A stretch of 64,000 nt of DNA from Cocleimonas flava (GTDB taxonomy: Bacteria; Pseudomonadota; Gammaproteobacteria; Thiotrichales; Thiotrichaceae): positions 248,001-312,000 of the forward strand of contig NZ_SMFQ01000005.1 in assembly GCF_004339015.1 (NCBI RefSeq). The letters are read 5' to 3'. Position numbers and translations under genes: made by a program. The notes below the pieces were generated by a model. It made no database searches. It saw only the letters and a list, made by a program, of their open reading frames with translations, and was not told the DNA's origin. Numbering within the stretch: the stretch's first letter is position 1; the number at the start of each line of letters is the position of its first letter. Positions 1-64,000 of this stretch are shown one piece after another.

Positions 1-1
1 T

Positions 2-415
2 TTCGGATTACCAGGAGACAAATTTCTAGTAGACCTGCCAGGATATGGATATGCAAAAGTGCCAGAAAAAGTCAAAATACAGTGGCAGCAATTCATAGAA
101 ATATACTTAACCCAGCGCTCACCTTTAGCGGGTCTAGTGATTATGATGGATATAAGAAGACCCATGCTAGAAAACGACATGAATATGTTGGATTGGGCGA
201 ATTCTAGAAATTTACCCGTCCATGTTGTCTTAAACAAATCTGATAAGCTAAAACATGGACAAGCTAAAAGTGCGCTTTTGAAGACACAGCAACAACTAAA
301 ACAAATTAATCCTATCTATACAGTTCAAATTTTTTCTGCGCTAAAAGGGGTAGGAGTAGATGAGCTAAAAAAGAAATTAAATATCTGGTTTGAGAACGAA
401 CCTGATTGCCAATAA
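2..415 (+). CDS. engB: Ribosome biogenesis GTPase EngB/YsxC, 3' part
   Basis: This is the C-terminal part of a TRAFAC-class GTPase needed for large ribosomal subunit assembly; the gene starts before the window. The reading frame is open from base 2. It contains the G3 switch motif DLPGYGYAKV typical of EngB, then the G4 motif NKSDKL (commonly TKADKL in relatives) and the G5-like SALKG, and it ends with a short charged tail. About 138 codons are visible, against about 200 in the full family. A GTG at base 59 is internal, because the conserved G3 motif lies upstream of it. It converges on a candidate RNA gene and on degQ. Identification is secure from motif order. Confidence 0.93.
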   Translation, partial: FGLPGDKFLVDLPGYGYAKVPEKVKIQWQQFIEIYLTQRSPLAGLVIMMDIRRPMLENDMNMLDWANSRNLPVHVVLNKSDKLKHGQAKSALLKTQQQLKQINPIYTVQIFSALKGVGVDELKKKLNIWFENEPDCQ

Positions 416-467
416 CAGATACATATAAAAAGAATTAAGAATAAAAACCGGACAGTTAAAAAGCCAT

Positions 468-617
468 AAAAAAACCCCGTGCAGTAGGGGGCTACCGCCG
501 GGGTCAAAATAACAGGTCTGGATTGGGGACACCAAACCTGTGTCCGCAAGGAAAATAAAGAACACCGGGCTTAAGTGTTCATTGTTTTTACTTTCCCTTG
601 CTTGCGGATAAACACAG
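468..617 (-). ncRNA. Candidate structured RNA with terminator, convergent with engB
   Basis: Read on the minus strand, three hairpins follow one another. The first has an outer stem pairing 540-550 with 601-608/612-615 and an inner stem pairing 560-565 with 575-580. The second pairs 513-517 with 536-540. The third is a GC-rich stem (474-479 with 499-504) followed by seven T residues, which is a good Rho-independent terminator. No protein-like frame covers the region. In E. coli the sRNA Spot 42, and in Pseudomonas the sRNA ErsA, lie in the same place, facing the 3' end of engB. That synteny is established knowledge; I see no clear sequence match to Spot 42. It could instead be the 3' UTR and terminator of degQ. 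On the plus strand the inner hairpin 560-580 plus its following T-rich stretch could end engB transcription. Confidence 0.4.
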
Positions 618-780
618 ATAACTGAATATGTATCAAATTAACTGCATGTATCTATAAAACTACAAATTCAAACTTCGTTCAACATCAAACTGATGAAGCT
701 TATAATTACAAGGATAGCTGGCAAATGCATAATCTGCAAGTTTTGACTAAGATTTAGTTATACTATTTACCATCTTTTAT

Positions 781-1959
781 TTAATTATCAACTTCAAAAG
801 AGCCCCAAGGGCTAGCATTTTCGATCTCTGGCTTACTTTCTACCACTGGCTTTCTGCCGATCTCACGATATTTTCCGGCACTTACCTGCCCTACTTCAGC
901 AACACATTTCTTAATCAATCCATTACGGAAATATTCCATTTGAACCTTGGAACCCATACGCAAATTTCCAATAATACTTTTCAAGTTAGAACTATTAGTC
1001 ACAGTGGTGCCATTAATACGAGTAATTATATCCCCTTCCTGTATTCCTGCTTTATCAGCTGGGGAAAGCGAAACAACGCCAGAAATTAATGCTCCCTGAC
1101 CATCAGGTAAATTAAAGGCTTTTACTAGCGCAGGTCTTATATCCTGAATTTCAATACCTAGCTGCCCTCTCTCCACACGACCATTTTCAACCAATTGGTC
1201 AGTAATATTAATGATCATATCTGCAGGGATGGCAAAACCTATTCCGACATTGCCACCAGATTTACCACCAAGAATAGCGGTATTTATGCCGATTAACTCG
1301 CCACGAAGATTAACTAATGCACCACCCGAATTCCCAGGATTGATTGGCGCATCTGTTTGAATAAAATCTTCATAATCTTCGATACCTAAACCTGTTCTAC
1401 CTAGCGCACTTACGATACCAGACGTAACTGACTGCCCCAATCCATAGGGGTTTCCAATAGCAACGACAAAATCGCCAACACGCGAGGGTTTGCCGGTTGC
1501 CACTACCATCGCTGTTAGTCTATCAGGTTGAATTTGTATAACAGCGACATCAGCCTTCAGGTCTTTACCGATGAGTTGAGCATAAAACTGACGCTTATCT
1601 TTAAGTGTAACGATGATTTTATCTGCATTTTCAATAACATGTGCATTTGTAACCACATAGCCATTGTCCGCATCAATAATGATACCTGAACCTGTTCCTA
1701 TGGGTTTACCCGGTTGAGTGGGGACATTTTTACCGAAAAAATGACGGTACACAGGATCCTTTACAGGTGTTCCTGACGAGCCATTCTCTGTAGATATATT
1801 TACAACTGCTGGGGTAATCCTCTCTAACATATCTGCTAAAGAAGGCAGCGCCTGACCATTTACTTCTACAGGTAACTTGGCAGAAGCAGTGTTTAAGCAT
1901 CCCAAAAGTATTAAAGTAGTTGTAAAAAATAGTGAAGCAACTTTGTTCAAAAACATCAT
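781..1959 (-). CDS. DegQ/DegS-type periplasmic serine protease, single PDZ
   Basis: HtrA-family serine endoprotease for envelope protein quality control. An N-terminal hydrophobic segment (about residues 5-27, ending ASA before Lys28) looks like a Sec signal. The LLGC at 18-21 could also be read as a weak lipobox. The trypsin-like domain carries the triad His107 (TNAHVI), Asp137 (ADVAV) and Ser211 (GNSGG). One PDZ domain follows (about 265-358), then a short tail. DegP and DegQ usually have two PDZ domains of about 450 residues, so this 392-residue form resembles DegS/AlgW in architecture, although its signal looks cleavable. It lies 51 bp downstream of cbpA on the same strand, a likely chaperone-protease operon. 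Confidence 0.88.
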   Translation of the reverse strand: MMFLNKVASLFFTTTLILLGCLNTASAKLPVEVNGQALPSLADMLERITPAVVNISTENGSSGTPVKDPVYRHFFGKNVPTQPGKPIGTGSGIIIDADNGYVVTNAHVIENADKIIVTLKDKRQFYAQLIGKDLKADVAVIQIQPDRLTAMVVATGKPSRVGDFVVAIGNPYGLGQSVTSGIVSALGRTGLGIEDYEDFIQTDAPINPGNSGGALVNLRGELIGINTAILGGKSGGNVGIGFAIPADMIINITDQLVENGRVERGQLGIEIQDIRPALVKAFNLPDGQGALISGVVSLSPADKAGIQEGDIITRINGTTVTNSSNLKSIIGNLRMGSKVQMEYFRNGLIKKCVAEVGQVSAGKYREIGRKPVVESKPEIENASPWGSFEVDN

Positions 1960-2010
1960 AAACCCGTTAGATTAGTATTGTTTAACACTTAAATACTCTT
2001 GTTTATATGC

Positions 2011-2907
2011 TTATCGAGGCTTCCAGTCAAATTTCTTCTCCATTTCTTCATAGAATTTTTTATCTTCATCCGTTTCCGCAGGAGGTGTAACAATTTGAAT
2101 AACAACGAATTGATCGCCACTCAGATTCCCACTACTTTTACCCGGTAATCCTCGGCCTTTTATGCGCATTTTCTTTCCCGACGAAGAACCTGCTGGAATT
2201 TTTAACTTCAATTCTCCCGATAATGTTTTGATATTCGCACTGGTTCCTAAAGCCGCTTCCCAAGGCGCTATTGGCAAATCTAAATAAATATCTTTATCTT
2301 CTCGCTTAAAGACAGGGTGTTTATTGAATGCTATTTGCAAATGCAAATCTCCGCCTGTCGACGCCTTACCTGACAAGCGTATTTTCTTACCTTCTTCAAT
2401 ACCTTTAGGAATTTTAACCTCAACACTTGAACCATTAGGTAATCGAACACGCTTATTGTTGCCTGCGTAAACATCCTCAAGGTCAACGTATAGTTTCATC
2501 ACTTCATTAGCGGGTTTCGCTCTTTGCTGATATCTTTGTTGATGTGCCCCTTGCTGGAAACCGCCGCCGAACATCGATTCAAAAAAATCGCTAAAGCCAC
2601 CCGTTGAATGACCTCCGCCACCACCTGTAAACTGGTTGAAATCAAAACCGCCGTCCCAACCGGGAGGTGGATTAAAACTCTGACCATTCTGCCAATCCGC
2701 ACCCAAATTATCATATTGGGCACGCTTGGTTTCATCGCCCAGCACTTCATAAGCCTCATTTACTTCTTTGAAGCGCTCTTCAGCATTGGCTTCCGTACTC
2801 ACATCAGGGTGATATTTACGCGCCAGTTTACGGTAACTTTTCTTTAATTCCGCGTGATCTATATCACGATCAACCCCAAGAATTTTATAATAATCTTTGT
2901 ACTGCAT
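2011..2907 (-). CDS. cbpA: CbpA-like class II J-domain co-chaperone
   Basis: DnaJ-family co-chaperone of DnaK without the zinc-finger domain. It has an N-terminal J domain with His33-Pro34-Asp35, a Gly/Phe-rich linker (about 80-125) and two C-terminal substrate-binding beta domains, ending with a conserved PPAE segment. The 298-residue length and absence of CxxCxGxG repeats match CbpA rather than DnaJ; a true DnaJ lies at 33890-35047. It precedes the DegQ-like protease gene on the same strand, which suggests joint expression under folding stress. Nucleoid-binding activity is known for E. coli CbpA but cannot be inferred here. Confidence 0.9.
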
Positions 2908-2988
2908 TTTATTGTCATTTACCTATGTTTATATTGCTTATATGATGGTATCAACCAGTAAAAATTCAAGCCTCTACTCAGGACAATC

Positions 2989-3372
2989 ATGAAATCTCAC
3001 AAGCTCTTTATTTCAATCTCAGCACTTTTAGGTCTTCTTGCCGTTGTCATAGGCGCCCTTTCTGCACATGCTATAGACAAAGGGCTTACAACAGAGGCGT
3101 TAGAAAGAATTCATACTGCTCAGGATTACCAGTTTTATCATGTTGCCGCGTTATTTGGTGTGGGCATATTAGGGTCACTTCATAGGAACCAATCGTCCAT
3201 TTTGCTCAAGCTTGCAGGATTATTCTTCTTACTCGGTATCTTGCTGTTTTCAGGAAGCTTGTATGCTTACGCCATTACAGACAACGCACTTTATGGAACA
3301 GCAACACCTTTCGGAGGGATGTCATTCATCCTGGGATGGTTTTTCTTGATGCTGTTTGGCTTAACCAAGTAG
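2989..3372 (+). CDS. DUF423 family inner-membrane protein (YgdD-like)
   Basis: Small hydrophobic protein of 127 residues with four predicted membrane helices (about 5-28, 50-66, 72-95, 103-125). The GAxxAHA motif near the N-terminus and the TPFGGMSFILGW segment near the C-terminus are characteristic of the DUF423 family. The function of this family is not known to me. The ATG at 2989 fits the usual family N-terminus. Its stop lies only 9 bp from the stop of convergent yicC, with no obvious terminator between them. Confidence 0.85.
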   Translation: MKSHKLFISISALLGLLAVVIGALSAHAIDKGLTTEALERIHTAQDYQFYHVAALFGVGILGSLHRNQSSILLKLAGLFFLLGILLFSGSLYAYAITDNALYGTATPFGGMSFILGWFFLMLFGLTK

Positions 3373-3381
3373 ACCCAATAA

Positions 3382-4251
3382 TTACTCGATATTCATGACC
3401 TGCTCGCGCATTTGTTCAATTAACACCTTTAGCTCTACAGCGCCTTTTGTGGTTTCGCCATCATTAGCCTTAGAAGCAAGCGTATTCGCCTCTCGATTCA
3501 GCTCCTGCATGAGAAAGTCTAGCCTCCGACCAATTGGCTCATCTCTTTCCAAAACAGCTTTCAATTCCTCTACGTGTGAATCCAAGCGATCTAGCTCTTC
3601 ATCCACGTCGAGTCGCTGTAACAAATAAACCAACTCTTGCTCGAGCCGATTTTCATCTACCGCGACATCAATCTCAGAAAGCTTTTTCAATGCTTTCTCA
3701 CGAACCGCATTATTGACTTCAATTCGCCTTTTTTTTACATCAACAACAATTTCAGAGACCGAGTTGGCTCGAGTTAAAATTAGCGTTTTCAAACGCGCTC
3801 CCTCTTCTTCCCTGGATTTGACTAAACCATCTAACGCTTTAGCAAACAGTGTCTTCGCTGCCTCCAGATGAACACTAAGATCATGTTGATTTTCTTCCAT
3901 GACACCAGGCCAATTAAGGATATCCATCGTCGAAAGCCCTAGCGCTTTTTTAGATAAAAACTCTAATTTATGTTTAGCATCAAGCAACTCTTTAATCGCC
4001 TGCTCATTGAGTTGAACGGCACCTTTAGCTTGATTTTCATCGACTTTACAAATCAATTTAGCATCGACTTTGCCGCGCCCCAGCTTCTTTTTAAGCGCGT
4101 CTTTAAAGTTATTTTCTTCTGCGTGAAAACCTTCAGGAAGATAGACACTTGCATCTAAAAATCGATGATTGACACTCCGAATCTCCCATATTAAAACGGT
4201 ATCATCTACCGTGACTTCACAGTTAGAAAATGCTGTCATGCTTTTTAACAT
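3382..4251 (-). CDS. yicC: YicC family endoribonuclease
   Basis: Full-length YicC homologue of 289 residues. The N-terminus (MLKSMTAFSNCEV, then WEIRSVNHRFLD) and the C-terminal DUF1732 region (DEPIGRRLDFLMQELNREANTL) are diagnostic. Homologues are endoribonucleases reported to cut RyhB and other RNAs. The middle contains long charged helices. It is upstream of no obvious partner; in many gammaproteobacteria it neighbours gmk and rph, which are absent here. Family assignment is secure, and the exact RNA targets cannot be read from sequence. Confidence 0.92.
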   Translation of the reverse strand: MLKSMTAFSNCEVTVDDTVLIWEIRSVNHRFLDASVYLPEGFHAEENNFKDALKKKLGRGKVDAKLICKVDENQAKGAVQLNEQAIKELLDAKHKLEFLSKKALGLSTMDILNWPGVMEENQHDLSVHLEAAKTLFAKALDGLVKSREEEGARLKTLILTRANSVSEIVVDVKKRRIEVNNAVREKALKKLSEIDVAVDENRLEQELVYLLQRLDVDEELDRLDSHVEELKAVLERDEPIGRRLDFLMQELNREANTLASKANDGETTKGAVELKVLIEQMREQVMNIE

Positions 4252-4285
4252 CTACGACCTCTGACATTTTTGTTGTTGCTTATGC

Positions 4286-4987
4286 TCAAATATCTGCCCT
4301 AGCAATAGACCAGACACCTACTTTTTCAACGCCTTTCGTTTTTAAAAGCCTTGCCAGCTCATTCGTTGTTGCTCCAGTTGTTATAACATCGTCAACAATA
4401 ACGATATGCCTGGCAAGAGACGGGCTGATTACATTAAAACAGCCTTTTACATTTTTCAGGCGTTGCTGTTTATTCAGATGAGTTTGCGCATCTGTATTTT
4501 TGACCCTCTCAACTTTATTGACAAACAAAGGAATAGCCATTGCCTTTGCTATCTCTCGAGAGACTTCCAAAGATTGATTAAACCCCCTCTTTGCCAGCCT
4601 TGCCTTATGTAGAGGAACAGGTAACAGAGCGTCTGGCTTAGCAGACATCCCAGCATCGGAATGTTTATCCAATATTTCTGAACACAATAAATTCGCTAAA
4701 ATAGCAGCAGACGATAATTGCTGCTGAAATTTCATTTGCCCAATCAAATAACTAACCGGGTTTTCATAGTGAAATAGACTTATCGTGTAATCAACCGCTG
4801 GAGATGTTTGGATACACTGTCCACACAAAGCATTCGCTGTGGCAGCTTTCTCCAAAGGAATACCACATTGCCCACACGCAGATTCAATTCGAGGAAGACT
4901 AACCTCGCAGGCTTTACACAATGATATATCCCGCTGAGTAAAGTCACCACAAAGCAAACAGTTTGATGTTAAAACAGATAGTTTAAT
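4286..4987 (-). CDS. comF: ComF family phosphoribosyltransferase-like protein, probable ATT start
   Basis: ComF/GntX-type protein with an N-terminal Cys-pair zinc region (CxxC, CxxC, CxxCG, CxxC over about the first 60 residues) and a C-terminal PRTase fold with the PRPP loop VIVDDVITTGAT. Such proteins take part in DNA uptake or use of extracellular DNA. The start is odd. The first in-frame standard start is TTG at 4957, but this drops the first Cys of the first CxxC and has no ribosome-binding site. The frame stays open to a stop at 4994-4996, and an ATT codon at 4987 is preceded by GGTGAG with 5-nt spacing. I therefore place the start at ATT 4987 by inference. A dispersed repeat copy lies directly upstream. 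Confidence 0.85.
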   Translation of the reverse strand: MKLSVLTSNCLLCGDFTQRDISLCKACEVSLPRIESACGQCGIPLEKAATANALCGQCIQTSPAVDYTISLFHYENPVSYLIGQMKFQQQLSSAAILANLLCSEILDKHSDAGMSAKPDALLPVPLHKARLAKRGFNQSLEVSREIAKAMAIPLFVNKVERVKNTDAQTHLNKQQRLKNVKGCFNVISPSLARHIVIVDDVITTGATTNELARLLKTKGVEKVGVWSIARADI

Positions 4988-5004
4988 GAATACTCACCAA
5001 AAAA

Positions 5005-5028
5005 AACCGCTATAAGTAGGGGGGTGTA
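5005..5028 (-). repeat. Dispersed G/C-run repeat, copy 1 (comF leader)
   Basis: On the minus strand it reads CACCCCCCTACTTATAGC followed by GG and eight T. It matches the core shared by 12 other sites in the window. It lies between divergent comF and moaC. In minus orientation the T-run runs straight into the comF ribosome-binding site, so this copy might act as an attenuator or simply be an insertion in the leader. Confidence 0.8.
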
Positions 5029-5164
5029 TTAAAAATGCGTATTATATATCTTAGCGATAATTTGAGAACGAGTTTCTACTATAATCGCAAACTAAATAAC
5101 AAAATGGCACTAGCAACGACTCGGGCAGCAGTTTCGAGAAAGCACAAGAGATAAGGATATTTTA

Positions 5165-5668
5165 ATGAGCAAAACTGAGAAGAAATCAGAAAATACACTG
5201 ACGCATTTCAACCAACAAGGTGAAGCCCACATGGTTGATATTGGCAATAAAGACATAACTAAACGTGTTGCAGTAACAGAGGGCCGCATCTTCATGAAGG
5301 CAGAAACACTTCAACACATTTTAGAAGGCAATAACAAGAAAGGTGACGTGCTAGGCATTGCACGCATTGCAGGCATCATGGGCGCAAAGAAAACACCCGA
5401 CCTAATCCCGCTGTGTCATCCTCTATCTTTAACGCATGTCGATATCAGCCTCGAAACTCAGCAAGAACCTCCAGCGGTATATTGCAAAACCGAAGTTGCC
5501 ACAAGCGGAAAAACCGGCGTAGAAATGGAAGCGTTAAACGCAACACAGGTTGCCCTGTTAACGATTTACGATATGTGCAAAGCAGTAGATAAGGGCATGG
5601 TAATTGACGGAGTCAGATTGCTTAAAAAAACTGGCGGAAAATCTGGAACCTGGGAAGCGGATGCTTAA
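5165..5668 (+). CDS. moaC: Cyclic pyranopterin monophosphate synthase MoaC
   Basis: Second enzyme of molybdenum cofactor synthesis, converting the MoaA product to cyclic pyranopterin monophosphate. It has the family motifs [20 protein letters not shown] and [20 protein letters not shown], with the conserved metal/substrate region around MCKAVDKGM. The length of 167 is normal. A ribosome-binding AAGGA lies 8 bp before the ATG. A TATAAT at 5080-5085 is a possible -10 box, but no good -35 was found. It is not in an operon with moaD/moaE, which lie opposite and convergent just downstream. Confidence 0.97.
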
Positions 5669-5763
5669 TCAAAGAAATCCAAATTCAGGACATCGCACAG
5701 ATATCACGCAAAAAGGCATTGAGAAAAACTCGCTATAACTGTTTCGAAGTTTAAGGGCTGTAT

Positions 5764-5797
5764 ATATAAAAAATAACACTAATATCCTTTAGTGTTT
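5764..5797 (-). terminator. Terminator overlapping the end of moaE
   Basis: The minus strand shows stem AACACTAA (5790-5797) and TTAGTGTT (5774-5781), followed by an A/T tail with six T residues. The stem contains the moaE stop codon, so termination would immediately follow moaDE. Confidence 0.6.
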
Positions 5798-6234
5798 TCC
5801 TCTACCCAGCGATCATTACCCGTGGTAAGTGCTTCTTTTTTCCAGAAAGGAGCCTTATGTTTTAGATCTTCCATGATAAATCTGCACGCATCAAAAGCGG
5901 CTCCACGATGTGCCGACCAAACAGCCACTAACACGATTGATTCTGCGGGGAAAATCTCACCGACTCTGTGAATAATCAACGTATTTTGTAGCGGCCATTT
6001 CTTGCTAGCTTCATCGACGATGATATTGAGTTGTTTTTCTGTCATGGCAGGATAATGTTCCAGAGTCATGCTTTGAACATCATCGCCCTCATTGAAATCT
6101 CTCATGGTACCGACAAAGTTTGCTGTCGCACCATATTTTGTCTGGCCTTGCATACTTTGAGTTTGATACTCGGCTTGCATTACCAAGGGATCGAATGGCG
6201 AATCTACAATGATAATCTTGCGCTGACTATCCAC
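5779..6234 (-). CDS. moaE: Molybdopterin synthase catalytic subunit MoaE
   Basis: Large subunit of molybdopterin synthase, which uses MoaD thiocarboxylate to insert the dithiolene sulfurs. Recognised by GATANFVGTMRDFNEGD, LEHYPAMTEKQ, IHRVGEIFPAE and the catalytic KHKAPFWKKE segment with its lysines. The length of 151 is typical. Its ATG overlaps the end of moaD by 8 bp, indicating translational coupling. A hairpin covering the stop codon ends the unit. Confidence 0.96.
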   Translation of the reverse strand: MDSQRKIIIVDSPFDPLVMQAEYQTQSMQGQTKYGATANFVGTMRDFNEGDDVQSMTLEHYPAMTEKQLNIIVDEASKKWPLQNTLIIHRVGEIFPAESIVLVAVWSAHRGAAFDACRFIMEDLKHKAPFWKKEALTTGNDRWVEENTKGY

Positions 6235-6475
6235 CGGTTACTGGCGGAAAGAACGCCACCTCATCGCCATCATTCAATAAAGCTTGCGGGTTTGTATATT
6301 CCTGATTGACAGCAACCAGCAGATTATCAGGAAAATGCGTTTGACCCGTTGAATTTACCCACAACTGCTCAACACTTAATGAATGTGAGGACTGATCAGT
6401 AGAGATATCGACGACATCTCCACCGCGACCAATCTCTTCTCTTAAACTTGCGAAATATAATACTTTAATACTCAT
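6227..6475 (-). CDS. moaD: Molybdopterin synthase sulfur-carrier subunit MoaD
   Basis: Ubiquitin-like small subunit of molybdopterin synthase, 82 residues. It ends in the required Gly-Gly (FFPPVTGG), which is adenylated and thiocarboxylated. The start MSIKVLYFASLREEIG fits the family. It overlaps moaE by 8 bp. The conserved DGDEVAFFPPV strand precedes the tail. Confidence 0.95.
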   Translation of the reverse strand: MSIKVLYFASLREEIGRGGDVVDISTDQSSHSLSVEQLWVNSTGQTHFPDNLLVAVNQEYTNPQALLNDGDEVAFFPPVTGG

Positions 6476-6491
6476 ATTGAAAATGTAGCAT

Positions 6492-6516
6492 AAAAAAAGA
6501 CCTCCGTAGAGGTCTT
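6492..6516 (-). terminator. Terminator downstream of the SulP transporter gene
   Basis: A perfect 7-bp stem AGACCTC/GAGGTCT (6499-6505 with 6510-6516) with a four-base loop is followed on the minus strand by a run of seven T. It separates the SulP gene from moaD. Confidence 0.8.
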
Positions 6517-6549
6517 TCTAGAAAAGCACTTAGGAGGCATCAATGACTA

Positions 6550-8307
6550 CTAACGAGTAATATGCTGGACCGTAATAATTGGCTCAATATCGATCTCGTC
6601 GCCAAATTTTTCTTTGGCAAATTTAGCTGCCAACGTCCTTTCTCGAAAGAAACGGTCTTCACCAATTTTTTCCATCAAGCCAGAACGTGTAAACGCATCA
6701 AGCATCGTACGTTTTGCTCGGGCAATATACAATTCGATTCCTGCGACTTCTAATCGCTCAACAATTCTTGCCAACGTTTCTTCACCCGTGGAATCAATCA
6801 AATCAACCGATTCAAAATCCAACACCATGACTTTTAAGTTAGGCTTTTGGGCAATACTATTCAGCACCTTTCCCTCTAAATACCCTGCGTTGGCGAAGTA
6901 CAAATCCCCATCATAACGAAAGATTGACACAGTATCGCTGGTTTTTAGTTCGAATAGCTCAGCAGAGCGCAAACTGCCATCGTCATGTCGCCCTACTTCT
7001 ACAAATCTTGGGCTCATTGTTCGGTATAAGAATAAACCCAGTGACAAAAGCACTCCCGCCATGATCCCTTTTTCTAGATGTGGTGCGAAAAACAAAGTGG
7101 TCATGAAAACTGCAACCGCGACAAAACCATCATGCCGATGGACTTTCCACGCATGTACCACAGGCTCGATCTTGATCAGATAAAACACTGCCACCATGAT
7201 GACGGCGGCTAAGGTTGCTTGTGGCAAGTGATACAGCAACGGCGTTAAATACAATAAGGTAACAGCAACTAGAACACCCGTAACAATCGAAGAAAGCCCT
7301 GTTTTTGCATTAGCTGCAAAATTCACCGCTGACCTTGAGAATGAGCCTGATACTGGATATGCCTGAAACATTGAAGCTACAATATTTGAAAGGCCTTGCC
7401 CGACCAACTCCTGATTAGCTGAAAGTCGTTGACGAGTTTCTGATGCAATCGCCTTGGCAACCGATATTGCTTCAACAAAACCCAATAAACCTATCACTGC
7501 CGCAGACACAACCAGATCAACCATCTGCCCAAACTCGACATCTGGAATTTTAAAGCCCGGCAAACCACTAGGCACCAAACCGATAACCGCTCCTCCACGA
7601 GATTCATAACCGAGAAAGAAAGAGAGCAGCGTACAAATCACCACCGTGATAAGTACATTAGGTAGCTTAGGAGCAACCTTCTTCATATAGACAAGGAGAA
7701 AAATTGAAAATACACCCATGAGCAAGGTTGTAAAATGCGTTTGGGGGATATCCTGAAACAAGTTAAAGACAGTCACATAGTGATGCTCTCCCTTGACAGA
7801 CTCCAGACCAAAAATTTTGCTGAGCTGCGAACTAGCAATAATAATAGCAGCAGCGTTAGTAAATCCGACGACAACAGGATGCGAGAGAAAATCAACGAGT
7901 ATCCCTAAGCGTAGAAAACCCAGTGAAGCTTGAAAGATACCTACCATGAATGCCAGCGCTGCGGCGTAGGCTAAATAGCCATCTGGGCTTGAAATGGCAA
8001 GAGGTTCGAGTGCGGCAGCAGTCATCAATGACACGATTGCCACCGGCCCTGTGGCTAGCTGCATTGATGAACCAAATACTGCAGCAAAAATCACAGGTAA
8101 GAACGAGGCATATAAACCCACATAAGCCGGCAATCCAGCCAACTGCGCATAAGCCATCGATTGAGGAACAAGTACTAGAGCAACAGTTAAGCCTGCAATT
8201 GCATCTGCTTTAAACGTCTTTGGATCTTTTAAATCACCAATCCATGCTTTAAAAGGAGTGAGCCTGTTAATTAAATTATGCAGGATTGATGTGAAAGCAT
8301 TTGCCAT
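6550..8307 (-). CDS. SulP family anion transporter with STAS domain
   Basis: Inner-membrane SLC26/SulP-type transporter of 585 residues. The transmembrane part (about 30-430) has the family signature near residues 45-75 (ALVLVPQSMAYAQLAGL) and GSFSRSAVNF. The cytosolic STAS domain (about 445-560) includes VMVLDFESVDLIDSTGEETL. Family members carry sulfate, bicarbonate or other anions; the substrate cannot be read here. The N-terminal MANAFTSILHNLINRL start at 8307 is plausible. It is monocistronic, closed by the terminator at 6492-6516. Confidence 0.92.
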   Translation of the reverse strand: MANAFTSILHNLINRLTPFKAWIGDLKDPKTFKADAIAGLTVALVLVPQSMAYAQLAGLPAYVGLYASFLPVIFAAVFGSSMQLATGPVAIVSLMTAAALEPLAISSPDGYLAYAAALAFMVGIFQASLGFLRLGILVDFLSHPVVVGFTNAAAIIIASSQLSKIFGLESVKGEHHYVTVFNLFQDIPQTHFTTLLMGVFSIFLLVYMKKVAPKLPNVLITVVICTLLSFFLGYESRGGAVIGLVPSGLPGFKIPDVEFGQMVDLVVSAAVIGLLGFVEAISVAKAIASETRQRLSANQELVGQGLSNIVASMFQAYPVSGSFSRSAVNFAANAKTGLSSIVTGVLVAVTLLYLTPLLYHLPQATLAAVIMVAVFYLIKIEPVVHAWKVHRHDGFVAVAVFMTTLFFAPHLEKGIMAGVLLSLGLFLYRTMSPRFVEVGRHDDGSLRSAELFELKTSDTVSIFRYDGDLYFANAGYLEGKVLNSIAQKPNLKVMVLDFESVDLIDSTGEETLARIVERLEVAGIELYIARAKRTMLDAFTRSGLMEKIGEDRFFRERTLAAKFAKEKFGDEIDIEPIITVQHITR

Positions 8308-8711
8308 AGTTTTCTCTATGCTTATTGTTCTTGAAATGCGTCATTCGGTCATAATAAATAACACTAAAAAGATGGTTAATTATCAGATAAAGAATGCAGC
8401 AGCATGACTCTCCTAGCCATTCAAGTTCGCGCGATTATAGTTGATCGACATATTTTTTTCAGTTGTTTTCATTGATCAAAAATAAATACCCAGATGTTCT
8501 ACCCATACATTGATATATTTCTCTACACTATGCATCCCAATAGGTATATAAATCAGAAATTCCTTAGCAAACAAATCCTCACAAATAGTAAATACCGGAG
8601 CACCCTTTTTAAAAACAGGTTTTAAAATACTTATAAAGTATTAATGCATATAGTTACTTTTATTTATTGCCTGCTTTTAACAGTTCACGTATTTCAGGAG
8701 CAATCAACAAT
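8308..8711. other. Intergenic region between SulP gene and nhaB
   Basis: AT-rich spacer of about 400 bp between divergent genes, presumably holding both promoters. I see no open frame with protein-like content and no repeat copy. A TTG at 8667 extends the nhaB frame by 15 codons. I prefer the ATG at 8712, because the AGGAG at 8696-8700 lies upstream of it and the family N-terminus aligns there. Confidence 0.5.
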
Positions 8712-10184
8712 ATGTTGAAAACGATGTTCAGTAGCTTTTTAGGCACCAGTCCGAATTGGTTTAAAATAACTCTGCTCGCTTTTTTAATCATTAGTTTTCC
8801 TTTAACGTTGCTATTGGGAAAAATGGTTGCTGGCTGGGCTTTTATTGCCATGTTTATTCTTTCTTTAGCCATGGCACTGAAATGTTACCCATTACAATCT
8901 GGTGGATTAATTGCCATAACCTCGATACTGCTAGGTTTAACCACAACCGAAACACTCTGGCACGAAATTCAACAGAATCTTGGGGTAATTATGCTGCTCA
9001 TGTTCATGGTCAGTTTTATTTACTTTATGCAGCCACTTCTCATTTTTATTTTCGGTAAAATTTTATTAAAAGTTGAGAATAAAATTATATTGTCTCTGAT
9101 GTTCTCAATTTCAGCTGCATTACTATCCGCATTTCTTGATGCATTAACAGTCACTGCCGTTTTAATCAGTGTTTTTGTCGCGTTGTACGGAGTCTATGAA
9201 AAAGTACATTCAACAGCAAATACAGATTTTAACGAAAATGAGGTCTTCGATAACAAAGAAATGGGTGGCGAATCGTTCGACAACTTTCGGGCATTTATTC
9301 GCTCACTAGTTATGCATGGCGCTATTGGAACCGCAATTGGTGGAGTTGCTACCCTTGTTCGCGAACCACAAAACCTCCTGATAGGCGAAATTATGGGCTG
9401 GGATTTCTTAACCTTTGCCGCTGAAGTTAGCCACGTTTCTATCCCTGCATTCATTGCTGGTTTACTTATCGTTATTGGCACTGAGTTAACCGGCACCTTT
9501 GGTTATGGTGGCAAACTTGAACCTAACATTAGAAAGATATTAAAAACCTACATCGAACAACAAAATACAGAAAGAACCCAGAAAGAAGTTTACGCATTAG
9601 TCATTCAGGGAATCTGCGCGATATTACTCATTTGTGGATTGGCATTCCATGTCATGGAAGTCGGTCTGATTGGCTTGATGTTGATGGTATTGTTAACTGC
9701 GATGACAGGTATTACCGAAGAAAAGAAGATTGGTCACGCTTTTGAAGAATCACTCCCTTTTGTCTCTTTGCTTGTGATTTTTTTCGTGATTGTAGGAATG
9801 ATTCACGATCAGCACTTATTTACGCCTATCGTTAATTGGGTGCTAACACTGCCTACCGAAGAACAACCAAGAGCATTCTTTTTGGCTAATGGTATTTTAT
9901 CTGCCATTAGCGATAATGTTTTCGTTGCCACTGTTTACATCAATGAAGTAAAAGCTGCATTTGATGCGGGAAATTTATCTCGTGAGCATTTTGATGCTTT
10001 AGCTGTGGCGATTAATACCGGAACGAATTTACCTAGCGTGGCAACACCAAATGGTCAGGCTGCCTTTTTATTCTTATTAACGTCGACACTCGCACCGGCA
10101 ATCCGATTGGGTTATATGAGAATGGTTTATATGGCGTTGCCGTACACGATAGTACTGACGCTAGTTGGATTATTTGCCCAATAA
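8712..10184 (+). CDS. nhaB: Na+/H+ antiporter NhaB
   Basis: Electrogenic sodium/proton antiporter of the inner membrane. It matches NhaB from the start (FLGTSPNWFK, then FTLAMALKCYPLQSGGL-like text), through LLMFMVSFIYFMQPLL and SAFLDALTVTAVLISV, to the C-terminal region with NTGTNLPSVATPNGQAAF. About 490 residues with many membrane helices and a hydrophilic loop near 165-195 (ENEVFDNKEMGGE). The ATG at 8712 gives MLKTMFSSFLG, close to the E. coli N-terminus. The gene ends 27 bp before a perfect inverted repeat that probably terminates it and convergent glmS. Confidence 0.95.
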   Translation: MLKTMFSSFLGTSPNWFKITLLAFLIISFPLTLLLGKMVAGWAFIAMFILSLAMALKCYPLQSGGLIAITSILLGLTTTETLWHEIQQNLGVIMLLMFMVSFIYFMQPLLIFIFGKILLKVENKIILSLMFSISAALLSAFLDALTVTAVLISVFVALYGVYEKVHSTANTDFNENEVFDNKEMGGESFDNFRAFIRSLVMHGAIGTAIGGVATLVREPQNLLIGEIMGWDFLTFAAEVSHVSIPAFIAGLLIVIGTELTGTFGYGGKLEPNIRKILKTYIEQQNTERTQKEVYALVIQGICAILLICGLAFHVMEVGLIGLMLMVLLTAMTGITEEKKIGHAFEESLPFVSLLVIFFVIVGMIHDQHLFTPIVNWVLTLPTEEQPRAFFLANGILSAISDNVFVATVYINEVKAAFDAGNLSREHFDALAVAINTGTNLPSVATPNGQAAFLFLLTSTLAPAIRLGYMRMVYMALPYTIVLTLVGLFAQ

Positions 10185-10211
10185 AAATTAAATGGGGCAC
10201 TCTAAAAAATG

Positions 10212-10278
10212 CTAAGCCACCCCCCTACTTATAGCCACTTTTTTAAAAAAAGTGGCTATAAGTAGGGGGGTGGCTTAG
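10212..10278. repeat. Inverted pair of dispersed repeats (copy 2), bidirectional terminator-like
   Basis: Two repeat copies face each other. The left arm begins CTAAGCCACCCCCCTACTT and the right arm is its complement, about 32 bp each, joined at a T6/A7 centre. The whole 67 bp can form one near-perfect hairpin. It lies between convergent nhaB and glmS and would serve as a strong bidirectional terminator. Confidence 0.9.
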
Positions 10279-10328
10279 GAAAGTTGTAATCTGAATTTAA
10301 ATCAATATCTATTGAATATTAAAGCAGT

Positions 10329-12161
10329 TTATTCAACCGTTACTGATTTAGCCAAGTTACGCGGTTTATCAACATCCGTACCTTTAAACACTGCTACGTG
10401 ATATGACAGTAATTGCAAAGGAATGGTATAAATAATTGGCGCAATACTTTCTGGCACCTCATCCATTTCGATAACTTGAATATTATCCTGAGGCGCTATT
10501 CCCGACGTTTTATCTGCGAATAAGTATAAAAATCCCCCACGAGATCTAACTTCCTCGAGGTTTGACTTTAACTTCTCTAATAAGCTTGTATTTGGCGCTA
10601 CAGCGACAATTGGCATTTCACTATCTACCAATGCCAGCGGACCGTGTTTAAGCTCTCCTGCGGGATATGCTTCGGCATGAATATAAGAAATCTCTTTGAG
10701 CTTAAGTGCGCCTTCCATAGCCACAGGGTATTGATCTCCACGCCCCAGAAACAGAGCATTATGCTTCTCAATAAAATGCTCAGCCATGACTTCTATCGCT
10801 TTATCATGCTCAAGCGCTTGCTCGATCAGTACAGGTAGCTTTTTAAGATCTTCAACCAATGAAGCAACTGCTTCCGATTGGCCGCCTTTCGCTTGCATCA
10901 ATAAACCGATCAAAAGCTTTAAGGTAACTAATTGAGTAGTAAATGCTTTGGTTGATGCAACGCCAATCTCTGGGCCAGCTATGGTCATCAGAGAGAAATC
11001 AGACTCTCTTTGCAAAGAGCTTTCAGCCACATTACAAATACTTAAACTGGCAAGGCATCCATCTTTTTTGGCTTTTTCCAGAGCAGCCAGAGTATCTGCC
11101 GTTTCTCCAGATTGTGAAATTGTTACAAACAGCATATTTTTACGCGGCACTTGGCGTCTATAGCGGTATTCACTTGCCACTTCAACCTGACATGGAATAT
11201 CAGTAAGACTTTCCATCCAGTATCTAGCTATTAAGCCAGCGTGATAGCTTGTACCACATGCAATAATCTGTACTTCTTCGACTTGCTTGAGTATTTCAGC
11301 AACATTGTCGCCCATGATGCATTGTTTAATGCTATTGATATCCAAACGATCTTCTAATGTCTTCTGCACTGCTTGAGGTTGCTCATAAATCTCTTTGAGC
11401 ATGTAATGACGATAATCCCCTAGCTCAGACTCTAATGAACATGCATTTGACTGACGTACTTCCCTCTCAACGATATTTCCATTTTCGTCTTCGATAATGA
11501 CATCTTTTAAGGTCAACGTTGCGATATCACCATTTTCCAGATAGATGAAACGACTAGTCACTGGAAGTAAAGCTTGCACATCAGAACTTATAAAGTGCTC
11601 TCCAAAACCTACACCAACGAGTAAAGGACTCCCTTCACGAGCACAGATCAATTCATCCGGATTATCTGTACTGATCACACCCAGTGCATAGGCACCTTTA
11701 AGCTGGCGAGTTGTTTTCTTAACAGCGTCCAATACATTCTTGCTATTCGCTAAGTTAGACTCAATTAAATGGACGATAACTTCCGTATCGGTTTCTGATT
11801 CAAAGGTGTAACCATTTTCGATCAAACCAGCACGCAACTCTTCGTAGTTTTCTATGATGCCATTATGAACAACAGCAACTCTGTCATTACTCATGTGCGG
11901 ATGGGCATTACGTTCTGCAGGCTCTCCGTGTGTAGCCCAACGAGTATGAGAGATACCGATATTACCTATCTGGGGAGACTCAATAAGTTTCTTTTCAAGT
12001 TCGGCAACTTTCCCTAATGCTCTGACTCGTTTAATTGTTTTATCTGCATCTAATAATGCTACACCAGCCGAATCATAGCCTCGGTATTCGAGACGTTTAA
12101 GACCTTCAATTAGAATTTCAGTTACTGGGCGTTGAGCGATTGCTCCGACAATTCCACACAT
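10329..12161 (-). CDS. glmS: Glutamine--fructose-6-phosphate aminotransferase GlmS
   Basis: Makes glucosamine-6-phosphate from fructose-6-phosphate and glutamine, the first step of UDP-GlcNAc synthesis. The mature N-terminal nucleophile Cys2 is present (MCGIVGAIAQ). The glutaminase domain spans about 1-220. Two SIS domains follow (CGTSYHAGL, SQSGETADT, GRGDQYPVAMEGALKLKE), and the protein ends KSVTVE. The length of 610 is normal. It starts 10 bp after glmU on the same strand, so the two form an operon. Its end faces nhaB across an inverted repeat. No glmS ribozyme is expected or seen. Confidence 0.98.
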   Translation of the reverse strand: MCGIVGAIAQRPVTEILIEGLKRLEYRGYDSAGVALLDADKTIKRVRALGKVAELEKKLIESPQIGNIGISHTRWATHGEPAERNAHPHMSNDRVAVVHNGIIENYEELRAGLIENGYTFESETDTEVIVHLIESNLANSKNVLDAVKKTTRQLKGAYALGVISTDNPDELICAREGSPLLVGVGFGEHFISSDVQALLPVTSRFIYLENGDIATLTLKDVIIEDENGNIVEREVRQSNACSLESELGDYRHYMLKEIYEQPQAVQKTLEDRLDINSIKQCIMGDNVAEILKQVEEVQIIACGTSYHAGLIARYWMESLTDIPCQVEVASEYRYRRQVPRKNMLFVTISQSGETADTLAALEKAKKDGCLASLSICNVAESSLQRESDFSLMTIAGPEIGVASTKAFTTQLVTLKLLIGLLMQAKGGQSEAVASLVEDLKKLPVLIEQALEHDKAIEVMAEHFIEKHNALFLGRGDQYPVAMEGALKLKEISYIHAEAYPAGELKHGPLALVDSEMPIVAVAPNTSLLEKLKSNLEEVRSRGGFLYLFADKTSGIAPQDNIQVIEMDEVPESIAPIIYTIPLQLLSYHVAVFKGTDVDKPRNLAKSVTVE

Positions 12162-12171
12162 TGTATTCTTC

Positions 12172-13536
12172 CTATTTATTCTTGGTCGGCCGTTGCCAGC
12201 CTTTTAAAGTTAGCTGCTTAGAACGTGACAATGTTAATTCACCTTCTGGAGTATTTTTGGTTATCGTAGAACCAGCACCAATTGTTGAGCCGTTAGCGAC
12301 AGTTACAGGCGCTACTAATTGCGAGTCTGAACCAATAAAGACATCATCACCTATAGTTGTTTGAAATTTATTCACACCATCATAATTACAAGTAATCGTT
12401 CCGGCACCAATATTAACGTTGTCGCCCATTACGGTATCACCAATATAACTTAAGTGGCTTACTTTACTGCCTTTGCCTATATTGGATTTTTTAATTTCCA
12501 CAAAATTGCCTATCTTTGCTTCGTCTGACAGAACAGTATTTGGTCGTACACGGGCAAATGGTCCAACAGAGCAACCATTACCTATATTTGCAGATTCAAT
12601 AACTGTATTCGCGTGGATTTCAGTATTACTTCCAATAGTTGCGTTTTCTATCACGCAACCAGCATGGATAGTGACATTGTCACCTATGACATTATTTCCA
12701 ATGAATACATTATTCACATCTATGAAGACATCCTGGCCAACACTCATTTCACCGCGAACATCTATTCGAGATGGGTCTGCTAAAGTAACACCTTCAAGCA
12801 TTAGCTCTTGGGCTTTACCTTCTTGATATGCTCTTTCTAACTGTGCTTGTTGAATTCTATTGTTAACGCCCTGCACTTCAAAAGGATCTTCACAGATTGC
12901 TGCTTCGACCAATCCTCCTTCAGATACCGCTAATGCAATACAATCTGTTAAATAGTACTCTGCTTGATTGTTGTTAGGCTTAATTTGATTTAACCAACGC
13001 TTAAGGTCTTTACCTCTGGCAGCGATAAAGCCAGTGTTTACCTCGGTAACACGTTTTTCATTCTCGCTAGCGTCTTTTTCCTCAACTATTGCCTTTATTG
13101 CTCCGTTTTCATCTCTGATTATTCGACCGTATCCAACAGGATTATCCAACTTAGTCGTTAATACACTTAATACTGAATTAGTAAGCTTAGAAACCAGGTT
13201 ATTTAACGTCTCAGGTTTTATTAAAGGAACATCCCCATAAGCGATCACCACAATATTATCATCGGAAATAGTATCTTCGGCTTGAAGAACGGCGTGACCT
13301 GTACCTTTCTGTTCAGCTTGCAACACCCAGGAAATATCTGAGGCGTCTGTTGCTTGTTTTACAAGCTCTCCACCATGACCATAAATTATCACCAACTTTT
13401 CATAATCAAGTTTACGGGAACTATCAATGACATGTTGCAACATCGTTTTACCACCGATCGGGTGTAAAACTTTAGGTAGCGAAGAATTCATTCTTGAGCC
13501 TTGTCCAGCAGCGAGAATAATGGGAAGTAATTTCAT
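12172..13536 (-). CDS. glmU: Bifunctional GlmU uridyltransferase/acetyltransferase
   Basis: Catalyses acetylation of glucosamine-1-phosphate and its uridylation to UDP-GlcNAc. The N-terminal pyrophosphorylase domain has LAAGQGSRMNSSLPKVLHPI, with GTGHAV and YGDVPLI. The C-terminal left-handed beta-helix of hexapeptide repeats (about 250-440) includes the acetyltransferase region RVRPNTVLS and GAGTITCNYDG. The length of 454 is normal. It is followed by glmS in an operon. The usual atpC-glmU neighbourhood is interrupted by two envelope genes. Confidence 0.98.
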   Translation of the reverse strand: MKLLPIILAAGQGSRMNSSLPKVLHPIGGKTMLQHVIDSSRKLDYEKLVIIYGHGGELVKQATDASDISWVLQAEQKGTGHAVLQAEDTISDDNIVVIAYGDVPLIKPETLNNLVSKLTNSVLSVLTTKLDNPVGYGRIIRDENGAIKAIVEEKDASENEKRVTEVNTGFIAARGKDLKRWLNQIKPNNNQAEYYLTDCIALAVSEGGLVEAAICEDPFEVQGVNNRIQQAQLERAYQEGKAQELMLEGVTLADPSRIDVRGEMSVGQDVFIDVNNVFIGNNVIGDNVTIHAGCVIENATIGSNTEIHANTVIESANIGNGCSVGPFARVRPNTVLSDEAKIGNFVEIKKSNIGKGSKVSHLSYIGDTVMGDNVNIGAGTITCNYDGVNKFQTTIGDDVFIGSDSQLVAPVTVANGSTIGAGSTITKNTPEGELTLSRSKQLTLKGWQRPTKNK

Positions 13537-13608
13537 AGTGACTATTATTGTGTATAGAGAATGCTTAAATTATAACCAAGAACATGGTTATAGAGCAGTT
13601 TTATATGA

Positions 13609-13640
13609 CAAAAGAAGCAGTTGCATAGACAACTGCTTCT
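13609..13640 (-). terminator. Terminator after the secreted Cys/His protein gene
   Basis: A perfect 11-bp stem AGAAGCAGTTG (13613-13623) and CAACTGCTTCT (13630-13640) with a 6-base loop is followed on the minus strand by TTTTG. It separates the gene at 13668 from glmU. Confidence 0.65.
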
Positions 13641-13667
13641 AAACGCGAAATAACTTTGTTGTAAAAA

Positions 13668-14924
13668 TTAGTAAGTCTTGCAACGTGGCTCATAAGGCTT
13701 AGTTTGAGCGCCCCAGCGATACTCAAGCGGAGCATGTGGATCGGATATAACTTTTCCTGCGGATAGATTCTGACGTAAATCACGCAGTGGTATGAAGTAA
13801 TTTTCACCTAAGCTCATCTGCACCTTACAGAATTTATTTAAGTCAGCTAGTTCAGCAGGCTTTGGTGGCTCTATTGAGAACAATGCTTTAGCCCATCGCT
13901 GTGGTTGAGTCCATTGCTTATACTTGCTGTTTTTCTCGTAGTGATTTTTAACTGCGTTAAAGAATGCTTTTAAACGCCTGTCTCTTGATGGTGTAGAGTA
14001 ACTATTATATTCAGTCCGATTCATACACTGTCTACCACCCTTACGAATCTTCTGTAAGTGCCATAACGCATCGTAGACATAAATGCTTCGATCATTTGCA
14101 TACATACACATAGCGATCAAAAGACGAAGTGTTTTCTCGTCAGGCTTTTCTACTCTTGAACCTAAAGCACTAGAAATAATATCGGTAAATTTCACATAAT
14201 CTTGTTTAACAGATTGTGCTATATCAAATTGTTCAATGTTGTAGCCAGGCTGTTTCTCTGCTGACTTACGAATATTTTGGGGTTGTTTAAAACGTCTATA
14301 CCCGTCTTTCTTGTTTTTATAATCTTCTGGTACATAAAATGGAAAGGAAGGAATACGATCCATAAATCTAGGAGCTTGCGGGGTAGTAGAAGACATAACC
14401 TCAGCAATGCCTGCATCAGTTATATTTACTATTTGATAGGCATGCACATCAGGGGCAACATAAACATCACCTGGTTTTATATCGTCCAGGGCTATTGGAT
14501 AAGTATCATTTTCCAATGATCTAGTACTTGTATAGTTAGCCACATAATCCATAAACTTTCTGACACGCTTCTCTTCAGACAGCTTATCCCATCGAGTCAT
14601 ACCATTGCTGATTGTTCTACCACGTTTACTAGGATTATTTACAACAAAAGGAAGTTTATACTCATAAGCAAAAACTAATCGCATCGCATATACAGCATCT
14701 GCACAATCATGTGAAAATTTATAATACATTGGCTTTTTTTCATTCATGAAGAAATCTTCAGTCCAATTATTTTTTACCCAATGCTGATATCTCTTTTCCC
14801 ATACTGCATCCCAAGTATTTTCAGACTTCCAAACCATCGCGAATGATGATTGACTGATACACAGTAAGATAAATAGAGTAAACCCTTTAATTATATGTTT
14901 GATATTCAATTCCTTTAAGACCAC
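13668..14924 (-). CDS. Secreted protein of unknown function with Cys/His dyad (NlpC/P60- or CHAP-like fold suspected)
   Basis: I do not recognise a named gene. The 418-residue protein has an N-terminal signal segment (about 10-29, ending SFA). The mature N-terminal half contains DCADAVYAMRLVFAYEYKLPF, then a GDVYVAPDVHAYQI segment about 85 residues later. A Cys at the start of a helix followed by a strand-borne His is the layout of NlpC/P60 and CHAP peptidases or amidases, so a cell-wall or envelope hydrolase is a reasonable inference. The C-terminal half is rich in basic and aromatic residues, with several Cys (MCMY, QCMN, FCKV, RCKTY) that might form disulfides. It lies between glmU and a peptidoglycan-binding lipoprotein, which suits a wall-related role. 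Confidence 0.65.
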   Translation of the reverse strand: MVLKELNIKHIIKGFTLFILLCISQSSFAMVWKSENTWDAVWEKRYQHWVKNNWTEDFFMNEKKPMYYKFSHDCADAVYAMRLVFAYEYKLPFVVNNPSKRGRTISNGMTRWDKLSEEKRVRKFMDYVANYTSTRSLENDTYPIALDDIKPGDVYVAPDVHAYQIVNITDAGIAEVMSSTTPQAPRFMDRIPSFPFYVPEDYKNKKDGYRRFKQPQNIRKSAEKQPGYNIEQFDIAQSVKQDYVKFTDIISSALGSRVEKPDEKTLRLLIAMCMYANDRSIYVYDALWHLQKIRKGGRQCMNRTEYNSYSTPSRDRRLKAFFNAVKNHYEKNSKYKQWTQPQRWAKALFSIEPPKPAELADLNKFCKVQMSLGENYFIPLRDLRQNLSAGKVISDPHAPLEYRWGAQTKPYEPRCKTY

Positions 14925-15016
14925 CTTAGCATCCCCAAACTCTAATGATCACTTATTTGCAAATAAGTTCCATTCCTATCTCAAGTAGTTAATACGAATA
15001 TAACTTAAAATTGGTT

Positions 15017-15058
15017 TCAAAAAAAATGGGACTAAGAATTACTCCCTAGTCCCATTTT
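15017..15058 (-). terminator. Terminator downstream of the His-rich lipoprotein gene
   Basis: A perfect 12-bp stem AAAATGGGACTA (15023-15034) and TAGTCCCATTTT (15047-15058) is followed on the minus strand by a T-run. A second small palindrome (TCTCTGA/TCAGAGA, 15061-15078) lies between it and the stop codon. Confidence 0.8.
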
Positions 15059-15098
15059 AATCTCTGACTAATCAGAGATAAACTATTAATTCAATAGT

Positions 15099-15608
15099 TT
15101 AGCGCTTCATGAACTGCTGAAGTGCGCTACGAGTACCTGGTCCAACGATTCCGTCGATAGGTCCTTTGTAGTAACCTTTTGCTTTCAACTTACGTTGTAG
15201 AGCGTATACGTCAACTTGTGGTTGAGCTGGCTTAGCCTTCTGCTGACAAGCATAGTGGTGACGGTGGTTACGGTTAGTGTATTTATGTGAATGACTCTTA
15301 GTCTTTGCACATGCTGGAGCTTCTGGGTGGTAATGGAACCAACGGTTAGCTGGTTTTGGAGCTGGTTTAGCCATTGGAGCTGGCTTAGGTGCTGCCATTG
15401 GAGCTGGCTCAGCTGCGATTGGAGCTGCTACAACTGGAGCTGCTTCAACTTGCTGTTGAGAACCAGAAACCTGTGAACCACCTTCTACTTGAGCCTGTGA
15501 ACCACCTGAAACTTGTGAACCACCAGAAACTTCCTGCTGAGAACAACCAGTTACAAAAACGCCTGCCATTAATAATGTTGCTAATGAAAGCTGATGTTTA
15601 ATCTTCAT
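15099..15608 (-). CDS. His-rich lipoprotein with Ser/Gly/Gln repeats and C-terminal peptidoglycan-binding domain
   Basis: Predicted lipoprotein with lipobox VTGC (Cys about 22). The mature protein begins with imperfect SGGSQV-type repeats (about 28-52), then an Ala/Pro/Lys-rich spacer with PAPMA/PAPK units (about 60-88) that resembles a wall-spanning linker. A His-rich stretch follows (HYHP, HSHKY, NHRHHY, about 92-120, with two Cys). It ends in a PG_binding_1 module (ALQRKLKAKGYYKGPIDGIVG, about 132-168). It is likely anchored in a membrane and bound to peptidoglycan, and the His cluster may bind metal. The overall arrangement is unusual and I know no named homologue. It has its own promoter and terminator. 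Confidence 0.8.
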   Translation of the reverse strand: MKIKHQLSLATLLMAGVFVTGCSQQEVSGGSQVSGGSQAQVEGGSQVSGSQQQVEAAPVVAAPIAAEPAPMAAPKPAPMAKPAPKPANRWFHYHPEAPACAKTKSHSHKYTNRNHRHHYACQQKAKPAQPQVDVYALQRKLKAKGYYKGPIDGIVGPGTRSALQQFMKR

Positions 15609-15697
15609 ATTTGTACATCCTTACTACTTGTTAGTTATAAAATTCGAAACGACCATTTAGAACAAACGATCCATAATCATTGTTTATCCGCACTCGG

Positions 15698-15726
15698 AGT
15701 ATAGACTTTATTCAGGGCACATTCAA
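15698..15726 (-). promoter_or_regulatory. Sigma-70 promoter of the His-rich lipoprotein gene
   Basis: On the minus strand, TTGAAT (15721-15726), a 17-bp spacer and TATACT (15698-15703). It gives a leader of about 85 nt before the ATG at 15608. Spacing and both boxes are close to consensus. Confidence 0.7.
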
Positions 15727-15851
15727 AAAAAATGGTAAAAAAACAACATTTTTTTTTATTTACCACAAAATACTGAATCTAAGTGACCAAATATTAAGAT
15801 ATTCGGTCATTTAATCAGTCATATAGCCCGCAAGCGCAGAAATCAATCCTG

Positions 15852-16274
15852 TTATCTTAATGTTCTACCAATACGATGAATCATTTCAATTTGAGCTTTA
15901 GCAGCATCTAATTCTGCTTGAATAGCTTCATAATCTAAATCTTGAGGGTCTTTACCTTGAAGCGCATCTTCTGCTCTCTTCTTAGCTTCCTCAGCTGCTT
16001 TCTCGTCTAGGTCCTCAGCACGAACAATCGTATCTGCCAAAATAGTTACGATTGAAGGCTGCACTTCCATGACACCACCAGCAACAAACAATAAAGACTC
16101 GCCATCATCTGTTTTATACTTTAGCTCGCCAGCTTTTAGTGTTGATATAAGCTGAGAGTGACCAGGTAAAATACCCAAGTCACCCATAGTACCAGGCGCT
16201 AATAATTCTTGAACTACGCCTGAGAATATCGATTCCTCAGCACTTACAACATCCAAATGCATTGTCATAGCCAT
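15852..16274 (-). CDS. atpC: ATP synthase epsilon subunit
   Basis: F1 epsilon subunit, 140 residues, which couples rotation and inhibits ATPase activity. The N-terminal beta-sandwich (MHLDVVSAEESIFSG, LAPGTMGDLGILPGH) and the C-terminal helical hairpin (AEEAKKRAEDALQGK onward) are both intact. It is the last gene of the atp operon. A weak hairpin at 15781-15812 without a clear T-run is the only terminator candidate downstream. Confidence 0.97.
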   Translation of the reverse strand: MAMTMHLDVVSAEESIFSGVVQELLAPGTMGDLGILPGHSQLISTLKAGELKYKTDDGESLLFVAGGVMEVQPSIVTILADTIVRAEDLDEKAAEEAKKRAEDALQGKDPQDLDYEAIQAELDAAKAQIEMIHRIGRTLR

Positions 16275-16321
16275 ATTCTATCTTTCCTGTATTACGAAAT
16301 AAGTTAAGAGATAAATAAAGA

Positions 16322-17722
<1,401 letters not shown>

Positions 17723-17777
17723 TTAAATGTTAAATTTTTTAATAAACTGCTCGGATATTACTTTTAGCTATAACGGA

Positions 17778-18638
17778 TTATTCTACCGCTGCAGCACCCG
17801 AAACAATTTCTGAAATTTCTTGTGTAATCGACGCTTGTCTAGCCTTGTTATAAACCAATTTAAGTTTATCGATCATATCACCAGCATTATCAGATGCACT
17901 TTTCATAGCGATCATTCTCGCTGACATCTCACAGGCAATATTTTCTACAACACCCTGATAAACCAGAGATTCAATATAACGAGTCATAAGAGCATCTACT
18001 ACTTCCTTAGACTCTGGCTCATACAAGTAATCCCACTGATATTTGATTTCATCCATATCAGCAGCAACTATAGGAATCATTTGAGTAACTCGAGGCGTTT
18101 GAGTCATGCTATTAACAAACTCATTCTCTACAAGAAACAAACGATCAATACGACCTTCTTCGTATGCATCAAGCATAACTTTTGTCGTACCTAATAAATC
18201 ATTTGTAGTTGGCTTATCACCCAAACCTGTAGACTCTGCTACAACACCAAAGCGTCTGAAAACAGATAGTGCTTTGCTTCCAAAAACTGCTATATCGACT
18301 TCAACATCTTTATCTTTCCATTCCGCAATATCTTGAAATGCCTTCTTGAAAAGGTTTGTGTTTAAACCACCACAAAGACCACGATCAGAAGAAATAATGA
18401 TGTAACCGACACGTTTTACAGTTTCGCGCTCTTTAACAAAAGTATGTTGATATTCAAGCTGACCTAATGCCATATGACTAACAACTTGTCGCATTTTTTC
18501 TGCGTATGGACGTGATGCGTCCATACGTTCTCTAGCTTTACGCATTTTTGATGCAGCTACCATTTCCATGGCTTTGGTAATCTTCTTAGTATTTTGAATA
18601 CTACCAATCTGCGAGCGTATTTCTTTAAGACCTGCCAT
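17778..18638 (-). CDS. atpG: ATP synthase gamma subunit
   Basis: Central rotor stalk of F1, 286 residues. The N-terminal ([20 protein letters not shown]) and C-terminal ([20 protein letters not shown]) helices that form the coiled-coil shaft are conserved, as is [11 protein letters not shown] in the middle. It is at its normal place between atpA and atpD. Confidence 0.98.
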
Positions 18639-18683
18639 TACTAAGCTCCTTGATTTTCTGGTACTTGTTTACCAAGCATCTTT

Positions 18684-20225
18684 CTACCAGGCACCTTTAG
18701 ATTTAAAGTTCTCTAGCGCACTCTTCATTTCAGAAGCAATGTCATCGTTGTAATCGCCAGACTCATTTAAGCCTTCAAGGAAATCAGTTTTTTCAGTTCT
18801 CATGTATGACAACATCGCAGATTCAAAGTCGTTGACTTTATTCACATCGATATCGTCCAGGAAACCTTCGTTAGCTGCGAATAATGAGAAAGCTAACTCA
18901 CCTGTTTTCAAAGGAGAGTATTGGGCCTGAGTCATTAATGCAGTAACACGAGCTCCACGTTCAAGTTGCTTTCTAGTTCCTTCATCCAAATCGGATGCAA
19001 ACTGAGAGAAAGCAGCCAATTCACGATACTGAGCCAAATCAAGACGAATACCACCACCAAGCTTCTTGATGATTTTAGTCTGAGCCGCACCACCAACACG
19101 AGATACTGATAAACCAGCATCAATCGCAGGACGATTACCAGAGTTGAATAAATCAGTATCGAGAAAGATCTGACCGTCTGTAATAGAGATTACATTTGTA
19201 GGTACGAATGCAGATACGTCACCCTCTTGGGTTTCGATAATTGGGTAAGCAGTTAAAGAACCTGTTTTACCTTTTACTCTGCCTTCAGTATATCTTTCTA
19301 CATATTCAGCGTTAACACGAGCTGCACGCTCAAGTAGACGTGAATGTAGGAAGAAAACATCACCAGGATATGCTTCACGACCCGGAGGACGACGAAGAAG
19401 TAATGAAACTTGACGATATGCCCAAGCCTGCTTAGTTAAATCATCATAAATAATTAGTGCGTCTTCTCCGTTATCACGGAAATACTCACCCATTGCACAA
19501 CCAGCGTAAGGAGCAAGATATTGCATAGATGCAGGGTCTGAAGCATTTGCAGCAACAACAATTGTGTACTCCATTGCACCAAACTCTTCTAGTTTACGTA
19601 CAACACCAGCAACAGAAGAAGCTTTTTGACCGACAGCAACGTAAATACATTTAACGTTTTTGCCTTTTTGGTTAATAATCGCATCAATCGCAACAGCTGT
19701 CTTACCAGTCTGACGATCTCCTATAATCAATTCACGCTGACCACGTCCAACAGGAACCATTGAGTCAAGTGCCTTGATACCAGTTTCCATTGGCTCATCA
19801 ACCGATTTACGCTCGATAACACCAGGAGCCTGACGCTCAATTGGATTCATTGAAGAAGCATTAACCGGGCCTTTACCATCAATCGGAGCGCCTAATGAGT
19901 TAACTACGCGTCCCATCAATTCAGGACCAACTGGAACATCTAGGATACGACCAGTACACTTTGCAGTATCACCTTCTGTCATATCTTTGTAATCACCAAG
20001 TACTACCGCACCTACTGAATCACGTTCCAAGTTTAAAGCTAGACCGTATGTTCCGTTAGAGAACTCAATCATTTCACCAGACATTACATCTGATAAACCG
20101 TGTATACGCACGATACCATCCATGATAGATACGATTGTACCTTCAGTACGTGCTTCAGCATCTGTTTCAAAGCCTTCGATACGCTTTTTTATCAGATCAC
20201 TAATTTCTGTCGGGTTAAGTTGCAT
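18684..20225 (-). CDS. atpA: ATP synthase alpha subunit
   Basis: Non-catalytic nucleotide-binding F1 subunit, 513 residues. It has the P-loop GDRQTGKTA, the arginine-finger region [10 protein letters not shown], and [20 protein letters not shown]. The N-terminal [16 protein letters not shown] is typical. It follows atpH by 30 bp. Confidence 0.99.
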
Positions 20226-20255
20226 TTACCTATACCTTTCTCTTAATTTTGTGGT

Positions 20256-20792
20256 TTAGTTAGCCATTACAGACGTCATTTTGCTCAAACGCCCTTTTAA
20301 AGAACCATCTATTACCAAATCGCCAGCCTGAATGATCGCACCACCGAGCAGTGTTTCATCAACGCTAACCTTTATTTTTACGTCACGCCCCAAACGTTTT
20401 TTGAGAGCATCAGAAATAGACTTCTCTTCTGTCTCAGTTAACGCTTTAGCTGATGTAACGATTGCCTCAACAGAACCTTCTGCCTCATCTTTAAGTACTT
20501 CATAAATTGCACTCATTTCAGGGAGAAGTGAAAGACGGTCGTTTTCAGCTAGCATACTAACAAGGTTTTTCGCTTGCTCGTTCAACTTGCCATCGCAAAG
20601 TTGAACGAAAGCATCAGCGCCTGCTTGCTTAGCCATTTTGGGAGTTGCAAGTAATGCACTAACTTTCTCATCACTTGCTATAGCACCCATAAAACCAAGC
20701 ATATCAGACCACTCACCTAAGCTACCTGCTGACTCGGCCATTTCAAAAACGGCACGAGCGTAGGGACGAGCTGCTGTAGTCAATTCAGACAT
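20256..20792 (-). CDS. atpH: ATP synthase delta subunit
   Basis: Peripheral-stalk subunit connecting F1 to the b dimer, 178 residues. The N-terminal helical domain (ARPYARAVFEMAES) and the C-terminal GGAIIQAGDLVIDGSLKGRL motif are intact. It lies 11 bp downstream of atpF. Confidence 0.97.
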   Translation of the reverse strand: MSELTTAARPYARAVFEMAESAGSLGEWSDMLGFMGAIASDEKVSALLATPKMAKQAGADAFVQLCDGKLNEQAKNLVSMLAENDRLSLLPEMSAIYEVLKDEAEGSVEAIVTSAKALTETEEKSISDALKKRLGRDVKIKVSVDETLLGGAIIQAGDLVIDGSLKGRLSKMTSVMAN

Positions 20793-20803
20793 AATCGTAT
20801 TTC

Positions 20804-21274
20804 CTATATCTGCTCAATCAGCTCTTTCAATGCAGCTTTGTGCGCATTGGCATCAACCTCTTTACCAAGAATCTTACTAGCACCTGCAACTGCCAAACTT
20901 GACACCTGAGTACGTAAAGAATCTTTAGCGCGGTTAACTTCCTGATCGATTTCTGCCTGAGCACCAGCAATAACGCGGTCAGCTTCTTCAACTGCCTTGT
21001 TTTTTGCTTCTTCGATCATTTGCGTGTCACGAGCTTTCGCTTGAGCAATGATTTCTGCCGCTTCCTGCTTGGCTTCTTTGATCGCCTGCTTAGCATTTTC
21101 TGCCGCTAGCTCTTGATCCTTCATGCCTTTTTCAGATGCAGCTAAACCGTCAGCAATACGTTTTTTTCGATCTTCCAATGTATTAATAACTGGCTCCCAA
21201 AGCACTGCTTTGATAAACCAGATCAGAATTGAAAAAACAATCAGCTGACCAATTAATGTTGCTGTTACATTCAT
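20804..21274 (-). CDS. atpF: ATP synthase b subunit
   Basis: Peripheral-stalk subunit of 156 residues. One N-terminal membrane helix (about 5-26, LIGQLIVFSILIWFIKAVLW) is followed by a long charged coiled coil rich in Ala, Glu and Lys. A single b-type gene is present, so the stalk is a homodimer as in other gammaproteobacteria. Confidence 0.97.
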   Translation of the reverse strand: MNVTATLIGQLIVFSILIWFIKAVLWEPVINTLEDRKKRIADGLAASEKGMKDQELAAENAKQAIKEAKQEAAEIIAQAKARDTQMIEEAKNKAVEEADRVIAGAQAEIDQEVNRAKDSLRTQVSSLAVAGASKILGKEVDANAHKAALKELIEQI

Positions 21275-21325
21275 GATTTTTCTCCGAATACTATTTCAGT
21301 TAAGTCGAATTAGAGTTCGAAAAAA

Positions 21326-21610
21326 TTAACCACCAATCGCAGCAGCAGCAGCACCGATGAACGGGTTCGCAAAGATGAACCACATTGAGATACCCAAAAC
21401 GATCATTGGGAATGCTTCCATCAAACCACCAGTAAATAACATTTGACCAGTTAATTGGGCACGCATCTCAGGCTGACGAGCGATACCTTCAATAAACTTC
21501 GAACAAATCAAACCCCAACCTAAAGCCGAACCTAAACCAGCAGCCGCTAGAATGATACCAACACCGATTGCAGTGGCAGACATGATTTCAGATACAATTG
21601 CAGCATCCAT
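21326..21610 (-). CDS. atpE: ATP synthase c subunit (proteolipid)
   Basis: Membrane rotor-ring subunit, 94 residues, two helices joined by the polar loop ARQPE. The ion-binding carboxylate is Glu65 (GLMEAFPMI), where E. coli has Asp61. The residue after it is Ala, not the Ser/Thr found in sodium-binding rings, and the helix-1 Gln of such rings is absent, so a proton ring is inferred. The N-terminus is some 15 residues longer than the E. coli protein, and the C-terminus carries an Ala-rich extension. Confidence 0.97.
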   Translation of the reverse strand: MDAAIVSEIMSATAIGVGIILAAAGLGSALGWGLICSKFIEGIARQPEMRAQLTGQMLFTGGLMEAFPMIVLGISMWFIFANPFIGAAAAAIGG

Positions 21611-21681
21611 AGTAAATCTCCTAAATATAAAAAATGTTAAAAATTAAAAAAAGTAAACTCAAATATAACGAACACTAAAAT

Positions 21682-22578
<897 letters not shown>

Positions 22579-22584
22579 TTATAA

Positions 22585-22995
22585 TTACTTATTGTCGTTG
22601 CTATCGGAGGCGTCTTTTGCAGCATTAGCAACCTCCTCGGAAGCCAACTTCGTTTGCTTAGAGCCAAATAACATAAAGGCCAGCTGAGCAACAGCAAAGG
22701 TTCCTAGCATAGGAGGAGGTAATAACTTCAAAACTCCCATACCGACACCAAACATAACAAGTACAAAAACAAATCTTTGAATAACACCGAGATAAAGTGT
22801 CAGCACTCCACCCTCAGGGTTTTCCTTAGCCATTTCGCCTGCAGAATCCAGACGACGTGACAATAAAATCGTATTAGCTATTGCAACAGCGCCACCATAA
22901 GCAGCCGGCAATATACCATTATCACCTAAATAGAAGAATGAAACAGCGACTCCAAGCAATACCAAAATGGCCTGTATAACTAATAAATTTCTCAT
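22585..22995 (-). CDS. atpI: ATP synthase accessory protein AtpI
   Basis: First gene of the operon, 136 residues with four membrane helices. AtpI helps assemble the c-ring or transports Mg2+ in some bacteria. The segment GILPAAYGGAVAIANTILL is characteristic. The C-terminal tail is hydrophilic. Start chosen at the ATG giving MRNLLVIQAIL. Confidence 0.9.
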   Translation of the reverse strand: MRNLLVIQAILVLLGVAVSFFYLGDNGILPAAYGGAVAIANTILLSRRLDSAGEMAKENPEGGVLTLYLGVIQRFVFVLVMFGVGMGVLKLLPPPMLGTFAVAQLAFMLFGSKQTKLASEEVANAAKDASDSNDNK

Positions 22996-23067
22996 TTATC
23001 TATTCACTATTTCGTTCTTTTGCGAATGAACCAAATGCCATTCGTATAGTCTATGACTCTATCAACA

Positions 23068-23096
23068 AATTTAATCTTGCTAAGTCATTGAATCAA
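23068..23096 (-). promoter_or_regulatory. Possible atp operon promoter
   Basis: On the minus strand TTGATT (23091-23096), a 17-bp spacer and TAAATT (23068-23073), about 70 bp upstream of atpI. The boxes are only fair matches, but this is the best sigma-70-like pair in the spacer. Confidence 0.35.
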
Positions 23097-23176
23097 GACG
23101 CGAGAATACTAGCATCAGGCTTTCTTTCACTCAACTAAACTTACTTAATTAATCAATATTTATTCATCTTTTAATA

Positions 23177-23581
23177 CTAATTATGAGTAGATCTTTTTTT
23201 ATCCCAATAAACAATTATTGATTTAGCGATGTAATACAACAAGATACCCGCAAAATCGGCAAACCAATCTGCCAATGAAAAAGAACGAAACTCGGTAAAG
23301 TACTGTGCAACCTCTATACCACCACCATAAATTAAAAGTGGTAATCCCTTCCATAACCAAAATGGACTGCGCGAGATTGCTAAATCCATCAGCAGCGCAA
23401 AACCAAAAAACACGATCACATGTATCAATTTATCGTTTATTGATATATCGGGAGGAAACTCCAAATGAATAGTCGCCACCCAGGCACCCAATACCATCAA
23501 GGTAATAACCAACGCTCTAGTACTCACTTTAAATGCAGCAATTCGCCTTAAATGGCGCACCAGAATAATTAGATTATGCAT
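23177..23581 (-). CDS. VanZ-like family membrane protein
   Basis: Integral membrane protein of 134 residues, four predicted helices. The family pattern DKLIHVIVFFGFALL, GGGIEVAQYF and SLADWFADFAGILLYY is clear. VanZ-like domains are common in envelope-related contexts, but their activity is unknown. It lies about 180 bp upstream of the atp operon on the same strand and is divergent from uvrD. Confidence 0.85.
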   Translation of the reverse strand: MHNLIILVRHLRRIAAFKVSTRALVITLMVLGAWVATIHLEFPPDISINDKLIHVIVFFGFALLMDLAISRSPFWLWKGLPLLIYGGGIEVAQYFTEFRSFSLADWFADFAGILLYYIAKSIIVYWDKKRSTHN

Positions 23582-23725
23582 TCCGTATTTGACTTCTAAC
23601 CTGTGATATTGAAAAGTGCGTGAATAGTATCCACATTAACTACAAATTCATACTCTTAATCCGTTACAATTCATAAAATACATACCCCCTATTTATATAT
23701 TAAGAACTTAATTACAGAGCCCCTA

Positions 23726-25918
23726 ATGGACGTATCCCACATACTCGATGACTTAAACAAACCACAACGCGAAGCGGTATCCGCTGGTAAAAACCCATTG
23801 TTGATATTAGCTGGCGCAGGCAGTGGCAAGACACGAGTTTTAGTCCACCGCATTGCATGGCTCATACAAGTAGAACAAGTTTCACCGTTTGCCATACTAT
23901 CCGTTACCTTCACCAACAAAGCCGCCGCTGAAATGCGCGGACGCATAGAAGGATTACTCGGCACACCTGCTGGTGGCATGTGGGTAGGTACCTTCCACGG
24001 TTTATCTCATCGATTACTCAGAAGACACTGGGAAGAAGCCAAATTACCGCAAAACTTCCAGATACTGGATTCAGACGACCAATTACGACTAATCAAACGC
24101 GTCCATCGCGGACTCCAGCTGGATGAAAAGCTCTGGCCAGCCAAACAATCCATGTGGTACATCAATAAACGCAAAGACGAAGGCATTCGCTCGATGCATA
24201 TTGAGGATCGTGGCGACCCTACAACTCGACAGCTTGTAGACGTGTATAAACAGTACGAAGATGCCTGCCAACGCGCTGGTGTTGTAGACTTCGCCGAATT
24301 ACTCCTGCGTTCATTAGAATTATTACGCGACAACCCGGAAATTCTCAGCCACTACCAAAAACGCTTTCAACACATTCTGGTAGACGAGTTCCAAGACACC
24401 AATACTTTACAATATGCATGGATACGTCTACTCGCAGGTGAGAATATTCCACCGTTTGTTGTTGGCGATGACGACCAATCAATCTATGGCTGGCGTGGTG
24501 CAAAAATAGAACACATTCAAAATTTCTCACGCGACTTTTCACAAACGCAAACCATAAAGCTTGAACAAAACTACCGCTCCAGTGGCAACATCCTGAATGC
24601 AGCCAATGCAGTTATCGATAACAACGAAGGACGACTCGGCAAAAACCTCTGGACCGATGGCGGTGATGGCGAACCTATTCATTTATACGCCGCCTACAAT
24701 GAAATTGAAGAAGGCACTTACGTAGCCTCACGCATTCAACAATGGGTCAGCCACGGTAACTCACACAGTGACATCGCCATACTCTACCGCTCTAATGCGC
24801 AATCCCGTGTTTTTGAAAGCATACTTAATGAAAACTCCATTGCTTATCGTGTGTATGGTGGCCAGCGATTCTTCGAGCGTGCCGAAGTTAAAGACGCACT
24901 TGCCTACCTAAAACTCTGCGCCAATCGACAAGACGACCCTTCGTTCGAGCGAGTCATCAACCAGCCTACTCGCGGTATTGGCGATAAAACAGTCAGTGTC
25001 ATTCGCGAACATGCACGTAACACCAGCAGTACACTTTGGCAATCATCGATAGCACTGTTAGAAACAGCAACCTTTACTGCGCGTGCAGCGGGCGCATTAC
25101 AGCTTTTTGTGCAACTCATAGAACAAATGGCAAGCGACATCAATGGACTACCATTAGATGAGCAAGTCGAACACGTCATCGAAACCTCGAAACTTAAAGA
25201 TCATTACCTTAAGAAAGAAAAAGGCGATGCTGGCCAGGCTCGCATAGAAAACCTCAACGAATTAATCTCTGCCGCTCAAGGCTTTACTTATAAACCCGAT
25301 GACGAACACGCCGACATGGACTTCCTCACCGCGTTTCTTTCACACGCTTCATTAGAAGCAGGTGAAGGACAGGGTCAAGCTGGCGATGACTGCGTTCAAT
25401 TAATGACACTCCATTCCGCCAAAGGCTTAGAATTCCCGCTAGTATTTCTCGTTGGACTCGAAGAAGGACTGTTCCCGCATCAAATGTCGGTCGAAGAAGA
25501 AGGCAGACTGGAAGAAGAACGCCGCCTTTGCTATGTAGGCATCACCCGCGCCGAAACCCAATTGGTGATGAGTTACGCAGAACAACGCAGACTTTATGGC
25601 AATACACTATATGGCGTACCTTCGCGCTTCTTAAAAGAAATCCCGGAAACACTCATCGAAGAGATTCGCCCCAAGGTAAATACCTACAGCAATAGTAATT
25701 GGCAATCAGATTACGAGCGCGAAACCAAACCGCGTCTAGCTACACGCACCAATGAAACAGGCATGTCGATTGGGCAGCGAGTTTCGCATGCGAAATTTGG
25801 CGAGGGGATTATTACTGATGTGGAAGGGGCTGGCAGTCATGCCAGGGTGCAGGTGAATTTTGATTACGAGGGATCCAAGTGGTTGGTTCTTAGTTATGCG
25901 AACTTGACGTCGCTTTAG
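23726..25918 (+). CDS. uvrD: DNA helicase II UvrD
   Basis: SF1A helicase for nucleotide excision and mismatch repair, 730 residues. Motif I GAGSGKT, motif Ia SVTFTNKAA, motif II VDEFQDTN, motif III GDDDQSIYGWRGA, motif IV LEQNYRSS, motif V LMTLHSAKGLEFP and motif VI YVGITRAE all appear in order. The C-terminal part contains the RNA-polymerase-binding Tudor-like region (GQRVSHAKFGEGIITDVEG). UvrD is favoured over Rep by the length and this C-terminus. A repeat copy with a T-run follows 12 bp after the stop. Confidence 0.97.
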   Translation: MDVSHILDDLNKPQREAVSAGKNPLLILAGAGSGKTRVLVHRIAWLIQVEQVSPFAILSVTFTNKAAAEMRGRIEGLLGTPAGGMWVGTFHGLSHRLLRRHWEEAKLPQNFQILDSDDQLRLIKRVHRGLQLDEKLWPAKQSMWYINKRKDEGIRSMHIEDRGDPTTRQLVDVYKQYEDACQRAGVVDFAELLLRSLELLRDNPEILSHYQKRFQHILVDEFQDTNTLQYAWIRLLAGENIPPFVVGDDDQSIYGWRGAKIEHIQNFSRDFSQTQTIKLEQNYRSSGNILNAANAVIDNNEGRLGKNLWTDGGDGEPIHLYAAYNEIEEGTYVASRIQQWVSHGNSHSDIAILYRSNAQSRVFESILNENSIAYRVYGGQRFFERAEVKDALAYLKLCANRQDDPSFERVINQPTRGIGDKTVSVIREHARNTSSTLWQSSIALLETATFTARAAGALQLFVQLIEQMASDINGLPLDEQVEHVIETSKLKDHYLKKEKGDAGQARIENLNELISAAQGFTYKPDDEHADMDFLTAFLSHASLEAGEGQGQAGDDCVQLMTLHSAKGLEFPLVFLVGLEEGLFPHQMSVEEEGRLEEERRLCYVGITRAETQLVMSYAEQRRLYGNTLYGVPSRFLKEIPETLIEEIRPKVNTYSNSNWQSDYERETKPRLATRTNETGMSIGQRVSHAKFGEGIITDVEGAGSHARVQVNFDYEGSKWLVLSYANLTSL

Positions 25919-25930
25919 GGGAGTTATCTT

Positions 25931-25959
25931 GTCACCCCCCTACTTTGGGGCACTTTTTT
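25931..25959 (+). repeat. Dispersed G/C-run repeat, copy 3, terminator-like after uvrD
   Basis: It reads GTCACCCCCCTACTTTGGGG then CACTTTTTT. The C-run can pair with GGGG around the TACTTT loop, and the T-run follows, so it can act as a terminator for uvrD. Confidence 0.85.
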
Positions 25960-26290
25960 AGATTGCGCTAAATTGTTTCGTTGCTTTATGGACTATTGGA
26001 CTTCCCTCGAATATCTATTCACAGCACCGAGTGACTTTCTTTTCAAAACAGCAAAAAGAAAGCAACCAAAGAATTGCCGTGATTCTAAACCGTTGCCAAG
26101 CTGAATTCATCGAGGGAAATAATGGGAATGAAGGGGACTCGCTCCTAAAGCCACTCAAACAACCTTCATTCTTATCCATTATTCCTGAAATTTATCAATT
26201 ATTTAAAATTAAGAATAAAAAAATAAAAATACAACCTCAGAAATAAAAGAGCAATCACCCCAACTACGAAAACACCCACTCAAGTTTAAA
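25960..26290. other. Spacer between uvrD and the VOC gene
   Basis: No convincing gene. An open frame at 26031-26246 (71 codons, Lys/Gln/Asn-rich at the end) has no ribosome-binding site and no family resemblance I recognise. I regard it as chance or decayed sequence between two repeat loci. Confidence 0.45.
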
Positions 26291-26348
26291 AGCCACCTCC
26301 CCACTTACAGGCCTTTTTTTAAAAGTACCTGTAAGTGGGGAGGTGGCT
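26291..26348. repeat. Inverted pair of dispersed repeats (copy 4)
   Basis: Left arm AGCCACCTCCCCACTTACAGG (26291-26311) and its exact complement at 26328-26348, with a T7 A4 central segment. A 21-bp perfect stem results. Both arms carry the same variant (CTCCCC instead of CCCCCC), so the pair has changed in concert or been duplicated as a unit. It lies 26 bp beyond the stop of the VOC gene and may terminate it. Confidence 0.9.
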
Positions 26349-26373
26349 AAACAATCTCAATAAAAGATAACCC

Positions 26374-26754
26374 CTAACTATAATCTACTACCTCAATTTC
26401 CAATTCATCCACCATGAAATAAAAGCGTCTTCCGGGCTCATATTCGCCATGATTAAAGGGCTTATAACCTTCTTCTTTCACTTTTGATTCAACCTCATCG
26501 ATACCTGAAACGACAATCCCCACATGATTCAGGTTGTTAATTTTCTCTGGATTTCGTGATCGAGTTTCTATTGCTTGTTTGTGCGTATATAAAGCCAAGT
26601 ACGAATCATCACTTCCTACGTGAACGGTTCTGCCATTATTCAGCGCTGCTCCTGACCATCTTATTTTCCAATCGAACAAACGGCAAAATAATGAGGCGAG
26701 TTCGTCAGGGTCTTTTACGGTTACATTTATGTGTTCTAAAGTGGCTGGTTTCAT
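26374..26754 (-). CDS. VOC superfamily protein (glyoxalase/bleomycin-resistance fold)
   Basis: Protein of 126 residues with paired beta-alpha-beta-beta-beta modules. The possible metal ligands are His8 (LEHINVTV), His77 (LNHVGIVV) and a Glu in the last strand (ELEIEVVDY). The substrate is unknown; relatives include lyases, dioxygenases and drug-binding proteins. It is transcribed from a SoxR-type promoter (26838-26868), so a role in defence against redox-cycling compounds is inferred. Confidence 0.82.
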   Translation of the reverse strand: MKPATLEHINVTVKDPDELASLFCRLFDWKIRWSGAALNNGRTVHVGSDDSYLALYTHKQAIETRSRNPEKINNLNHVGIVVSGIDEVESKVKEEGYKPFNHGEYEPGRRFYFMVDELEIEVVDYS

Positions 26755-26837
26755 GTGTTAACTCCTTTTTGATTCATATTTTTAAACGTACAAATCTATT
26801 TAACTGATTCGACAAGTAGCTTTGCTTCGATAAATAT

Positions 26838-26868
26838 ATATTAATATCTCAAGTTAACTTGAGATCAA
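26838..26868 (-). promoter_or_regulatory. SoxR operator within a 19-bp-spacer promoter for the VOC gene
   Basis: The perfect palindrome CTCAAGTTAACTTGAG (26848-26863) equals the core of the known SoxR site of the soxS promoter. On the minus strand TTGATC (26863-26868) and TAATAT (26838-26843) flank it with a 19-bp spacer, the overlong spacing that MerR-family activators correct. In the plus direction the boxes are poor. The VOC gene is thus the likely activated target, with soxR divergent. Confidence 0.85.
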
Positions 26869-26894
26869 GAGCTAATTTGACTATATTTTATGTC

Positions 26895-27353
26895 ATGAAA
26901 AATGACCCGTTTATGAGTATTGGACAGATTGCGAAACGTACTGGCAGTAACGTTTCGGCGATTCGATTTTATGCGACTGAAAATTTGATTCCGTTTACCA
27001 GAAGTCCTAGCGGTCATAGGCTTTTCCACCGTTCGGTGATTCGTCGTATTTCTTTTATTTTGATTTCTCAAAATCTGGGTTATTCCTTACAGGAAATCAA
27101 AGGCGCATTGGATTCGCTGCCCGAGAATCGCACACCCACCAAGGCAGACTGGGAGCGCTTGAGCAAAAAATTCAGTCAAGATATCGAATCGAGAATTAAG
27201 CAACTTAAAGAGTTACAATCAAAACTATCAGGATGCATCGGTTGCGGTTGTTTATCGCTGAAGAAATGCGAGCTTTACAACGCCGGTGACTATATTTCAA
27301 AAAATGGTTCTGGAGCACGCTTTCTATTGGGTGATAAACCAGACGAAAGTTAG
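26895..27353 (+). CDS. soxR: Redox-sensitive MerR-family regulator SoxR
   Basis: Transcription factor with an N-terminal winged helix (MSIGQIAKRTGSNVSAIRFY), a dimerisation helix and a C-terminal [2Fe-2S] cluster motif Cys114-x2-Cys117-x-Cys119-x5-Cys125 that defines SoxR. The ATG at 26895 is preferred over a TTG at 26859, because the latter would lie inside the operator palindrome. No soxS is nearby, in line with the direct regulon of non-enteric bacteria. Confidence 0.95.
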   Translation: MKNDPFMSIGQIAKRTGSNVSAIRFYATENLIPFTRSPSGHRLFHRSVIRRISFILISQNLGYSLQEIKGALDSLPENRTPTKADWERLSKKFSQDIESRIKQLKELQSKLSGCIGCGCLSLKKCELYNAGDYISKNGSGARFLLGDKPDES

Positions 27354-27406
27354 CATCACTGTTTTCTTTCATGTGTGTAACGACCATATTTTTTTGAGAC
27401 ACTCTT

Positions 27407-27437
27407 AAAAAAAAGCCTGTAAGTAGGGGGGTGCCTT
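27407..27437 (-). repeat. Dispersed G/C-run repeat, copy 5
   Basis: On the minus strand GGCACCCCCCTACTTACAGG followed by C and eight T. It lies about 55 bp downstream of soxR but is oriented with its T-run on the opposite strand, so it is not obviously a soxR terminator. Confidence 0.85.
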
Positions 27438-27604
27438 TATATTTAAAACAATTCCAAATAACTAAAGGCATTCAATTACTTGACCTAGATTAAGCAAATC
27501 CTAATAAACATTCCCGAAGATCTAATATTACTTTCATTAAACTCCTGCCAAAGTAATATCAACGTTAACTATCAACACTCATTTAACGAACAATAAGGGC
27601 AATT

Positions 27605-28207
27605 ATGAGCATTACTCTATTTCAAGATAATATTTTCCCACGCCACATTTCTGATTTGATGAATCTGATGCACATGATGGTTTTCAACGGTACGGATGGC
27701 GAAGAGAAGTGGGATACGTATCTCGATTTACGCCAAAAAGAGTGCGTTGCTCTAGCGCTAGCGCAATATTACCAATGCGATCATTGCATTAGCCACCACT
27801 TGAAAGCGGCTAAAAAGCTCGGAAAAATGGAGACCACGACACTTCAAGAAAACATTAGCCGAATAATTTTATTCTTACGTATCGATACCCGAACCATCAG
27901 CCAGTCAGAAAAAGAACACTGGATTAAAGCGTGGCAACGTTTTGCTCACAAAATCACAGTCACCAGTGGTGATACTGCTACGCCTTACTTAATTGGTCTA
28001 GCAATAGGCATTGCGCGTAATGATGAGTTTTTAATCGATTTTTGCGGCAACGATATGAAGCAGATTCTTCAGGAACAAAATATCGAGATTCGCCCTGCCA
28101 TTGGAGAATTGGAGTCTATCGTCATTTTCATGAAGGCCGCCGCATCAAAAAATCGAGTTGCTGAAAAGCTGGATACAATCTTTGGCGATAGTAAAAAAGA
28201 GTCTTAG
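27605..28207 (+). CDS. AhpD/carboxymuconolactone decarboxylase-like protein
   Basis: All-helical protein of 200 residues with the AhpD-type redox motif: a Glu-rich helix (RQKECVALALAQYY), then Cys58-x-x-Cys61 (QCDHC) followed by SHH. Such proteins act as peroxidase partners or alkylhydroperoxidases; some are decarboxylases without the Cys pair. The proximity to soxR suggests an oxidative-stress link, but no SoxR site was seen in its own upstream region. The C-terminal half (about 100-200) is less recognisable. Confidence 0.75.
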   Translation: MSITLFQDNIFPRHISDLMNLMHMMVFNGTDGEEKWDTYLDLRQKECVALALAQYYQCDHCISHHLKAAKKLGKMETTTLQENISRIILFLRIDTRTISQSEKEHWIKAWQRFAHKITVTSGDTATPYLIGLAIGIARNDEFLIDFCGNDMKQILQEQNIEIRPAIGELESIVIFMKAAASKNRVAEKLDTIFGDSKKES

Positions 28208-28326
28208 TTTATAAGTAGTTATCAACCAAAAAATACAAATACCACAACGCAGTAAAAGTAGATTAGATGAACCAAAAAGTTAAAAAATGCCTCTTACCTT
28301 ATATCATTTGAGAAAAAGAGACCCAC

Positions 28327-28791
28327 ATGAAAAAACTTAATTCTACAATCTTACTTTCAACTATCATTGTATTGTGTACTTTTTTAAGCGCGTGTTCTAC
28401 GGCACCTACGACCAACAACAAAGCGAATACCATTAAAAAACAGCCTGTGCTTCAGGTGCAAAAAGCAACGATATCTGACGTTAAAAAAGTATCTGTCGCT
28501 GACCCGAGCTCTAACAGTAGCGTACTGCGCACAACAGGATCTATAGCCGGCTCTATTCTTGGCTCTGCAAGTATCGCTGGCTCGATTATTGGCAGTATGA
28601 TTGGTAGCGCGGCAGGAAGCAGTGCAGACAGAGACTTAAGCAAGAAACCAGGATTAGAAATTTCTTTATTGCTTGATAATGGCGAGAACGTTGTTGTGAC
28701 ACAATTCGAGAACGAAACACAAACCTTTAAAAGAGGCGATAAAGTTAAGCTGGTTAAAAATGAAAGCTATGCACAAGTTGAGCATTTGTAA
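28327..28791 (+). CDS. Glycine-zipper outer-membrane lipoprotein
   Basis: Predicted lipoprotein of 154 residues with lipobox LSAC (Cys about 23). A Thr/Asn/Lys-rich linker follows. The central glycine-zipper (SIAGSILGSASIAGSIIGSM, about 77-100) has GxxxG/SxxxG spacing like SlyB or YMGG proteins. A short C-terminal beta region (about 115-154) is reminiscent of SlyB (VTQFENETQTFKRGDKVKLV). A role in outer-membrane integrity is inferred from family knowledge. Confidence 0.78.
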   Translation: MKKLNSTILLSTIIVLCTFLSACSTAPTTNNKANTIKKQPVLQVQKATISDVKKVSVADPSSNSSVLRTTGSIAGSILGSASIAGSIIGSMIGSAAGSSADRDLSKKPGLEISLLLDNGENVVVTQFENETQTFKRGDKVKLVKNESYAQVEHL

Positions 28792-28869
28792 TGCGTTTTA
28801 ACCGTTTTAATTACCTTCGAATATCTAATAAAATGCTTTTTTTAGCAAAAAAAGGGGAGTCATTGAAAA

Positions 28870-28901
28870 TGCCCCCCCCCCCTACTTTAAGGCTTATTTT
28901 T
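28870..28901 (+). repeat. Dispersed G/C-run repeat, copy 6
   Basis: The element has an unusually long run of 11 C, then TACTTTAAGGC and a T-rich tail. It lies between convergent genes (lipoprotein and YebE-like), where it may terminate the lipoprotein gene. Confidence 0.82.
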
Positions 28902-28923
28902 GAATGAAATGACTTAAGCCAAC

Positions 28924-29667
28924 TTAGGCTAATTCTTCTTCTTTCACTTTTTGTAACTGTGCTACTAGATCATCTGGCAGCCCCATTTCTTTGGCGAGTG
29001 AATCTAAATAATCGCGTTCCATCGAGTTCTCTCGATCCACTACCACTGCCGAGACCAAGTAAATTTCTGACGCCATTGCCTGGCTCTTAGCCATTGCCGC
29101 GATTTCTTTCACATCAAGCGGTCGAGCGATTTCTGCCTGCAGAATGCCTTCCACTTCATCGCCAAGCTCTAGTTTTACTATCTGCTCTTTAATCGCAGCT
29201 TCTTCTTTACTATTTACATGACCATCAGCTTTCGCCGCAGCTACCATCGCTCTTAACAAGGTTTGACTGCGGTCATTGGCTTGCTCTGGTTCTAGTTTAT
29301 CAAAGTTGATTAAACGGCCTTCACTCTTGCCTTGACCAGCCGCTTCTCTGGCAATGTCCTCATATTCTTGTTCAGTAGCATTTCTTTCTGACATCCAGTT
29401 TTGATAGGCTTTATAACCAATGCCACCAATGGCAGCAAGACTGCCTATTTTCAACGCCGAACCTGTTACTCTTCGCCCTGCTCCTGTTCCTAATAGCAAC
29501 GCTAAAACACCCGCCGCCATGGCGCCTTTCTTCATGCCATCCAGTTTGGCATCGCGCTCTTCACCTGCTTCGGGTATTTGTAATTTTTCTTCTGCGATGG
29601 TTTGTCCTTTACTCGCAAGGTCTTTGCCCGTTCTGAGTAATTCATCGAGAAATGATTTGGTATCCAT
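28924..29667 (-). CDS. DUF533 / YebE-like inner-membrane protein with TerB-type domain
   Basis: Protein of 247 residues. The N-terminus is hydrophilic and charged. A Gly/Ala-rich hydrophobic segment (about 48-90, GAMAAGVLALLLGTGAGRR and IGSLAAIGGIGYKAYQNW) anchors it in the membrane. The C-terminal all-helical part (about 125-240) has the TerB-like pattern LLRAMVAAAKADGHVNSKEE. E. coli YebE is part of the envelope stress response; the molecular role is unknown. Confidence 0.85.
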   Translation of the reverse strand: MDTKSFLDELLRTGKDLASKGQTIAEEKLQIPEAGEERDAKLDGMKKGAMAAGVLALLLGTGAGRRVTGSALKIGSLAAIGGIGYKAYQNWMSERNATEQEYEDIAREAAGQGKSEGRLINFDKLEPEQANDRSQTLLRAMVAAAKADGHVNSKEEAAIKEQIVKLELGDEVEGILQAEIARPLDVKEIAAMAKSQAMASEIYLVSAVVVDRENSMERDYLDSLAKEMGLPDDLVAQLQKVKEEELA

Positions 29668-29803
29668 GGTGTTTCTCCTTGTTAGTATTACACTAGTTTA
29701 TAGGGGCTAAATGATGTATTTTCAAGTCATTAGCTAAAGTATCACTCATCAAAATCTACTTCTAACACTCATCACTTTTATGATTTTGGTTTATTTCAGA
29801 CAT

Positions 29804-29868
29804 AAAAAAAGCGAGACCTTTCGGCTCGCTTTTTTTGACCTCATCTACACTATAAATAGTGAGATGAG
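29804..29868 (-). terminator. Terminator downstream of the cold-shock gene
   Basis: Two hairpins lie in series on the minus strand: CTCATCT...AGATGAG (29840-29868), then a stem of CGAG/CTCG extended by A/T pairs (29804-29815 with 29825-29836) with seven T. The second is a strong Rho-independent terminator and could also act on the opposite strand. Confidence 0.8.
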
Positions 29869-29887
29869 ACCTATAATTTATTAAAAA

Positions 29888-30094
29888 TTATAGAGCTGTG
29901 ATGTTCTCAGCTTGAGGACCTTTCTGGCCTTCAGTAACTGTAAACTCAACTTTTTGACCTTCTTGAAGAGTTTTGAAGCCGTCACCCTGGATCGCAGAGA
30001 AGTGTGCGAAAACGTCTGGGCCAGACTCTTGCTCGATAAAACCAAAGCCTTTAGATTCGTTGAACCATTTAACAGTTCCAGTAGTAGTAGACAT
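29888..30094 (-). CDS. Cold-shock domain protein (CspA family)
   Basis: Single cold-shock domain of 68 residues that binds single-stranded RNA and DNA. The RNP1 motif KGFGFIE and the RNP2 motif VFAHFSAI are present, within [16 protein letters not shown]. Its 5' leader of about 180 nt between a strong promoter and the ATG suggests the cold-induced mRNA structure known for cspA, although this copy cannot be distinguished from constitutive members by sequence alone. Confidence 0.96.
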
Positions 30095-30281
30095 AATATT
30101 TTCCTATTATTCAAAGTTTTTTAAATGTGCCTTAAAAGTGCTTCCAAAACGGAAATACTCAGGCGGGTTTTGCTGAAGTGGTGTTGCTATGACTTTATGA
30201 ATATCAGGACGAGGATCTAAACAGATGGAACTTCGAGATGGTGTTGCATAAAAATTGTAACTTACGTTCAAGCTGTGTGTG

Positions 30282-30309
30282 ATTATATAGCACACACCAC
30301 ATTAGTCAA
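30282..30309 (-). promoter_or_regulatory. Strong sigma-70 promoter with long leader for the cold-shock gene
   Basis: On the minus strand TTGACT (30304-30309), a 16-bp spacer and a perfect TATAAT (30282-30287). Transcription would begin near 30275 and leave an untranslated leader of about 180 nt before 30094. The spacer and -10 box sit in a GTGTGTG/CACACAC imperfect palindrome. Confidence 0.75.
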
Positions 30310-30396
30310 ACCTTATTAGAATTAGTTCCTATGCTTTTCTTGATTTATTTTTATCTTAATCTTTTAGACAACTAGAAATACACGTACCATCATTCT

Positions 30397-30909
30397 ATGA
30401 CTATTCGTAACTATATCTTATCGATGTCCACCGCTTTTCTATGCTTTTATTTCTCACTAGCACAGGCTACTGAAACGAAACCTGATCTTTCTAGCAGCAT
30501 AAAAGAAGACAACCCTGCAAGCGCACTCACCTTGGCTAAAATGCTGAAGCATTCTGACGCAAAATACGGTGATACACAGGTTGATACTTATTATAGCTTT
30601 GAGAGCCCTCCATTCACCTTATTAGACTTTCCGCTTAAAAGTTGCACATTCACTCTTTTTGAAAAGGCGCTTGGGCACATTACCTGCCAATTTAAAGGCG
30701 AAGAAAATAATAAACGACTGATTGCTCTTCTGACTCAATCGATTGGAGAAGATCATCAGATAAAGATTGCTGACTCAATGATTAAACGCTGGATAGGGAA
30801 AAATGAATTCCACTACGAAATAAATCATACGGAATATAATCAAAGCTATGTTTTTAGCATAACCAATGATACTTACCGTAAATTTAACAAAGCTTATAAT
30901 GGAAACTAA
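30397..30909 (+). CDS. Secreted protein of unknown function
   Basis: Not recognised. The 170-residue protein has a signal peptide (about 1-24, ending AQA). The mature part has two Cys (KSCTF and ITCQF, 13 residues apart) that may form a disulfide, and a mixed alpha/beta pattern. No clear Shine-Dalgarno precedes the ATG. Base composition resembles its neighbours. It converges on hda with a 26-bp gap. Confidence 0.6.
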   Translation: MTIRNYILSMSTAFLCFYFSLAQATETKPDLSSSIKEDNPASALTLAKMLKHSDAKYGDTQVDTYYSFESPPFTLLDFPLKSCTFTLFEKALGHITCQFKGEENNKRLIALLTQSIGEDHQIKIADSMIKRWIGKNEFHYEINHTEYNQSYVFSITNDTYRKFNKAYNGN

Positions 30910-30935
30910 AAAGGTAAAAATAGACAGCTAGGATT

Positions 30936-31640
30936 TTAGTCTAAAACCTGCTTTATAAAGGGCACCGTGATCACCGTTTTCTGTATTAAACTTTGCTCGT
31001 CGAGCGTGTTTAGTATTTCCATTAAAGATTCTATATCGCGCGGATAGCGACGGAATAAATATTCCAGGACGCGATCACTTAATTCAAAACCGCGTTGTTC
31101 CGCCCTTGCCTGAAGGGCTTTGAGCTTATCTTCATCACTTAATGCATGAACTTGATAACTCCCTCCCCAGATTAACCTCGAGGCCAAATCTGGCAAAATA
31201 CATTTAATGTATCTGGGGTTCTCCTGAGAGCTCATGATCAATCGCTGACCACGCTGCCGCGTGTTATTTATCAAGTTAAATAAAGCCGTTTCCCATTCTT
31301 TATCACCGACGATTTCGTCGACATCATCGATCGCAATGAAATTTGAATGACTGGTAATACCAGAAAAAATCTCAGTACCGTAGACTTTCAGCTGCTTAAG
31401 GGGAATGTAAGAAACAGGATATTTATGATTTGCTACTTCAGCACAGCAAGCTTGCAATAAATGTGACTTGCCAGATTTCGACTCACCCCAAATTATATTT
31501 TGCTGAGCCTCGGTAGACTGTGTGAATAATTTCAAAGCACCAACTAACTCATGATTGTCGCCAGTTGCATCCACATAATAGGATGCAAAGCGATAACCAT
31601 CGCGGATTTGTACATTCAGTGTAAGCTGCTGATTTGACAC
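30936..31640 (-). CDS. hda: DnaA regulatory inactivator Hda
   Basis: AAA+ protein of 234 residues related to DnaA domain III. With the sliding clamp it triggers DnaA-ATP hydrolysis. The N-terminal clamp-binding motif is QLTLNV (E. coli QLSLPL). The Walker A GESKSGKSH, Walker B FIAIDDVDEI, and sensor/arginine regions (LASRLIWGG) are intact. It lies 23 bp downstream of the PerM-like gene, a common pairing in gammaproteobacteria. Confidence 0.93.
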   Translation of the reverse strand: MSNQQLTLNVQIRDGYRFASYYVDATGDNHELVGALKLFTQSTEAQQNIIWGESKSGKSHLLQACCAEVANHKYPVSYIPLKQLKVYGTEIFSGITSHSNFIAIDDVDEIVGDKEWETALFNLINNTRQRGQRLIMSSQENPRYIKCILPDLASRLIWGGSYQVHALSDEDKLKALQARAEQRGFELSDRVLEYLFRRYPRDIESLMEILNTLDEQSLIQKTVITVPFIKQVLD

Positions 31641-31663
31641 GGTTCTATTATCTACTAATCAGC

Positions 31664-32770
31664 TTAAGAAGCTTTGCTGGAGGCTTCGTCATCATCAGTC
31701 GCGATATAACTTTCGGGTGGCGAACCATAGAGGTGACTGCCCTTATAGGATTTGTTTAAATGACGCATCACAACAGCGATGACTGCAAAAACTGGCAATG
31801 CCAATAAAATACCAAAGAAACCAAACAATTGACCACCTGCAAGAACAGCAAAGATAACTGCCACAGGATGTAAACCGATACGATCACCCACTAACAACGG
31901 CGTGAGGACTGTGCCTTCAATCATCTGTGCGATAACAAACACAGCGCCTACCCAGAGTAAATTCATGGGATCATGTGTTTGCAATAACACCGCAGCTCCC
32001 GCAACGATAATACCTACGATTAAGCCCATATAAGGAATAAAACTAAGTAGACCTGCCAGCATACCAATCAATAATGAAAACTCTAAACCGACCAATTTCA
32101 AGCCAATTGAATAGATTGTACCTAGCGCCAGCATCACCATCATCTGACCACGCAGGAAAGCACCCAGCACATCATCTGATTCTTTAGCAAGTTGGCTGAT
32201 TGTTGGCTCTACATCACGTGGTAGCAAGTCATGAATATAGGCAACTAGACGATCCCAATCTCTTAAAAGATAGAAACTAATAACTGGAATTAAGAAGAGG
32301 TTAGCCGCCCAACCGACGACAACAAATCCAGAATGAGTAACGGTGCGTAACAAGCTTTTAAAGAAGCTTCCGGCATGTGAGAAGTAATCGGTGAATGTGG
32401 ACTTTAATTGTTCAACTTCTAACGCTGGAATATTGACACCAAAAGTCTCTTGAAGCTTGGGCTCCAGATTAACCATCAACCAATCGATATAACTGGGCGC
32501 TTTAGCGAATAGTAAACGAATCTGTGATTCCAGTAGGGGAATTAAAAAGAGTAAAATCGGCAATATGATCAAAAATGCGACGAAAAACACAACAACGACG
32601 GACAAAGTCCGGGAAATATTAAACTTCTCTAAGCGATCTACTAAAGGGTCACCAAGATAAGCTAACAAAGCACCCGCCACAAAGGGCAATAAAATAGGTG
32701 CTAAAAAGTATAATAAACCGGCACTGATCAAACCGACCGTTAACCAAAACCAGCGTGTACTTTGAGTCAT
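31664..32770 (-). CDS. AI-2E family transporter / PerM-like permease
   Basis: Membrane protein of 368 residues with about eight helices. The family motifs are PFVAGALLAYLGDPLVDRL near the N-terminus and SFIPYMGLIVG, then LTPLLVGDRIGLHPVAVIFAVLAGGQLFGFFG-like text near the C-terminus. Members export autoinducer-2, exchange sodium for protons or have unknown substrates. It is in an apparent operon with hda. Confidence 0.88.
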   Translation of the reverse strand: MTQSTRWFWLTVGLISAGLLYFLAPILLPFVAGALLAYLGDPLVDRLEKFNISRTLSVVVVFFVAFLIILPILLFLIPLLESQIRLLFAKAPSYIDWLMVNLEPKLQETFGVNIPALEVEQLKSTFTDYFSHAGSFFKSLLRTVTHSGFVVVGWAANLFLIPVISFYLLRDWDRLVAYIHDLLPRDVEPTISQLAKESDDVLGAFLRGQMMVMLALGTIYSIGLKLVGLEFSLLIGMLAGLLSFIPYMGLIVGIIVAGAAVLLQTHDPMNLLWVGAVFVIAQMIEGTVLTPLLVGDRIGLHPVAVIFAVLAGGQLFGFFGILLALPVFAVIAVVMRHLNKSYKGSHLYGSPPESYIATDDDEASSKAS

Positions 32771-32977
32771 CGTTTAATAGCCCTGTAATTAACCCTATCA
32801 ACTAACAAGTGTCAGATTACTCCATTTTTATGTTGTTATTCTGAAGTGATACTTCATTGTATATCGACTCCTTTGTATCACATACATAATTCCGCTAAAC
32901 AGTGTTTTATTAGCAGCCATAGAACTTTAGATCTACGCTGTGTATTTGTACTGTTTTAAACGAAATTGTAGAACTAT

Positions 32978-33802
<825 letters not shown>

Positions 33803-33862
33803 TTACTGCTTCTTTCTTAAACTCAACTTACAAATCAAACGCTTAATAAACGAATTCAGCTG

Positions 33863-33891
33863 TAAGCCACCCCCCTACTTTGGGGCGTTTT
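33863..33891 (+). repeat. Dispersed G/C-run repeat, copy 7 (dnaJ-dapB gap)
   Basis: On the plus strand AAGCCACCCCCCTACTTTGG then GGCGTTTTATTT. A CCCC/GGGG stem can form around the loop. The T-run points into the 3' end of dnaJ, so it is antisense to both flanking genes. The copy touches the dnaJ stop codon. Confidence 0.85.
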
Positions 33892-35047
33892 ATTTGGTAT
33901 CCGCTTCGTTCTCGAACCAGCCTTTCACTTCTTCAAAGAATGATTTCGCTTTATTTCCCCAGCCATGTTGCTGAGGGCTATGCTTTTCGCCACCTTTATC
34001 AAGTGCAGCCTGGAATTGTTCAAGCAGCTTCTTTTGTTTTGAGGTTAGGTTGATCGGTGTTTCTACATCGATACGGCATAACAAATCACCTGTCATACTA
34101 CTGCGCACCGACTTAACGCCCTTACCACGCAAGCGGAACACTTTGCCTGACTGTGTTTCAGCGGGTATTTTTAAACTCACTTCACCACTTAACGTAGGTA
34201 CGTTAATATTTCCACCTAGTGCGGCTTGTACAAATGGAATTGGCATCACACAGTGTAAATCATTTCCATCACGGGTGAAAATTTCATGCTCTTTAAGGTG
34301 CATTTGCACATAAAGATCGCCTGATGGACCACCGTTTATACCGGCTTCACCTTCACCACTTAAACGAATACGATCGCCCGTATCAACGCCTTCCGGAATT
34401 TTAACTTCGAGTGTCTTCTTCTGCTCTACACGACCTTCTCCATGACAATCATCACATGGATCTGAAATAACAGTTCCCGCGCCATGACAGTGAGGACAGG
34501 TTTGCTGAACCGAGAAAAAGCCTTGTTGAATTCTGACCTGGCCCTGTCCATGACAAGTACCACAAGTTTCTGGGTGACTGCCTTCTTTAGCGCCACTACC
34601 ATCACAGGTTTCACAGGTTTGTTTACTTGGAACACGAATATCTACGCTTGTGCCGAAGACTGCCTCTTCCAGGGTTAGCTCTAGATTGTATTGTAAATCA
34701 CTGCCTCGATAAGCAGCAGTTCCGCCTCCGCCACCGCGTGATCCACCAAAGATATCTTCAAAGATATCGCCAAATCCACCAAAACCGGAGCTTCCACCAC
34801 CGAAGCCACCACCTTGAGAACCATCAACACCAGCATGACCAAATTGGTCGTAAGCTGCGCGTTTTTGTGAGTCAGAGAGTATTTCATACGCCTCTTTGAC
34901 TTCTTTAAATTTTACTTCTGCTTCATGATTATCTGGGTTTCTATCAGGGTGAAATTTCATAGCCATGCGGCGATATGCTTTTTTCAAATCAGCTTCGCTG
35001 CAACTTTTTGAAACACTCAAAATTTCGTAATAACATTGTTTGGACAT
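33890..35047 (-). CDS. dnaJ: Chaperone DnaJ
   Basis: Class I J protein of 385 residues, co-chaperone of DnaK. It has a J domain with HPD ([10 protein letters not shown]), a Gly-rich linker, and four CxxCxGxG zinc repeats ([32 protein letters not shown]). Two beta-barrel substrate domains follow. It lies downstream of dnaK after a terminator-like hairpin, which may lower its level relative to dnaK. Confidence 0.98.
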
Positions 35048-35159
35048 GATGAAACCTATTTTCTTTAAACTATATAAACAATAAATGTGCCGTACTTAAA
35101 CTAGAACCACTTTATTAGAACCGTATAAAACAGCTTGGTAAAACCAGTAGAACTCTAAA

Positions 35160-35200
35160 ACAAAATAAGGCGCAAAGGTTAAAAACCTATGCACCTTATC
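35160..35200 (-). terminator. Hairpin between dnaK and dnaJ, attenuator or terminator
   Basis: An interrupted stem pairs ATAAGG-GCA-AGG (from 35165) with CCT-TGC-CCTTAT (to 35199), and on the minus strand is followed by TTTTGTTTT. It may cause partial termination after dnaK. Confidence 0.6.
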
Positions 35201-35248
35201 TGCTTACCTGACTTTTAACGTAATCTGTCAAAAGGCATTTTTTGCGTT

Positions 35249-37177
35249 TTACTTCTTATCGTCTGCGTTACTGTCTTCTGCATCAACTTCTTCAAATTCA
35301 GCATCGACAACATCGTCATCTTCCGCAGAAGCTTGCTCACCTTCTGGTGCTGCACCTGCTTCGCCGCCTGCTGCAGCTTGAGCTAGAGTACCAGACGCTT
35401 CCATTAACTCTTGAGCTTTTTTCTCAATTAAGTCTTTGTCATCGCCTTTAAGTGCTTCTTTAAGCTCGTCAACTAACGCAGTTACTTTAGTCTTTTCTGC
35501 TTCGTCAACTTTGTCGCCGTATTCAGCAAGTGACTTTTCAGTAGCATGTACAAGACCATCAGCCTGATTACGTGCATCAACTAACTCACGCGCCTTCTTA
35601 TCTTCTTCAGCGTGTGCTTCAGCATCTTTAACCATTGCTTCTACTTCTTCATCAGTCAAACCAGATGAAGCTTTGATCTGGATAGATTGCTCTTTACCCG
35701 TCGCTTTATCTTTTGCCGATACGTTCAAGATACCGTTTGCATCGATGTCTAAAGTAACTTCGATTTGTGGCTGACCACGTGGCGCAGGTGGTATATCAGT
35801 TAAGTCGAAACGACCTAGTGATTTGTTACCCGATGCCATTTCACGTTCACCTTGAAGCACATGTACTGTTACAGCATTCTGATTATCTTCAGCTGTTGAG
35901 AATACTTGTTGTGCTTTAGTAGGAATCGTTGTGTTTTTATCAATAAGCTTGGTCATTACCGCGCCCATTGTTTCGATACCTAATGATAAAGGCGTTACGT
36001 CAAGTAGTAATACGTCTTTAACATCTCCACCTAAAACACCACCTTGAATCGCTGCACCGACTGCAACTGCTTCATCAGGGTTTACATCTCTACGTGGCTC
36101 TTTGCCGAAGAAATCTGTTACTGCTTGTTGAACCATTGGCATACGTGTTTGACCACCAACCAGGATTACATCATTGATTTCAGATCCTTTAAGACCAGCA
36201 TCTTTCAGTGCAACTTTACAAGGCTCAATCGTACGCTTAACTAAATCTTCAACCAGTGATTCTAACTTAGCACGTGTTACTTTAACGTTTAAGTGCTTAG
36301 GACCAGAAGCGTCAGCTGTAATGTAAGGTAGATTTACGTCTGTCTGCGTTGCAGATGAAAGCTCAATTTTCGCTTTTTCTGCTGCTTCTTTTAGACGTTG
36401 TAGCGCAAGAGGATCGTTGTGTAGATCTACACTATTATCTTTCTTGAACTCATCTGCCAAGTAGTCGATAAGACGCATATCAAAGTCTTCACCACCAAGG
36501 AATGTATCACCATTGGTTGCTAGTACTTCAAACTGGTATTCGCCGTCGATTTCTGCGATTTCGATGATTGATACGTCGAATGTACCACCACCCAAGTCGT
36601 ATACAGCAATCGTGCTATCGCCTTTTGCCATTTTATCCATACCGTAAGCAAGTGCTGCGGCTGTTGGCTCGTTGATAATACGCTTAACATCTAATCCCGC
36701 GATTTTACCCGCATCTTTAGTCGCTTGACGCTGTGAATCGTTGAAGTATGCAGGAACCGTAATAACTGCTTCTGTTACTGACTCACCCAGGTAGTCTTCA
36801 GCGTCTTTCTTAAGCTTTTGAAGAATACGTGCTGATACCTCAGGAGGTGACATCTTCTTACCGTTAGCTTCTACCCATGCATCACCGTTATCTGCCTTAG
36901 TGATTTTATAAGGTACTAACTTAATATCTTTTTGTACGGCTTCTTCTTCAAAAGTACGACCGATCAAACGCTTGATTGCGTAAAGTGTGTTTTCAGGATT
37001 CGTTACTGATTGACGCTTAGCAGGCTGACCTACTAATACTTCGTCGTTTGCAAATGCAACGATCGAAGGGGTTGTGCGATCGCCTTCAGCGTTCTCAATA
37101 ACTTTAGGCTTATCGCCTTCCATAACTGCGACACAGGAGTTTGTGGTTCCTAAGTCAATTCCGATTATTTTTCCCAT
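35249..37177 (-). CDS. dnaK: Chaperone DnaK (Hsp70)
   Basis: ATP-dependent chaperone of 642 residues. The nucleotide-binding domain carries [27 protein letters not shown] and [11 protein letters not shown]. The substrate domain and lid follow, with an acidic C-terminal tail ([18 protein letters not shown]). It lies in the hrcA-grpE-dnaK-dnaJ block, 223 bp downstream of grpE. The upstream gap has a weak sigma-32-like pair (CTTGAT, 14 bp, CCACAC), so independent transcription is possible. Confidence 0.99.
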
Positions 37178-37400
37178 GTTAATTCTCTCTTAAATGTGTT
37201 TATTACTGTCAATAACTTTGGATTGTTTTAAGCTCAATCTAGAGTTACGTTAATATCAAAAAATGTTGTAATAAATGTGTGGTTATTTGTTTATTTATCA
37301 AGGTTAAAATCAATAAAAAATCCACATTTATTTAATTTCTTTATTTGTTACCCGGTCAGAGACGCTATTTGTGCTACTGAAAAAGGTAGTCAAAAATTAT

Positions 37401-38000
37401 TTAGTTTTTAGCAACCATTACCATTGCCGGACGAACCAGACGACCGTTTAAGGTATAGCCTTTTTGCATCACCGCGCTCACATGATCATTCTCATATTCT
37501 TCACTCGGCTGCATTGCCATCGCCTGGTGTAAATCAGGGTTGAACTTTTCTCCCAAAGGATCAATTGCAACAACGTTAAACTTTTCCATAGCTGCTTTTA
37601 AGACGTTCATGGTCAAACCAATACCTTCGCGAATCTGCTCAACTTCACCTTCTACGGCATATCCCATTTCCAGACTATCTGCCACAGGGAGTATTTCTTC
37701 GACAAACTTCTTTACGGCGTACTTGTGCGCATCTTCAACCTGCTTCTCAGAACGTTTGCGCAAATTATCCATCTCGGCTTGAATTCGCAGTGCCTTGTCC
37801 CAGTTTTCATTGGCTTTGGCTTCTGCTTCTTCCAGCTTCTGTTGTAAAGATTCTATGGTGACTTCTTCAGTGCCATTTGGCATCTCGGCAGATGCTTCTT
37901 CCGGCTGATTGTTAACGTCGTTATTTACGCTGTTATCAACATTGTTCTCAACGTTATTTTCCATATTATCTGGATTACTATTATTTTCAGATTCGCTCAT
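37401..38000 (-). CDS. grpE: Nucleotide exchange factor GrpE
   Basis: DnaK nucleotide exchange factor of 199 residues. The N-terminal tail is an Asn/Val-rich low-complexity run (NNVENNVDNSVNNDVNN) followed by a long helix. The C-terminal beta domain shows VVAIDPLGEKFNPDLHQAM and GYTLNGRLVRPAMVMV. A sigma-32-type promoter lies about 90 bp upstream. The Asn-rich tail is species-specific and probably disordered. Confidence 0.97.
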   Translation of the reverse strand: MSESENNSNPDNMENNVENNVDNSVNNDVNNQPEEASAEMPNGTEEVTIESLQQKLEEAEAKANENWDKALRIQAEMDNLRKRSEKQVEDAHKYAVKKFVEEILPVADSLEMGYAVEGEVEQIREGIGLTMNVLKAAMEKFNVVAIDPLGEKFNPDLHQAMAMQPSEEYENDHVSAVMQKGYTLNGRLVRPAMVMVAKN

Positions 38001-38088
38001 GAGCTATCGACCTAATATTTGTTTATGTTTAATAAATTTTAATAAAGCTTTAAAACACTTCTTTATTTCACTTAATTTGCGGTAAAAA

Positions 38089-38114
38089 GTGGGGATTCTA
38101 AGTAATAATTCAAG
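38089..38114 (-). promoter_or_regulatory. Sigma-32 (heat-shock) promoter of grpE
   Basis: On the minus strand CTTGAA (38109-38114), a 14-bp spacer and CCCCAC followed by TTT (38089-38094). This is very close to the known RpoH consensus CTTGAA-N13-15-CCCCAT. It lies between hrcA and grpE, about 90 bp before the grpE ATG. Confidence 0.8.
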
Positions 38115-38149
38115 AAAATTTTATTGTTTTTTGCCTTTCTCGAATATTT

Positions 38150-39193
38150 TTATTTATTCAGAGCAGCAGAAAGAAGCTTAGCGGTGATATCCACGACTGG
38201 AATCACACGATCATAATGCATGCGTTTAGGGCCTATAACTCCCAGAACACCAATATGAGTATCATCAATTTGATAAGGTGCGGTAACTACGCTGCAATCG
38301 CCAAATACTTCATGACCGGATTCTCGACCAATGAATATCTGAACACCATCCGCTGTCATACAGCGATCCAGTAAATTCAGAATATCTCTTTTCTCGTTGA
38401 AGGCATTAAATAACTGACGCAACTTAGTCACATCTGATAAATCATCGTAATCCATCAGGTTCGTTTGGCCAGCAACAACGTAATCATCTTCCACATTATC
38501 TGCCATACCTGAAACAGCCTGCTCACCAAGATCAATCGCAGAAAGCATCATCGCGTTCATATCGGCTCGTACTTGTTTCATTTCATTTAACAGAGCCACA
38601 CGCGCCTGAGCCAAATCTTTGCCCACTAAAATCTCATTTAGATAATTACTGCTTTGCTGTAATTCAGAACTGGTTATTTCGCGATCCATCGTGATCATAC
38701 GATTTTCGATATCGTTATTCGACATCACCAATACCACTAGCACCTGAGAATCAGAGAGTTTCAGGAATTCTATTTTACGAATCGCACGCGCTTCCATTTG
38801 TGGCGCCATTACAATACCGGTCAACTGGGTTAATCCAGACAACATGGTTGATGCTGACTGAATTAAATTGGCCGAAGATCGATTATCTAATTGAATTTGC
38901 AGCGTCTGACATTCCTGTTCCGCCAGAGGAGTGACATTCAATAAAGAATCAACAAACAAACGATAACCCTGAGAGGTTGGTACTCGACCTGCTGAAGTAT
39001 GAGGTGCATGAATGTAACCTGCATCTTCCAGAGACGCCATGACATTACGAATAGTAGCCGGACTTAAATCCAGACCGCTACGTTTAGCAAGTAAGGTAGA
39101 GCCTATAGGCTGACCATCTGAAATATAGCCTTCTATTAAGACTTTTAGCAGATGTTTGGCTCTTTCGTTTAAATCACAGGTATCTTTTGACAT
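38150..39193 (-). CDS. hrcA: Heat-inducible transcription repressor HrcA
   Basis: Repressor of 347 residues that normally binds the CIRCE element. The N-terminal winged helix (SPATIRNVMASLEDAGYIHAPH) and the GRVPTSQGYRLFVDSL motif are diagnostic. The C-terminal GAF-like region ends with GPKRMHYDRVIPVVD. No CIRCE repeat is visible upstream of hrcA, grpE or dnaK, so its targets may be elsewhere, such as groESL. A dispersed repeat lies 60 bp upstream of the start. Confidence 0.96.
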   Translation of the reverse strand: MSKDTCDLNERAKHLLKVLIEGYISDGQPIGSTLLAKRSGLDLSPATIRNVMASLEDAGYIHAPHTSAGRVPTSQGYRLFVDSLLNVTPLAEQECQTLQIQLDNRSSANLIQSASTMLSGLTQLTGIVMAPQMEARAIRKIEFLKLSDSQVLVVLVMSNNDIENRMITMDREITSSELQQSSNYLNEILVGKDLAQARVALLNEMKQVRADMNAMMLSAIDLGEQAVSGMADNVEDDYVVAGQTNLMDYDDLSDVTKLRQLFNAFNEKRDILNLLDRCMTADGVQIFIGRESGHEVFGDCSVVTAPYQIDDTHIGVLGVIGPKRMHYDRVIPVVDITAKLLSAALNK

Positions 39194-39251
39194 AGCCCTA
39201 ATAATGATGATTTTTTATGAGTTTTCAAGACCAAATGAACCGTTTTATTTA

Positions 39252-39280
39252 GTCACCCCCCTACTTATACGGCTTTTTTT
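39252..39280 (+). repeat. Dispersed G/C-run repeat, copy 8
   Basis: GTCACCCCCCTACTTATACG then GC and eight T, in the divergent gap between hrcA and the GT4 gene. It is not downstream of either neighbour, which argues against a purely terminator role for the family. Confidence 0.85.
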
Positions 39281-39393
39281 ATTAATCCAACCAAACAGCT
39301 GGATAAAAATTGTACACTTGAATCTGAGTTCCAGCCCTTTCATCTTATTCAATATTGATAAATAAAACCCTTATGAGAAAATCAAAAAACTAA

Positions 39394-40602
39394 ATGAATG
39401 ATAACAATAAGGCAAAAAACAAGGTAACCAAAGTGATTAAAGTAGCTCATATATCTACAGGTCTAGAAACGGGTGGCGCAGAAGTTCAGCTGCTACGTTT
39501 ATTGACTGATATCGATAAAAGCAAGTTTGAAATGATCGTCATTTCCTTACATAACGAAACCTATCTTGCAGATAGAATTCGCGAACTTGGTTTACCTGTT
39601 CATTCATTACAGCTCAAAAAGAACCCATTAAATGTACGCAAGGCGTATTCAATCCTAAAAGAATTCAATCCCGACGTGATTCATGGAACCATGTATGAAG
39701 GCGGCGTTGTTGGCACACTATTCAACAAGTTTTTGCCGAAAAAACCACCGGTTATCTGGACTGTTCATGAGCCTTTAGAGCATTACGACAAAGAGCCAAT
39801 TCGCAAACGTTTACAACTGCGAACCTGGGGGCTCATCTCCAAATTACCTGCGTGCATGATGTATGTTTCAAACCTGAATAAAGAGCAACATGTTGCCTGG
39901 GGCTTTAATAACGAAAAATCAATTGTTATTCCGAATGGCGTCGACACCAGCAAATGTTTTCCTAACCGCCCTGCCGGACTTAAAGTTCGTCATAGCCTTA
40001 TGATTCCTGATGATGCATTCGTGATCGGTAAAATTGCACGCTTCCATCGTCAGAAAAATCATATTGGTTTTATGCATTCTGCAGCTATGCTGGCAAAGAC
40101 TCAGCCGCATGTTCATTTTATGCTGGTAGGCACCAATGTCGATGAAAACAACGAAGAATTAGTCAACTTACGAAAAGAACTTGGGCTTGAAGGCAAAGTA
40201 CATATGCTAGGAAATCGCGAAGATATTCCTGATGTAGTGAATGCATTTGACCTTGCAACGCTTACCTCTTTCGGTGAAGCCTTCCCACTTACATTAGGTG
40301 AAGCGATGGTATCTGGCATACCGTGCGTAGCGACTGCAGTGGGTGATAATGACTATATAATTGGTGATACTGGCCTGATTACTCCTATCGGAGATGATCA
40401 AGCAATGGCTGAAGCGTGGCAAAAAATGGTAGAAACCAAAAAAGACACACCTGACACCTATGCACAAATGGGACAGGCAGCTAGACAGAGAACCTTAGAC
40501 AATTTCACACTGGAACAACAAGTGAAGCAACACGAAGATCTTTATCGTAATTTATATAACAACAATAATGCTTCAGAATCTGATCTGATTGCTGAGTCTT
40601 AA
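39394..40602 (+). CDS. GT4-family glycosyltransferase
   Basis: GT-B fold glycosyltransferase of 402 residues. The N-terminal domain starts VAHISTGLETGGAEVQLLRLL. The C-terminal domain has the nucleotide-sugar pattern FGEAFPLTLGEAMVSGIPCVAT with the ExxxxxxxE arrangement, and IPNGVD in the linker. Donor and acceptor are unknown; extracellular polysaccharide or lipopolysaccharide synthesis is likely. It precedes a GINT1-like gene by 21 bp, and the two form a small operon. Confidence 0.88.
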   Translation: MNDNNKAKNKVTKVIKVAHISTGLETGGAEVQLLRLLTDIDKSKFEMIVISLHNETYLADRIRELGLPVHSLQLKKNPLNVRKAYSILKEFNPDVIHGTMYEGGVVGTLFNKFLPKKPPVIWTVHEPLEHYDKEPIRKRLQLRTWGLISKLPACMMYVSNLNKEQHVAWGFNNEKSIVIPNGVDTSKCFPNRPAGLKVRHSLMIPDDAFVIGKIARFHRQKNHIGFMHSAAMLAKTQPHVHFMLVGTNVDENNEELVNLRKELGLEGKVHMLGNREDIPDVVNAFDLATLTSFGEAFPLTLGEAMVSGIPCVATAVGDNDYIIGDTGLITPIGDDQAMAEAWQKMVETKKDTPDTYAQMGQAARQRTLDNFTLEQQVKQHEDLYRNLYNNNNASESDLIAES

Positions 40603-40623
40603 TTGGCCATTACTCCCTTTTAG

Positions 40624-41817
40624 ATGCTTGCAAATTACACGCTTACGGTTACAGGTTGTAACTCACTACTCGAAGGTATCCACAAAGCATCGGTAAGCGA
40701 TGGCTGTGTCGAATTAATATTCACCAAAGATGGCGAAACGATTCGTAAAGCGAGTTTAGCGGCAGACAGAAGATCACTAAGTCGTTCGCTACAAATGACG
40801 CATGAGAAAATAGAACGTATTTGTTCAAGACTTGGCATCAAAGAATCAGATCTGGAATACGATCGCAGCCCCTTATCTAAAGCTGATAAGTTGATTTATA
40901 AGCTGCTATTTTTGAAGAAAATGCTATTCGAAACGTTTATCCCAACGCAATGGGTGATCGTTTACAAGAAAGCTCATGAAATCAAATGGCACAAAATCAT
41001 TCCTGATTCAACGCTGTTTCAAGCCGATCCTTTTGTGGTTTTCAAAGACGATAAATACTACGTATTTTATGAAGAACTAAAGTTTGAGGATTATCGCGGC
41101 TACCTTTGCGCGGCTGAACTTGATATTGAAAACAATCGCTTAATCAATGACAAAGTCATTCTAGACTTTGACTATCATTTGTCTTTTCCTAACGTATTCC
41201 TGGAAAACGGCACGTACTACATGATCCCGGAAAGTGAAGAGAACAATAGCGTCGATTTATTTGAGTGCACTTCATTCCCATACAAATGGAAAAAGAAAAA
41301 AACCTTAATCGAGAAGGTTGGAGCAGTAGATACCACGCCCTTAAAAATTAACGATATCTGGTATTTGTTTACCTCAGAAGGACAAACTGCAGCTGACTAC
41401 AACGATGAATTAACTATTTATAAATCGGCAGATTTATTAAACAGCCCTTTTCAAAAGCTCTATGACGAACCTGTCATTACGGATGTAACAAAAGCCCGAA
41501 TGGCTGGGAATTTTATCCAGAAAAATGGTGAGTTGATTCGAGTTTCTCAAGATTGCGCTAAACGATACGGACATCAAGTCCAACTCAACAAAGTCATCCA
41601 GATTGAAAATGGGTACATTGAAGAACCGCTAGAAACAATAACTCCGACTCAAGGTGCGATAGGTATCCACACTTATAACCAAGATCATGACCTGATTATT
41701 GCCGATATGGAAATAGCGCGATTTGACATCTATTCTTTAAAGCGTTTCGTTGGTGGCAACCTTAGGCGTATTTTTGAAATCATTAAAGATACCGTTATAC
41801 GAAACAAAGGCTCATAA
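40624..41817 (+). CDS. Beta-propeller protein resembling glucosamine inositolphosphorylceramide transferase N-domain
   Basis: Protein of 397 residues. The segment after residue 125 (HKIIPDSTLFQADPFVVFKD, then YYVFYEELKFEDYRGYLCAA) and repeated blades such as LSFPNVFLENGTYYMIPES match the family of five-bladed propellers found next to glycosyltransferases. The first 120 residues are distinct, with a basic helix near 95-115. No good ribosome-binding site precedes the ATG, and translation may be coupled to the GT4 gene. Activity is unproven; a sugar-transfer or binding role in surface glycan assembly is inferred. Confidence 0.65.
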   Translation: MLANYTLTVTGCNSLLEGIHKASVSDGCVELIFTKDGETIRKASLAADRRSLSRSLQMTHEKIERICSRLGIKESDLEYDRSPLSKADKLIYKLLFLKKMLFETFIPTQWVIVYKKAHEIKWHKIIPDSTLFQADPFVVFKDDKYYVFYEELKFEDYRGYLCAAELDIENNRLINDKVILDFDYHLSFPNVFLENGTYYMIPESEENNSVDLFECTSFPYKWKKKKTLIEKVGAVDTTPLKINDIWYLFTSEGQTAADYNDELTIYKSADLLNSPFQKLYDEPVITDVTKARMAGNFIQKNGELIRVSQDCAKRYGHQVQLNKVIQIENGYIEEPLETITPTQGAIGIHTYNQDHDLIIADMEIARFDIYSLKRFVGGNLRRIFEIIKDTVIRNKGS

Positions 41818-41889
41818 AAATAGCTAAAATACCCCTGCTTTTCCTTGGAAAGTTTGTCAATAGAATGACTGTATACTGGACTTCCCGCC

Positions 41890-42810
41890 TCAATCAGCAA
41901 TATTTTCTCTAATTTTTAGTTTCGCCTTAGTTCCGGACAACGGTATCTGCGCAAGAATAATGCCCGAGAAGATTAATCCAAAGCCCATTACCATGCGCAT
42001 GGTTAGCTCTTCATCTAATAGCCACACCCCACCTATAACGGCGAACACAGCCTCTAGCGATAGAATCAAAGCAGCGTGATGCGAAGGTACAGATCGTTGT
42101 GCAAATACCTGAAGCGTATAGGCAACCGCCACGGATGCTACGCCGCCATAAAGTAATTCTAACCACCCACCTTTTACACCGACAAGCACTTCAGACCAAA
42201 CCGTCTCATCAAACAGAAAGACCGCAAACAGTGACAACACACCACAGGTATAAAACTGCACAATAGATAAACGTAGCGGATCGTAATATTTCACGGCTTT
42301 TTCAATAAGAATAATGTGTACCGCCCAAAAAATGGCAGAGGCTAACACCCAGTAATCACCGACATTAATCGAGTTAAACTCGCCCCCTTTAATCGATAAT
42401 AAATACAATCCTGCAATCGCTAAAATGGCGGCAGGCCATATCTGAAGGGCAAGCTTATGCCCTGAAAAAGATAAGAAAATAGGCACTAACAGAATATAAA
42501 TAGCCGTTAAAAAGCCACCCTTACCCGCCGTTGTTTCAACAATGCCAACTTGTTGCATCAGGGCACCAAAGGTAAGAACTACGCCCATGGCTATTCCCAT
42601 GATATAACCACGTCGATCCAGACGAGCACCACCAAACCATCTAAGCAAAAACACCAAACAGGTAGCACCTAGAACAAATCGAATTGCACTAAACATATAC
42701 GGGCTGAGATGATCCATCCCGGTTTTTTGTGCAACAAAGGCAAAGCCCCATAGAGCTGCGGTAATTATCATCAAGAAATTACCGGTAAGGGCTGATCGAT
42801 TCTGTGTCAT
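41890..42810 (-). CDS. EamA-family (DMT superfamily) permease
   Basis: Ten-helix membrane protein of 306 residues formed by two EamA repeats. The motifs are AALWGFAFVAQKTGMDHLSP at the start of repeat 1 and SLEAVFAVIGGVWLLDEELT in repeat 2. Members export amino acids or other metabolites; the substrate is unknown. It stands alone, facing the GT4 operon. Confidence 0.9.
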   Translation of the reverse strand: MTQNRSALTGNFLMIITAALWGFAFVAQKTGMDHLSPYMFSAIRFVLGATCLVFLLRWFGGARLDRRGYIMGIAMGVVLTFGALMQQVGIVETTAGKGGFLTAIYILLVPIFLSFSGHKLALQIWPAAILAIAGLYLLSIKGGEFNSINVGDYWVLASAIFWAVHIILIEKAVKYYDPLRLSIVQFYTCGVLSLFAVFLFDETVWSEVLVGVKGGWLELLYGGVASVAVAYTLQVFAQRSVPSHHAALILSLEAVFAVIGGVWLLDEELTMRMVMGFGLIFSGIILAQIPLSGTKAKLKIRENIAD

Positions 42811-42958
42811 TACTCTCTTATTCTCTCTTCTTTTGCGCTTTTACGTTAATATAGGCCAACTTCTACTGAAGCCAGCATATTTAAGTTATATGTTTAAGAT
42901 ACATATTTACGCGACATTTTTAATGTATCGTAGTTTAGTGATTTAAAAAGAGACCTGC

Positions 42959-43834
42959 ATGAAAAACTTCTCAACGATTGGTATTTTTTCCAAAGACAGT
43001 GATGACCGCGTAAAAGCGACGCTTACAACCCTTCATAATTTTCTGATTAAAGAAAAGTTTACGGTTGTCGCGGAAAAAAATGCGGCCGAATACCTAGACA
43101 TTGATGCTATTGATACTGAAAAATTTTGCGGCTGCATTGATCTCGCTATTGTGGTTGGCGGTGATGGCACATTACTGAAAGCAGGACGCTTGCTGGCAGA
43201 TAAAAATGTACCCGTGATCGGCATTAACCTGGGGCGATTAGGTTTCCTGGTTGACATTTCCCCGAATGAAATCACCAAACAATTAAGCCAGATGCTGAAA
43301 GGCGAATACACCTTAGAAACACGATCTTTACTGTATGCAGAAGCCTTTAGAGGCGATAAAAGTCTGGGTGGCAGCATTGCCTTCAATGATGTTGTACTTC
43401 ATGTGAGAAATGACATCCGCATGATTGAATTCACAACGCATATCGATGATAAATTTGTTAATACCCAACGCGCTGATGGAATCGTGGTAGCCACACCAAC
43501 AGGTTCTACTGCCTACTCATTATCAAGTGGTGGACCAATCCTTCATCCGAGTTTAAACGCCGTAGTACTAGTCCCGATATGCCCGCACACACTGAGTAAC
43601 CGCCCCATTGTGATAAGCAATGACAGCCTGATCAATATCAGTATGGAAGAAAGCCGTGATGTTGATGCGCGCGTATCTTTTGATGGTCAATCCAATATCG
43701 AATTAAAAGCTGGTGATAATGTGGTGATTCGTCACAAATCTCATCAACTTCAATTGATGCACCCTAAAAATTATGACTATTATCATATTCTTAGAACAAA
43801 ATTAGGTTGGAGTGTTAGACCAGACAAATACTAG
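42959..43834 (+). CDS. nadK: NAD kinase
   Basis: Phosphorylates NAD to NADP, 291 residues. The GGDGT motif (VVGGDGTLLKAGRLL), the NLGRLGFL segment and the glycine-rich TPTGSTAYSLSSGGPI motif are all present. The length is normal. It is followed by a terminator-like repeat and faces a convergent thioredoxin-like gene. Confidence 0.97.
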   Translation: MKNFSTIGIFSKDSDDRVKATLTTLHNFLIKEKFTVVAEKNAAEYLDIDAIDTEKFCGCIDLAIVVGGDGTLLKAGRLLADKNVPVIGINLGRLGFLVDISPNEITKQLSQMLKGEYTLETRSLLYAEAFRGDKSLGGSIAFNDVVLHVRNDIRMIEFTTHIDDKFVNTQRADGIVVATPTGSTAYSLSSGGPILHPSLNAVVLVPICPHTLSNRPIVISNDSLINISMEESRDVDARVSFDGQSNIELKAGDNVVIRHKSHQLQLMHPKNYDYYHILRTKLGWSVRPDKY

Positions 43835-43844
43835 TTAAAAAATA

Positions 43845-43876
43845 AAGCCCCCCCCCTACTTTGAGGCGTTTTTTTT
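43845..43876 (+). repeat. Dispersed G/C-run repeat, copy 9, terminator-like after nadK
   Basis: AAGCCCCCCCCCTACTTTGA then GGCG and eight T. A GCC/GGC stem and the T-run suit a Rho-independent terminator 11 bp after the nadK stop. Confidence 0.85.
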
Positions 43877-43902
43877 AGCGACTCATACTAATTCTATCTA
43901 TC

Positions 43903-44445
43903 TTATTTTTCGGCTAGAAGCTTCTCTATAGTCGCTTCAATCTGATTCGCTTGTGCAGTATTTTTATGCGTTTCGCCAATATAATTGGCACGCACTCGGC
44001 CTTTTTTATCAACGATATAATAGGCTGGCCAGTAACGGTTATTCATCGCACGCCAGTAGCCCATATCATTATCAACCATTACTGGATTGGTAATTTTAAA
44101 CTGTTTTATTTTTGCTTTAATATTGGCGTGAATTTTTTCATGGTCAAACTCTGGCGAGTGAATACCGATGATTTGAAAGCCTTTGCTTTTATATTTGTTT
44201 TCTACGCCGTGCAACCAGGGAAAAGAACGATAGCAATTCCAGCAATCGAATGTCCAAAAATCAACCAGAGTAACCTTACCTAGCAGATCCTTTTTTGTGA
44301 GTGGTTTCGAATTCAACCACTCTTGCGCAGATTTTTGTGTAAATTCAGGCAGTGCATAAGCATCTTTAGCCTGAACAGGGAGAGCAAAAAACATTACAAA
44401 TACTGCAAATAAAAAACGATTTCTTAGGTCTTTAAAAAGTTGCAT
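43903..44445 (-). CDS. Periplasmic TlpA-like thioredoxin
   Basis: Thioredoxin-fold protein of 180 residues with a signal peptide (about 1-26, ending VQA). The active site is Cys-Trp-Asn-Cys in VDFWTFDCWNCYRSFPW, followed by the cis-Pro strand NRYWPAYYIVD. Such proteins support disulfide exchange or cytochrome assembly; the N-terminal half of DipZ carries a similar domain. Its partner is unknown. A long imperfect inverted repeat lies directly upstream. Confidence 0.88.
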   Translation of the reverse strand: MQLFKDLRNRFLFAVFVMFFALPVQAKDAYALPEFTQKSAQEWLNSKPLTKKDLLGKVTLVDFWTFDCWNCYRSFPWLHGVENKYKSKGFQIIGIHSPEFDHEKIHANIKAKIKQFKITNPVMVDNDMGYWRAMNNRYWPAYYIVDKKGRVRANYIGETHKNTAQANQIEATIEKLLAEK

Positions 44446-44463
44446 CTATAAAACTCCCACGTA

Positions 44464-44604
44464 TTTAATGATTCAGTGTGTTTAGATTTAGGTTCAGAAC
44501 AAGGCACTTTCGCACGGAGAATGTGAGCATATATTAATATGTGATCATTCGAGTACGAAAGTAACACTGTGCTGGGGCAAAAGATGAATACACTGAACTA
44601 TTAA
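44464..44604. repeat. 141-bp imperfect inverted repeat, MITE-like
   Basis: The two halves are complementary over about 70 bp each, with roughly two-thirds identity. Shared blocks include TTTAAT, TTCAGTGT, ACTTTCG and GAATG in the same order in both arms, and the centre is the palindrome CATATATTAATATG. It fills nearly the whole gap between the thioredoxin-like gene and DUF1244. It differs from the G/C-run repeat family and could be a small non-autonomous mobile element or a large RNA hairpin. Confidence 0.65.
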
Positions 44605-44605
44605 A

Positions 44606-44914
44606 TCATTCGGTGGTGTCTTTACCCCACTCAATACTATTAAACGCGGCCATCTGCTCTTCAGATGCTTTTTCCTGAAATTTATCTTTAAATTCGTCAT
44701 ACGGCATGCCGTAAACCACTTCACGCGCCTGATCATAATCGATATCTTCACCGCGTTCTTTTGCTTCGCCCATATACCATTTAGATAGGCAGTTACGGCA
44801 AAAACCCGCCATATTCATCAAATCAATATTCTGCACATCGGTACGTTTTTGAAAATGCTCCAGGGTTTTGCGCCAGGCTGCTGCTTCGATTTCTAATTGC
44901 GTTTGTTTATCCAC
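44606..44914 (-). CDS. DUF1244 family protein
   Basis: Small soluble protein of 102 residues. The signature VQNIDLMNMAGFCRNCLSKW, with its CxxC, and the following DYDQAREVVYGMPYDEFK match DUF1244. The function is unknown; the Cys pair could bind metal. The stop abuts the long inverted repeat, and the N-terminal ATG has GAGAGAC upstream. Confidence 0.87.
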   Translation of the reverse strand: MDKQTQLEIEAAAWRKTLEHFQKRTDVQNIDLMNMAGFCRNCLSKWYMGEAKERGEDIDYDQAREVVYGMPYDEFKDKFQEKASEEQMAAFNSIEWGKDTTE

Positions 44915-44991
44915 GGAAAAGTCTCTCTTGTTAAATAGTAATGAAGATTAATAGCATAAGTTAAAAACACACTTCAACCTATGATATTGAA

Positions 44992-45020
44992 AAATCCCCC
45001 TGTAAGTAGGGGGGTGCCTT
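44992..45020 (-). repeat. Dispersed G/C-run repeat, copy 10, terminator-like after the MipA gene
   Basis: On the minus strand GGCACCCCCCTACTTACAGG, then GGG and ATTTTTC. A CCCCC/GGGGG stem with a TACTTA loop and a T-run forms directly after the MipA-like stop, the most terminator-like copy of the family. Confidence 0.87.
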
Positions 45021-45872
45021 TTATTTTCTATGAACCCGTTGTTTCGATTTAAAGAAGTAATGGCTATACAGAAATCCGACAACCAGGTTCTCATTCGTTT
45101 CAACCATTGGCGAATCATCAAACGTTGCTCCGTCAATATTCTCATAACGTAAAAAACCAAGGAGTAAACGCTTACGGTTATTAGACTTCAGCGTCAATTG
45201 TAAACGCGACCCTGAATAACCGCTGTCGGTTGAATAAGCGGCTCTGTTTGGCGTCGCATCAGCCGCACCCACGCCGTAATAAATATCATGATAATCAGAA
45301 TTACCAAATTGCGGCCCTAAAGACACGCCTGCAACCCATGAATTGTCGGCAAATGCCAAGTCGCGATGGTAGGTCAAATGTGGAGAGAAATTGAAACCGC
45401 GACTATCGAGACCATTTTCTCCAATTTCAACAATCGCTCGAAGGGGTAAATTCAAGTGCAATCGACTGTTATCCGTTTCGCCTAATAGCACTTCAAAAGA
45501 CGGGCCGAACTCGACAATATTTCCGATATCATCCATACCTTCGCGCAAATCAACATCATCGCTCTCAATCTGAGCATTGAAATCCATACTGATATCTAAT
45601 TTTGCGCGTTTATTTTTAAAAAGTTGAGCACGCACGCCATCGTCATCTGACTTTAAGATATCACCACGATAAACAGGCACCGGGATTGGCAGCAGAATAA
45701 CACGCGATTGTTTAGTACCCGTGTAGTACGACTGATGCACTGCACCCAAGCCTAAACCTAACTCCCAAAGTGGCAATCCTTCTTCGTCTTTATCCGTCTC
45801 TGCGCTTGCTGTAGCGCCAACTACGAGAATTACCGTGAGTGTAAACATCTGAAATATTGTGAAAAACTTCAT
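45021..45872 (-). CDS. MipA/OmpV family outer-membrane protein
   Basis: Outer-membrane beta-barrel scaffold-type protein of 283 residues with a signal peptide ending in ASA. The family pattern LWELGLGLGAVHQSYYTGTKQ, with PIPVPVYRGDILK, is clear, and the protein ends in alternating aromatic strands near FLYSHYFF. The ATG at 45872 (MKFFTIFQMF) gives a proper signal peptide, so the longer frame to 45971 is rejected. It is divergent from the pigment operon. Confidence 0.88.
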   Translation of the reverse strand: MKFFTIFQMFTLTVILVVGATASAETDKDEEGLPLWELGLGLGAVHQSYYTGTKQSRVILLPIPVPVYRGDILKSDDDGVRAQLFKNKRAKLDISMDFNAQIESDDVDLREGMDDIGNIVEFGPSFEVLLGETDNSRLHLNLPLRAIVEIGENGLDSRGFNFSPHLTYHRDLAFADNSWVAGVSLGPQFGNSDYHDIYYGVGAADATPNRAAYSTDSGYSGSRLQLTLKSNNRKRLLLGFLRYENIDGATFDDSPMVETNENLVVGFLYSHYFFKSKQRVHRK

Positions 45873-46068
45873 CGTTTGCCTATAACCAATACAAAAAGGA
45901 TTAGCATGGAAGTAATTCCCATTTATTGCAATAAAAATAGGCTGATATTTCAAGAAGTTCTGACAAACCAATAAAATATGAAAAAGTTAGTTAATGTATA
46001 AGCTAATTTGATAGAATCCATTCCTCTATAACCCCCTAATCTATTAGTTTTTATTGACTGCTTAATAC

Positions 46069-47271
46069 ATGAATATACGCAATATACGCATTGTCGACTA
46101 CGAATCCACAACCGCTGCCGCTGATAACATAGAGCAACTTCGCATTGCTATTAAAAACCAAACCAGTGGACTGCGTAAAAATGACTTCCCTTTTTCTGAT
46201 TTAGACACATGGATTGGGCGGGTAAGCGCTATTGATGATATTGATTTGGGCGAATGGCAAAGTCGCAACAATGCGATGGCGGCATACGGCTTGCAACAAG
46301 GAACAATTTTAGCGCAACTTGAAACTCTGAAAACGCGTTTTCGTCCTAGTCGAGTCGGAATCATTATGGGATCCAGCACATCAAGTATCGACCGCACTGA
46401 GACGGCTTATCGTCATCTGGATGAAAATGGCGCGCTGACACCAGAGTATCAACAAGCAACCGTACACAACCCACATGGACCGGGGTTATTTGTCGCTCAT
46501 AAAACAGGCGTGACGGGCCCTGCCATTACCATCAATACCGCATGTTCCTCATCTGCAAAAGTTTTTGCCACAGGCGCAAGATGGCTCCAAAGCCATGTGG
46601 TTGATGCTGTTTTAGTGGGTGGCGTTGATACCTTGTGCTATAGCGTTTTGCACGGTTTTGATTCCCTGCAGTTACTCTCTCAAAATCCTTGTAAGCCGTT
46701 TGATAATGACAGAGATGGCATCAATCTGGGCGAAGCATCTGGCTATGCCATTTTAATGCGCGCAGAAGATTGTGAAACAGATACAGGCATCGAGTTAGCG
46801 GGTTATGGTGAAAGCTCGGATGCACACCACATGTCACACCCACATCCCGAAGGATTGGGCGCTAAACAGGCGATAGAAAGTGCGTTGAGAATGGCAAATC
46901 TCCCTGCCGAAGAGATTGATTACATCAATCTACACGGCACATCGAGTCAGGCAAATGACTCTATCGAAGGAAAGTTAATAGGCTCTATGTTTCCATCATC
47001 CACACAATGCTCTTCTACAAAAGGCTGGATGGCACATACATTAGGTGCTGCGGGCATCACTGAAGCATTAATCGCTATAGATGCTGCGAGAACTGATTTA
47101 ATCCCTGGCTCTTTGAATTTAAGCAATCTGGATAGCGAGCTGGATTTTTCTATTACACCTGAAAATATCGAGCGCTCATTGACTCATGTAATGTCCAACT
47201 CATTTGGTTTTGGTGGCAATAATTGCTGTCTGGTTTTCAGCAAGACTGATAACAATAAGGGTAGCGCTTGA
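46069..47271 (+). CDS. Beta-ketoacyl synthase (aryl-polyene type, first KS)
   Basis: Thiolase-fold condensing enzyme of 400 residues. The active-site Cys159 (INTACSSSAK), His289 (NLHGTSSQ) and His323 (MAHTLGAAG) make it catalytically complete. It heads the plus-strand pigment operon and overlaps the next gene (KS-like) by 4 bp at ATGA. In aryl-polyene clusters one KS elongates with a chain-length-factor partner and another primes or works alone; which role this one has cannot be settled by sequence. No clear ribosome-binding site precedes the ATG. Confidence 0.9.
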   Translation: MNIRNIRIVDYESTTAAADNIEQLRIAIKNQTSGLRKNDFPFSDLDTWIGRVSAIDDIDLGEWQSRNNAMAAYGLQQGTILAQLETLKTRFRPSRVGIIMGSSTSSIDRTETAYRHLDENGALTPEYQQATVHNPHGPGLFVAHKTGVTGPAITINTACSSSAKVFATGARWLQSHVVDAVLVGGVDTLCYSVLHGFDSLQLLSQNPCKPFDNDRDGINLGEASGYAILMRAEDCETDTGIELAGYGESSDAHHMSHPHPEGLGAKQAIESALRMANLPAEEIDYINLHGTSSQANDSIEGKLIGSMFPSSTQCSSTKGWMAHTLGAAGITEALIAIDAARTDLIPGSLNLSNLDSELDFSITPENIERSLTHVMSNSFGFGGNNCCLVFSKTDNNKGSA

Positions 47272-48098
47272 TGAGTGATAATATTTTACGATGCTCCATT
47301 AAAGCCGTTGGCGGCTGGGGACAAAATTATACAAACTGGCAAGAACTTTCTGAACTACTGACCACTGGCGCTACCGCTGAAAATACAGCAAGCAGTCCTA
47401 AGCCAGAAATTATCCCTGCCAACGAAAGACGACGCGCACCTCTGCCTGTAAAGCTTGCAGTTGAATCCTCATGGCAGGCGACACAATCGGCGGGTTTAGA
47501 CCCGAAAGATTTGGCATGCGTTTTTGTTTCTGGTTTAGGCGACACCCAACTCACAGACTATATGTGTAAAGTGCTGGCTACCGAAAACATGCAATTATCG
47601 CCAACCAAATTTCATAATTCGGTACACAACGCCGCCGCAGGCTACTGGACGATTAGTACGGGTTGCATGAAAGCAGCAAACTCTGTCGCAGGTTTTAATG
47701 AATCTGTATCGCTAGCAATACTCGAAGCGGTTACCCAGTGCGTTCAAGAACAAGCTCCTGTGCAGATTACGTTTTATGACGCGCCCTCTTCTGAAATTCT
47801 CAAACCGCTATTAAAAAATGATCAGTCGTTCTCCGCCTCACTCATTATTGAGCCTGTTTTAGAATCAAATCAAACCGATTCAAACCTACTGGAAATGCAA
47901 GTAGTGTCACAAGCAACAGAATGGCCAGAACTCGATTTGGAAACTCACCTTGATACGAGCTACAAACAGAATCCATCCGCTAGAATTCTGGCAGTATTAA
48001 ACATGCTGACAAAAGACTCTGCAGATACTGTTTTACTTCCACTCAGCGCTGAAACATCGCTTCAGTTAACCTTACATAATCCTAAGTTAGTTAATTAA
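47268..48098 (+). CDS. Short KS-like protein (Ketoacyl-synt_2, chain-length-factor-like)
   Basis: Protein of 276 residues containing only an N-terminal ketosynthase-like half, as in PF13723. The marker is KFHNSVHNAAAGYWTISTGC. It lacks the two catalytic His regions of a full KS. In aryl-polyene synthases such a protein (ApeC type) pairs with the KS as a chain-length factor. It starts at an ATGA overlap with the KS gene, so coupled translation and complex formation are likely. Confidence 0.78.
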   Translation: MMSDNILRCSIKAVGGWGQNYTNWQELSELLTTGATAENTASSPKPEIIPANERRRAPLPVKLAVESSWQATQSAGLDPKDLACVFVSGLGDTQLTDYMCKVLATENMQLSPTKFHNSVHNAAAGYWTISTGCMKAANSVAGFNESVSLAILEAVTQCVQEQAPVQITFYDAPSSEILKPLLKNDQSFSASLIIEPVLESNQTDSNLLEMQVVSQATEWPELDLETHLDTSYKQNPSARILAVLNMLTKDSADTVLLPLSAETSLQLTLHNPKLVN

Positions 48099-48099
48099 T

Positions 48100-49677
48100 A
48101 TGTCCAATACGCAAAACCATGATGTCGTGATAGCGGGAGGCGGACTTGCAGGCCTTACGCTTTCCATGCAACTCAAACAACAATCCCCTGATTTAGATGT
48201 TGCTGTGTTAGAGCAGAGAACATTTCCTGTTCCCGAGACGATTGCCAAGGTGGGCGAATCTACGGTAGAAATTGGCTCTCATTATTTTAGTGAAGTATTG
48301 GGACTAAAAGACCATTTTGAGAAAGATCATTTACGTAAGTATGGGCTGCGTTGTTTTTTCGGTGAGCAGCAATCAGACTTTTCAGGTCAAGATGAGTTAG
48401 GTATAAGTGATCTATTCGGCATTCCTACCTACCAGATAGACCGAGGCGTGTTAGAAAACAAACTCCACAGGGAAGCAAGCAAGCTAGGCGTAAATGTCAT
48501 AGATGGTATTTCAACCAGCAATATCAGACTTGATAAACACCATCAACAAATCGATATTACGAATAACGGCGACATCAAAACCCTTAACTCCAAGTGGTTT
48601 GTGGATGCTGCCGGACGTCAAATGCTGGTTAAAAAAGAACTCAATCTAGCCAAAGAGAATGACCATAAAGCCAATGCAGTCTGGTTTCGCATTGATCGAC
48701 AAGTCACATTAGATGACTGGACTTCAAATAGTGACTGGCAAAACCGCCTTGTTGAATCAGGCAAACGATGGTTAAGTACCAATCATTTGATGGGTCCCGG
48801 CTATTGGGTTTGGGTAATCCCTCTTGGTACTGGCACAACCAGTATCGGCATCGTTATGGATGATCAGATTTTTGAAGAAAGTGACTTTAACGATTACGAT
48901 GATGCATTCGCCTGGCTAGCCAAAAACCAACCACATTGTGCCAATGCGATTGAAGGTGCCGAGGTTTTAGATTATGTCGCTATAAGAGATTACTCTTATG
49001 ATTGTAAAAAGTACTTCTCAGAAGATGGCTGGGGTTTGACTGGTGAAGCAGGCGTATTTGCTGACCCTTTCTATTCCCCAGGTAGTGATGCAATCGCTAT
49101 GAGCAACACGTTTATTAGCAGCTTGATAAGCACTCAAAAAGAAAAGAACAATATCAGCCTCGAAAGTGTTGTTTTCAACAGCCTGCAAAATAACTATTAC
49201 GAAAATACACTTTCTCTATACACCCAGCAGTATGGTGGTTTTGGAGACCGCAGAATGATGGGCACCAAACTACTTTGGGATTATTCGTATTACTGGGGCA
49301 TATTGAGTTTATTGTTTTTCAAAAATACCTTTGTTGATATCGATACGATACGCGAGCTAAACCCTCTCCTAGCAAAAGCGAAGATGCTCCATCAGCAAGT
49401 TCAGGAGAAATTAAGAGAAAGAGCCAGCAAACGCATTATTCAACCTGCACAAGGCATTTTCCTTGATCAGTACCTGATTCCTTGTTTACGCCATTTCAAT
49501 GATGTCTTAAAAGACTATGAAACTGTGGATATTAGAGAGGCTGTAGCCACCAATACAGAGATGCTCGAGCGCATTGCGAAATACTCACTTGAGTTCTTGT
49601 CTGACAACCCTAGCCAATCTATCAGCGATGATGAAAGAGACCTGCTGGGTGATTATCGACACAGTGTTTTAGCGTAA
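48100..49677 (+). CDS. Flavin-dependent halogenase-like enzyme 1
   Basis: FAD-binding protein of 525 residues. A Rossmann GGGLAG (13-18) starts the FAD domain. The VGEST loop (51-55) and Lys80-Tyr-Gly (LRKYGLRCFF) recall the halogenase K-x-G-x-x-F region with the catalytic lysine. The halogenase WxWxIP signature is exact: Trp236-Val-Trp238-Val-Ile-Pro241 (GYWVWVIPLG). GEAGVFADPFYSPGSDAIA is the second FAD-binding segment. WxWxIP is taken to block monooxygenase activity, so chlorination or bromination of the aryl head group is inferred. A flavin reductase partner is not in the window. It starts 1 bp after the KS-like gene. Confidence 0.8.
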   Translation: MSNTQNHDVVIAGGGLAGLTLSMQLKQQSPDLDVAVLEQRTFPVPETIAKVGESTVEIGSHYFSEVLGLKDHFEKDHLRKYGLRCFFGEQQSDFSGQDELGISDLFGIPTYQIDRGVLENKLHREASKLGVNVIDGISTSNIRLDKHHQQIDITNNGDIKTLNSKWFVDAAGRQMLVKKELNLAKENDHKANAVWFRIDRQVTLDDWTSNSDWQNRLVESGKRWLSTNHLMGPGYWVWVIPLGTGTTSIGIVMDDQIFEESDFNDYDDAFAWLAKNQPHCANAIEGAEVLDYVAIRDYSYDCKKYFSEDGWGLTGEAGVFADPFYSPGSDAIAMSNTFISSLISTQKEKNNISLESVVFNSLQNNYYENTLSLYTQQYGGFGDRRMMGTKLLWDYSYYWGILSLLFFKNTFVDIDTIRELNPLLAKAKMLHQQVQEKLRERASKRIIQPAQGIFLDQYLIPCLRHFNDVLKDYETVDIREAVATNTEMLERIAKYSLEFLSDNPSQSISDDERDLLGDYRHSVLA

Positions 49678-49685
49678 AGTGCTTA

Positions 49686-49724
49686 CTAAGCTATTAAACT
49701 AAGCCCTTAAACTAAGCTATTAAA
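49686..49724. repeat. Three tandem 13-bp repeats
   Basis: Unit CTAAGCTATTAAA occurs at 49686-49698 and 49712-49724, with the variant CTAAGCCCTTAAA between. They fill the 70-bp gap between the halogenase and the membrane-protein gene, within an operon that is otherwise tightly packed. Confidence 0.8.
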
Positions 49725-49747
49725 TACGCCATCAAAGACCAGACGCT

Positions 49748-50314
49748 GTGAATTCAAAAAAAATACTATATGCCCTGATAGCCATTGTGACTGTGGCCTA
49801 TCCCTTTATCGTCTATTTCAGTCTCGATAAATTTGGACCTTCTCTGCTTTCTTTGGCGCTTTTTATTATTTTACTAGCACGAGTCATTCTAAGAGGCGAA
49901 TTTCAAAGACCGGAACAATATGCCCAACTGATTTTAGTAGGTGGATTGTGTGTAATTGCGGCATGGTTTAATAGTGAAGAATTACTTCGTTATTATCCCG
50001 TCATGATGAATCTTGCTTTTGCAGGATTTTTTGCGTTGTCACTCACCACTGAAACATCCCTGGTTGAACGCTTTGCCCAGATGTTTATGAAAGAAATTCC
50101 CGATGAAGGTCGGCAGTATATGAGAAACCTTTCGATGGTCTGGGCCGTTATTCTTATTGTTAACGCAGCCATAGCCTTCTACACCGCATGCTGTCTTTCA
50201 CTTCAAGCCTGGACTTTCTATAATGGCTTTTTAGCGTATATTTTCCTCGGTGGTTTTATGGCCCTTGAATACGGTTACCGTCAAATTCACATTAAAAGAC
50301 ACGAAGAAAAATGA
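49748..50314 (+). CDS. COG4648-type membrane protein of aryl-polyene clusters
   Basis: Hydrophobic protein of 188 residues with about six helices (roughly 5-23, 28-47, 60-77, 83-102, 133-155, 163-181). The segment SLVERFAQMFMKEIPDEGRQYMR in the cytosolic loop resembles the small membrane protein found with pigment genes in E. coli and Vibrio. The exact role, perhaps helping export or precursor handling, is unknown. It starts at GTG 49748 and overlaps the following dehydratase by ATGA. Confidence 0.7.
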   Translation: MNSKKILYALIAIVTVAYPFIVYFSLDKFGPSLLSLALFIILLARVILRGEFQRPEQYAQLILVGGLCVIAAWFNSEELLRYYPVMMNLAFAGFFALSLTTETSLVERFAQMFMKEIPDEGRQYMRNLSMVWAVILIVNAAIAFYTACCLSLQAWTFYNGFLAYIFLGGFMALEYGYRQIHIKRHEEK

Positions 50315-50763
50315 CAGGAATGAATCAAATAATCAGTGCAGAAGAGTTAAATCAGCAATATCCTGAGAAGGATAAATGGCCAACATTCTCTGCGTATGAA
50401 ACACCCAGCATTTTACCTACAGATAACTCTTACGATGTCATTTGTGACATTCCTGCGAACTTATCCTATTTTAAAGGACACTTCCCAGATCAGGCTGTAT
50501 TACCAGGCGTGGTTCAGATTAACTGGGCGAATGATTTAGCGAAACGGATATTCAAATACGAAGAATTCAGAGGCGTTAATTCTTTAAAATTTAACACCAT
50601 GATTTTGCCTGAAACCAAGGTAATCTTATCGCTCACCTTAAGCCCTAAAAAACACACCGTGAAATTTCGATACACCTCGATCACAGAAGACGATTCAATG
50701 ACGGAAGAAAAGGATGAAATACTTTTTTCATCTGGCATATTCGTATTTTCAGAGGCTAAATAA
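50311..50763 (+). CDS. ApeI-like 3-hydroxyacyl-ACP dehydratase
   Basis: Hotdog-fold dehydratase of 150 residues. The motif FKGHFPDQAVLPGVVQINWA, with the His of GHFP and the LPGV-Q pattern, is typical of the aryl-polyene dehydratase ApeI. It removes water during each polyene extension cycle. It overlaps the membrane-protein gene and leads by 8 bp into the GT2 gene. The length is within family range. Confidence 0.87.
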   Translation: MTGMNQIISAEELNQQYPEKDKWPTFSAYETPSILPTDNSYDVICDIPANLSYFKGHFPDQAVLPGVVQINWANDLAKRIFKYEEFRGVNSLKFNTMILPETKVILSLTLSPKKHTVKFRYTSITEDDSMTEEKDEILFSSGIFVFSEAK

Positions 50764-50771
50764 TTTATATC

Positions 50772-51503
50772 ATGTCTTATTGTCTTGTCGTCCCTCATTA
50801 TAATCACTTCCAGTCTTTTGAAGCATTCTTGCCTAAGCTTGAATCATTAGGCCTAGCTTGCATTGTTGTTGATGATGGCAGCGATCAAGAACAACGCAAA
50901 AAGCTTGAGGAATTGCTCAGTAACTACCCTGAAATAACACTACTAAAACACGGATACAATCGGGGCAAAGGCGCAGCAATTTTGACTGCAGCCCATGCAG
51001 CAAGACAGGCTGGACATACTCACATCATTCAAATTGATGCCGATGGCCAGCACAATATCGATGATGTACAAGAACTCATATCACATAGCGAAAACAACCC
51101 ACACAAAATAGTTTCCGGTGCGCCCTATTTCGATGAGAGCGCCCCCAAAGCAAGAGTGTACGGCAGAAAGGTAACGAGCTTCTGGGTTGCGCTGGAAACT
51201 CTGTCGTTTGATATCAAAGATAGCTTGTGCGGTTTTAGAGTCTACCCACTTAAAGAGTTTGAAATTGTTTTTGATAATTACAATGTCGGCAAACGCATGA
51301 CATTTGATACGGATATTTTAGTCAAATCACATTGGGAAGGCATCAAAACCGACTTTATCGACACAAAAGTCATTTACATCGAAAACAATGTGTCTCATTT
51401 TCATTATATGAGAGATAATTTACTCTTAATCAAACTCCACACCAAGTTAATGCTAGGTATGCTGATTCGCATTCCTAAAATTATACTTCTAAAATTTAGC
51501 TAA
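50772..51503 (+). CDS. GT2-family glycosyltransferase
   Basis: GT-A fold enzyme of 243 residues with VVDDGSD, NRGKGAAILTAA and the metal-binding DADGQHN. It resembles dolichol-phosphate-mannose-synthase-like GT2 proteins of pigment clusters, in which a sugar may link the polyene to its lipid. Donor and acceptor cannot be told. It is followed 2 bp later by the LpxL-like gene. Confidence 0.87.
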   Translation: MSYCLVVPHYNHFQSFEAFLPKLESLGLACIVVDDGSDQEQRKKLEELLSNYPEITLLKHGYNRGKGAAILTAAHAARQAGHTHIIQIDADGQHNIDDVQELISHSENNPHKIVSGAPYFDESAPKARVYGRKVTSFWVALETLSFDIKDSLCGFRVYPLKEFEIVFDNYNVGKRMTFDTDILVKSHWEGIKTDFIDTKVIYIENNVSHFHYMRDNLLLIKLHTKLMLGMLIRIPKIILLKFS

Positions 51504-51505
51504 AC

Positions 51506-52537
51506 ATGAGTAATTCCAGTAACACTAAGAACAACGAGCAAACAGCCGCAAGTGACGATTCTCACTGGTCTTCCGCTCAGGAAGCTGGGACGTTGTTTGG
51601 GTTACGTTTTCTCTGGCTGATCCATAAAACGCTTGGACGCAAAGCTGTGTCTATATTGTTATTACCCACGGTTGCTTACTTTGTGATTTTTCGTGCTGAT
51701 TCACGTAAAGCATCGCAAGAATTCCTGAAAAACCATTACCAGCAATACCCTGACTTCTGGAAGCGCAAACCTAAGTTTTCCGACACTATTCGTCACTTCC
51801 GTCAATTCGCCGAAACTGTTGTCGATAAACTCTCATCCTGGTATGTGGAGCTTGATAGCGACCTATTTAAAATTCACTCACCAGAAGTCGTCGAAACCTT
51901 ACTAAACGATACTCGCGGACAACTGATTATTGGTTCTCATTTTGGCAATCTGGAATTCTGCCGTGGCTTTATGCATCGCTATAAAGACAAATCAATCAAC
52001 GTATTACTTCATGATAAGCATTCACAGAACTACACCAACATCATGGCTCAATTGAACCCAGATTCGAGACTCAATGTGTATCAGGTTGATGAGTTCAATA
52101 TCAATACGATCCTGTCTTTTAAGGAAAAGTTAGATGCAGGAGAATGGCTCTTTATAGCAGGAGACAGAATTCCACTAACAGGCGTGGAGCGTACGGTCAC
52201 TGTAGATTTCTTTAATAAAAAAGCGGCATTACCGATTGGCCCTTATTTACTGGCGAAGGCATTAGATTGCCCAGTAAAACTAATGTTTTCTTACCAAGAC
52301 TTTGCAGATAAATCTGGGCAGATACAATTTGAAGTGGTCGACTTCGCTGAAAAGATTGTACTAAGCCGCAAACAACGACAAAGCGATATTGAGAACTACG
52401 CACAAAGGTTTGCCACAGAATTAGAAAAGCAGTGCGCTAAAGCGCCTTTTCAATGGTTTAATTTTTATGATTTCTGGCTACCTGAAGAAAACACTCAGGA
52501 ACAAATTAACACTATCGCTAACAAGGAAGTAGCATGA
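51506..52537 (+). CDS. LpxL/HtrB-family acyltransferase
   Basis: Membrane-associated acyltransferase of 343 residues. The catalytic His-x4-Glu occurs in GSHFGNLEFCRG. One hydrophobic segment near residues 45-62 anchors it. It probably transfers an acyl (perhaps the polyene) chain to a lipid carrier, as proposed for pigment clusters. It overlaps the dehydratase at 52534 by ATGA. Confidence 0.85.
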   Translation: MSNSSNTKNNEQTAASDDSHWSSAQEAGTLFGLRFLWLIHKTLGRKAVSILLLPTVAYFVIFRADSRKASQEFLKNHYQQYPDFWKRKPKFSDTIRHFRQFAETVVDKLSSWYVELDSDLFKIHSPEVVETLLNDTRGQLIIGSHFGNLEFCRGFMHRYKDKSINVLLHDKHSQNYTNIMAQLNPDSRLNVYQVDEFNINTILSFKEKLDAGEWLFIAGDRIPLTGVERTVTVDFFNKKAALPIGPYLLAKALDCPVKLMFSYQDFADKSGQIQFEVVDFAEKIVLSRKQRQSDIENYAQRFATELEKQCAKAPFQWFNFYDFWLPEENTQEQINTIANKEVA

Positions 52538-53007
52538 GCGATTTAGCAACACGCTTTGACCCAGAAATATTAACATTAATTCCACACCGCCCACCTATGC
52601 TGTTGATTAACAGGATATTGGAAGTTGGCGAAAAACAATCGAGTGCTGAGGTGTTTATCGACATGGAAACCCCTTTTTATGAAAAAGATTTTGGCGTACC
52701 AGCAACCATTGGTTTGGAATTCATGGGACAAACTGCTGCGTTAATCGCAGGCAATCAAGCGATAAAAAATCCGGCAGATGCCAAGCTTGGTTTTTTACTG
52801 GGAACTCGAAAATACCAATCCAAACTATCTTATTTTAAAGAAAACAGTGTACTGGTCGTCGAATGCAGCGAAAGCGCTATGGTAGGAGAAACTCTGGCAA
52901 GTTTTAGTTGTACAATTCGTTATAAAGACGAAGCAGAAATCATTGCCACTGCCAACTTATCTGTACTTCGTCAGCCAATAAATAAATCACCTGTAGAGAA
53001 TCATTAA
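52534..53007 (+). CDS. ApeP-like 3-hydroxyacyl-ACP dehydratase
   Basis: Second hotdog dehydratase, 157 residues. LIPHRPPMLLINRILEV is the characteristic opening, and EFMGQTAALIAGNQA holds the central helix. In E. coli the two dehydratases work together. It starts at an ATGA overlap and is followed 2 bp later by the second KS gene. Confidence 0.85.
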   Translation: MSDLATRFDPEILTLIPHRPPMLLINRILEVGEKQSSAEVFIDMETPFYEKDFGVPATIGLEFMGQTAALIAGNQAIKNPADAKLGFLLGTRKYQSKLSYFKENSVLVVECSESAMVGETLASFSCTIRYKDEAEIIATANLSVLRQPINKSPVENH

Positions 53008-53009
53008 TA

Positions 53010-54257
53010 ATGCCAGCTTCATCAAAATTACCCAATCGAGTCGTTATCACTGGCGCTGGCAATATCTCGTCAATGGGCTCAACCTGGGAAGAAATAAAAA
53101 CATCTTTTGAAAGCAAACAATCAAAAGTGTGTTACATGGAAGAATGGGATCAATACCCCGAGCTTAAAACGCGTCTGGCTGCACCCATCAAAGACTTTGA
53201 GCTACCAGACACCTATCGCCTAAAAAAGAAAAGAAGCATGGGTAGAGTGGCACAGATGGCTGTACGTGCCACTGAATTAGCGCTTAAAGAATCAGGTTTG
53301 TATGGTGAAGATGTAATTACTAACGGTCAGACAGGCGTGAGCTTTGGCTCTGCAACGGGCAGCAGCGCGGGTGCTGTAGAATTCTTCAGCATGCTCGAAG
53401 AACAGTCGATGGAACGCATCAATACCACCACCTATATTCGCATGATGAGCCACACAGCAGCGGTGAATATAGGCATATATTTTGGCACCAAAGGACGCGT
53501 ATACACAACCTCAAGCGCTTGTGTCGCAGGGAGCCAGGGCATTGGTTATGCCTATGAAGCGATTCAGTCGGGCAAACAAAAAGTCATGATTGCTGGTGGC
53601 GCAGAAGAACTTTGCCCAACTCAGGCAGCGGTGTTCGATACCATCTTTGCTGCCAGTATCACCAATGACACCCCCCACCTTTCGCCCCGTCCTTTTGATA
53701 AAGATCGTGATGGTCTTGTATTAGGCGAAGGCGCTAGCTCATTGATATTAGAGTCTTACGATCACGCTAAAGAACGCGGCGCTACTATTCTTGCTGAAAT
53801 CATAGGATACGGTACAAACTCAGACGGCTCGCATATCATGCGACCAAATCAGGAGACCATGCAAAGCGTGATGCAAATGAGCCTTGATGATGCCGGAGTT
53901 ACAGCAGATCAAATTGGTTATGTTAGCGCGCACGCCACAGCGACCGAATACGGCGATATCGCAGAATCACAAGCGACGTTAAATGTACTCGGCAAAAAGC
54001 CAACCAGCTCGATTAAAAGCTATACTGCGCATAGTCTTGGTGCCTGTGGTGCATTTGAATTGTACTCCACTATCCAGATGATGAATGAAGGCTGGTTCGC
54101 GCCCACACTAAACCTAACTGAAGTTGATCCAAGGTGTGCTGATTTAGATTATATCCAGGGTGATCTGAGAGCGATTGATACTGATATGGTTATGAGCAAT
54201 AACTTTGCATTTGGCGGGATAAATACATCTTTAATTGTAAAAAAGTTTAAAGATTAA
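53010..54257 (+). CDS. Beta-ketoacyl synthase (FabF/ApeO type, second KS)
   Basis: Elongating KS of 415 residues with the triad Cys171 (SSACVAGSQ), His308 (SAHATATEY) and His341 (AHSLGACGA). The segment VYTTSSACVAGSQGIGYAYE closely resembles ApeO. It is probably the partner of the chain-length-factor-like protein and extends with malonyl-ACP. It is the last gene of the plus-strand operon and is followed by a terminator-like repeat. Confidence 0.92.
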   Translation: MPASSKLPNRVVITGAGNISSMGSTWEEIKTSFESKQSKVCYMEEWDQYPELKTRLAAPIKDFELPDTYRLKKKRSMGRVAQMAVRATELALKESGLYGEDVITNGQTGVSFGSATGSSAGAVEFFSMLEEQSMERINTTTYIRMMSHTAAVNIGIYFGTKGRVYTTSSACVAGSQGIGYAYEAIQSGKQKVMIAGGAEELCPTQAAVFDTIFAASITNDTPHLSPRPFDKDRDGLVLGEGASSLILESYDHAKERGATILAEIIGYGTNSDGSHIMRPNQETMQSVMQMSLDDAGVTADQIGYVSAHATATEYGDIAESQATLNVLGKKPTSSIKSYTAHSLGACGAFELYSTIQMMNEGWFAPTLNLTEVDPRCADLDYIQGDLRAIDTDMVMSNNFAFGGINTSLIVKKFKD

Positions 54258-54266
54258 TTAGACAAA

Positions 54267-54294
54267 GTCACCCCCCTACTTTGAGGCACTTTTT
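54267..54294 (+). repeat. Dispersed G/C-run repeat, copy 11, between the two pigment operons
   Basis: GTCACCCCCCTACTTTGAGG then CACTTTTT, placed 10 bp after the second KS stop and just before the convergent cupin gene stop. It could end the plus-strand operon. Confidence 0.86.
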
Positions 54295-54299
54295 CCACA

Positions 54300-55175
54300 C
54301 TAAGCGCTAGGGATGTTCCTGTTTGTTATCTCAACCGCTTTTCTCTCGTTTCTATCATTCCAGGCTTGTCCGCGAGTTTTACGCATCAACCCTTCTACCG
54401 TTCTGGTCACGAAAATATTTTTTAATAGACTTAAACGCTGACTAAACTTGGTAGGAAATGCACGCAAGGTCATGGAAAAGCCAATGTCTTCATAGACAAT
54501 ATAATGCCAATAACCAGAGGGGATGAATAAAGCATCGCCGTGCTTTAATTCTGCTTCGTAACCTTTTACGTACTTTAACGCAGGGTATTTTTCAAAATCA
54601 GGATTTAAAAAATCCACATCGTATAAAGCACTGAAAGAGAACGGCACTTTATACATAAATTGGGTTTGTTCTGGCGGAATAAGTAATACTTTTTTAACAC
54701 CACCAAAATGACAAAGAATCAGGTTCGCCAGATCAATATCGTAATGCATCTGGACTTTGGCGCCACGCCCACCAACGAATAAAACTGGTAGTTTCTTAAA
54801 GAACTTAAGACCGATATCAGGATAGGAAAAATCCTTAATCATCTGAGGTGCATTATTCAGGATATTATAAAAAAACATGCGTAAATCGTTTTCGCCGTTT
54901 TTCAGTAAATTCAAGTAATCACGCAACGGCATTTCCCTCGCAGCAGCATGTTGATGTGATTTGCCTACGGCTGGTTTACTGCTGTACACAGGTACAACCT
55001 CATCACCCAGGGTTTCAATTAAATAATCGACATCCCATTTTTCTTTGGCAGGCCAGTCTTCCATAAGAGTGGGTAAGATTACCGGAATGCCAGTATCTTT
55101 ATGATTTTTGAAAAATTGCTCCTTGGTAATTTCCGAAACACGCTTTACTTTATTGGGGGCAATTTTTTCAAACAT
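54300..55175 (-). CDS. Cupin_8/JmjC-like Fe(II)/2-oxoglutarate oxygenase
   Basis: Protein of 291 residues. The iron facial triad is visible as His144-x-Asp146 (QMHYDID) and His224 (SGYWHYIVYED). HFGGVKKVLLIPPEQ and KHGDALFIPSGYWH are hallmark strands of cupin_8 (JmjC) proteins. It is probably a hydroxylase. Within the pigment operon a tailoring hydroxylation of the aryl head or polyene is inferred. It starts 1 bp after halogenase 2, so the two are probably produced together. Its presence is not usual for E. coli-type aryl-polyene clusters. Confidence 0.8.
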   Translation of the reverse strand: MFEKIAPNKVKRVSEITKEQFFKNHKDTGIPVILPTLMEDWPAKEKWDVDYLIETLGDEVVPVYSSKPAVGKSHQHAAAREMPLRDYLNLLKNGENDLRMFFYNILNNAPQMIKDFSYPDIGLKFFKKLPVLFVGGRGAKVQMHYDIDLANLILCHFGGVKKVLLIPPEQTQFMYKVPFSFSALYDVDFLNPDFEKYPALKYVKGYEAELKHGDALFIPSGYWHYIVYEDIGFSMTLRAFPTKFSQRLSLLKNIFVTRTVEGLMRKTRGQAWNDRNERKAVEITNRNIPSA

Positions 55176-55176
55176 A

Positions 55177-56493
55177 TCAGTGACTATTCTGTTCTTTTTT
55201 TGTAAAGGGTTTTACCGCATAGCCGTTCAAGACTTCCTGATCCTTCAATAGCTGACGGCAGCCATGATACAACAGGGATTGATTTACCTTAGAACGGGTT
55301 TTGATACCAGTGACCATCGATGAAATTATTCTGCTGTATAACTTCTCAGCCATTTTACCCACAACCGACGACTTGGGATTTTCCAGTATGGACTTGCCCT
55401 GTTCGGACAAACTCATCAATCGACCATCGTAAAAATAGTCAATGAGTGTCGTCCACGACTGATGCCAGCTATTTACCTGTTGTGAGTATTTTTCTAGATT
55501 CGCCGTGGTAATTTTAGGACTACTGAATACGATTTCATCAATGCTTTGTGCCGCATTTAATGCCATAAAAACACCTGGGGAAAGCATTGGGTCGACAAAA
55601 CCAAAAGCATCACCCAGCATAACCCAGCCCTTTCCATAGCCTTTCTCAGAAAGTAATTGGTAATTGGAATAACGCATGACTTTGCTAATACGTTTGGCAT
55701 TCTTTCCTTCATCTTTTAGCAAGGAATTGTGTTTAATCACATTATCTAAACGCTCTTCCGGGGTATCTCCGTAACTCTTGGCGGCCTGTTTATTGAGCAC
55801 CACACCGACAGATAATTTTCCTTTTAAAGGAATTTGCCATGACCAGCCGTGATCTAAGATGGAAACAACAATTTGGCCTTCAATCACTTCTTTGTATTCG
55901 AAGTTCTCAAAATGAGCAAAATACGCAACATCATCGCGACCACCACGTTTTGCCGGAATATCAAGCAAGCGGCTAAAAAGACGACTTCTACCTGACGCAT
56001 CAATCAAAATATCTGGATGTGTTTCTGTACACAACCCAGCATCATTCAAAGACGCTTCAGACAACATTAAATCTCGGTCTGAATTCTCAGGTGTTAATTC
56101 TAATGTCGCTTTTTTATTCACAAAACGAACACCAACCTCTTCAGCGCGTTGGCGTATCAGTGAATCTAGTTGTGGGCGAGGCGTATTGTAAGAAAAGTTA
56201 GGATAACGTTTACCGGGCGTTTGAAACGGGATATCCATGCGTATGCCACTGCCATGCCTAAAGGATGCACCCCGTTTAATTTGTGAAATAGCGGCGACTT
56301 TTTCTTCAATTCCTAAGCGACGGAAAATGGGCACGACTGCGGGCAAATTTGATTCGCCTACGATTAATTCTGGTTTGCTCAAATTATCATAAATAGTGAC
56401 CGCGATACCTCTCTCGATGAGAAAGCACCCTAGCGCGCAGCCTGATGGCCCCGCACCTATAATCGCAACACTTTTAACTTGTTTATCCATCAC
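55177..56493 (-). CDS. Flavin-dependent halogenase-like enzyme 2
   Basis: FAD-dependent enzyme of 438 residues. GAGPSG (13-18) opens the nucleotide domain, VGESN at 45-49 and Lys73-Arg-Gly-Ala-Ser-Phe (IKRGASF) match the halogenase lysine region. The WxWxIP motif is exact as Trp217-Ser-Trp219-Gln-Ile-Pro222 (HGWSWQIPLKG). GDAFGFVDPMLSPGVFMAL is the third FAD region. Compared with halogenase 1 it is shorter and resembles the phenolic or pyrrole halogenase group. It is paired with a cupin oxygenase gene. Confidence 0.82.
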   Translation of the reverse strand: MMDKQVKSVAIIGAGPSGCALGCFLIERGIAVTIYDNLSKPELIVGESNLPAVVPIFRRLGIEEKVAAISQIKRGASFRHGSGIRMDIPFQTPGKRYPNFSYNTPRPQLDSLIRQRAEEVGVRFVNKKATLELTPENSDRDLMLSEASLNDAGLCTETHPDILIDASGRSRLFSRLLDIPAKRGGRDDVAYFAHFENFEYKEVIEGQIVVSILDHGWSWQIPLKGKLSVGVVLNKQAAKSYGDTPEERLDNVIKHNSLLKDEGKNAKRISKVMRYSNYQLLSEKGYGKGWVMLGDAFGFVDPMLSPGVFMALNAAQSIDEIVFSSPKITTANLEKYSQQVNSWHQSWTTLIDYFYDGRLMSLSEQGKSILENPKSSVVGKMAEKLYSRIISSMVTGIKTRSKVNQSLLYHGCRQLLKDQEVLNGYAVKPFTKKEQNSH

Positions 56494-56560
56494 TTTTTGA
56501 TTGTTGGTTTGCTTAAGTATTGATTTTCATTAAATGCTAAAACTATTTGTTCATCGCAAG

Positions 56561-57304
56561 CTAACACATGCCACCATTGACGCTAATCGTTTGGCGCGTG
56601 ATATAAGCCGCTTTATCAGAAAACAGAAAACTAATGGTTGATGATATATCACTGGCTTGACCAAAAGTGCCCATCGGGATCATCTTCTTAGCTTCTTTGA
56701 CATAGGCTTCTTCCTTAAAAAGACCCTCAGTCATATCTGTTTCGATAACTCCGGGAGCAACCGAATTGACAGTGATTTTACGTTTCGCCAATTCGATCGC
56801 GAGCGATTTACTGGCGCCTATAATACCTGCTTTGGCAGCACTGTAATTGACCTGACCACGGTTTCCGATTAAGCCAGAAACAGAGGTCAAGGTCACAATT
56901 CTACCGCCCTGTCTTAAACGAATCATAGGCATAATCAACGGATATAAAACGTTATAAAAGCCATCAAGATTAGTGTGGATCACACTATCCCACTGCTCGG
57001 CTTCCATCGCAGGGAATGCCGCATCATCAGCGATACCAGCATTACAAACAACACCATAGAAAGCCCCGTTTTTCTCTAAATCTGCCTCTAACAACGCTTT
57101 GGTTTGTTCTCTATCACCAATATCAAATTGCATGATCTGACCTGAGCCACCTGCTTTATCGATAAGCTCAAGCACTTCATCCGCAGCTTTTTGATTACTA
57201 TTGTAATGCACAGTGACATCAAAGCCATCAGCGGCCAGTTCGATAGCGGTTGCCTTGCCGATACCCCGACTTGCGCCAGTGACCAATACTCTTTTTTTAC
57301 TCAT
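56561..57304 (-). CDS. 3-oxoacyl-ACP reductase (FabG/ApeQ type)
   Basis: SDR-fold ketoreductase of 247 residues. The NADPH motif is TGASRGIG near residues 9-16, the catalytic Ser is in TLTSVSGLIG and the Tyr-x-x-x-Lys in YSAAK. It ends with ITRQTISVNGGMC. It reduces the beta-keto group in each polyene extension round. It lies between the MMPL exporter and halogenase 2. Confidence 0.92.
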   Translation of the reverse strand: MSKKRVLVTGASRGIGKATAIELAADGFDVTVHYNSNQKAADEVLELIDKAGGSGQIMQFDIGDREQTKALLEADLEKNGAFYGVVCNAGIADDAAFPAMEAEQWDSVIHTNLDGFYNVLYPLIMPMIRLRQGGRIVTLTSVSGLIGNRGQVNYSAAKAGIIGASKSLAIELAKRKITVNSVAPGVIETDMTEGLFKEEAYVKEAKKMIPMGTFGQASDISSTISFLFSDKAAYITRQTISVNGGMC

Positions 57305-57341
57305 GATTTGTTTTCCATAACAGCGAACTCTATCGCTATTT

Positions 57342-59771
57342 TTAATGCGTTATTGCTTTGTTTGCCAAAAACTCGGCATAGATCAACGAAGCAATTAAAT
57401 TAAAACTATTCCCAATAAATAAAATCATACCAAAACTTTGTGCAACCGGAATAGCGCTTAAACCTAATAACCCGAAAGACAACAGACTTGTGATTGCGGA
57501 AATAAAAATAGCCTGCTGTGTGACATTTCCGTCTTGAAGTTCATAGGCAAAAATACCGTAATCCATCCCCAGGCCCAGCACCAGAAACAACGCCATTACA
57601 TGAAATAGATTGAAGGACACACCCAATACATTCAAAAGCACAATTAACGCTGCGGTGGCACACAATGGAACCAAAACAATGTTTAAAGCAGATAACTTAC
57701 GATATCGACTCAAAATTAAAAGTGCAATTAAAGCATAAGCCACAAGTAACAATTGAGTGGCTGAAACGCGTTGATCTGCCAATGATTTTTTCGCGCTTTC
57801 GACCGTATTCACATAGTTTACAAAAGGCATCGTGTTGCTAAGCTTTTCTAAGGCTTCAAAGTCTGTTCCTTTGGCGATTAAGATAAAGTTTCGGAAATTG
57901 TCGCCAGCTTCAGCTTTGCTATTTTTATGCCCTTGCTCTACTAGCCTTTGTTCGACCTGCTGTTTTTTTGTATACCAAAGCGGTGGCAGTATCTCGTTAA
58001 AAAGCTCGTTCAGTTGTTGCGGCTCTAAGATCAGCTTTTCTGAGTTTGCATATTCAGTTTTGATTGCTTCTGCCTTATTTTTCTCCACACCCAATAAGGA
58101 ATACAAGGCATCAACGGCTTGATTGTCTCCGTATAGCTTTCCCTGTATCTGATAGTTCTCACGCTGCTGTTGAGGCGTTGGCAACCATTGCGTAATACTT
58201 TTAAAATTATCGGCTATAAGTGGGGGGGTGGCTTTTACTTTATCGTAAAACGACTCTGTTAGGCCAATAAGCTCTTCAGAGCTCTGACCACTGATTACCA
58301 CGAATCTACCTGGTTCATAGTCCGAAGCTATTTGGGATACAGCAACCTCACTCGCTAATATTTCAGGATCAGGCGTGAAGAAAAAACGTGGATCATCGCT
58401 GGTTTTAACAGCAAATATATTGAGCGCCAAACTCAGCATTAATAGCACAATCGTTATAACGACGACTCTGGGACTAAAAACCGCTAGAGGTCGCTTGAAA
58501 ATATCCAATATAGTATTGACGACGGTATTATTCGCCTTAATTCTTTTACTCGAATATTGCCCTAAACAAATAACGCTCAACCACGCCATCGTTAGACCAC
58601 AGCAAGAAAACACAGCCACCTTTTTCAAGGCATCGAGTTGAGAAAAATATAAGGCTAAATATCCTAATAATGACGTCACCAAACTTAACAATAGTGCGCT
58701 ATGTAATCTGGATTGCGAATGCTCAACACTATCCTCAGCGACAGAGCTTGGGCCATTTGATAATGCCTGAGATTGATGGAAGAAATAATGAATCGAATAG
58801 TCGATTACAATTCCGATCAAACTTGCGCCGAACACGATGGTTAATATGTGAATTTTCCCGTAAATAAAATGCGAAACGGCAAAGGCAAAAGCAACCCCAA
58901 AAGCGATCGATAAAAACGGCAGAATCAACGGCACCACACTACGAAACGTTAAGAGCAATACCAGCAGCACGCCAACCATCGAAATAGTGGATATAAAACT
59001 GATATCTTTTTTAGATTTACTCGCCGCATCCACGGCAAAGAAAAACACACCTGAGCGCAGTATTTCAATCTTGTATTTGTCTTTAAGGTCTTTACTAATC
59101 GTGTTGATATCAGCAAGCAGTTGATTCTGCCCGTCTAATCCCAACCCACCTTTTTGCAATTTAGTTTGGATAACTGCGTATTGTTTTTTGTTCTTTTTAT
59201 TTTGCCCGGCATCATCGCTACTGCTAGCTTCAGAACCATGGGTTTGCGCCTGCTCCAAATCTGCGCTTATCTTCTGCAGAAACTCATTAAAATATTCGCT
59301 ATGAACGCCTAGAGGGTCTTTTTCAAAAGACATGAGTGGTGCATTTGTGAGTCGAAACAGCTTCGCCTGAGCTTGTTTTGCAAGCTCCTCTGCACTTTCT
59401 TGTTTAATATTTTTCTGCGCTGCTACAGTGAGTAAGTGAAACCGGTATTTTGCCAGTGAATCAATGATATCAGTCAGCGATAAAGCATCACTCGATAAGA
59501 CAGTTAATGGCTTAAGTTCGGATAAGCGTTTGCTCAAATCTGCCTTTGCTGCATCAAGTTGTTGCTTATCATCAGCACCTACGACGAACAAAATATTACG
59601 ACTGATATTTTCAGTCAGTCCATCCATCGCATCTTGTGTTGATTGATCTAATTCCAGGTCTGGTGAAAGATCACCAAGGCTGGTATCGACAACGAGTTTG
59701 CCGCTGCTTTGAAAAAAGAAGGCAAGCGTAAAAACAATGCAGATTACAAATAGTGATCGCCAAACAATCAT
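57342..59771 (-). CDS. MMPL/RND-type exporter
   Basis: Twelve-helix transporter of 809 residues with two large periplasmic loops. The first is at about 25-250, the second at about 430-610. LVLGLGMDYGIFAYE and LIGIVIDYSIHYFF are the two RND-like helices. In aryl-polyene clusters it is thought to move the pigment lipid across or out of the inner membrane. It overlaps no gene but starts 10 bp after the LolA-like gene. A dispersed repeat copy lies in frame in the second loop (58212-58236). Confidence 0.9.
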   Translation of the reverse strand: MIVWRSLFVICIVFTLAFFFQSSGKLVVDTSLGDLSPDLELDQSTQDAMDGLTENISRNILFVVGADDKQQLDAAKADLSKRLSELKPLTVLSSDALSLTDIIDSLAKYRFHLLTVAAQKNIKQESAEELAKQAQAKLFRLTNAPLMSFEKDPLGVHSEYFNEFLQKISADLEQAQTHGSEASSSDDAGQNKKNKKQYAVIQTKLQKGGLGLDGQNQLLADINTISKDLKDKYKIEILRSGVFFFAVDAASKSKKDISFISTISMVGVLLVLLLTFRSVVPLILPFLSIAFGVAFAFAVSHFIYGKIHILTIVFGASLIGIVIDYSIHYFFHQSQALSNGPSSVAEDSVEHSQSRLHSALLLSLVTSLLGYLALYFSQLDALKKVAVFSCCGLTMAWLSVICLGQYSSKRIKANNTVVNTILDIFKRPLAVFSPRVVVITIVLLMLSLALNIFAVKTSDDPRFFFTPDPEILASEVAVSQIASDYEPGRFVVISGQSSEELIGLTESFYDKVKATPPLIADNFKSITQWLPTPQQQRENYQIQGKLYGDNQAVDALYSLLGVEKNKAEAIKTEYANSEKLILEPQQLNELFNEILPPLWYTKKQQVEQRLVEQGHKNSKAEAGDNFRNFILIAKGTDFEALEKLSNTMPFVNYVNTVESAKKSLADQRVSATQLLLVAYALIALLILSRYRKLSALNIVLVPLCATAALIVLLNVLGVSFNLFHVMALFLVLGLGMDYGIFAYELQDGNVTQQAIFISAITSLLSFGLLGLSAIPVAQSFGMILFIGNSFNLIASLIYAEFLANKAITH
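58212..58236 (-). repeat. Dispersed G/C-run repeat, copy 12, inside the exporter coding sequence
   Basis: On the minus strand AAAAGCCACCCCCCCACTTA then TAGCC. It is an exact family member with the CCCCCCC variant and is in frame, adding KATPPLIAD to the second periplasmic loop. Being coding, it cannot serve as a terminator in its host gene. Confidence 0.85.
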
Positions 59772-59781
59772 GAATGATTAC

Positions 59782-60486
59782 TCAGTTTTGACCGCTGGTA
59801 GTGATTCGAACCGGATTCAATAATAATTTACAGCCATCAGCAGAAAGCGATGCACAGCTCTCTGAAAATGCAGCATCTTTAGAGAGTTTATCGTTCATCG
59901 CATATTGCTGTGTTTCGCTACTCACTATTCTGGTTACTTGCTGATTTTTATCGGTGATTGAAATCTGTAATTCATTTTTAGCGCTTGGCTTTGCTAACGC
60001 AACAGAATCAATAGCCTGTTTCACCATTTTGTTTTTCGGTACTAAACTTAACTCAACGCCTGTCGCATCATTCTTTGAAATCTGGATATCGAATTCTTTT
60101 GTTATGAACTCAGTATTGCCAGCCATTAAGCCCAATAACAGATTCGCCAAGAAGTCATGCTGAACGCCATCCAGATTTTCGACTGAAAGCTTTTCTGGCA
60201 CTAAAAAATTGAGTTTTTGATTAGTAAAAACCAGCGACTCGACAATCGGCTTTTGCGTTTTCCAGATTAAACCTAAATCACAGGAATAAATGAATTCGCC
60301 CATTGAAACCAATGGAACTGGTAGACTTTTTATTTGCTTGGTTTGAGTGAACTCACCGGAGAAGTTACACGCTTCTGGCATCATAGACTTTAATGCTTTT
60401 ATGTTTTCTGGCGTATTGGCGCTTAGTGAAACACTACTAACTACACTGGCCATCAAACAAAGCATTAACAAAAAAGGTCTAATCAT
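59782..60486 (-). CDS. LolA-like periplasmic carrier protein
   Basis: Protein of 234 residues with a signal peptide (about 1-23). The pattern SGEFTQTKQIKSLPVPLVSMG and the following FIYSCDLGLIWKTQKP are LolA-like. Members in pigment clusters probably shuttle lipidated pigment from the inner to the outer membrane. The C-terminal region has Cys pairs that may form a disulfide. It overlaps the thioesterase start by 4 bp (ATGA). Confidence 0.82.
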   Translation of the reverse strand: MIRPFLLMLCLMASVVSSVSLSANTPENIKALKSMMPEACNFSGEFTQTKQIKSLPVPLVSMGEFIYSCDLGLIWKTQKPIVESLVFTNQKLNFLVPEKLSVENLDGVQHDFLANLLLGLMAGNTEFITKEFDIQISKNDATGVELSLVPKNKMVKQAIDSVALAKPSAKNELQISITDKNQQVTRIVSSETQQYAMNDKLSKDAAFSESCASLSADGCKLLLNPVRITTSGQN

Positions 60487-60962
60487 GCATCACCTTGTTC
60501 TTCTGGTTTTTCATCAGCTAGGGCCTTAAATGCAGCATCGACGCTATCCAGGAGTTGTTTAGGCGCATCAAACTGGGTGATTTCTTCTGGCATCTTTACA
60601 GCAAATTGCGTCGTCTGCCCCTTGGTAACCACATCTCGCGTTGCGACATCAACAATTAGATAATCGATAACGAGCTTATGCTCCCACTCTTTCAGTTCTG
60701 CAGTAATTTCAAACTGCTGTTCAAACCGCAAAGGCCTGATGTACTTGGTGTGCAGATCAACCACTGGATAAAAATAGCCAGTTTCTTCCATATCTGCATA
60801 GGTGAAGCCTATTTTAGACAGCAATTTACAGCGCGCTATTTCAAAATATTTCGGGTAGTTGCCATGCCATACGATGCGATATGAATCGACATCATAAAAA
60901 CACACTTCCATGGGAAGTGTGACACTCAGTGTCGGACCTGCTTTTTTTGAATTGGTTTTCAT
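60483..60962 (-). CDS. 4HBT-type thioesterase
   Basis: Hotdog thioesterase of 159 residues. The motif CFYDVDSYRIVWHGNYPKYFE, with the catalytic Asp, is typical of YbgC/4-hydroxybenzoyl-CoA thioesterases. It probably releases the finished acyl chain or edits the ACP. It overlaps the LolA-like gene by 4 bp and follows the ACP by 16 bp. Confidence 0.87.
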   Translation of the reverse strand: MKTNSKKAGPTLSVTLPMEVCFYDVDSYRIVWHGNYPKYFEIARCKLLSKIGFTYADMEETGYFYPVVDLHTKYIRPLRFEQQFEITAELKEWEHKLVIDYLIVDVATRDVVTKGQTTQFAVKMPEEITQFDAPKQLLDSVDAAFKALADEKPEEQGDA

Positions 60963-60978
60963 TAAACTGATATTTCTA

Positions 60979-61230
60979 TTAGATTTCTACGATGATTTTA
61001 ACCACATCATCGATAGTTCTCGCATCTTTAAATAGCTTCGGTGATAAATCTTTGCCGATATGCTTTTTTAGCTCTACCATCAGATCTACCGTATCAATAC
61101 TGTCAATATCAAGGTCTTGATAGAGGCGCGCATCTGCGACCAGTTCTGCTTCTTCTAATTCAAATAACTCGATTAATTTTTCTTTCAACTGTTGAAGAGT
61201 TTGTTGATAGCTTTGTTCATAACTGTTCAT
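60979..61230 (-). CDS. Acyl carrier protein 1
   Basis: Four-helix carrier of 83 residues with the phosphopantetheine site Ser44 in DIDSIDTVDL. It is one of two ACPs in the cluster; the other is at 63436. It lies between the PlsC-like and thioesterase genes on the minus strand. In known aryl-polyene systems one ACP carries the starter and the other the growing chain. Which is which here is not known. Confidence 0.92.
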   Translation of the reverse strand: MNSYEQSYQQTLQQLKEKLIELFELEEAELVADARLYQDLDIDSIDTVDLMVELKKHIGKDLSPKLFKDARTIDDVVKIIVEI

Positions 61231-61369
61231 ACTGTAACGCTCATATTTATTCTAACTCACTGTATATATTCTTATTTAGCTGCTAATTAGTTTTCTAATT
61301 TAGTGTCTAATTATATGCGAATAACGATATGCGCAATTGTACTATTAAACGCATTATGAATCTTTCCAA

Positions 61370-61398
61370 AAAAACGCCTATAAGTGGGGGGGTGGCTT
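61370..61398 (-). repeat. Dispersed G/C-run repeat, copy 13, at the end of the PlsC-like gene
   Basis: On the minus strand AAGCCACCCCCCCACTTATA then GGCGTTTTTTT. The repeat encodes the last residues (PPPHL) and the TAG stop, and then provides a GCC/GGC stem and T-run. It may partly terminate transcription before ACP 1. Confidence 0.87.
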
Positions 61399-62187
61399 AT
61401 CAGTTTTGGTTGTATAGTTATCTAATTGCATAATTGCCGTTAGATAATAATCCCTTAAAAAATCAGTTAAACGACGGTATTGAATGGTTCTTGCCAAGCT
61501 TGTATCAATGCATTCCTCAATGGTTAACGTAGGATTTATCCGCACTAAAATTTTTGATTTGATATCAGGAAGCTGATACCAGCTTTCATACTTTTGCAAT
61601 GCACGCGGCGAACACGTTATAAGAAAAGGAACAATATCGCTATTTGCATGAATCGCTATATTCGCGGCACCACGCTTGAATTCCAATTGAGTGTCGTATT
61701 GGTTACGCGTACCTTCAGGAAATATTAGAATATTTTCACCAGCGGCAAGTTTCTCCGCAGCCATGCCTATCAGATCTTCTTCATCATTAGGAATATAACC
61801 GGCCAGACTCACGGTTAGGCGTGTTACAGGATTACGAAAAAGTGCTTCTTTCACCACGCAACATACATCATCTACATAGGCTAAAATAAATAACGCATCA
61901 ATCAACATAGAATGATTGGAAATGACAACTTTGCCTTTGATTTCATCGCTATTAAGTCGTTCTAAATCATAAGACATCAAGCCCAGAAATTGCATAAAAT
62001 CGACATAGAACTTACACAGTCTTTGTATGGTTTTACGGATTTTTTTCTGTTTCCCTTCCTGATCCTTAACAAAAACAACAATCAAAACAGCATGAATGAC
62101 GGGAAAGAATGCGCCCACAGTAAATACAATATAACTAATGCCTGCAGCGATAATCCGCCAGTAATGGTTGAGAGATAGAATCTTCAA
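61378..62187 (-). CDS. PlsC-like 1-acyl-glycerophosphate acyltransferase
   Basis: Membrane acyltransferase of 269 residues with one N-terminal helix pair (about 10-40). The catalytic His-x4-Asp is in NHSMLIDAL, and the second motif is FPEGTRNQYD. It probably attaches the aryl-polyene acyl group to a glycerol-phosphate-like lipid, as such enzymes do in pigment clusters. The C-terminus is made by a dispersed repeat, so the ancestral stop was probably different. Confidence 0.88.
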   Translation of the reverse strand: MKILSLNHYWRIIAAGISYIVFTVGAFFPVIHAVLIVVFVKDQEGKQKKIRKTIQRLCKFYVDFMQFLGLMSYDLERLNSDEIKGKVVISNHSMLIDALFILAYVDDVCCVVKEALFRNPVTRLTVSLAGYIPNDEEDLIGMAAEKLAAGENILIFPEGTRNQYDTQLEFKRGAANIAIHANSDIVPFLITCSPRALQKYESWYQLPDIKSKILVRINPTLTIEECIDTSLARTIQYRRLTDFLRDYYLTAIMQLDNYTTKTDKPPPHL

Positions 62188-62230
62188 GGATTTATCTGGG
62201 AATAAATAGAAGGACGTTTAAAGTCAAACA

Positions 62231-63181
62231 CTAAGCGCAATAGCATTCAACTTCGACAAGCAAGTTAGAACGGCAAATATCGGCAATCGTGTAGATTTTC
62301 GCCGCATCGGGAAAATCTTTATCTAATGATTTTTTTGATTCTTCCAGGCAAGATTTATTTCGCAGATACACTTTCATGGTTTGAATCGAATCAACTTCGT
62401 AGCCGGTTTTTTCCAGCAAGTGGAAAATATTATCTTTTGTGATTTGTAGTTGGGCGGCTAAATCACCCTCATGCAACGTCTCATGTCCAATGATACTAGC
62501 CGTACCAGAGATAAATAACAGATTGCCTTTAGGATGTTCGAGGCTGGTTGCACGTGCAAAAGACGGACTACTGATACCATATTGACGCGGATACTGATAA
62601 GCGTTCTGCTGTTTATTATTGGTATGGTGAATGCCCTTGTAAACGCTGGATATTGCGTATATCGTCATGCCGCCAGTGACATTTCCAACGGCAGTAGCTG
62701 CTGGGAAATCAGCATCGTTTATGCCCGCCTGTTTAAATGCTTTGAGGCGACCATTACAAAATAATTTATAGTTTTCGTTATCGCCCAACCCTTTATTGAT
62801 CGCAGGCACATAGTTCCAGAAACGTAACAGATTACGTTGTTCGGTTTGATTAATAAATGCTAATAACTCTGCATAAACAGACTCGGTTGCTGCCTCTAAG
62901 TCTTCACATTCTTCTGCTGTTAAGCTAATAGAGGTAAACAAAAAACCTCCAGATTCAGACCACTTGCATAAGCCAGATATTCCGCTTATTACAGGCTCAT
63001 CTTTAATCTTCCATAATTCATGAACAAAATCGCTGGCATCGGTTCTACCGAGACCTGAAGGTATGTGATTTTGATTTTGACTTTGACGAGTGATCGGGCA
63101 ATCGAAACCAATAACAGCCAAATTCTGGGATTCTGCATTGAGTTGTTCTGCCGATGCACTCGAATAAGAATTAATAAGCAT
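62231..63181 (-). CDS. Chorismatase of the XanB2/Hyg5/FkbO type
   Basis: Protein of 316 residues. The segment QNAYQYPRQYGISSPSFARA, with LLFISGTASIIGHETLHEGD and CRSNLLVEVECY at the end, matches chorismatases with a RidA-like C-terminal half. XanB2 converts chorismate to 3- and 4-hydroxybenzoate, and 3-hydroxybenzoate is the xanthomonadin starter. This enzyme replaces the tyrosine/histidine-type ammonia-lyase of E. coli aryl-polyene clusters, so the head group here should come from chorismate. Product specificity cannot be told from the sequence. It opens the minus-strand operon. Confidence 0.88.
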   Translation of the reverse strand: MLINSYSSASAEQLNAESQNLAVIGFDCPITRQSQNQNHIPSGLGRTDASDFVHELWKIKDEPVISGISGLCKWSESGGFLFTSISLTAEECEDLEAATESVYAELLAFINQTEQRNLLRFWNYVPAINKGLGDNENYKLFCNGRLKAFKQAGINDADFPAATAVGNVTGGMTIYAISSVYKGIHHTNNKQQNAYQYPRQYGISSPSFARATSLEHPKGNLLFISGTASIIGHETLHEGDLAAQLQITKDNIFHLLEKTGYEVDSIQTMKVYLRNKSCLEESKKSLDKDFPDAAKIYTIADICRSNLLVEVECYCA

Positions 63182-63435
63182 TTTCTGTATTCTCTAGCGA
63201 AGAATGTTCATATTCAGCCGAACGAGGACTAAAACATGAAAAAGGTTTTAAATGGAAATTAGCTGCCACTAACAAATAGCTTAATTAATAAGCAGTCGAA
63301 AATAATAATCAAAAAATCATAGTAAATATTTAAAACTCACACCCTAGCGAAACGTGAATTTAGATGATTTATCAATAGAATATAGTTTAAACTATACCCT
63401 CAAAAAAATAAAGATGACTGTGAGTGAGGTAAATA

Positions 63436-63702
63436 GTGAGCGTACAAACTGAAGCCGAAAATAAAATGGCAACATTGCTGGTTGAAGTTCTGAATCTTGA
63501 AGATATCAGCGCTGAAGAAATCGATCCAAACGATCAGTTATTTGGTGATGGTCTGGGCCTGGATTCTATCGATGCATTGGAAATTGCACTGGCAATTTCT
63601 CAAGATTTTGGCGTTCAAATGAAAGCAGAAGATGAAAGCACTCGTGAAGCATTTGCGACCTTGAAAAGCCTTACTGATTTTGTCGGGAAAAATAAAGCTT
63701 AA
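63436..63702 (+). CDS. Acyl carrier protein 2
   Basis: ACP of 88 residues with the attachment site Ser44 in GLGLDSIDALEIALAI. It starts at GTG 63436, with GAGGT 5 nt upstream, which fixes the start. It heads a third transcription unit, divergent from the chorismatase, and precedes the ligase gene by 30 bp, which suggests it carries the starter acyl group. Confidence 0.92.
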   Translation: MSVQTEAENKMATLLVEVLNLEDISAEEIDPNDQLFGDGLGLDSIDALEIALAISQDFGVQMKAEDESTREAFATLKSLTDFVGKNKA

Positions 63703-63732
63703 CTAGCAAATCAGACATAATAGCTTCATGTT

Positions 63733-64000
63733 ATGACTAGAAAAACATTCCCGCTAACGAACCGTAATCTACGTGATAATTTTGCCTATCTAACTCAAGA
63801 TAACAAAACCACTGGAGACACTAAGGGATTTGTTAGCGCGCAACGCTTTATCGATACTGTTGTCGCATTATCAAAACAATTACCCAGCGACAAACAACAC
63901 ATCATTAATTTATGCGGCAATCGCTATTTATTTACTGTGGTGCTTTGCGCAAGCGTTTTAAAAAACCAAGTCAATTTATTACCGTCTAACAGAAATATAG
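63733..64000 (+). CDS. Acyl-activating (AMP-forming) ligase, N-terminal part
   Basis: The open frame runs from ATG 63733 off the right edge (89 codons). It begins MTRKTFPLTNRNLRDNFAYL, and the region IINLCGNRYLFTVVLCASVL followed by QVNLLPSNRN is typical of the ApeH/XanL-type ligases of aryl-polyene clusters. It would adenylate the hydroxybenzoate starter and load it on an ACP. The AMP-binding core lies outside the window, so identity rests on the short N-terminus and context. Confidence 0.7.
   Translation, partial: MTRKTFPLTNRNLRDNFAYLTQDNKTTGDTKGFVSAQRFIDTVVALSKQLPSDKQHIINLCGNRYLFTVVLCASVLKNQVNLLPSNRNI

Follow-up and report, generated by a model that had tools for sequence, protein, structure and literature searches.

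A Probable FAD-Dependent Halogenase beside the Ketosynthase Pair of a Xanthomonadin-Type Aryl Polyene Cluster in Cocleimonas flava

HAL1 of Cocleimonas flava, encoded at 48100–49677 on the forward strand of the 64,000-nucleotide stretch of DNA analyzed here (the window), is probably an FAD-dependent halogenase of the phenol/pyrrole branch that tailors the yellow pigment of a xanthomonadin-like aryl polyene pathway. The features that underlie this assignment are (i) the protein family, (ii) the sequence motifs, (iii) the predicted fold, (iv) a conserved KS–CLF–halogenase gene order, and (v) the presence of hydroxybenzoate-type starter genes. Judged from sequence, halogenation is the likely activity; we further infer bromide as the halide, a ring position as the site of modification, tethering of the substrate to an ACP, and the need for a separate reductase. 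Pigment-linked halogenases beside KS/CLF genes are already known, and HAL1 is a further member that extends the type to a Cocleimonas-like gammaproteobacterium. It provides a sharp family signature, consisting of an invariant K80-x-G-x-R84 and an SPG loop, and offers a simple way to test which halide is used and whether aryl polyenes are halogenated on or off the carrier protein.

Gene and Cluster Organization

The HAL1 frame is open throughout and encodes a halogenase-type flavoprotein of 525 residues, identified as such by Pfam, sequence, and fold matches. Directly upstream on the same strand lie a ketosynthase (46069–47271) and a CLF-like protein assigned to Ketoacyl-synt_2 by Pfam (47268–48098). 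The latter overlaps the 3′ end of the ketosynthase gene, and a single base separates its stop from the ATG of HAL1, so that the placement of the halogenase directly after a KS/KS-like pair in the initial annotation is correct.

Downstream of HAL1, the forward-strand arm of the cluster (49748–54257) encodes, in order, an IspA/VC0807-like membrane protein, an ApeI-like dehydratase, a GT2 protein, an acyltransferase, an ApeP-like dehydratase, and a second ketosynthase. A reverse-strand Cupin_8 protein (Pfam; 54300–55175) separates the two arms and has matches in two other loci as well (L003 and L005). The reverse-strand arm comprises the second halogenase-type flavoprotein HAL2 (55177–56493), a block encoding a KR, an MMPL exporter, a LolA-like protein, a thioesterase, and an ACP (56561–61230), a PlsC-type acyltransferase (61378–62187), and a chorismatase of the FkbO/Hyg5/XanB2 type that would provide a hydroxybenzoate starter (62231–63181). 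These are followed on the forward strand by a second ACP (63436–63702) and an AMP ligase that starts inside the window at 63733 and ends beyond it at 65103.

The genes around HAL1 form a xanthomonadin-type aryl polyene cluster, in which both starter genes of that type, the chorismatase and the AMP ligase, are present. Among solved structures, the chorismatase is matched best by 5ag3 (E = 6.4e-38), which we take to be Hyg5, a chorismatase of the 3-hydroxybenzoate type; this match points to a hydroxybenzoate starter made by the chorismatase. No flavin reductase is seen among the annotated genes of the HAL1 cluster, and one PF01613 gene occurs elsewhere in the same genome. Scans for regulatory signals yield 16 promoter-like sites versus 18.4 expected and 11 terminator-like sites versus 6.8 expected (sd 2.4).

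Conserved Position beside KS/CLF

KS and CLF-like genes lie upstream of HAL1 in 30 of its 31 relatives from named records, and the contig of the remaining relative (L031) shows HAL1 only, with the match beginning at base 351. A GT2 gene is inserted between CLF and HAL1 in seven loci (L016, L017, L021–L024, and L030). The Variovorax locus L014 has no GT2 at this place, which fits a figure legend in PMC3691225 that gives the mannose-synthase-like ORF15 as absent in Variovorax. Two Burkholderiales-type loci, L027 and L028, carry two KS–CLF pairs upstream of HAL1, with a KR match between the pairs in L027.

The same arrangement recurs in a sample of 151 genomes from the order of Pseudofulvimonas (G185), in which HAL1 is found in 35 genomes and a CLF match in 70. 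A CLF match is present in every one of the 35 genomes with HAL1, as compared with 35 of the 116 others (Fisher p = 4.6e-15, uncorrected for kinship), and in 33 of the 35 the HAL1 match begins downstream of it, on the same strand, at a distance of 6–2279 bases. The two exceptions are G337, in which the CLF match is ~66 kb away, and G208, in which it is 9 kb away on the other strand. In the class as a whole, sampled evenly, HAL1 is much rarer (2 of 185 genomes) than the CLF match (38 of 185). Its two carriers are the genome of this window and G038, which has no CLF match and in which HAL1 resides on a 4.5 kb contig with no other cluster gene beside it.

A natural with/without comparison is offered by G144 (L035; G144:C47, 1–4000), where the KS, CLF, IspA-like, ApeI-like, and GT2 genes follow one another in order and HAL1 is absent. 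HAL1 is thus regarded as an optional part of the cluster that is mostly found beside KS/CLF when present.

Apart from G038, HAL1-type genes are found at a distance from aryl polyene genes on two plasmids, which counts against a strict tie to the pigment pathway. One, from Janthinobacterium (J. lividum; L078, 12001–13317), is 40% identical to HAL1 and is located near a type I PKS and a gene with an Asp/Asn beta-hydroxylase domain; the other, from Gloeothece (L079, 12001–13350), is 35.5% identical and adjoins hpaB. Both carry K-x-G-L-R, WVW.IP, and SPG.

Published pigment clusters show a comparable layout. According to the accessible portion of a 2013 paper (PMC3691225), the KS/CLF-like pair (ORF16–ORF17 homologues) has halogenase genes beside it in several genomes, including the Xanthomonas xanthomonadin clusters, where the halogenase, by the published description, occupies the same place as HAL1. 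In the legend to Fig. 5 of that paper, L. enzymogenes and Xylella fastidiosa are given as lacking the flanking halogenase. A legend in PMC3838355 depicts a Xanthomonas cluster with a halogenase and with XanB1, labeled a “putative reductase/halogenase”; by analogy, these two may parallel HAL1 and HAL2. A direct test of an aryl polyene halogenase was not found in the literature searched, with most subscription journals outside the reach of that search.

Sequence Family and Predicted Fold

The initial annotation matched HAL1 to the flavin halogenases, and this is borne out by the Pfam assignment to Trp_halogenase (E = 2.8e-14), by the best solved match of the single sequence, PltA (E = 7.8e-21), and by the 31 relatives in named records, the closest of which is 98% identical and lies on a contig of an uncultured Cocleimonas. 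PltA is followed by 3nix, an uncharacterized flavoprotein from Cytophaga, and then by Mpy16, CmlS, FasV, ChlB4, and Bmp2. When the family alignment A1 (32 rows) serves as the query, the order of solved matches is 3nix, CmlS, PltA, ChlB4, and FasV.

The AlphaFold2 model of HAL1 has a mean pLDDT of 93.3, and its top fold relatives are 3nix, PltM, CtcP, FasV, and PltA. Among the best 50 Foldseek matches listed, rows 1–45 are flavin halogenases and 3nix, after which come a geranylgeranyl reductase-like protein and hydroxylases. The best matches by sequence and by Foldseek are thus halogenases plus the uncharacterized 3nix, rather than non-halogenating FAD hydroxylases. VIA-align gives Z values of 31.1 for 3nix, 30.6 for PltM, 30.4 for Bmp2, 30.2 for CtcP, 29.5 for PltA, and 26.4 for CmlS. 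The alignments with the PltM chains and with CtcP extend into the C-terminal residues of the model. With a Z of 27.4, p-hydroxybenzoate hydroxylase follows close behind most of the halogenases and ranks above CmlS, and therefore the fold alone does not separate a halogenase from a hydroxylase. The structural comparison with tryptophan, phenol, and pyrrole halogenases that the initial annotation had proposed accordingly returns a halogenase-type fold that is shared with hydroxylases.

Conserved Motifs

HAL1 contains the FAD-binding GxGxxG motif as GGGLAG (residues 13–18; 48136–48153), which is found in 29 of the 32 rows of A1; the other three (L023, L030, and L031) begin after the motif owing to the chosen start. 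Re-reading of the translation also places Lys80 (codon 48337–48339), which opens the segment KYGLRCFF, and WVWVIP (residues 236–241; 48805–48822) where they were first described. The Fx.Px.Sx.G motif, which is used as a flavin halogenase motif in PMC12645471, appears as FADPFYSPG (residues 320–328; 49057–49083), with its F, P, S, and G invariant in A1. In all, K80, R84, W236, W238, I240, P241, F320, D322, P323, Y325, S326, P327, and G328 are identical in all 32 rows. The lysine, WxWxIP, and SPG motifs are likewise present in 20 of 20 further loci examined out of the 35 order-sample matches. One of them, L090, has KIGES instead of KVGES and retains the lysine, WTWLIPL, and DPFYSPG.

The proposal that Lys80 corresponds to the catalytic lysine of PrnA holds in an hhalign comparison of A1 with PrnA (reference sequence identical to 2apg_A), which pairs Lys80 with Lys79 (probability 82%, E = 1e-5), Arg84 with Lys83, and Tyr325 with Glu346. 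HAL1 shares WxWxIP with PrnA and RebH but differs from them in having Tyr325 for Glu346 and Pro327 for Thr348 of the halide loop. Since the Glu346 position of the tryptophan halogenases is occupied by Tyr325, HAL1 is classed as phenol/pyrrole-like. The lysine is essential in two other halogenases, as the K87A variant of PltM (PMC6424973) and the K83A variant of BrvH (PMC5945002) are reported to be inactive. Translation of the mutagenic primers published in the same two papers gives I-K87-L-G-F-S-F for PltM and C-K83-L-G-I-R-F for BrvH, both of which resemble the R-K80-Y-G-L-R84-C context of HAL1.

PltA also resembles HAL1 in its lysine context (KKFG versus RKYG), WVWxIP, and DPxxSxG. It is ~22–24% identical to HAL1, has SSG in place of SPG, and has a shorter chain (433–437 residues). 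PltM is 15–17% identical to HAL1, shares K-x-G at Lys87, and acts on free phloroglucinol.

Proposed Mechanism and Substrate

In the proposed reaction, a separate reductase would supply reduced FAD to HAL1, and reduced FAD, O2, and a halide, most likely bromide, would form HOX behind the WVWVIP wall. HOX would then pass to Lys80, which would direct it onto the electron-rich hydroxyphenyl head or, less likely, onto the first polyene carbon. Bromide and the ring site are assigned on the basis of xanthomonadin chemistry; the bromine of xanthomonadins sits at ring and vinylic positions. HAL1 probably acts on a hydroxybenzoyl or aryl polyene intermediate carried by an ACP. The initial annotation had read the position after the KS pair as a sign of an ACP-bound or early intermediate; the KS–CLF–HAL1 order is strongly conserved, but it does not tell which intermediate is used.

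The nearest solved relatives are split on this point, with the carrier-dependent PltA best by sequence and the free-phenol halogenase PltM aligned over more of the model. It is somewhat less probable, though a serious possibility, that HAL1 halogenates free 3-hydroxybenzoate, or the aryl polyene acid after its release, instead of an ACP-bound intermediate. The VIA-align coverage is in keeping with a free substrate: the PltM chains (Z 28.8–30.6) align over 424–437 residues and PltA over 392 residues, and the best-chain Z values are 30.6 and 29.5, respectively. Xanthomonas pigments, described in PMC3691225 as mixtures with 0–2 Br, are what late tailoring could give. Against this stand the action of PltA on a carrier-bound pyrrole, the tight packing of HAL1 with the KS/CLF genes, and the precursor feeding reported for Azoarcus in the accessible part of PMC3949708. 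There, 4-fluoro-3-hydroxybenzoate is taken up and gives labeled pigment, and ArcT activates 4-substituted benzoic acids, so that early halogenation is at least possible.

Halogenation versus Other Flavin Chemistry

A second alternative, which we consider unlikely, is that HAL1 is a non-halogenating flavin monooxygenase, either a ring hydroxylase or an oxidase, built on the halogenase fold. It would be consistent with the invariant proline of the halide loop and with a weak match of HAL1 to QhpG (56 bits, cut-off 240), a hydroxylase whose structure is described as closest to CmlS (PMC7876137). A published pathway also bears on it: in the accessible part of PMC3949708, Azoarcus arcA is annotated as “halogenase” and adjoins the XanB2-type arcB, not the KS pair, and the Azoarcus pigment is given as C41H52O4, a formula with no halogen. 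On the other side, the named solved top matches of HAL1 are halogenases, and HAL1 has intact Lys80, WxWxIP, and Fx.Px.Sx.G, all of them invariant in A1; in a review, WxWxIP is proposed to prevent hydroxylation (PMC10696468). The pigment of Lysobacter (L. enzymogenes), one of the species for which PMC3691225 gives the flanking halogenase as absent, is described there as having no bromine isotope pattern; in this one species, absence of the gene thus coincides with an unbrominated pigment.

The QhpG profile was used as a negative control and matches 14 of 143 genomes, with no match above the model cut-off, so that the control supplies no true QhpG. In eight of the 14 genomes the match lies on the same contig as a CLF match and within 25 kb of it, and many of the QhpG-model matches are therefore taken to be aryl-polyene-type flavoproteins. 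From the 41 PF04820/QhpG-model loci (L037–L077), 25 were aligned after removal of 15 repeats of a gene already used and of L051, which is cut at the contig start and lacks the lysine region. The lysine is kept in 25 of these 25 and WxWxIP in 22, and hence these two motifs alone are no proof of halogenation.

A third candidate, a tryptophan- or indole-type halogenase recruited to the cluster as the Pfam name Trp_halogenase might suggest, has next to no chance of being correct and is rejected, as 5uao (E = 2.3e-4) is the sole tryptophan halogenase among the solved matches listed for the single sequence and Tyr325 takes the place of the catalytic Glu346 in every one of the 32 rows.

The Proline of the Halide Loop

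The halide site of RebH and BrvH is described as formed by the backbone NH groups of two loop residues, T359 and G360 in RebH (PMC5945002). The HAL1 residues aligned to this loop are Pro327 and Gly328, and proline lacks the NH, a point that calls for caution over the halogenase assignment. SPG occurs in none of the nine solved relatives compared (PltA, 3nix, Mpy16, CmlS, FasV, CndH, RadH, a Bmp2 mutant, and PrnA) and in two of the 25 aligned PF04820/QhpG-model loci, namely HAL2 and one HAL1-type gene. The loops of the other 23 are SSG (16), SHG (one), and Trp-type (six). A bolder proposal, which we hold to be quite improbable, is that HAL1 represents a separate halogenase clade acting on an ACP-bound aryl head with the KS/CLF pair, in which the invariant DP[FL]YSPG[STGA]D loop, with proline in place of an amide donor, is a signature of strict bromide use. 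Such a signature, if real, would explain why xanthomonadins carry Br and not Cl.

HAL2

The “halogenase 2” of the initial annotation is taken to be HAL2, which belongs to the same superfamily as HAL1 and shares the lysine, WxWxIP, and SPG. The two proteins are 21% identical over 343 columns, and the lysine context indeed differs, as had been noted, with KRGASF in HAL2 versus KYGLRCFF in HAL1. The best solved matches of HAL2 are FasV and CndH. Its loop reads MLSPGV, with SPG at the place where most aligned aryl-polyene-type flavoproteins carry SSG.
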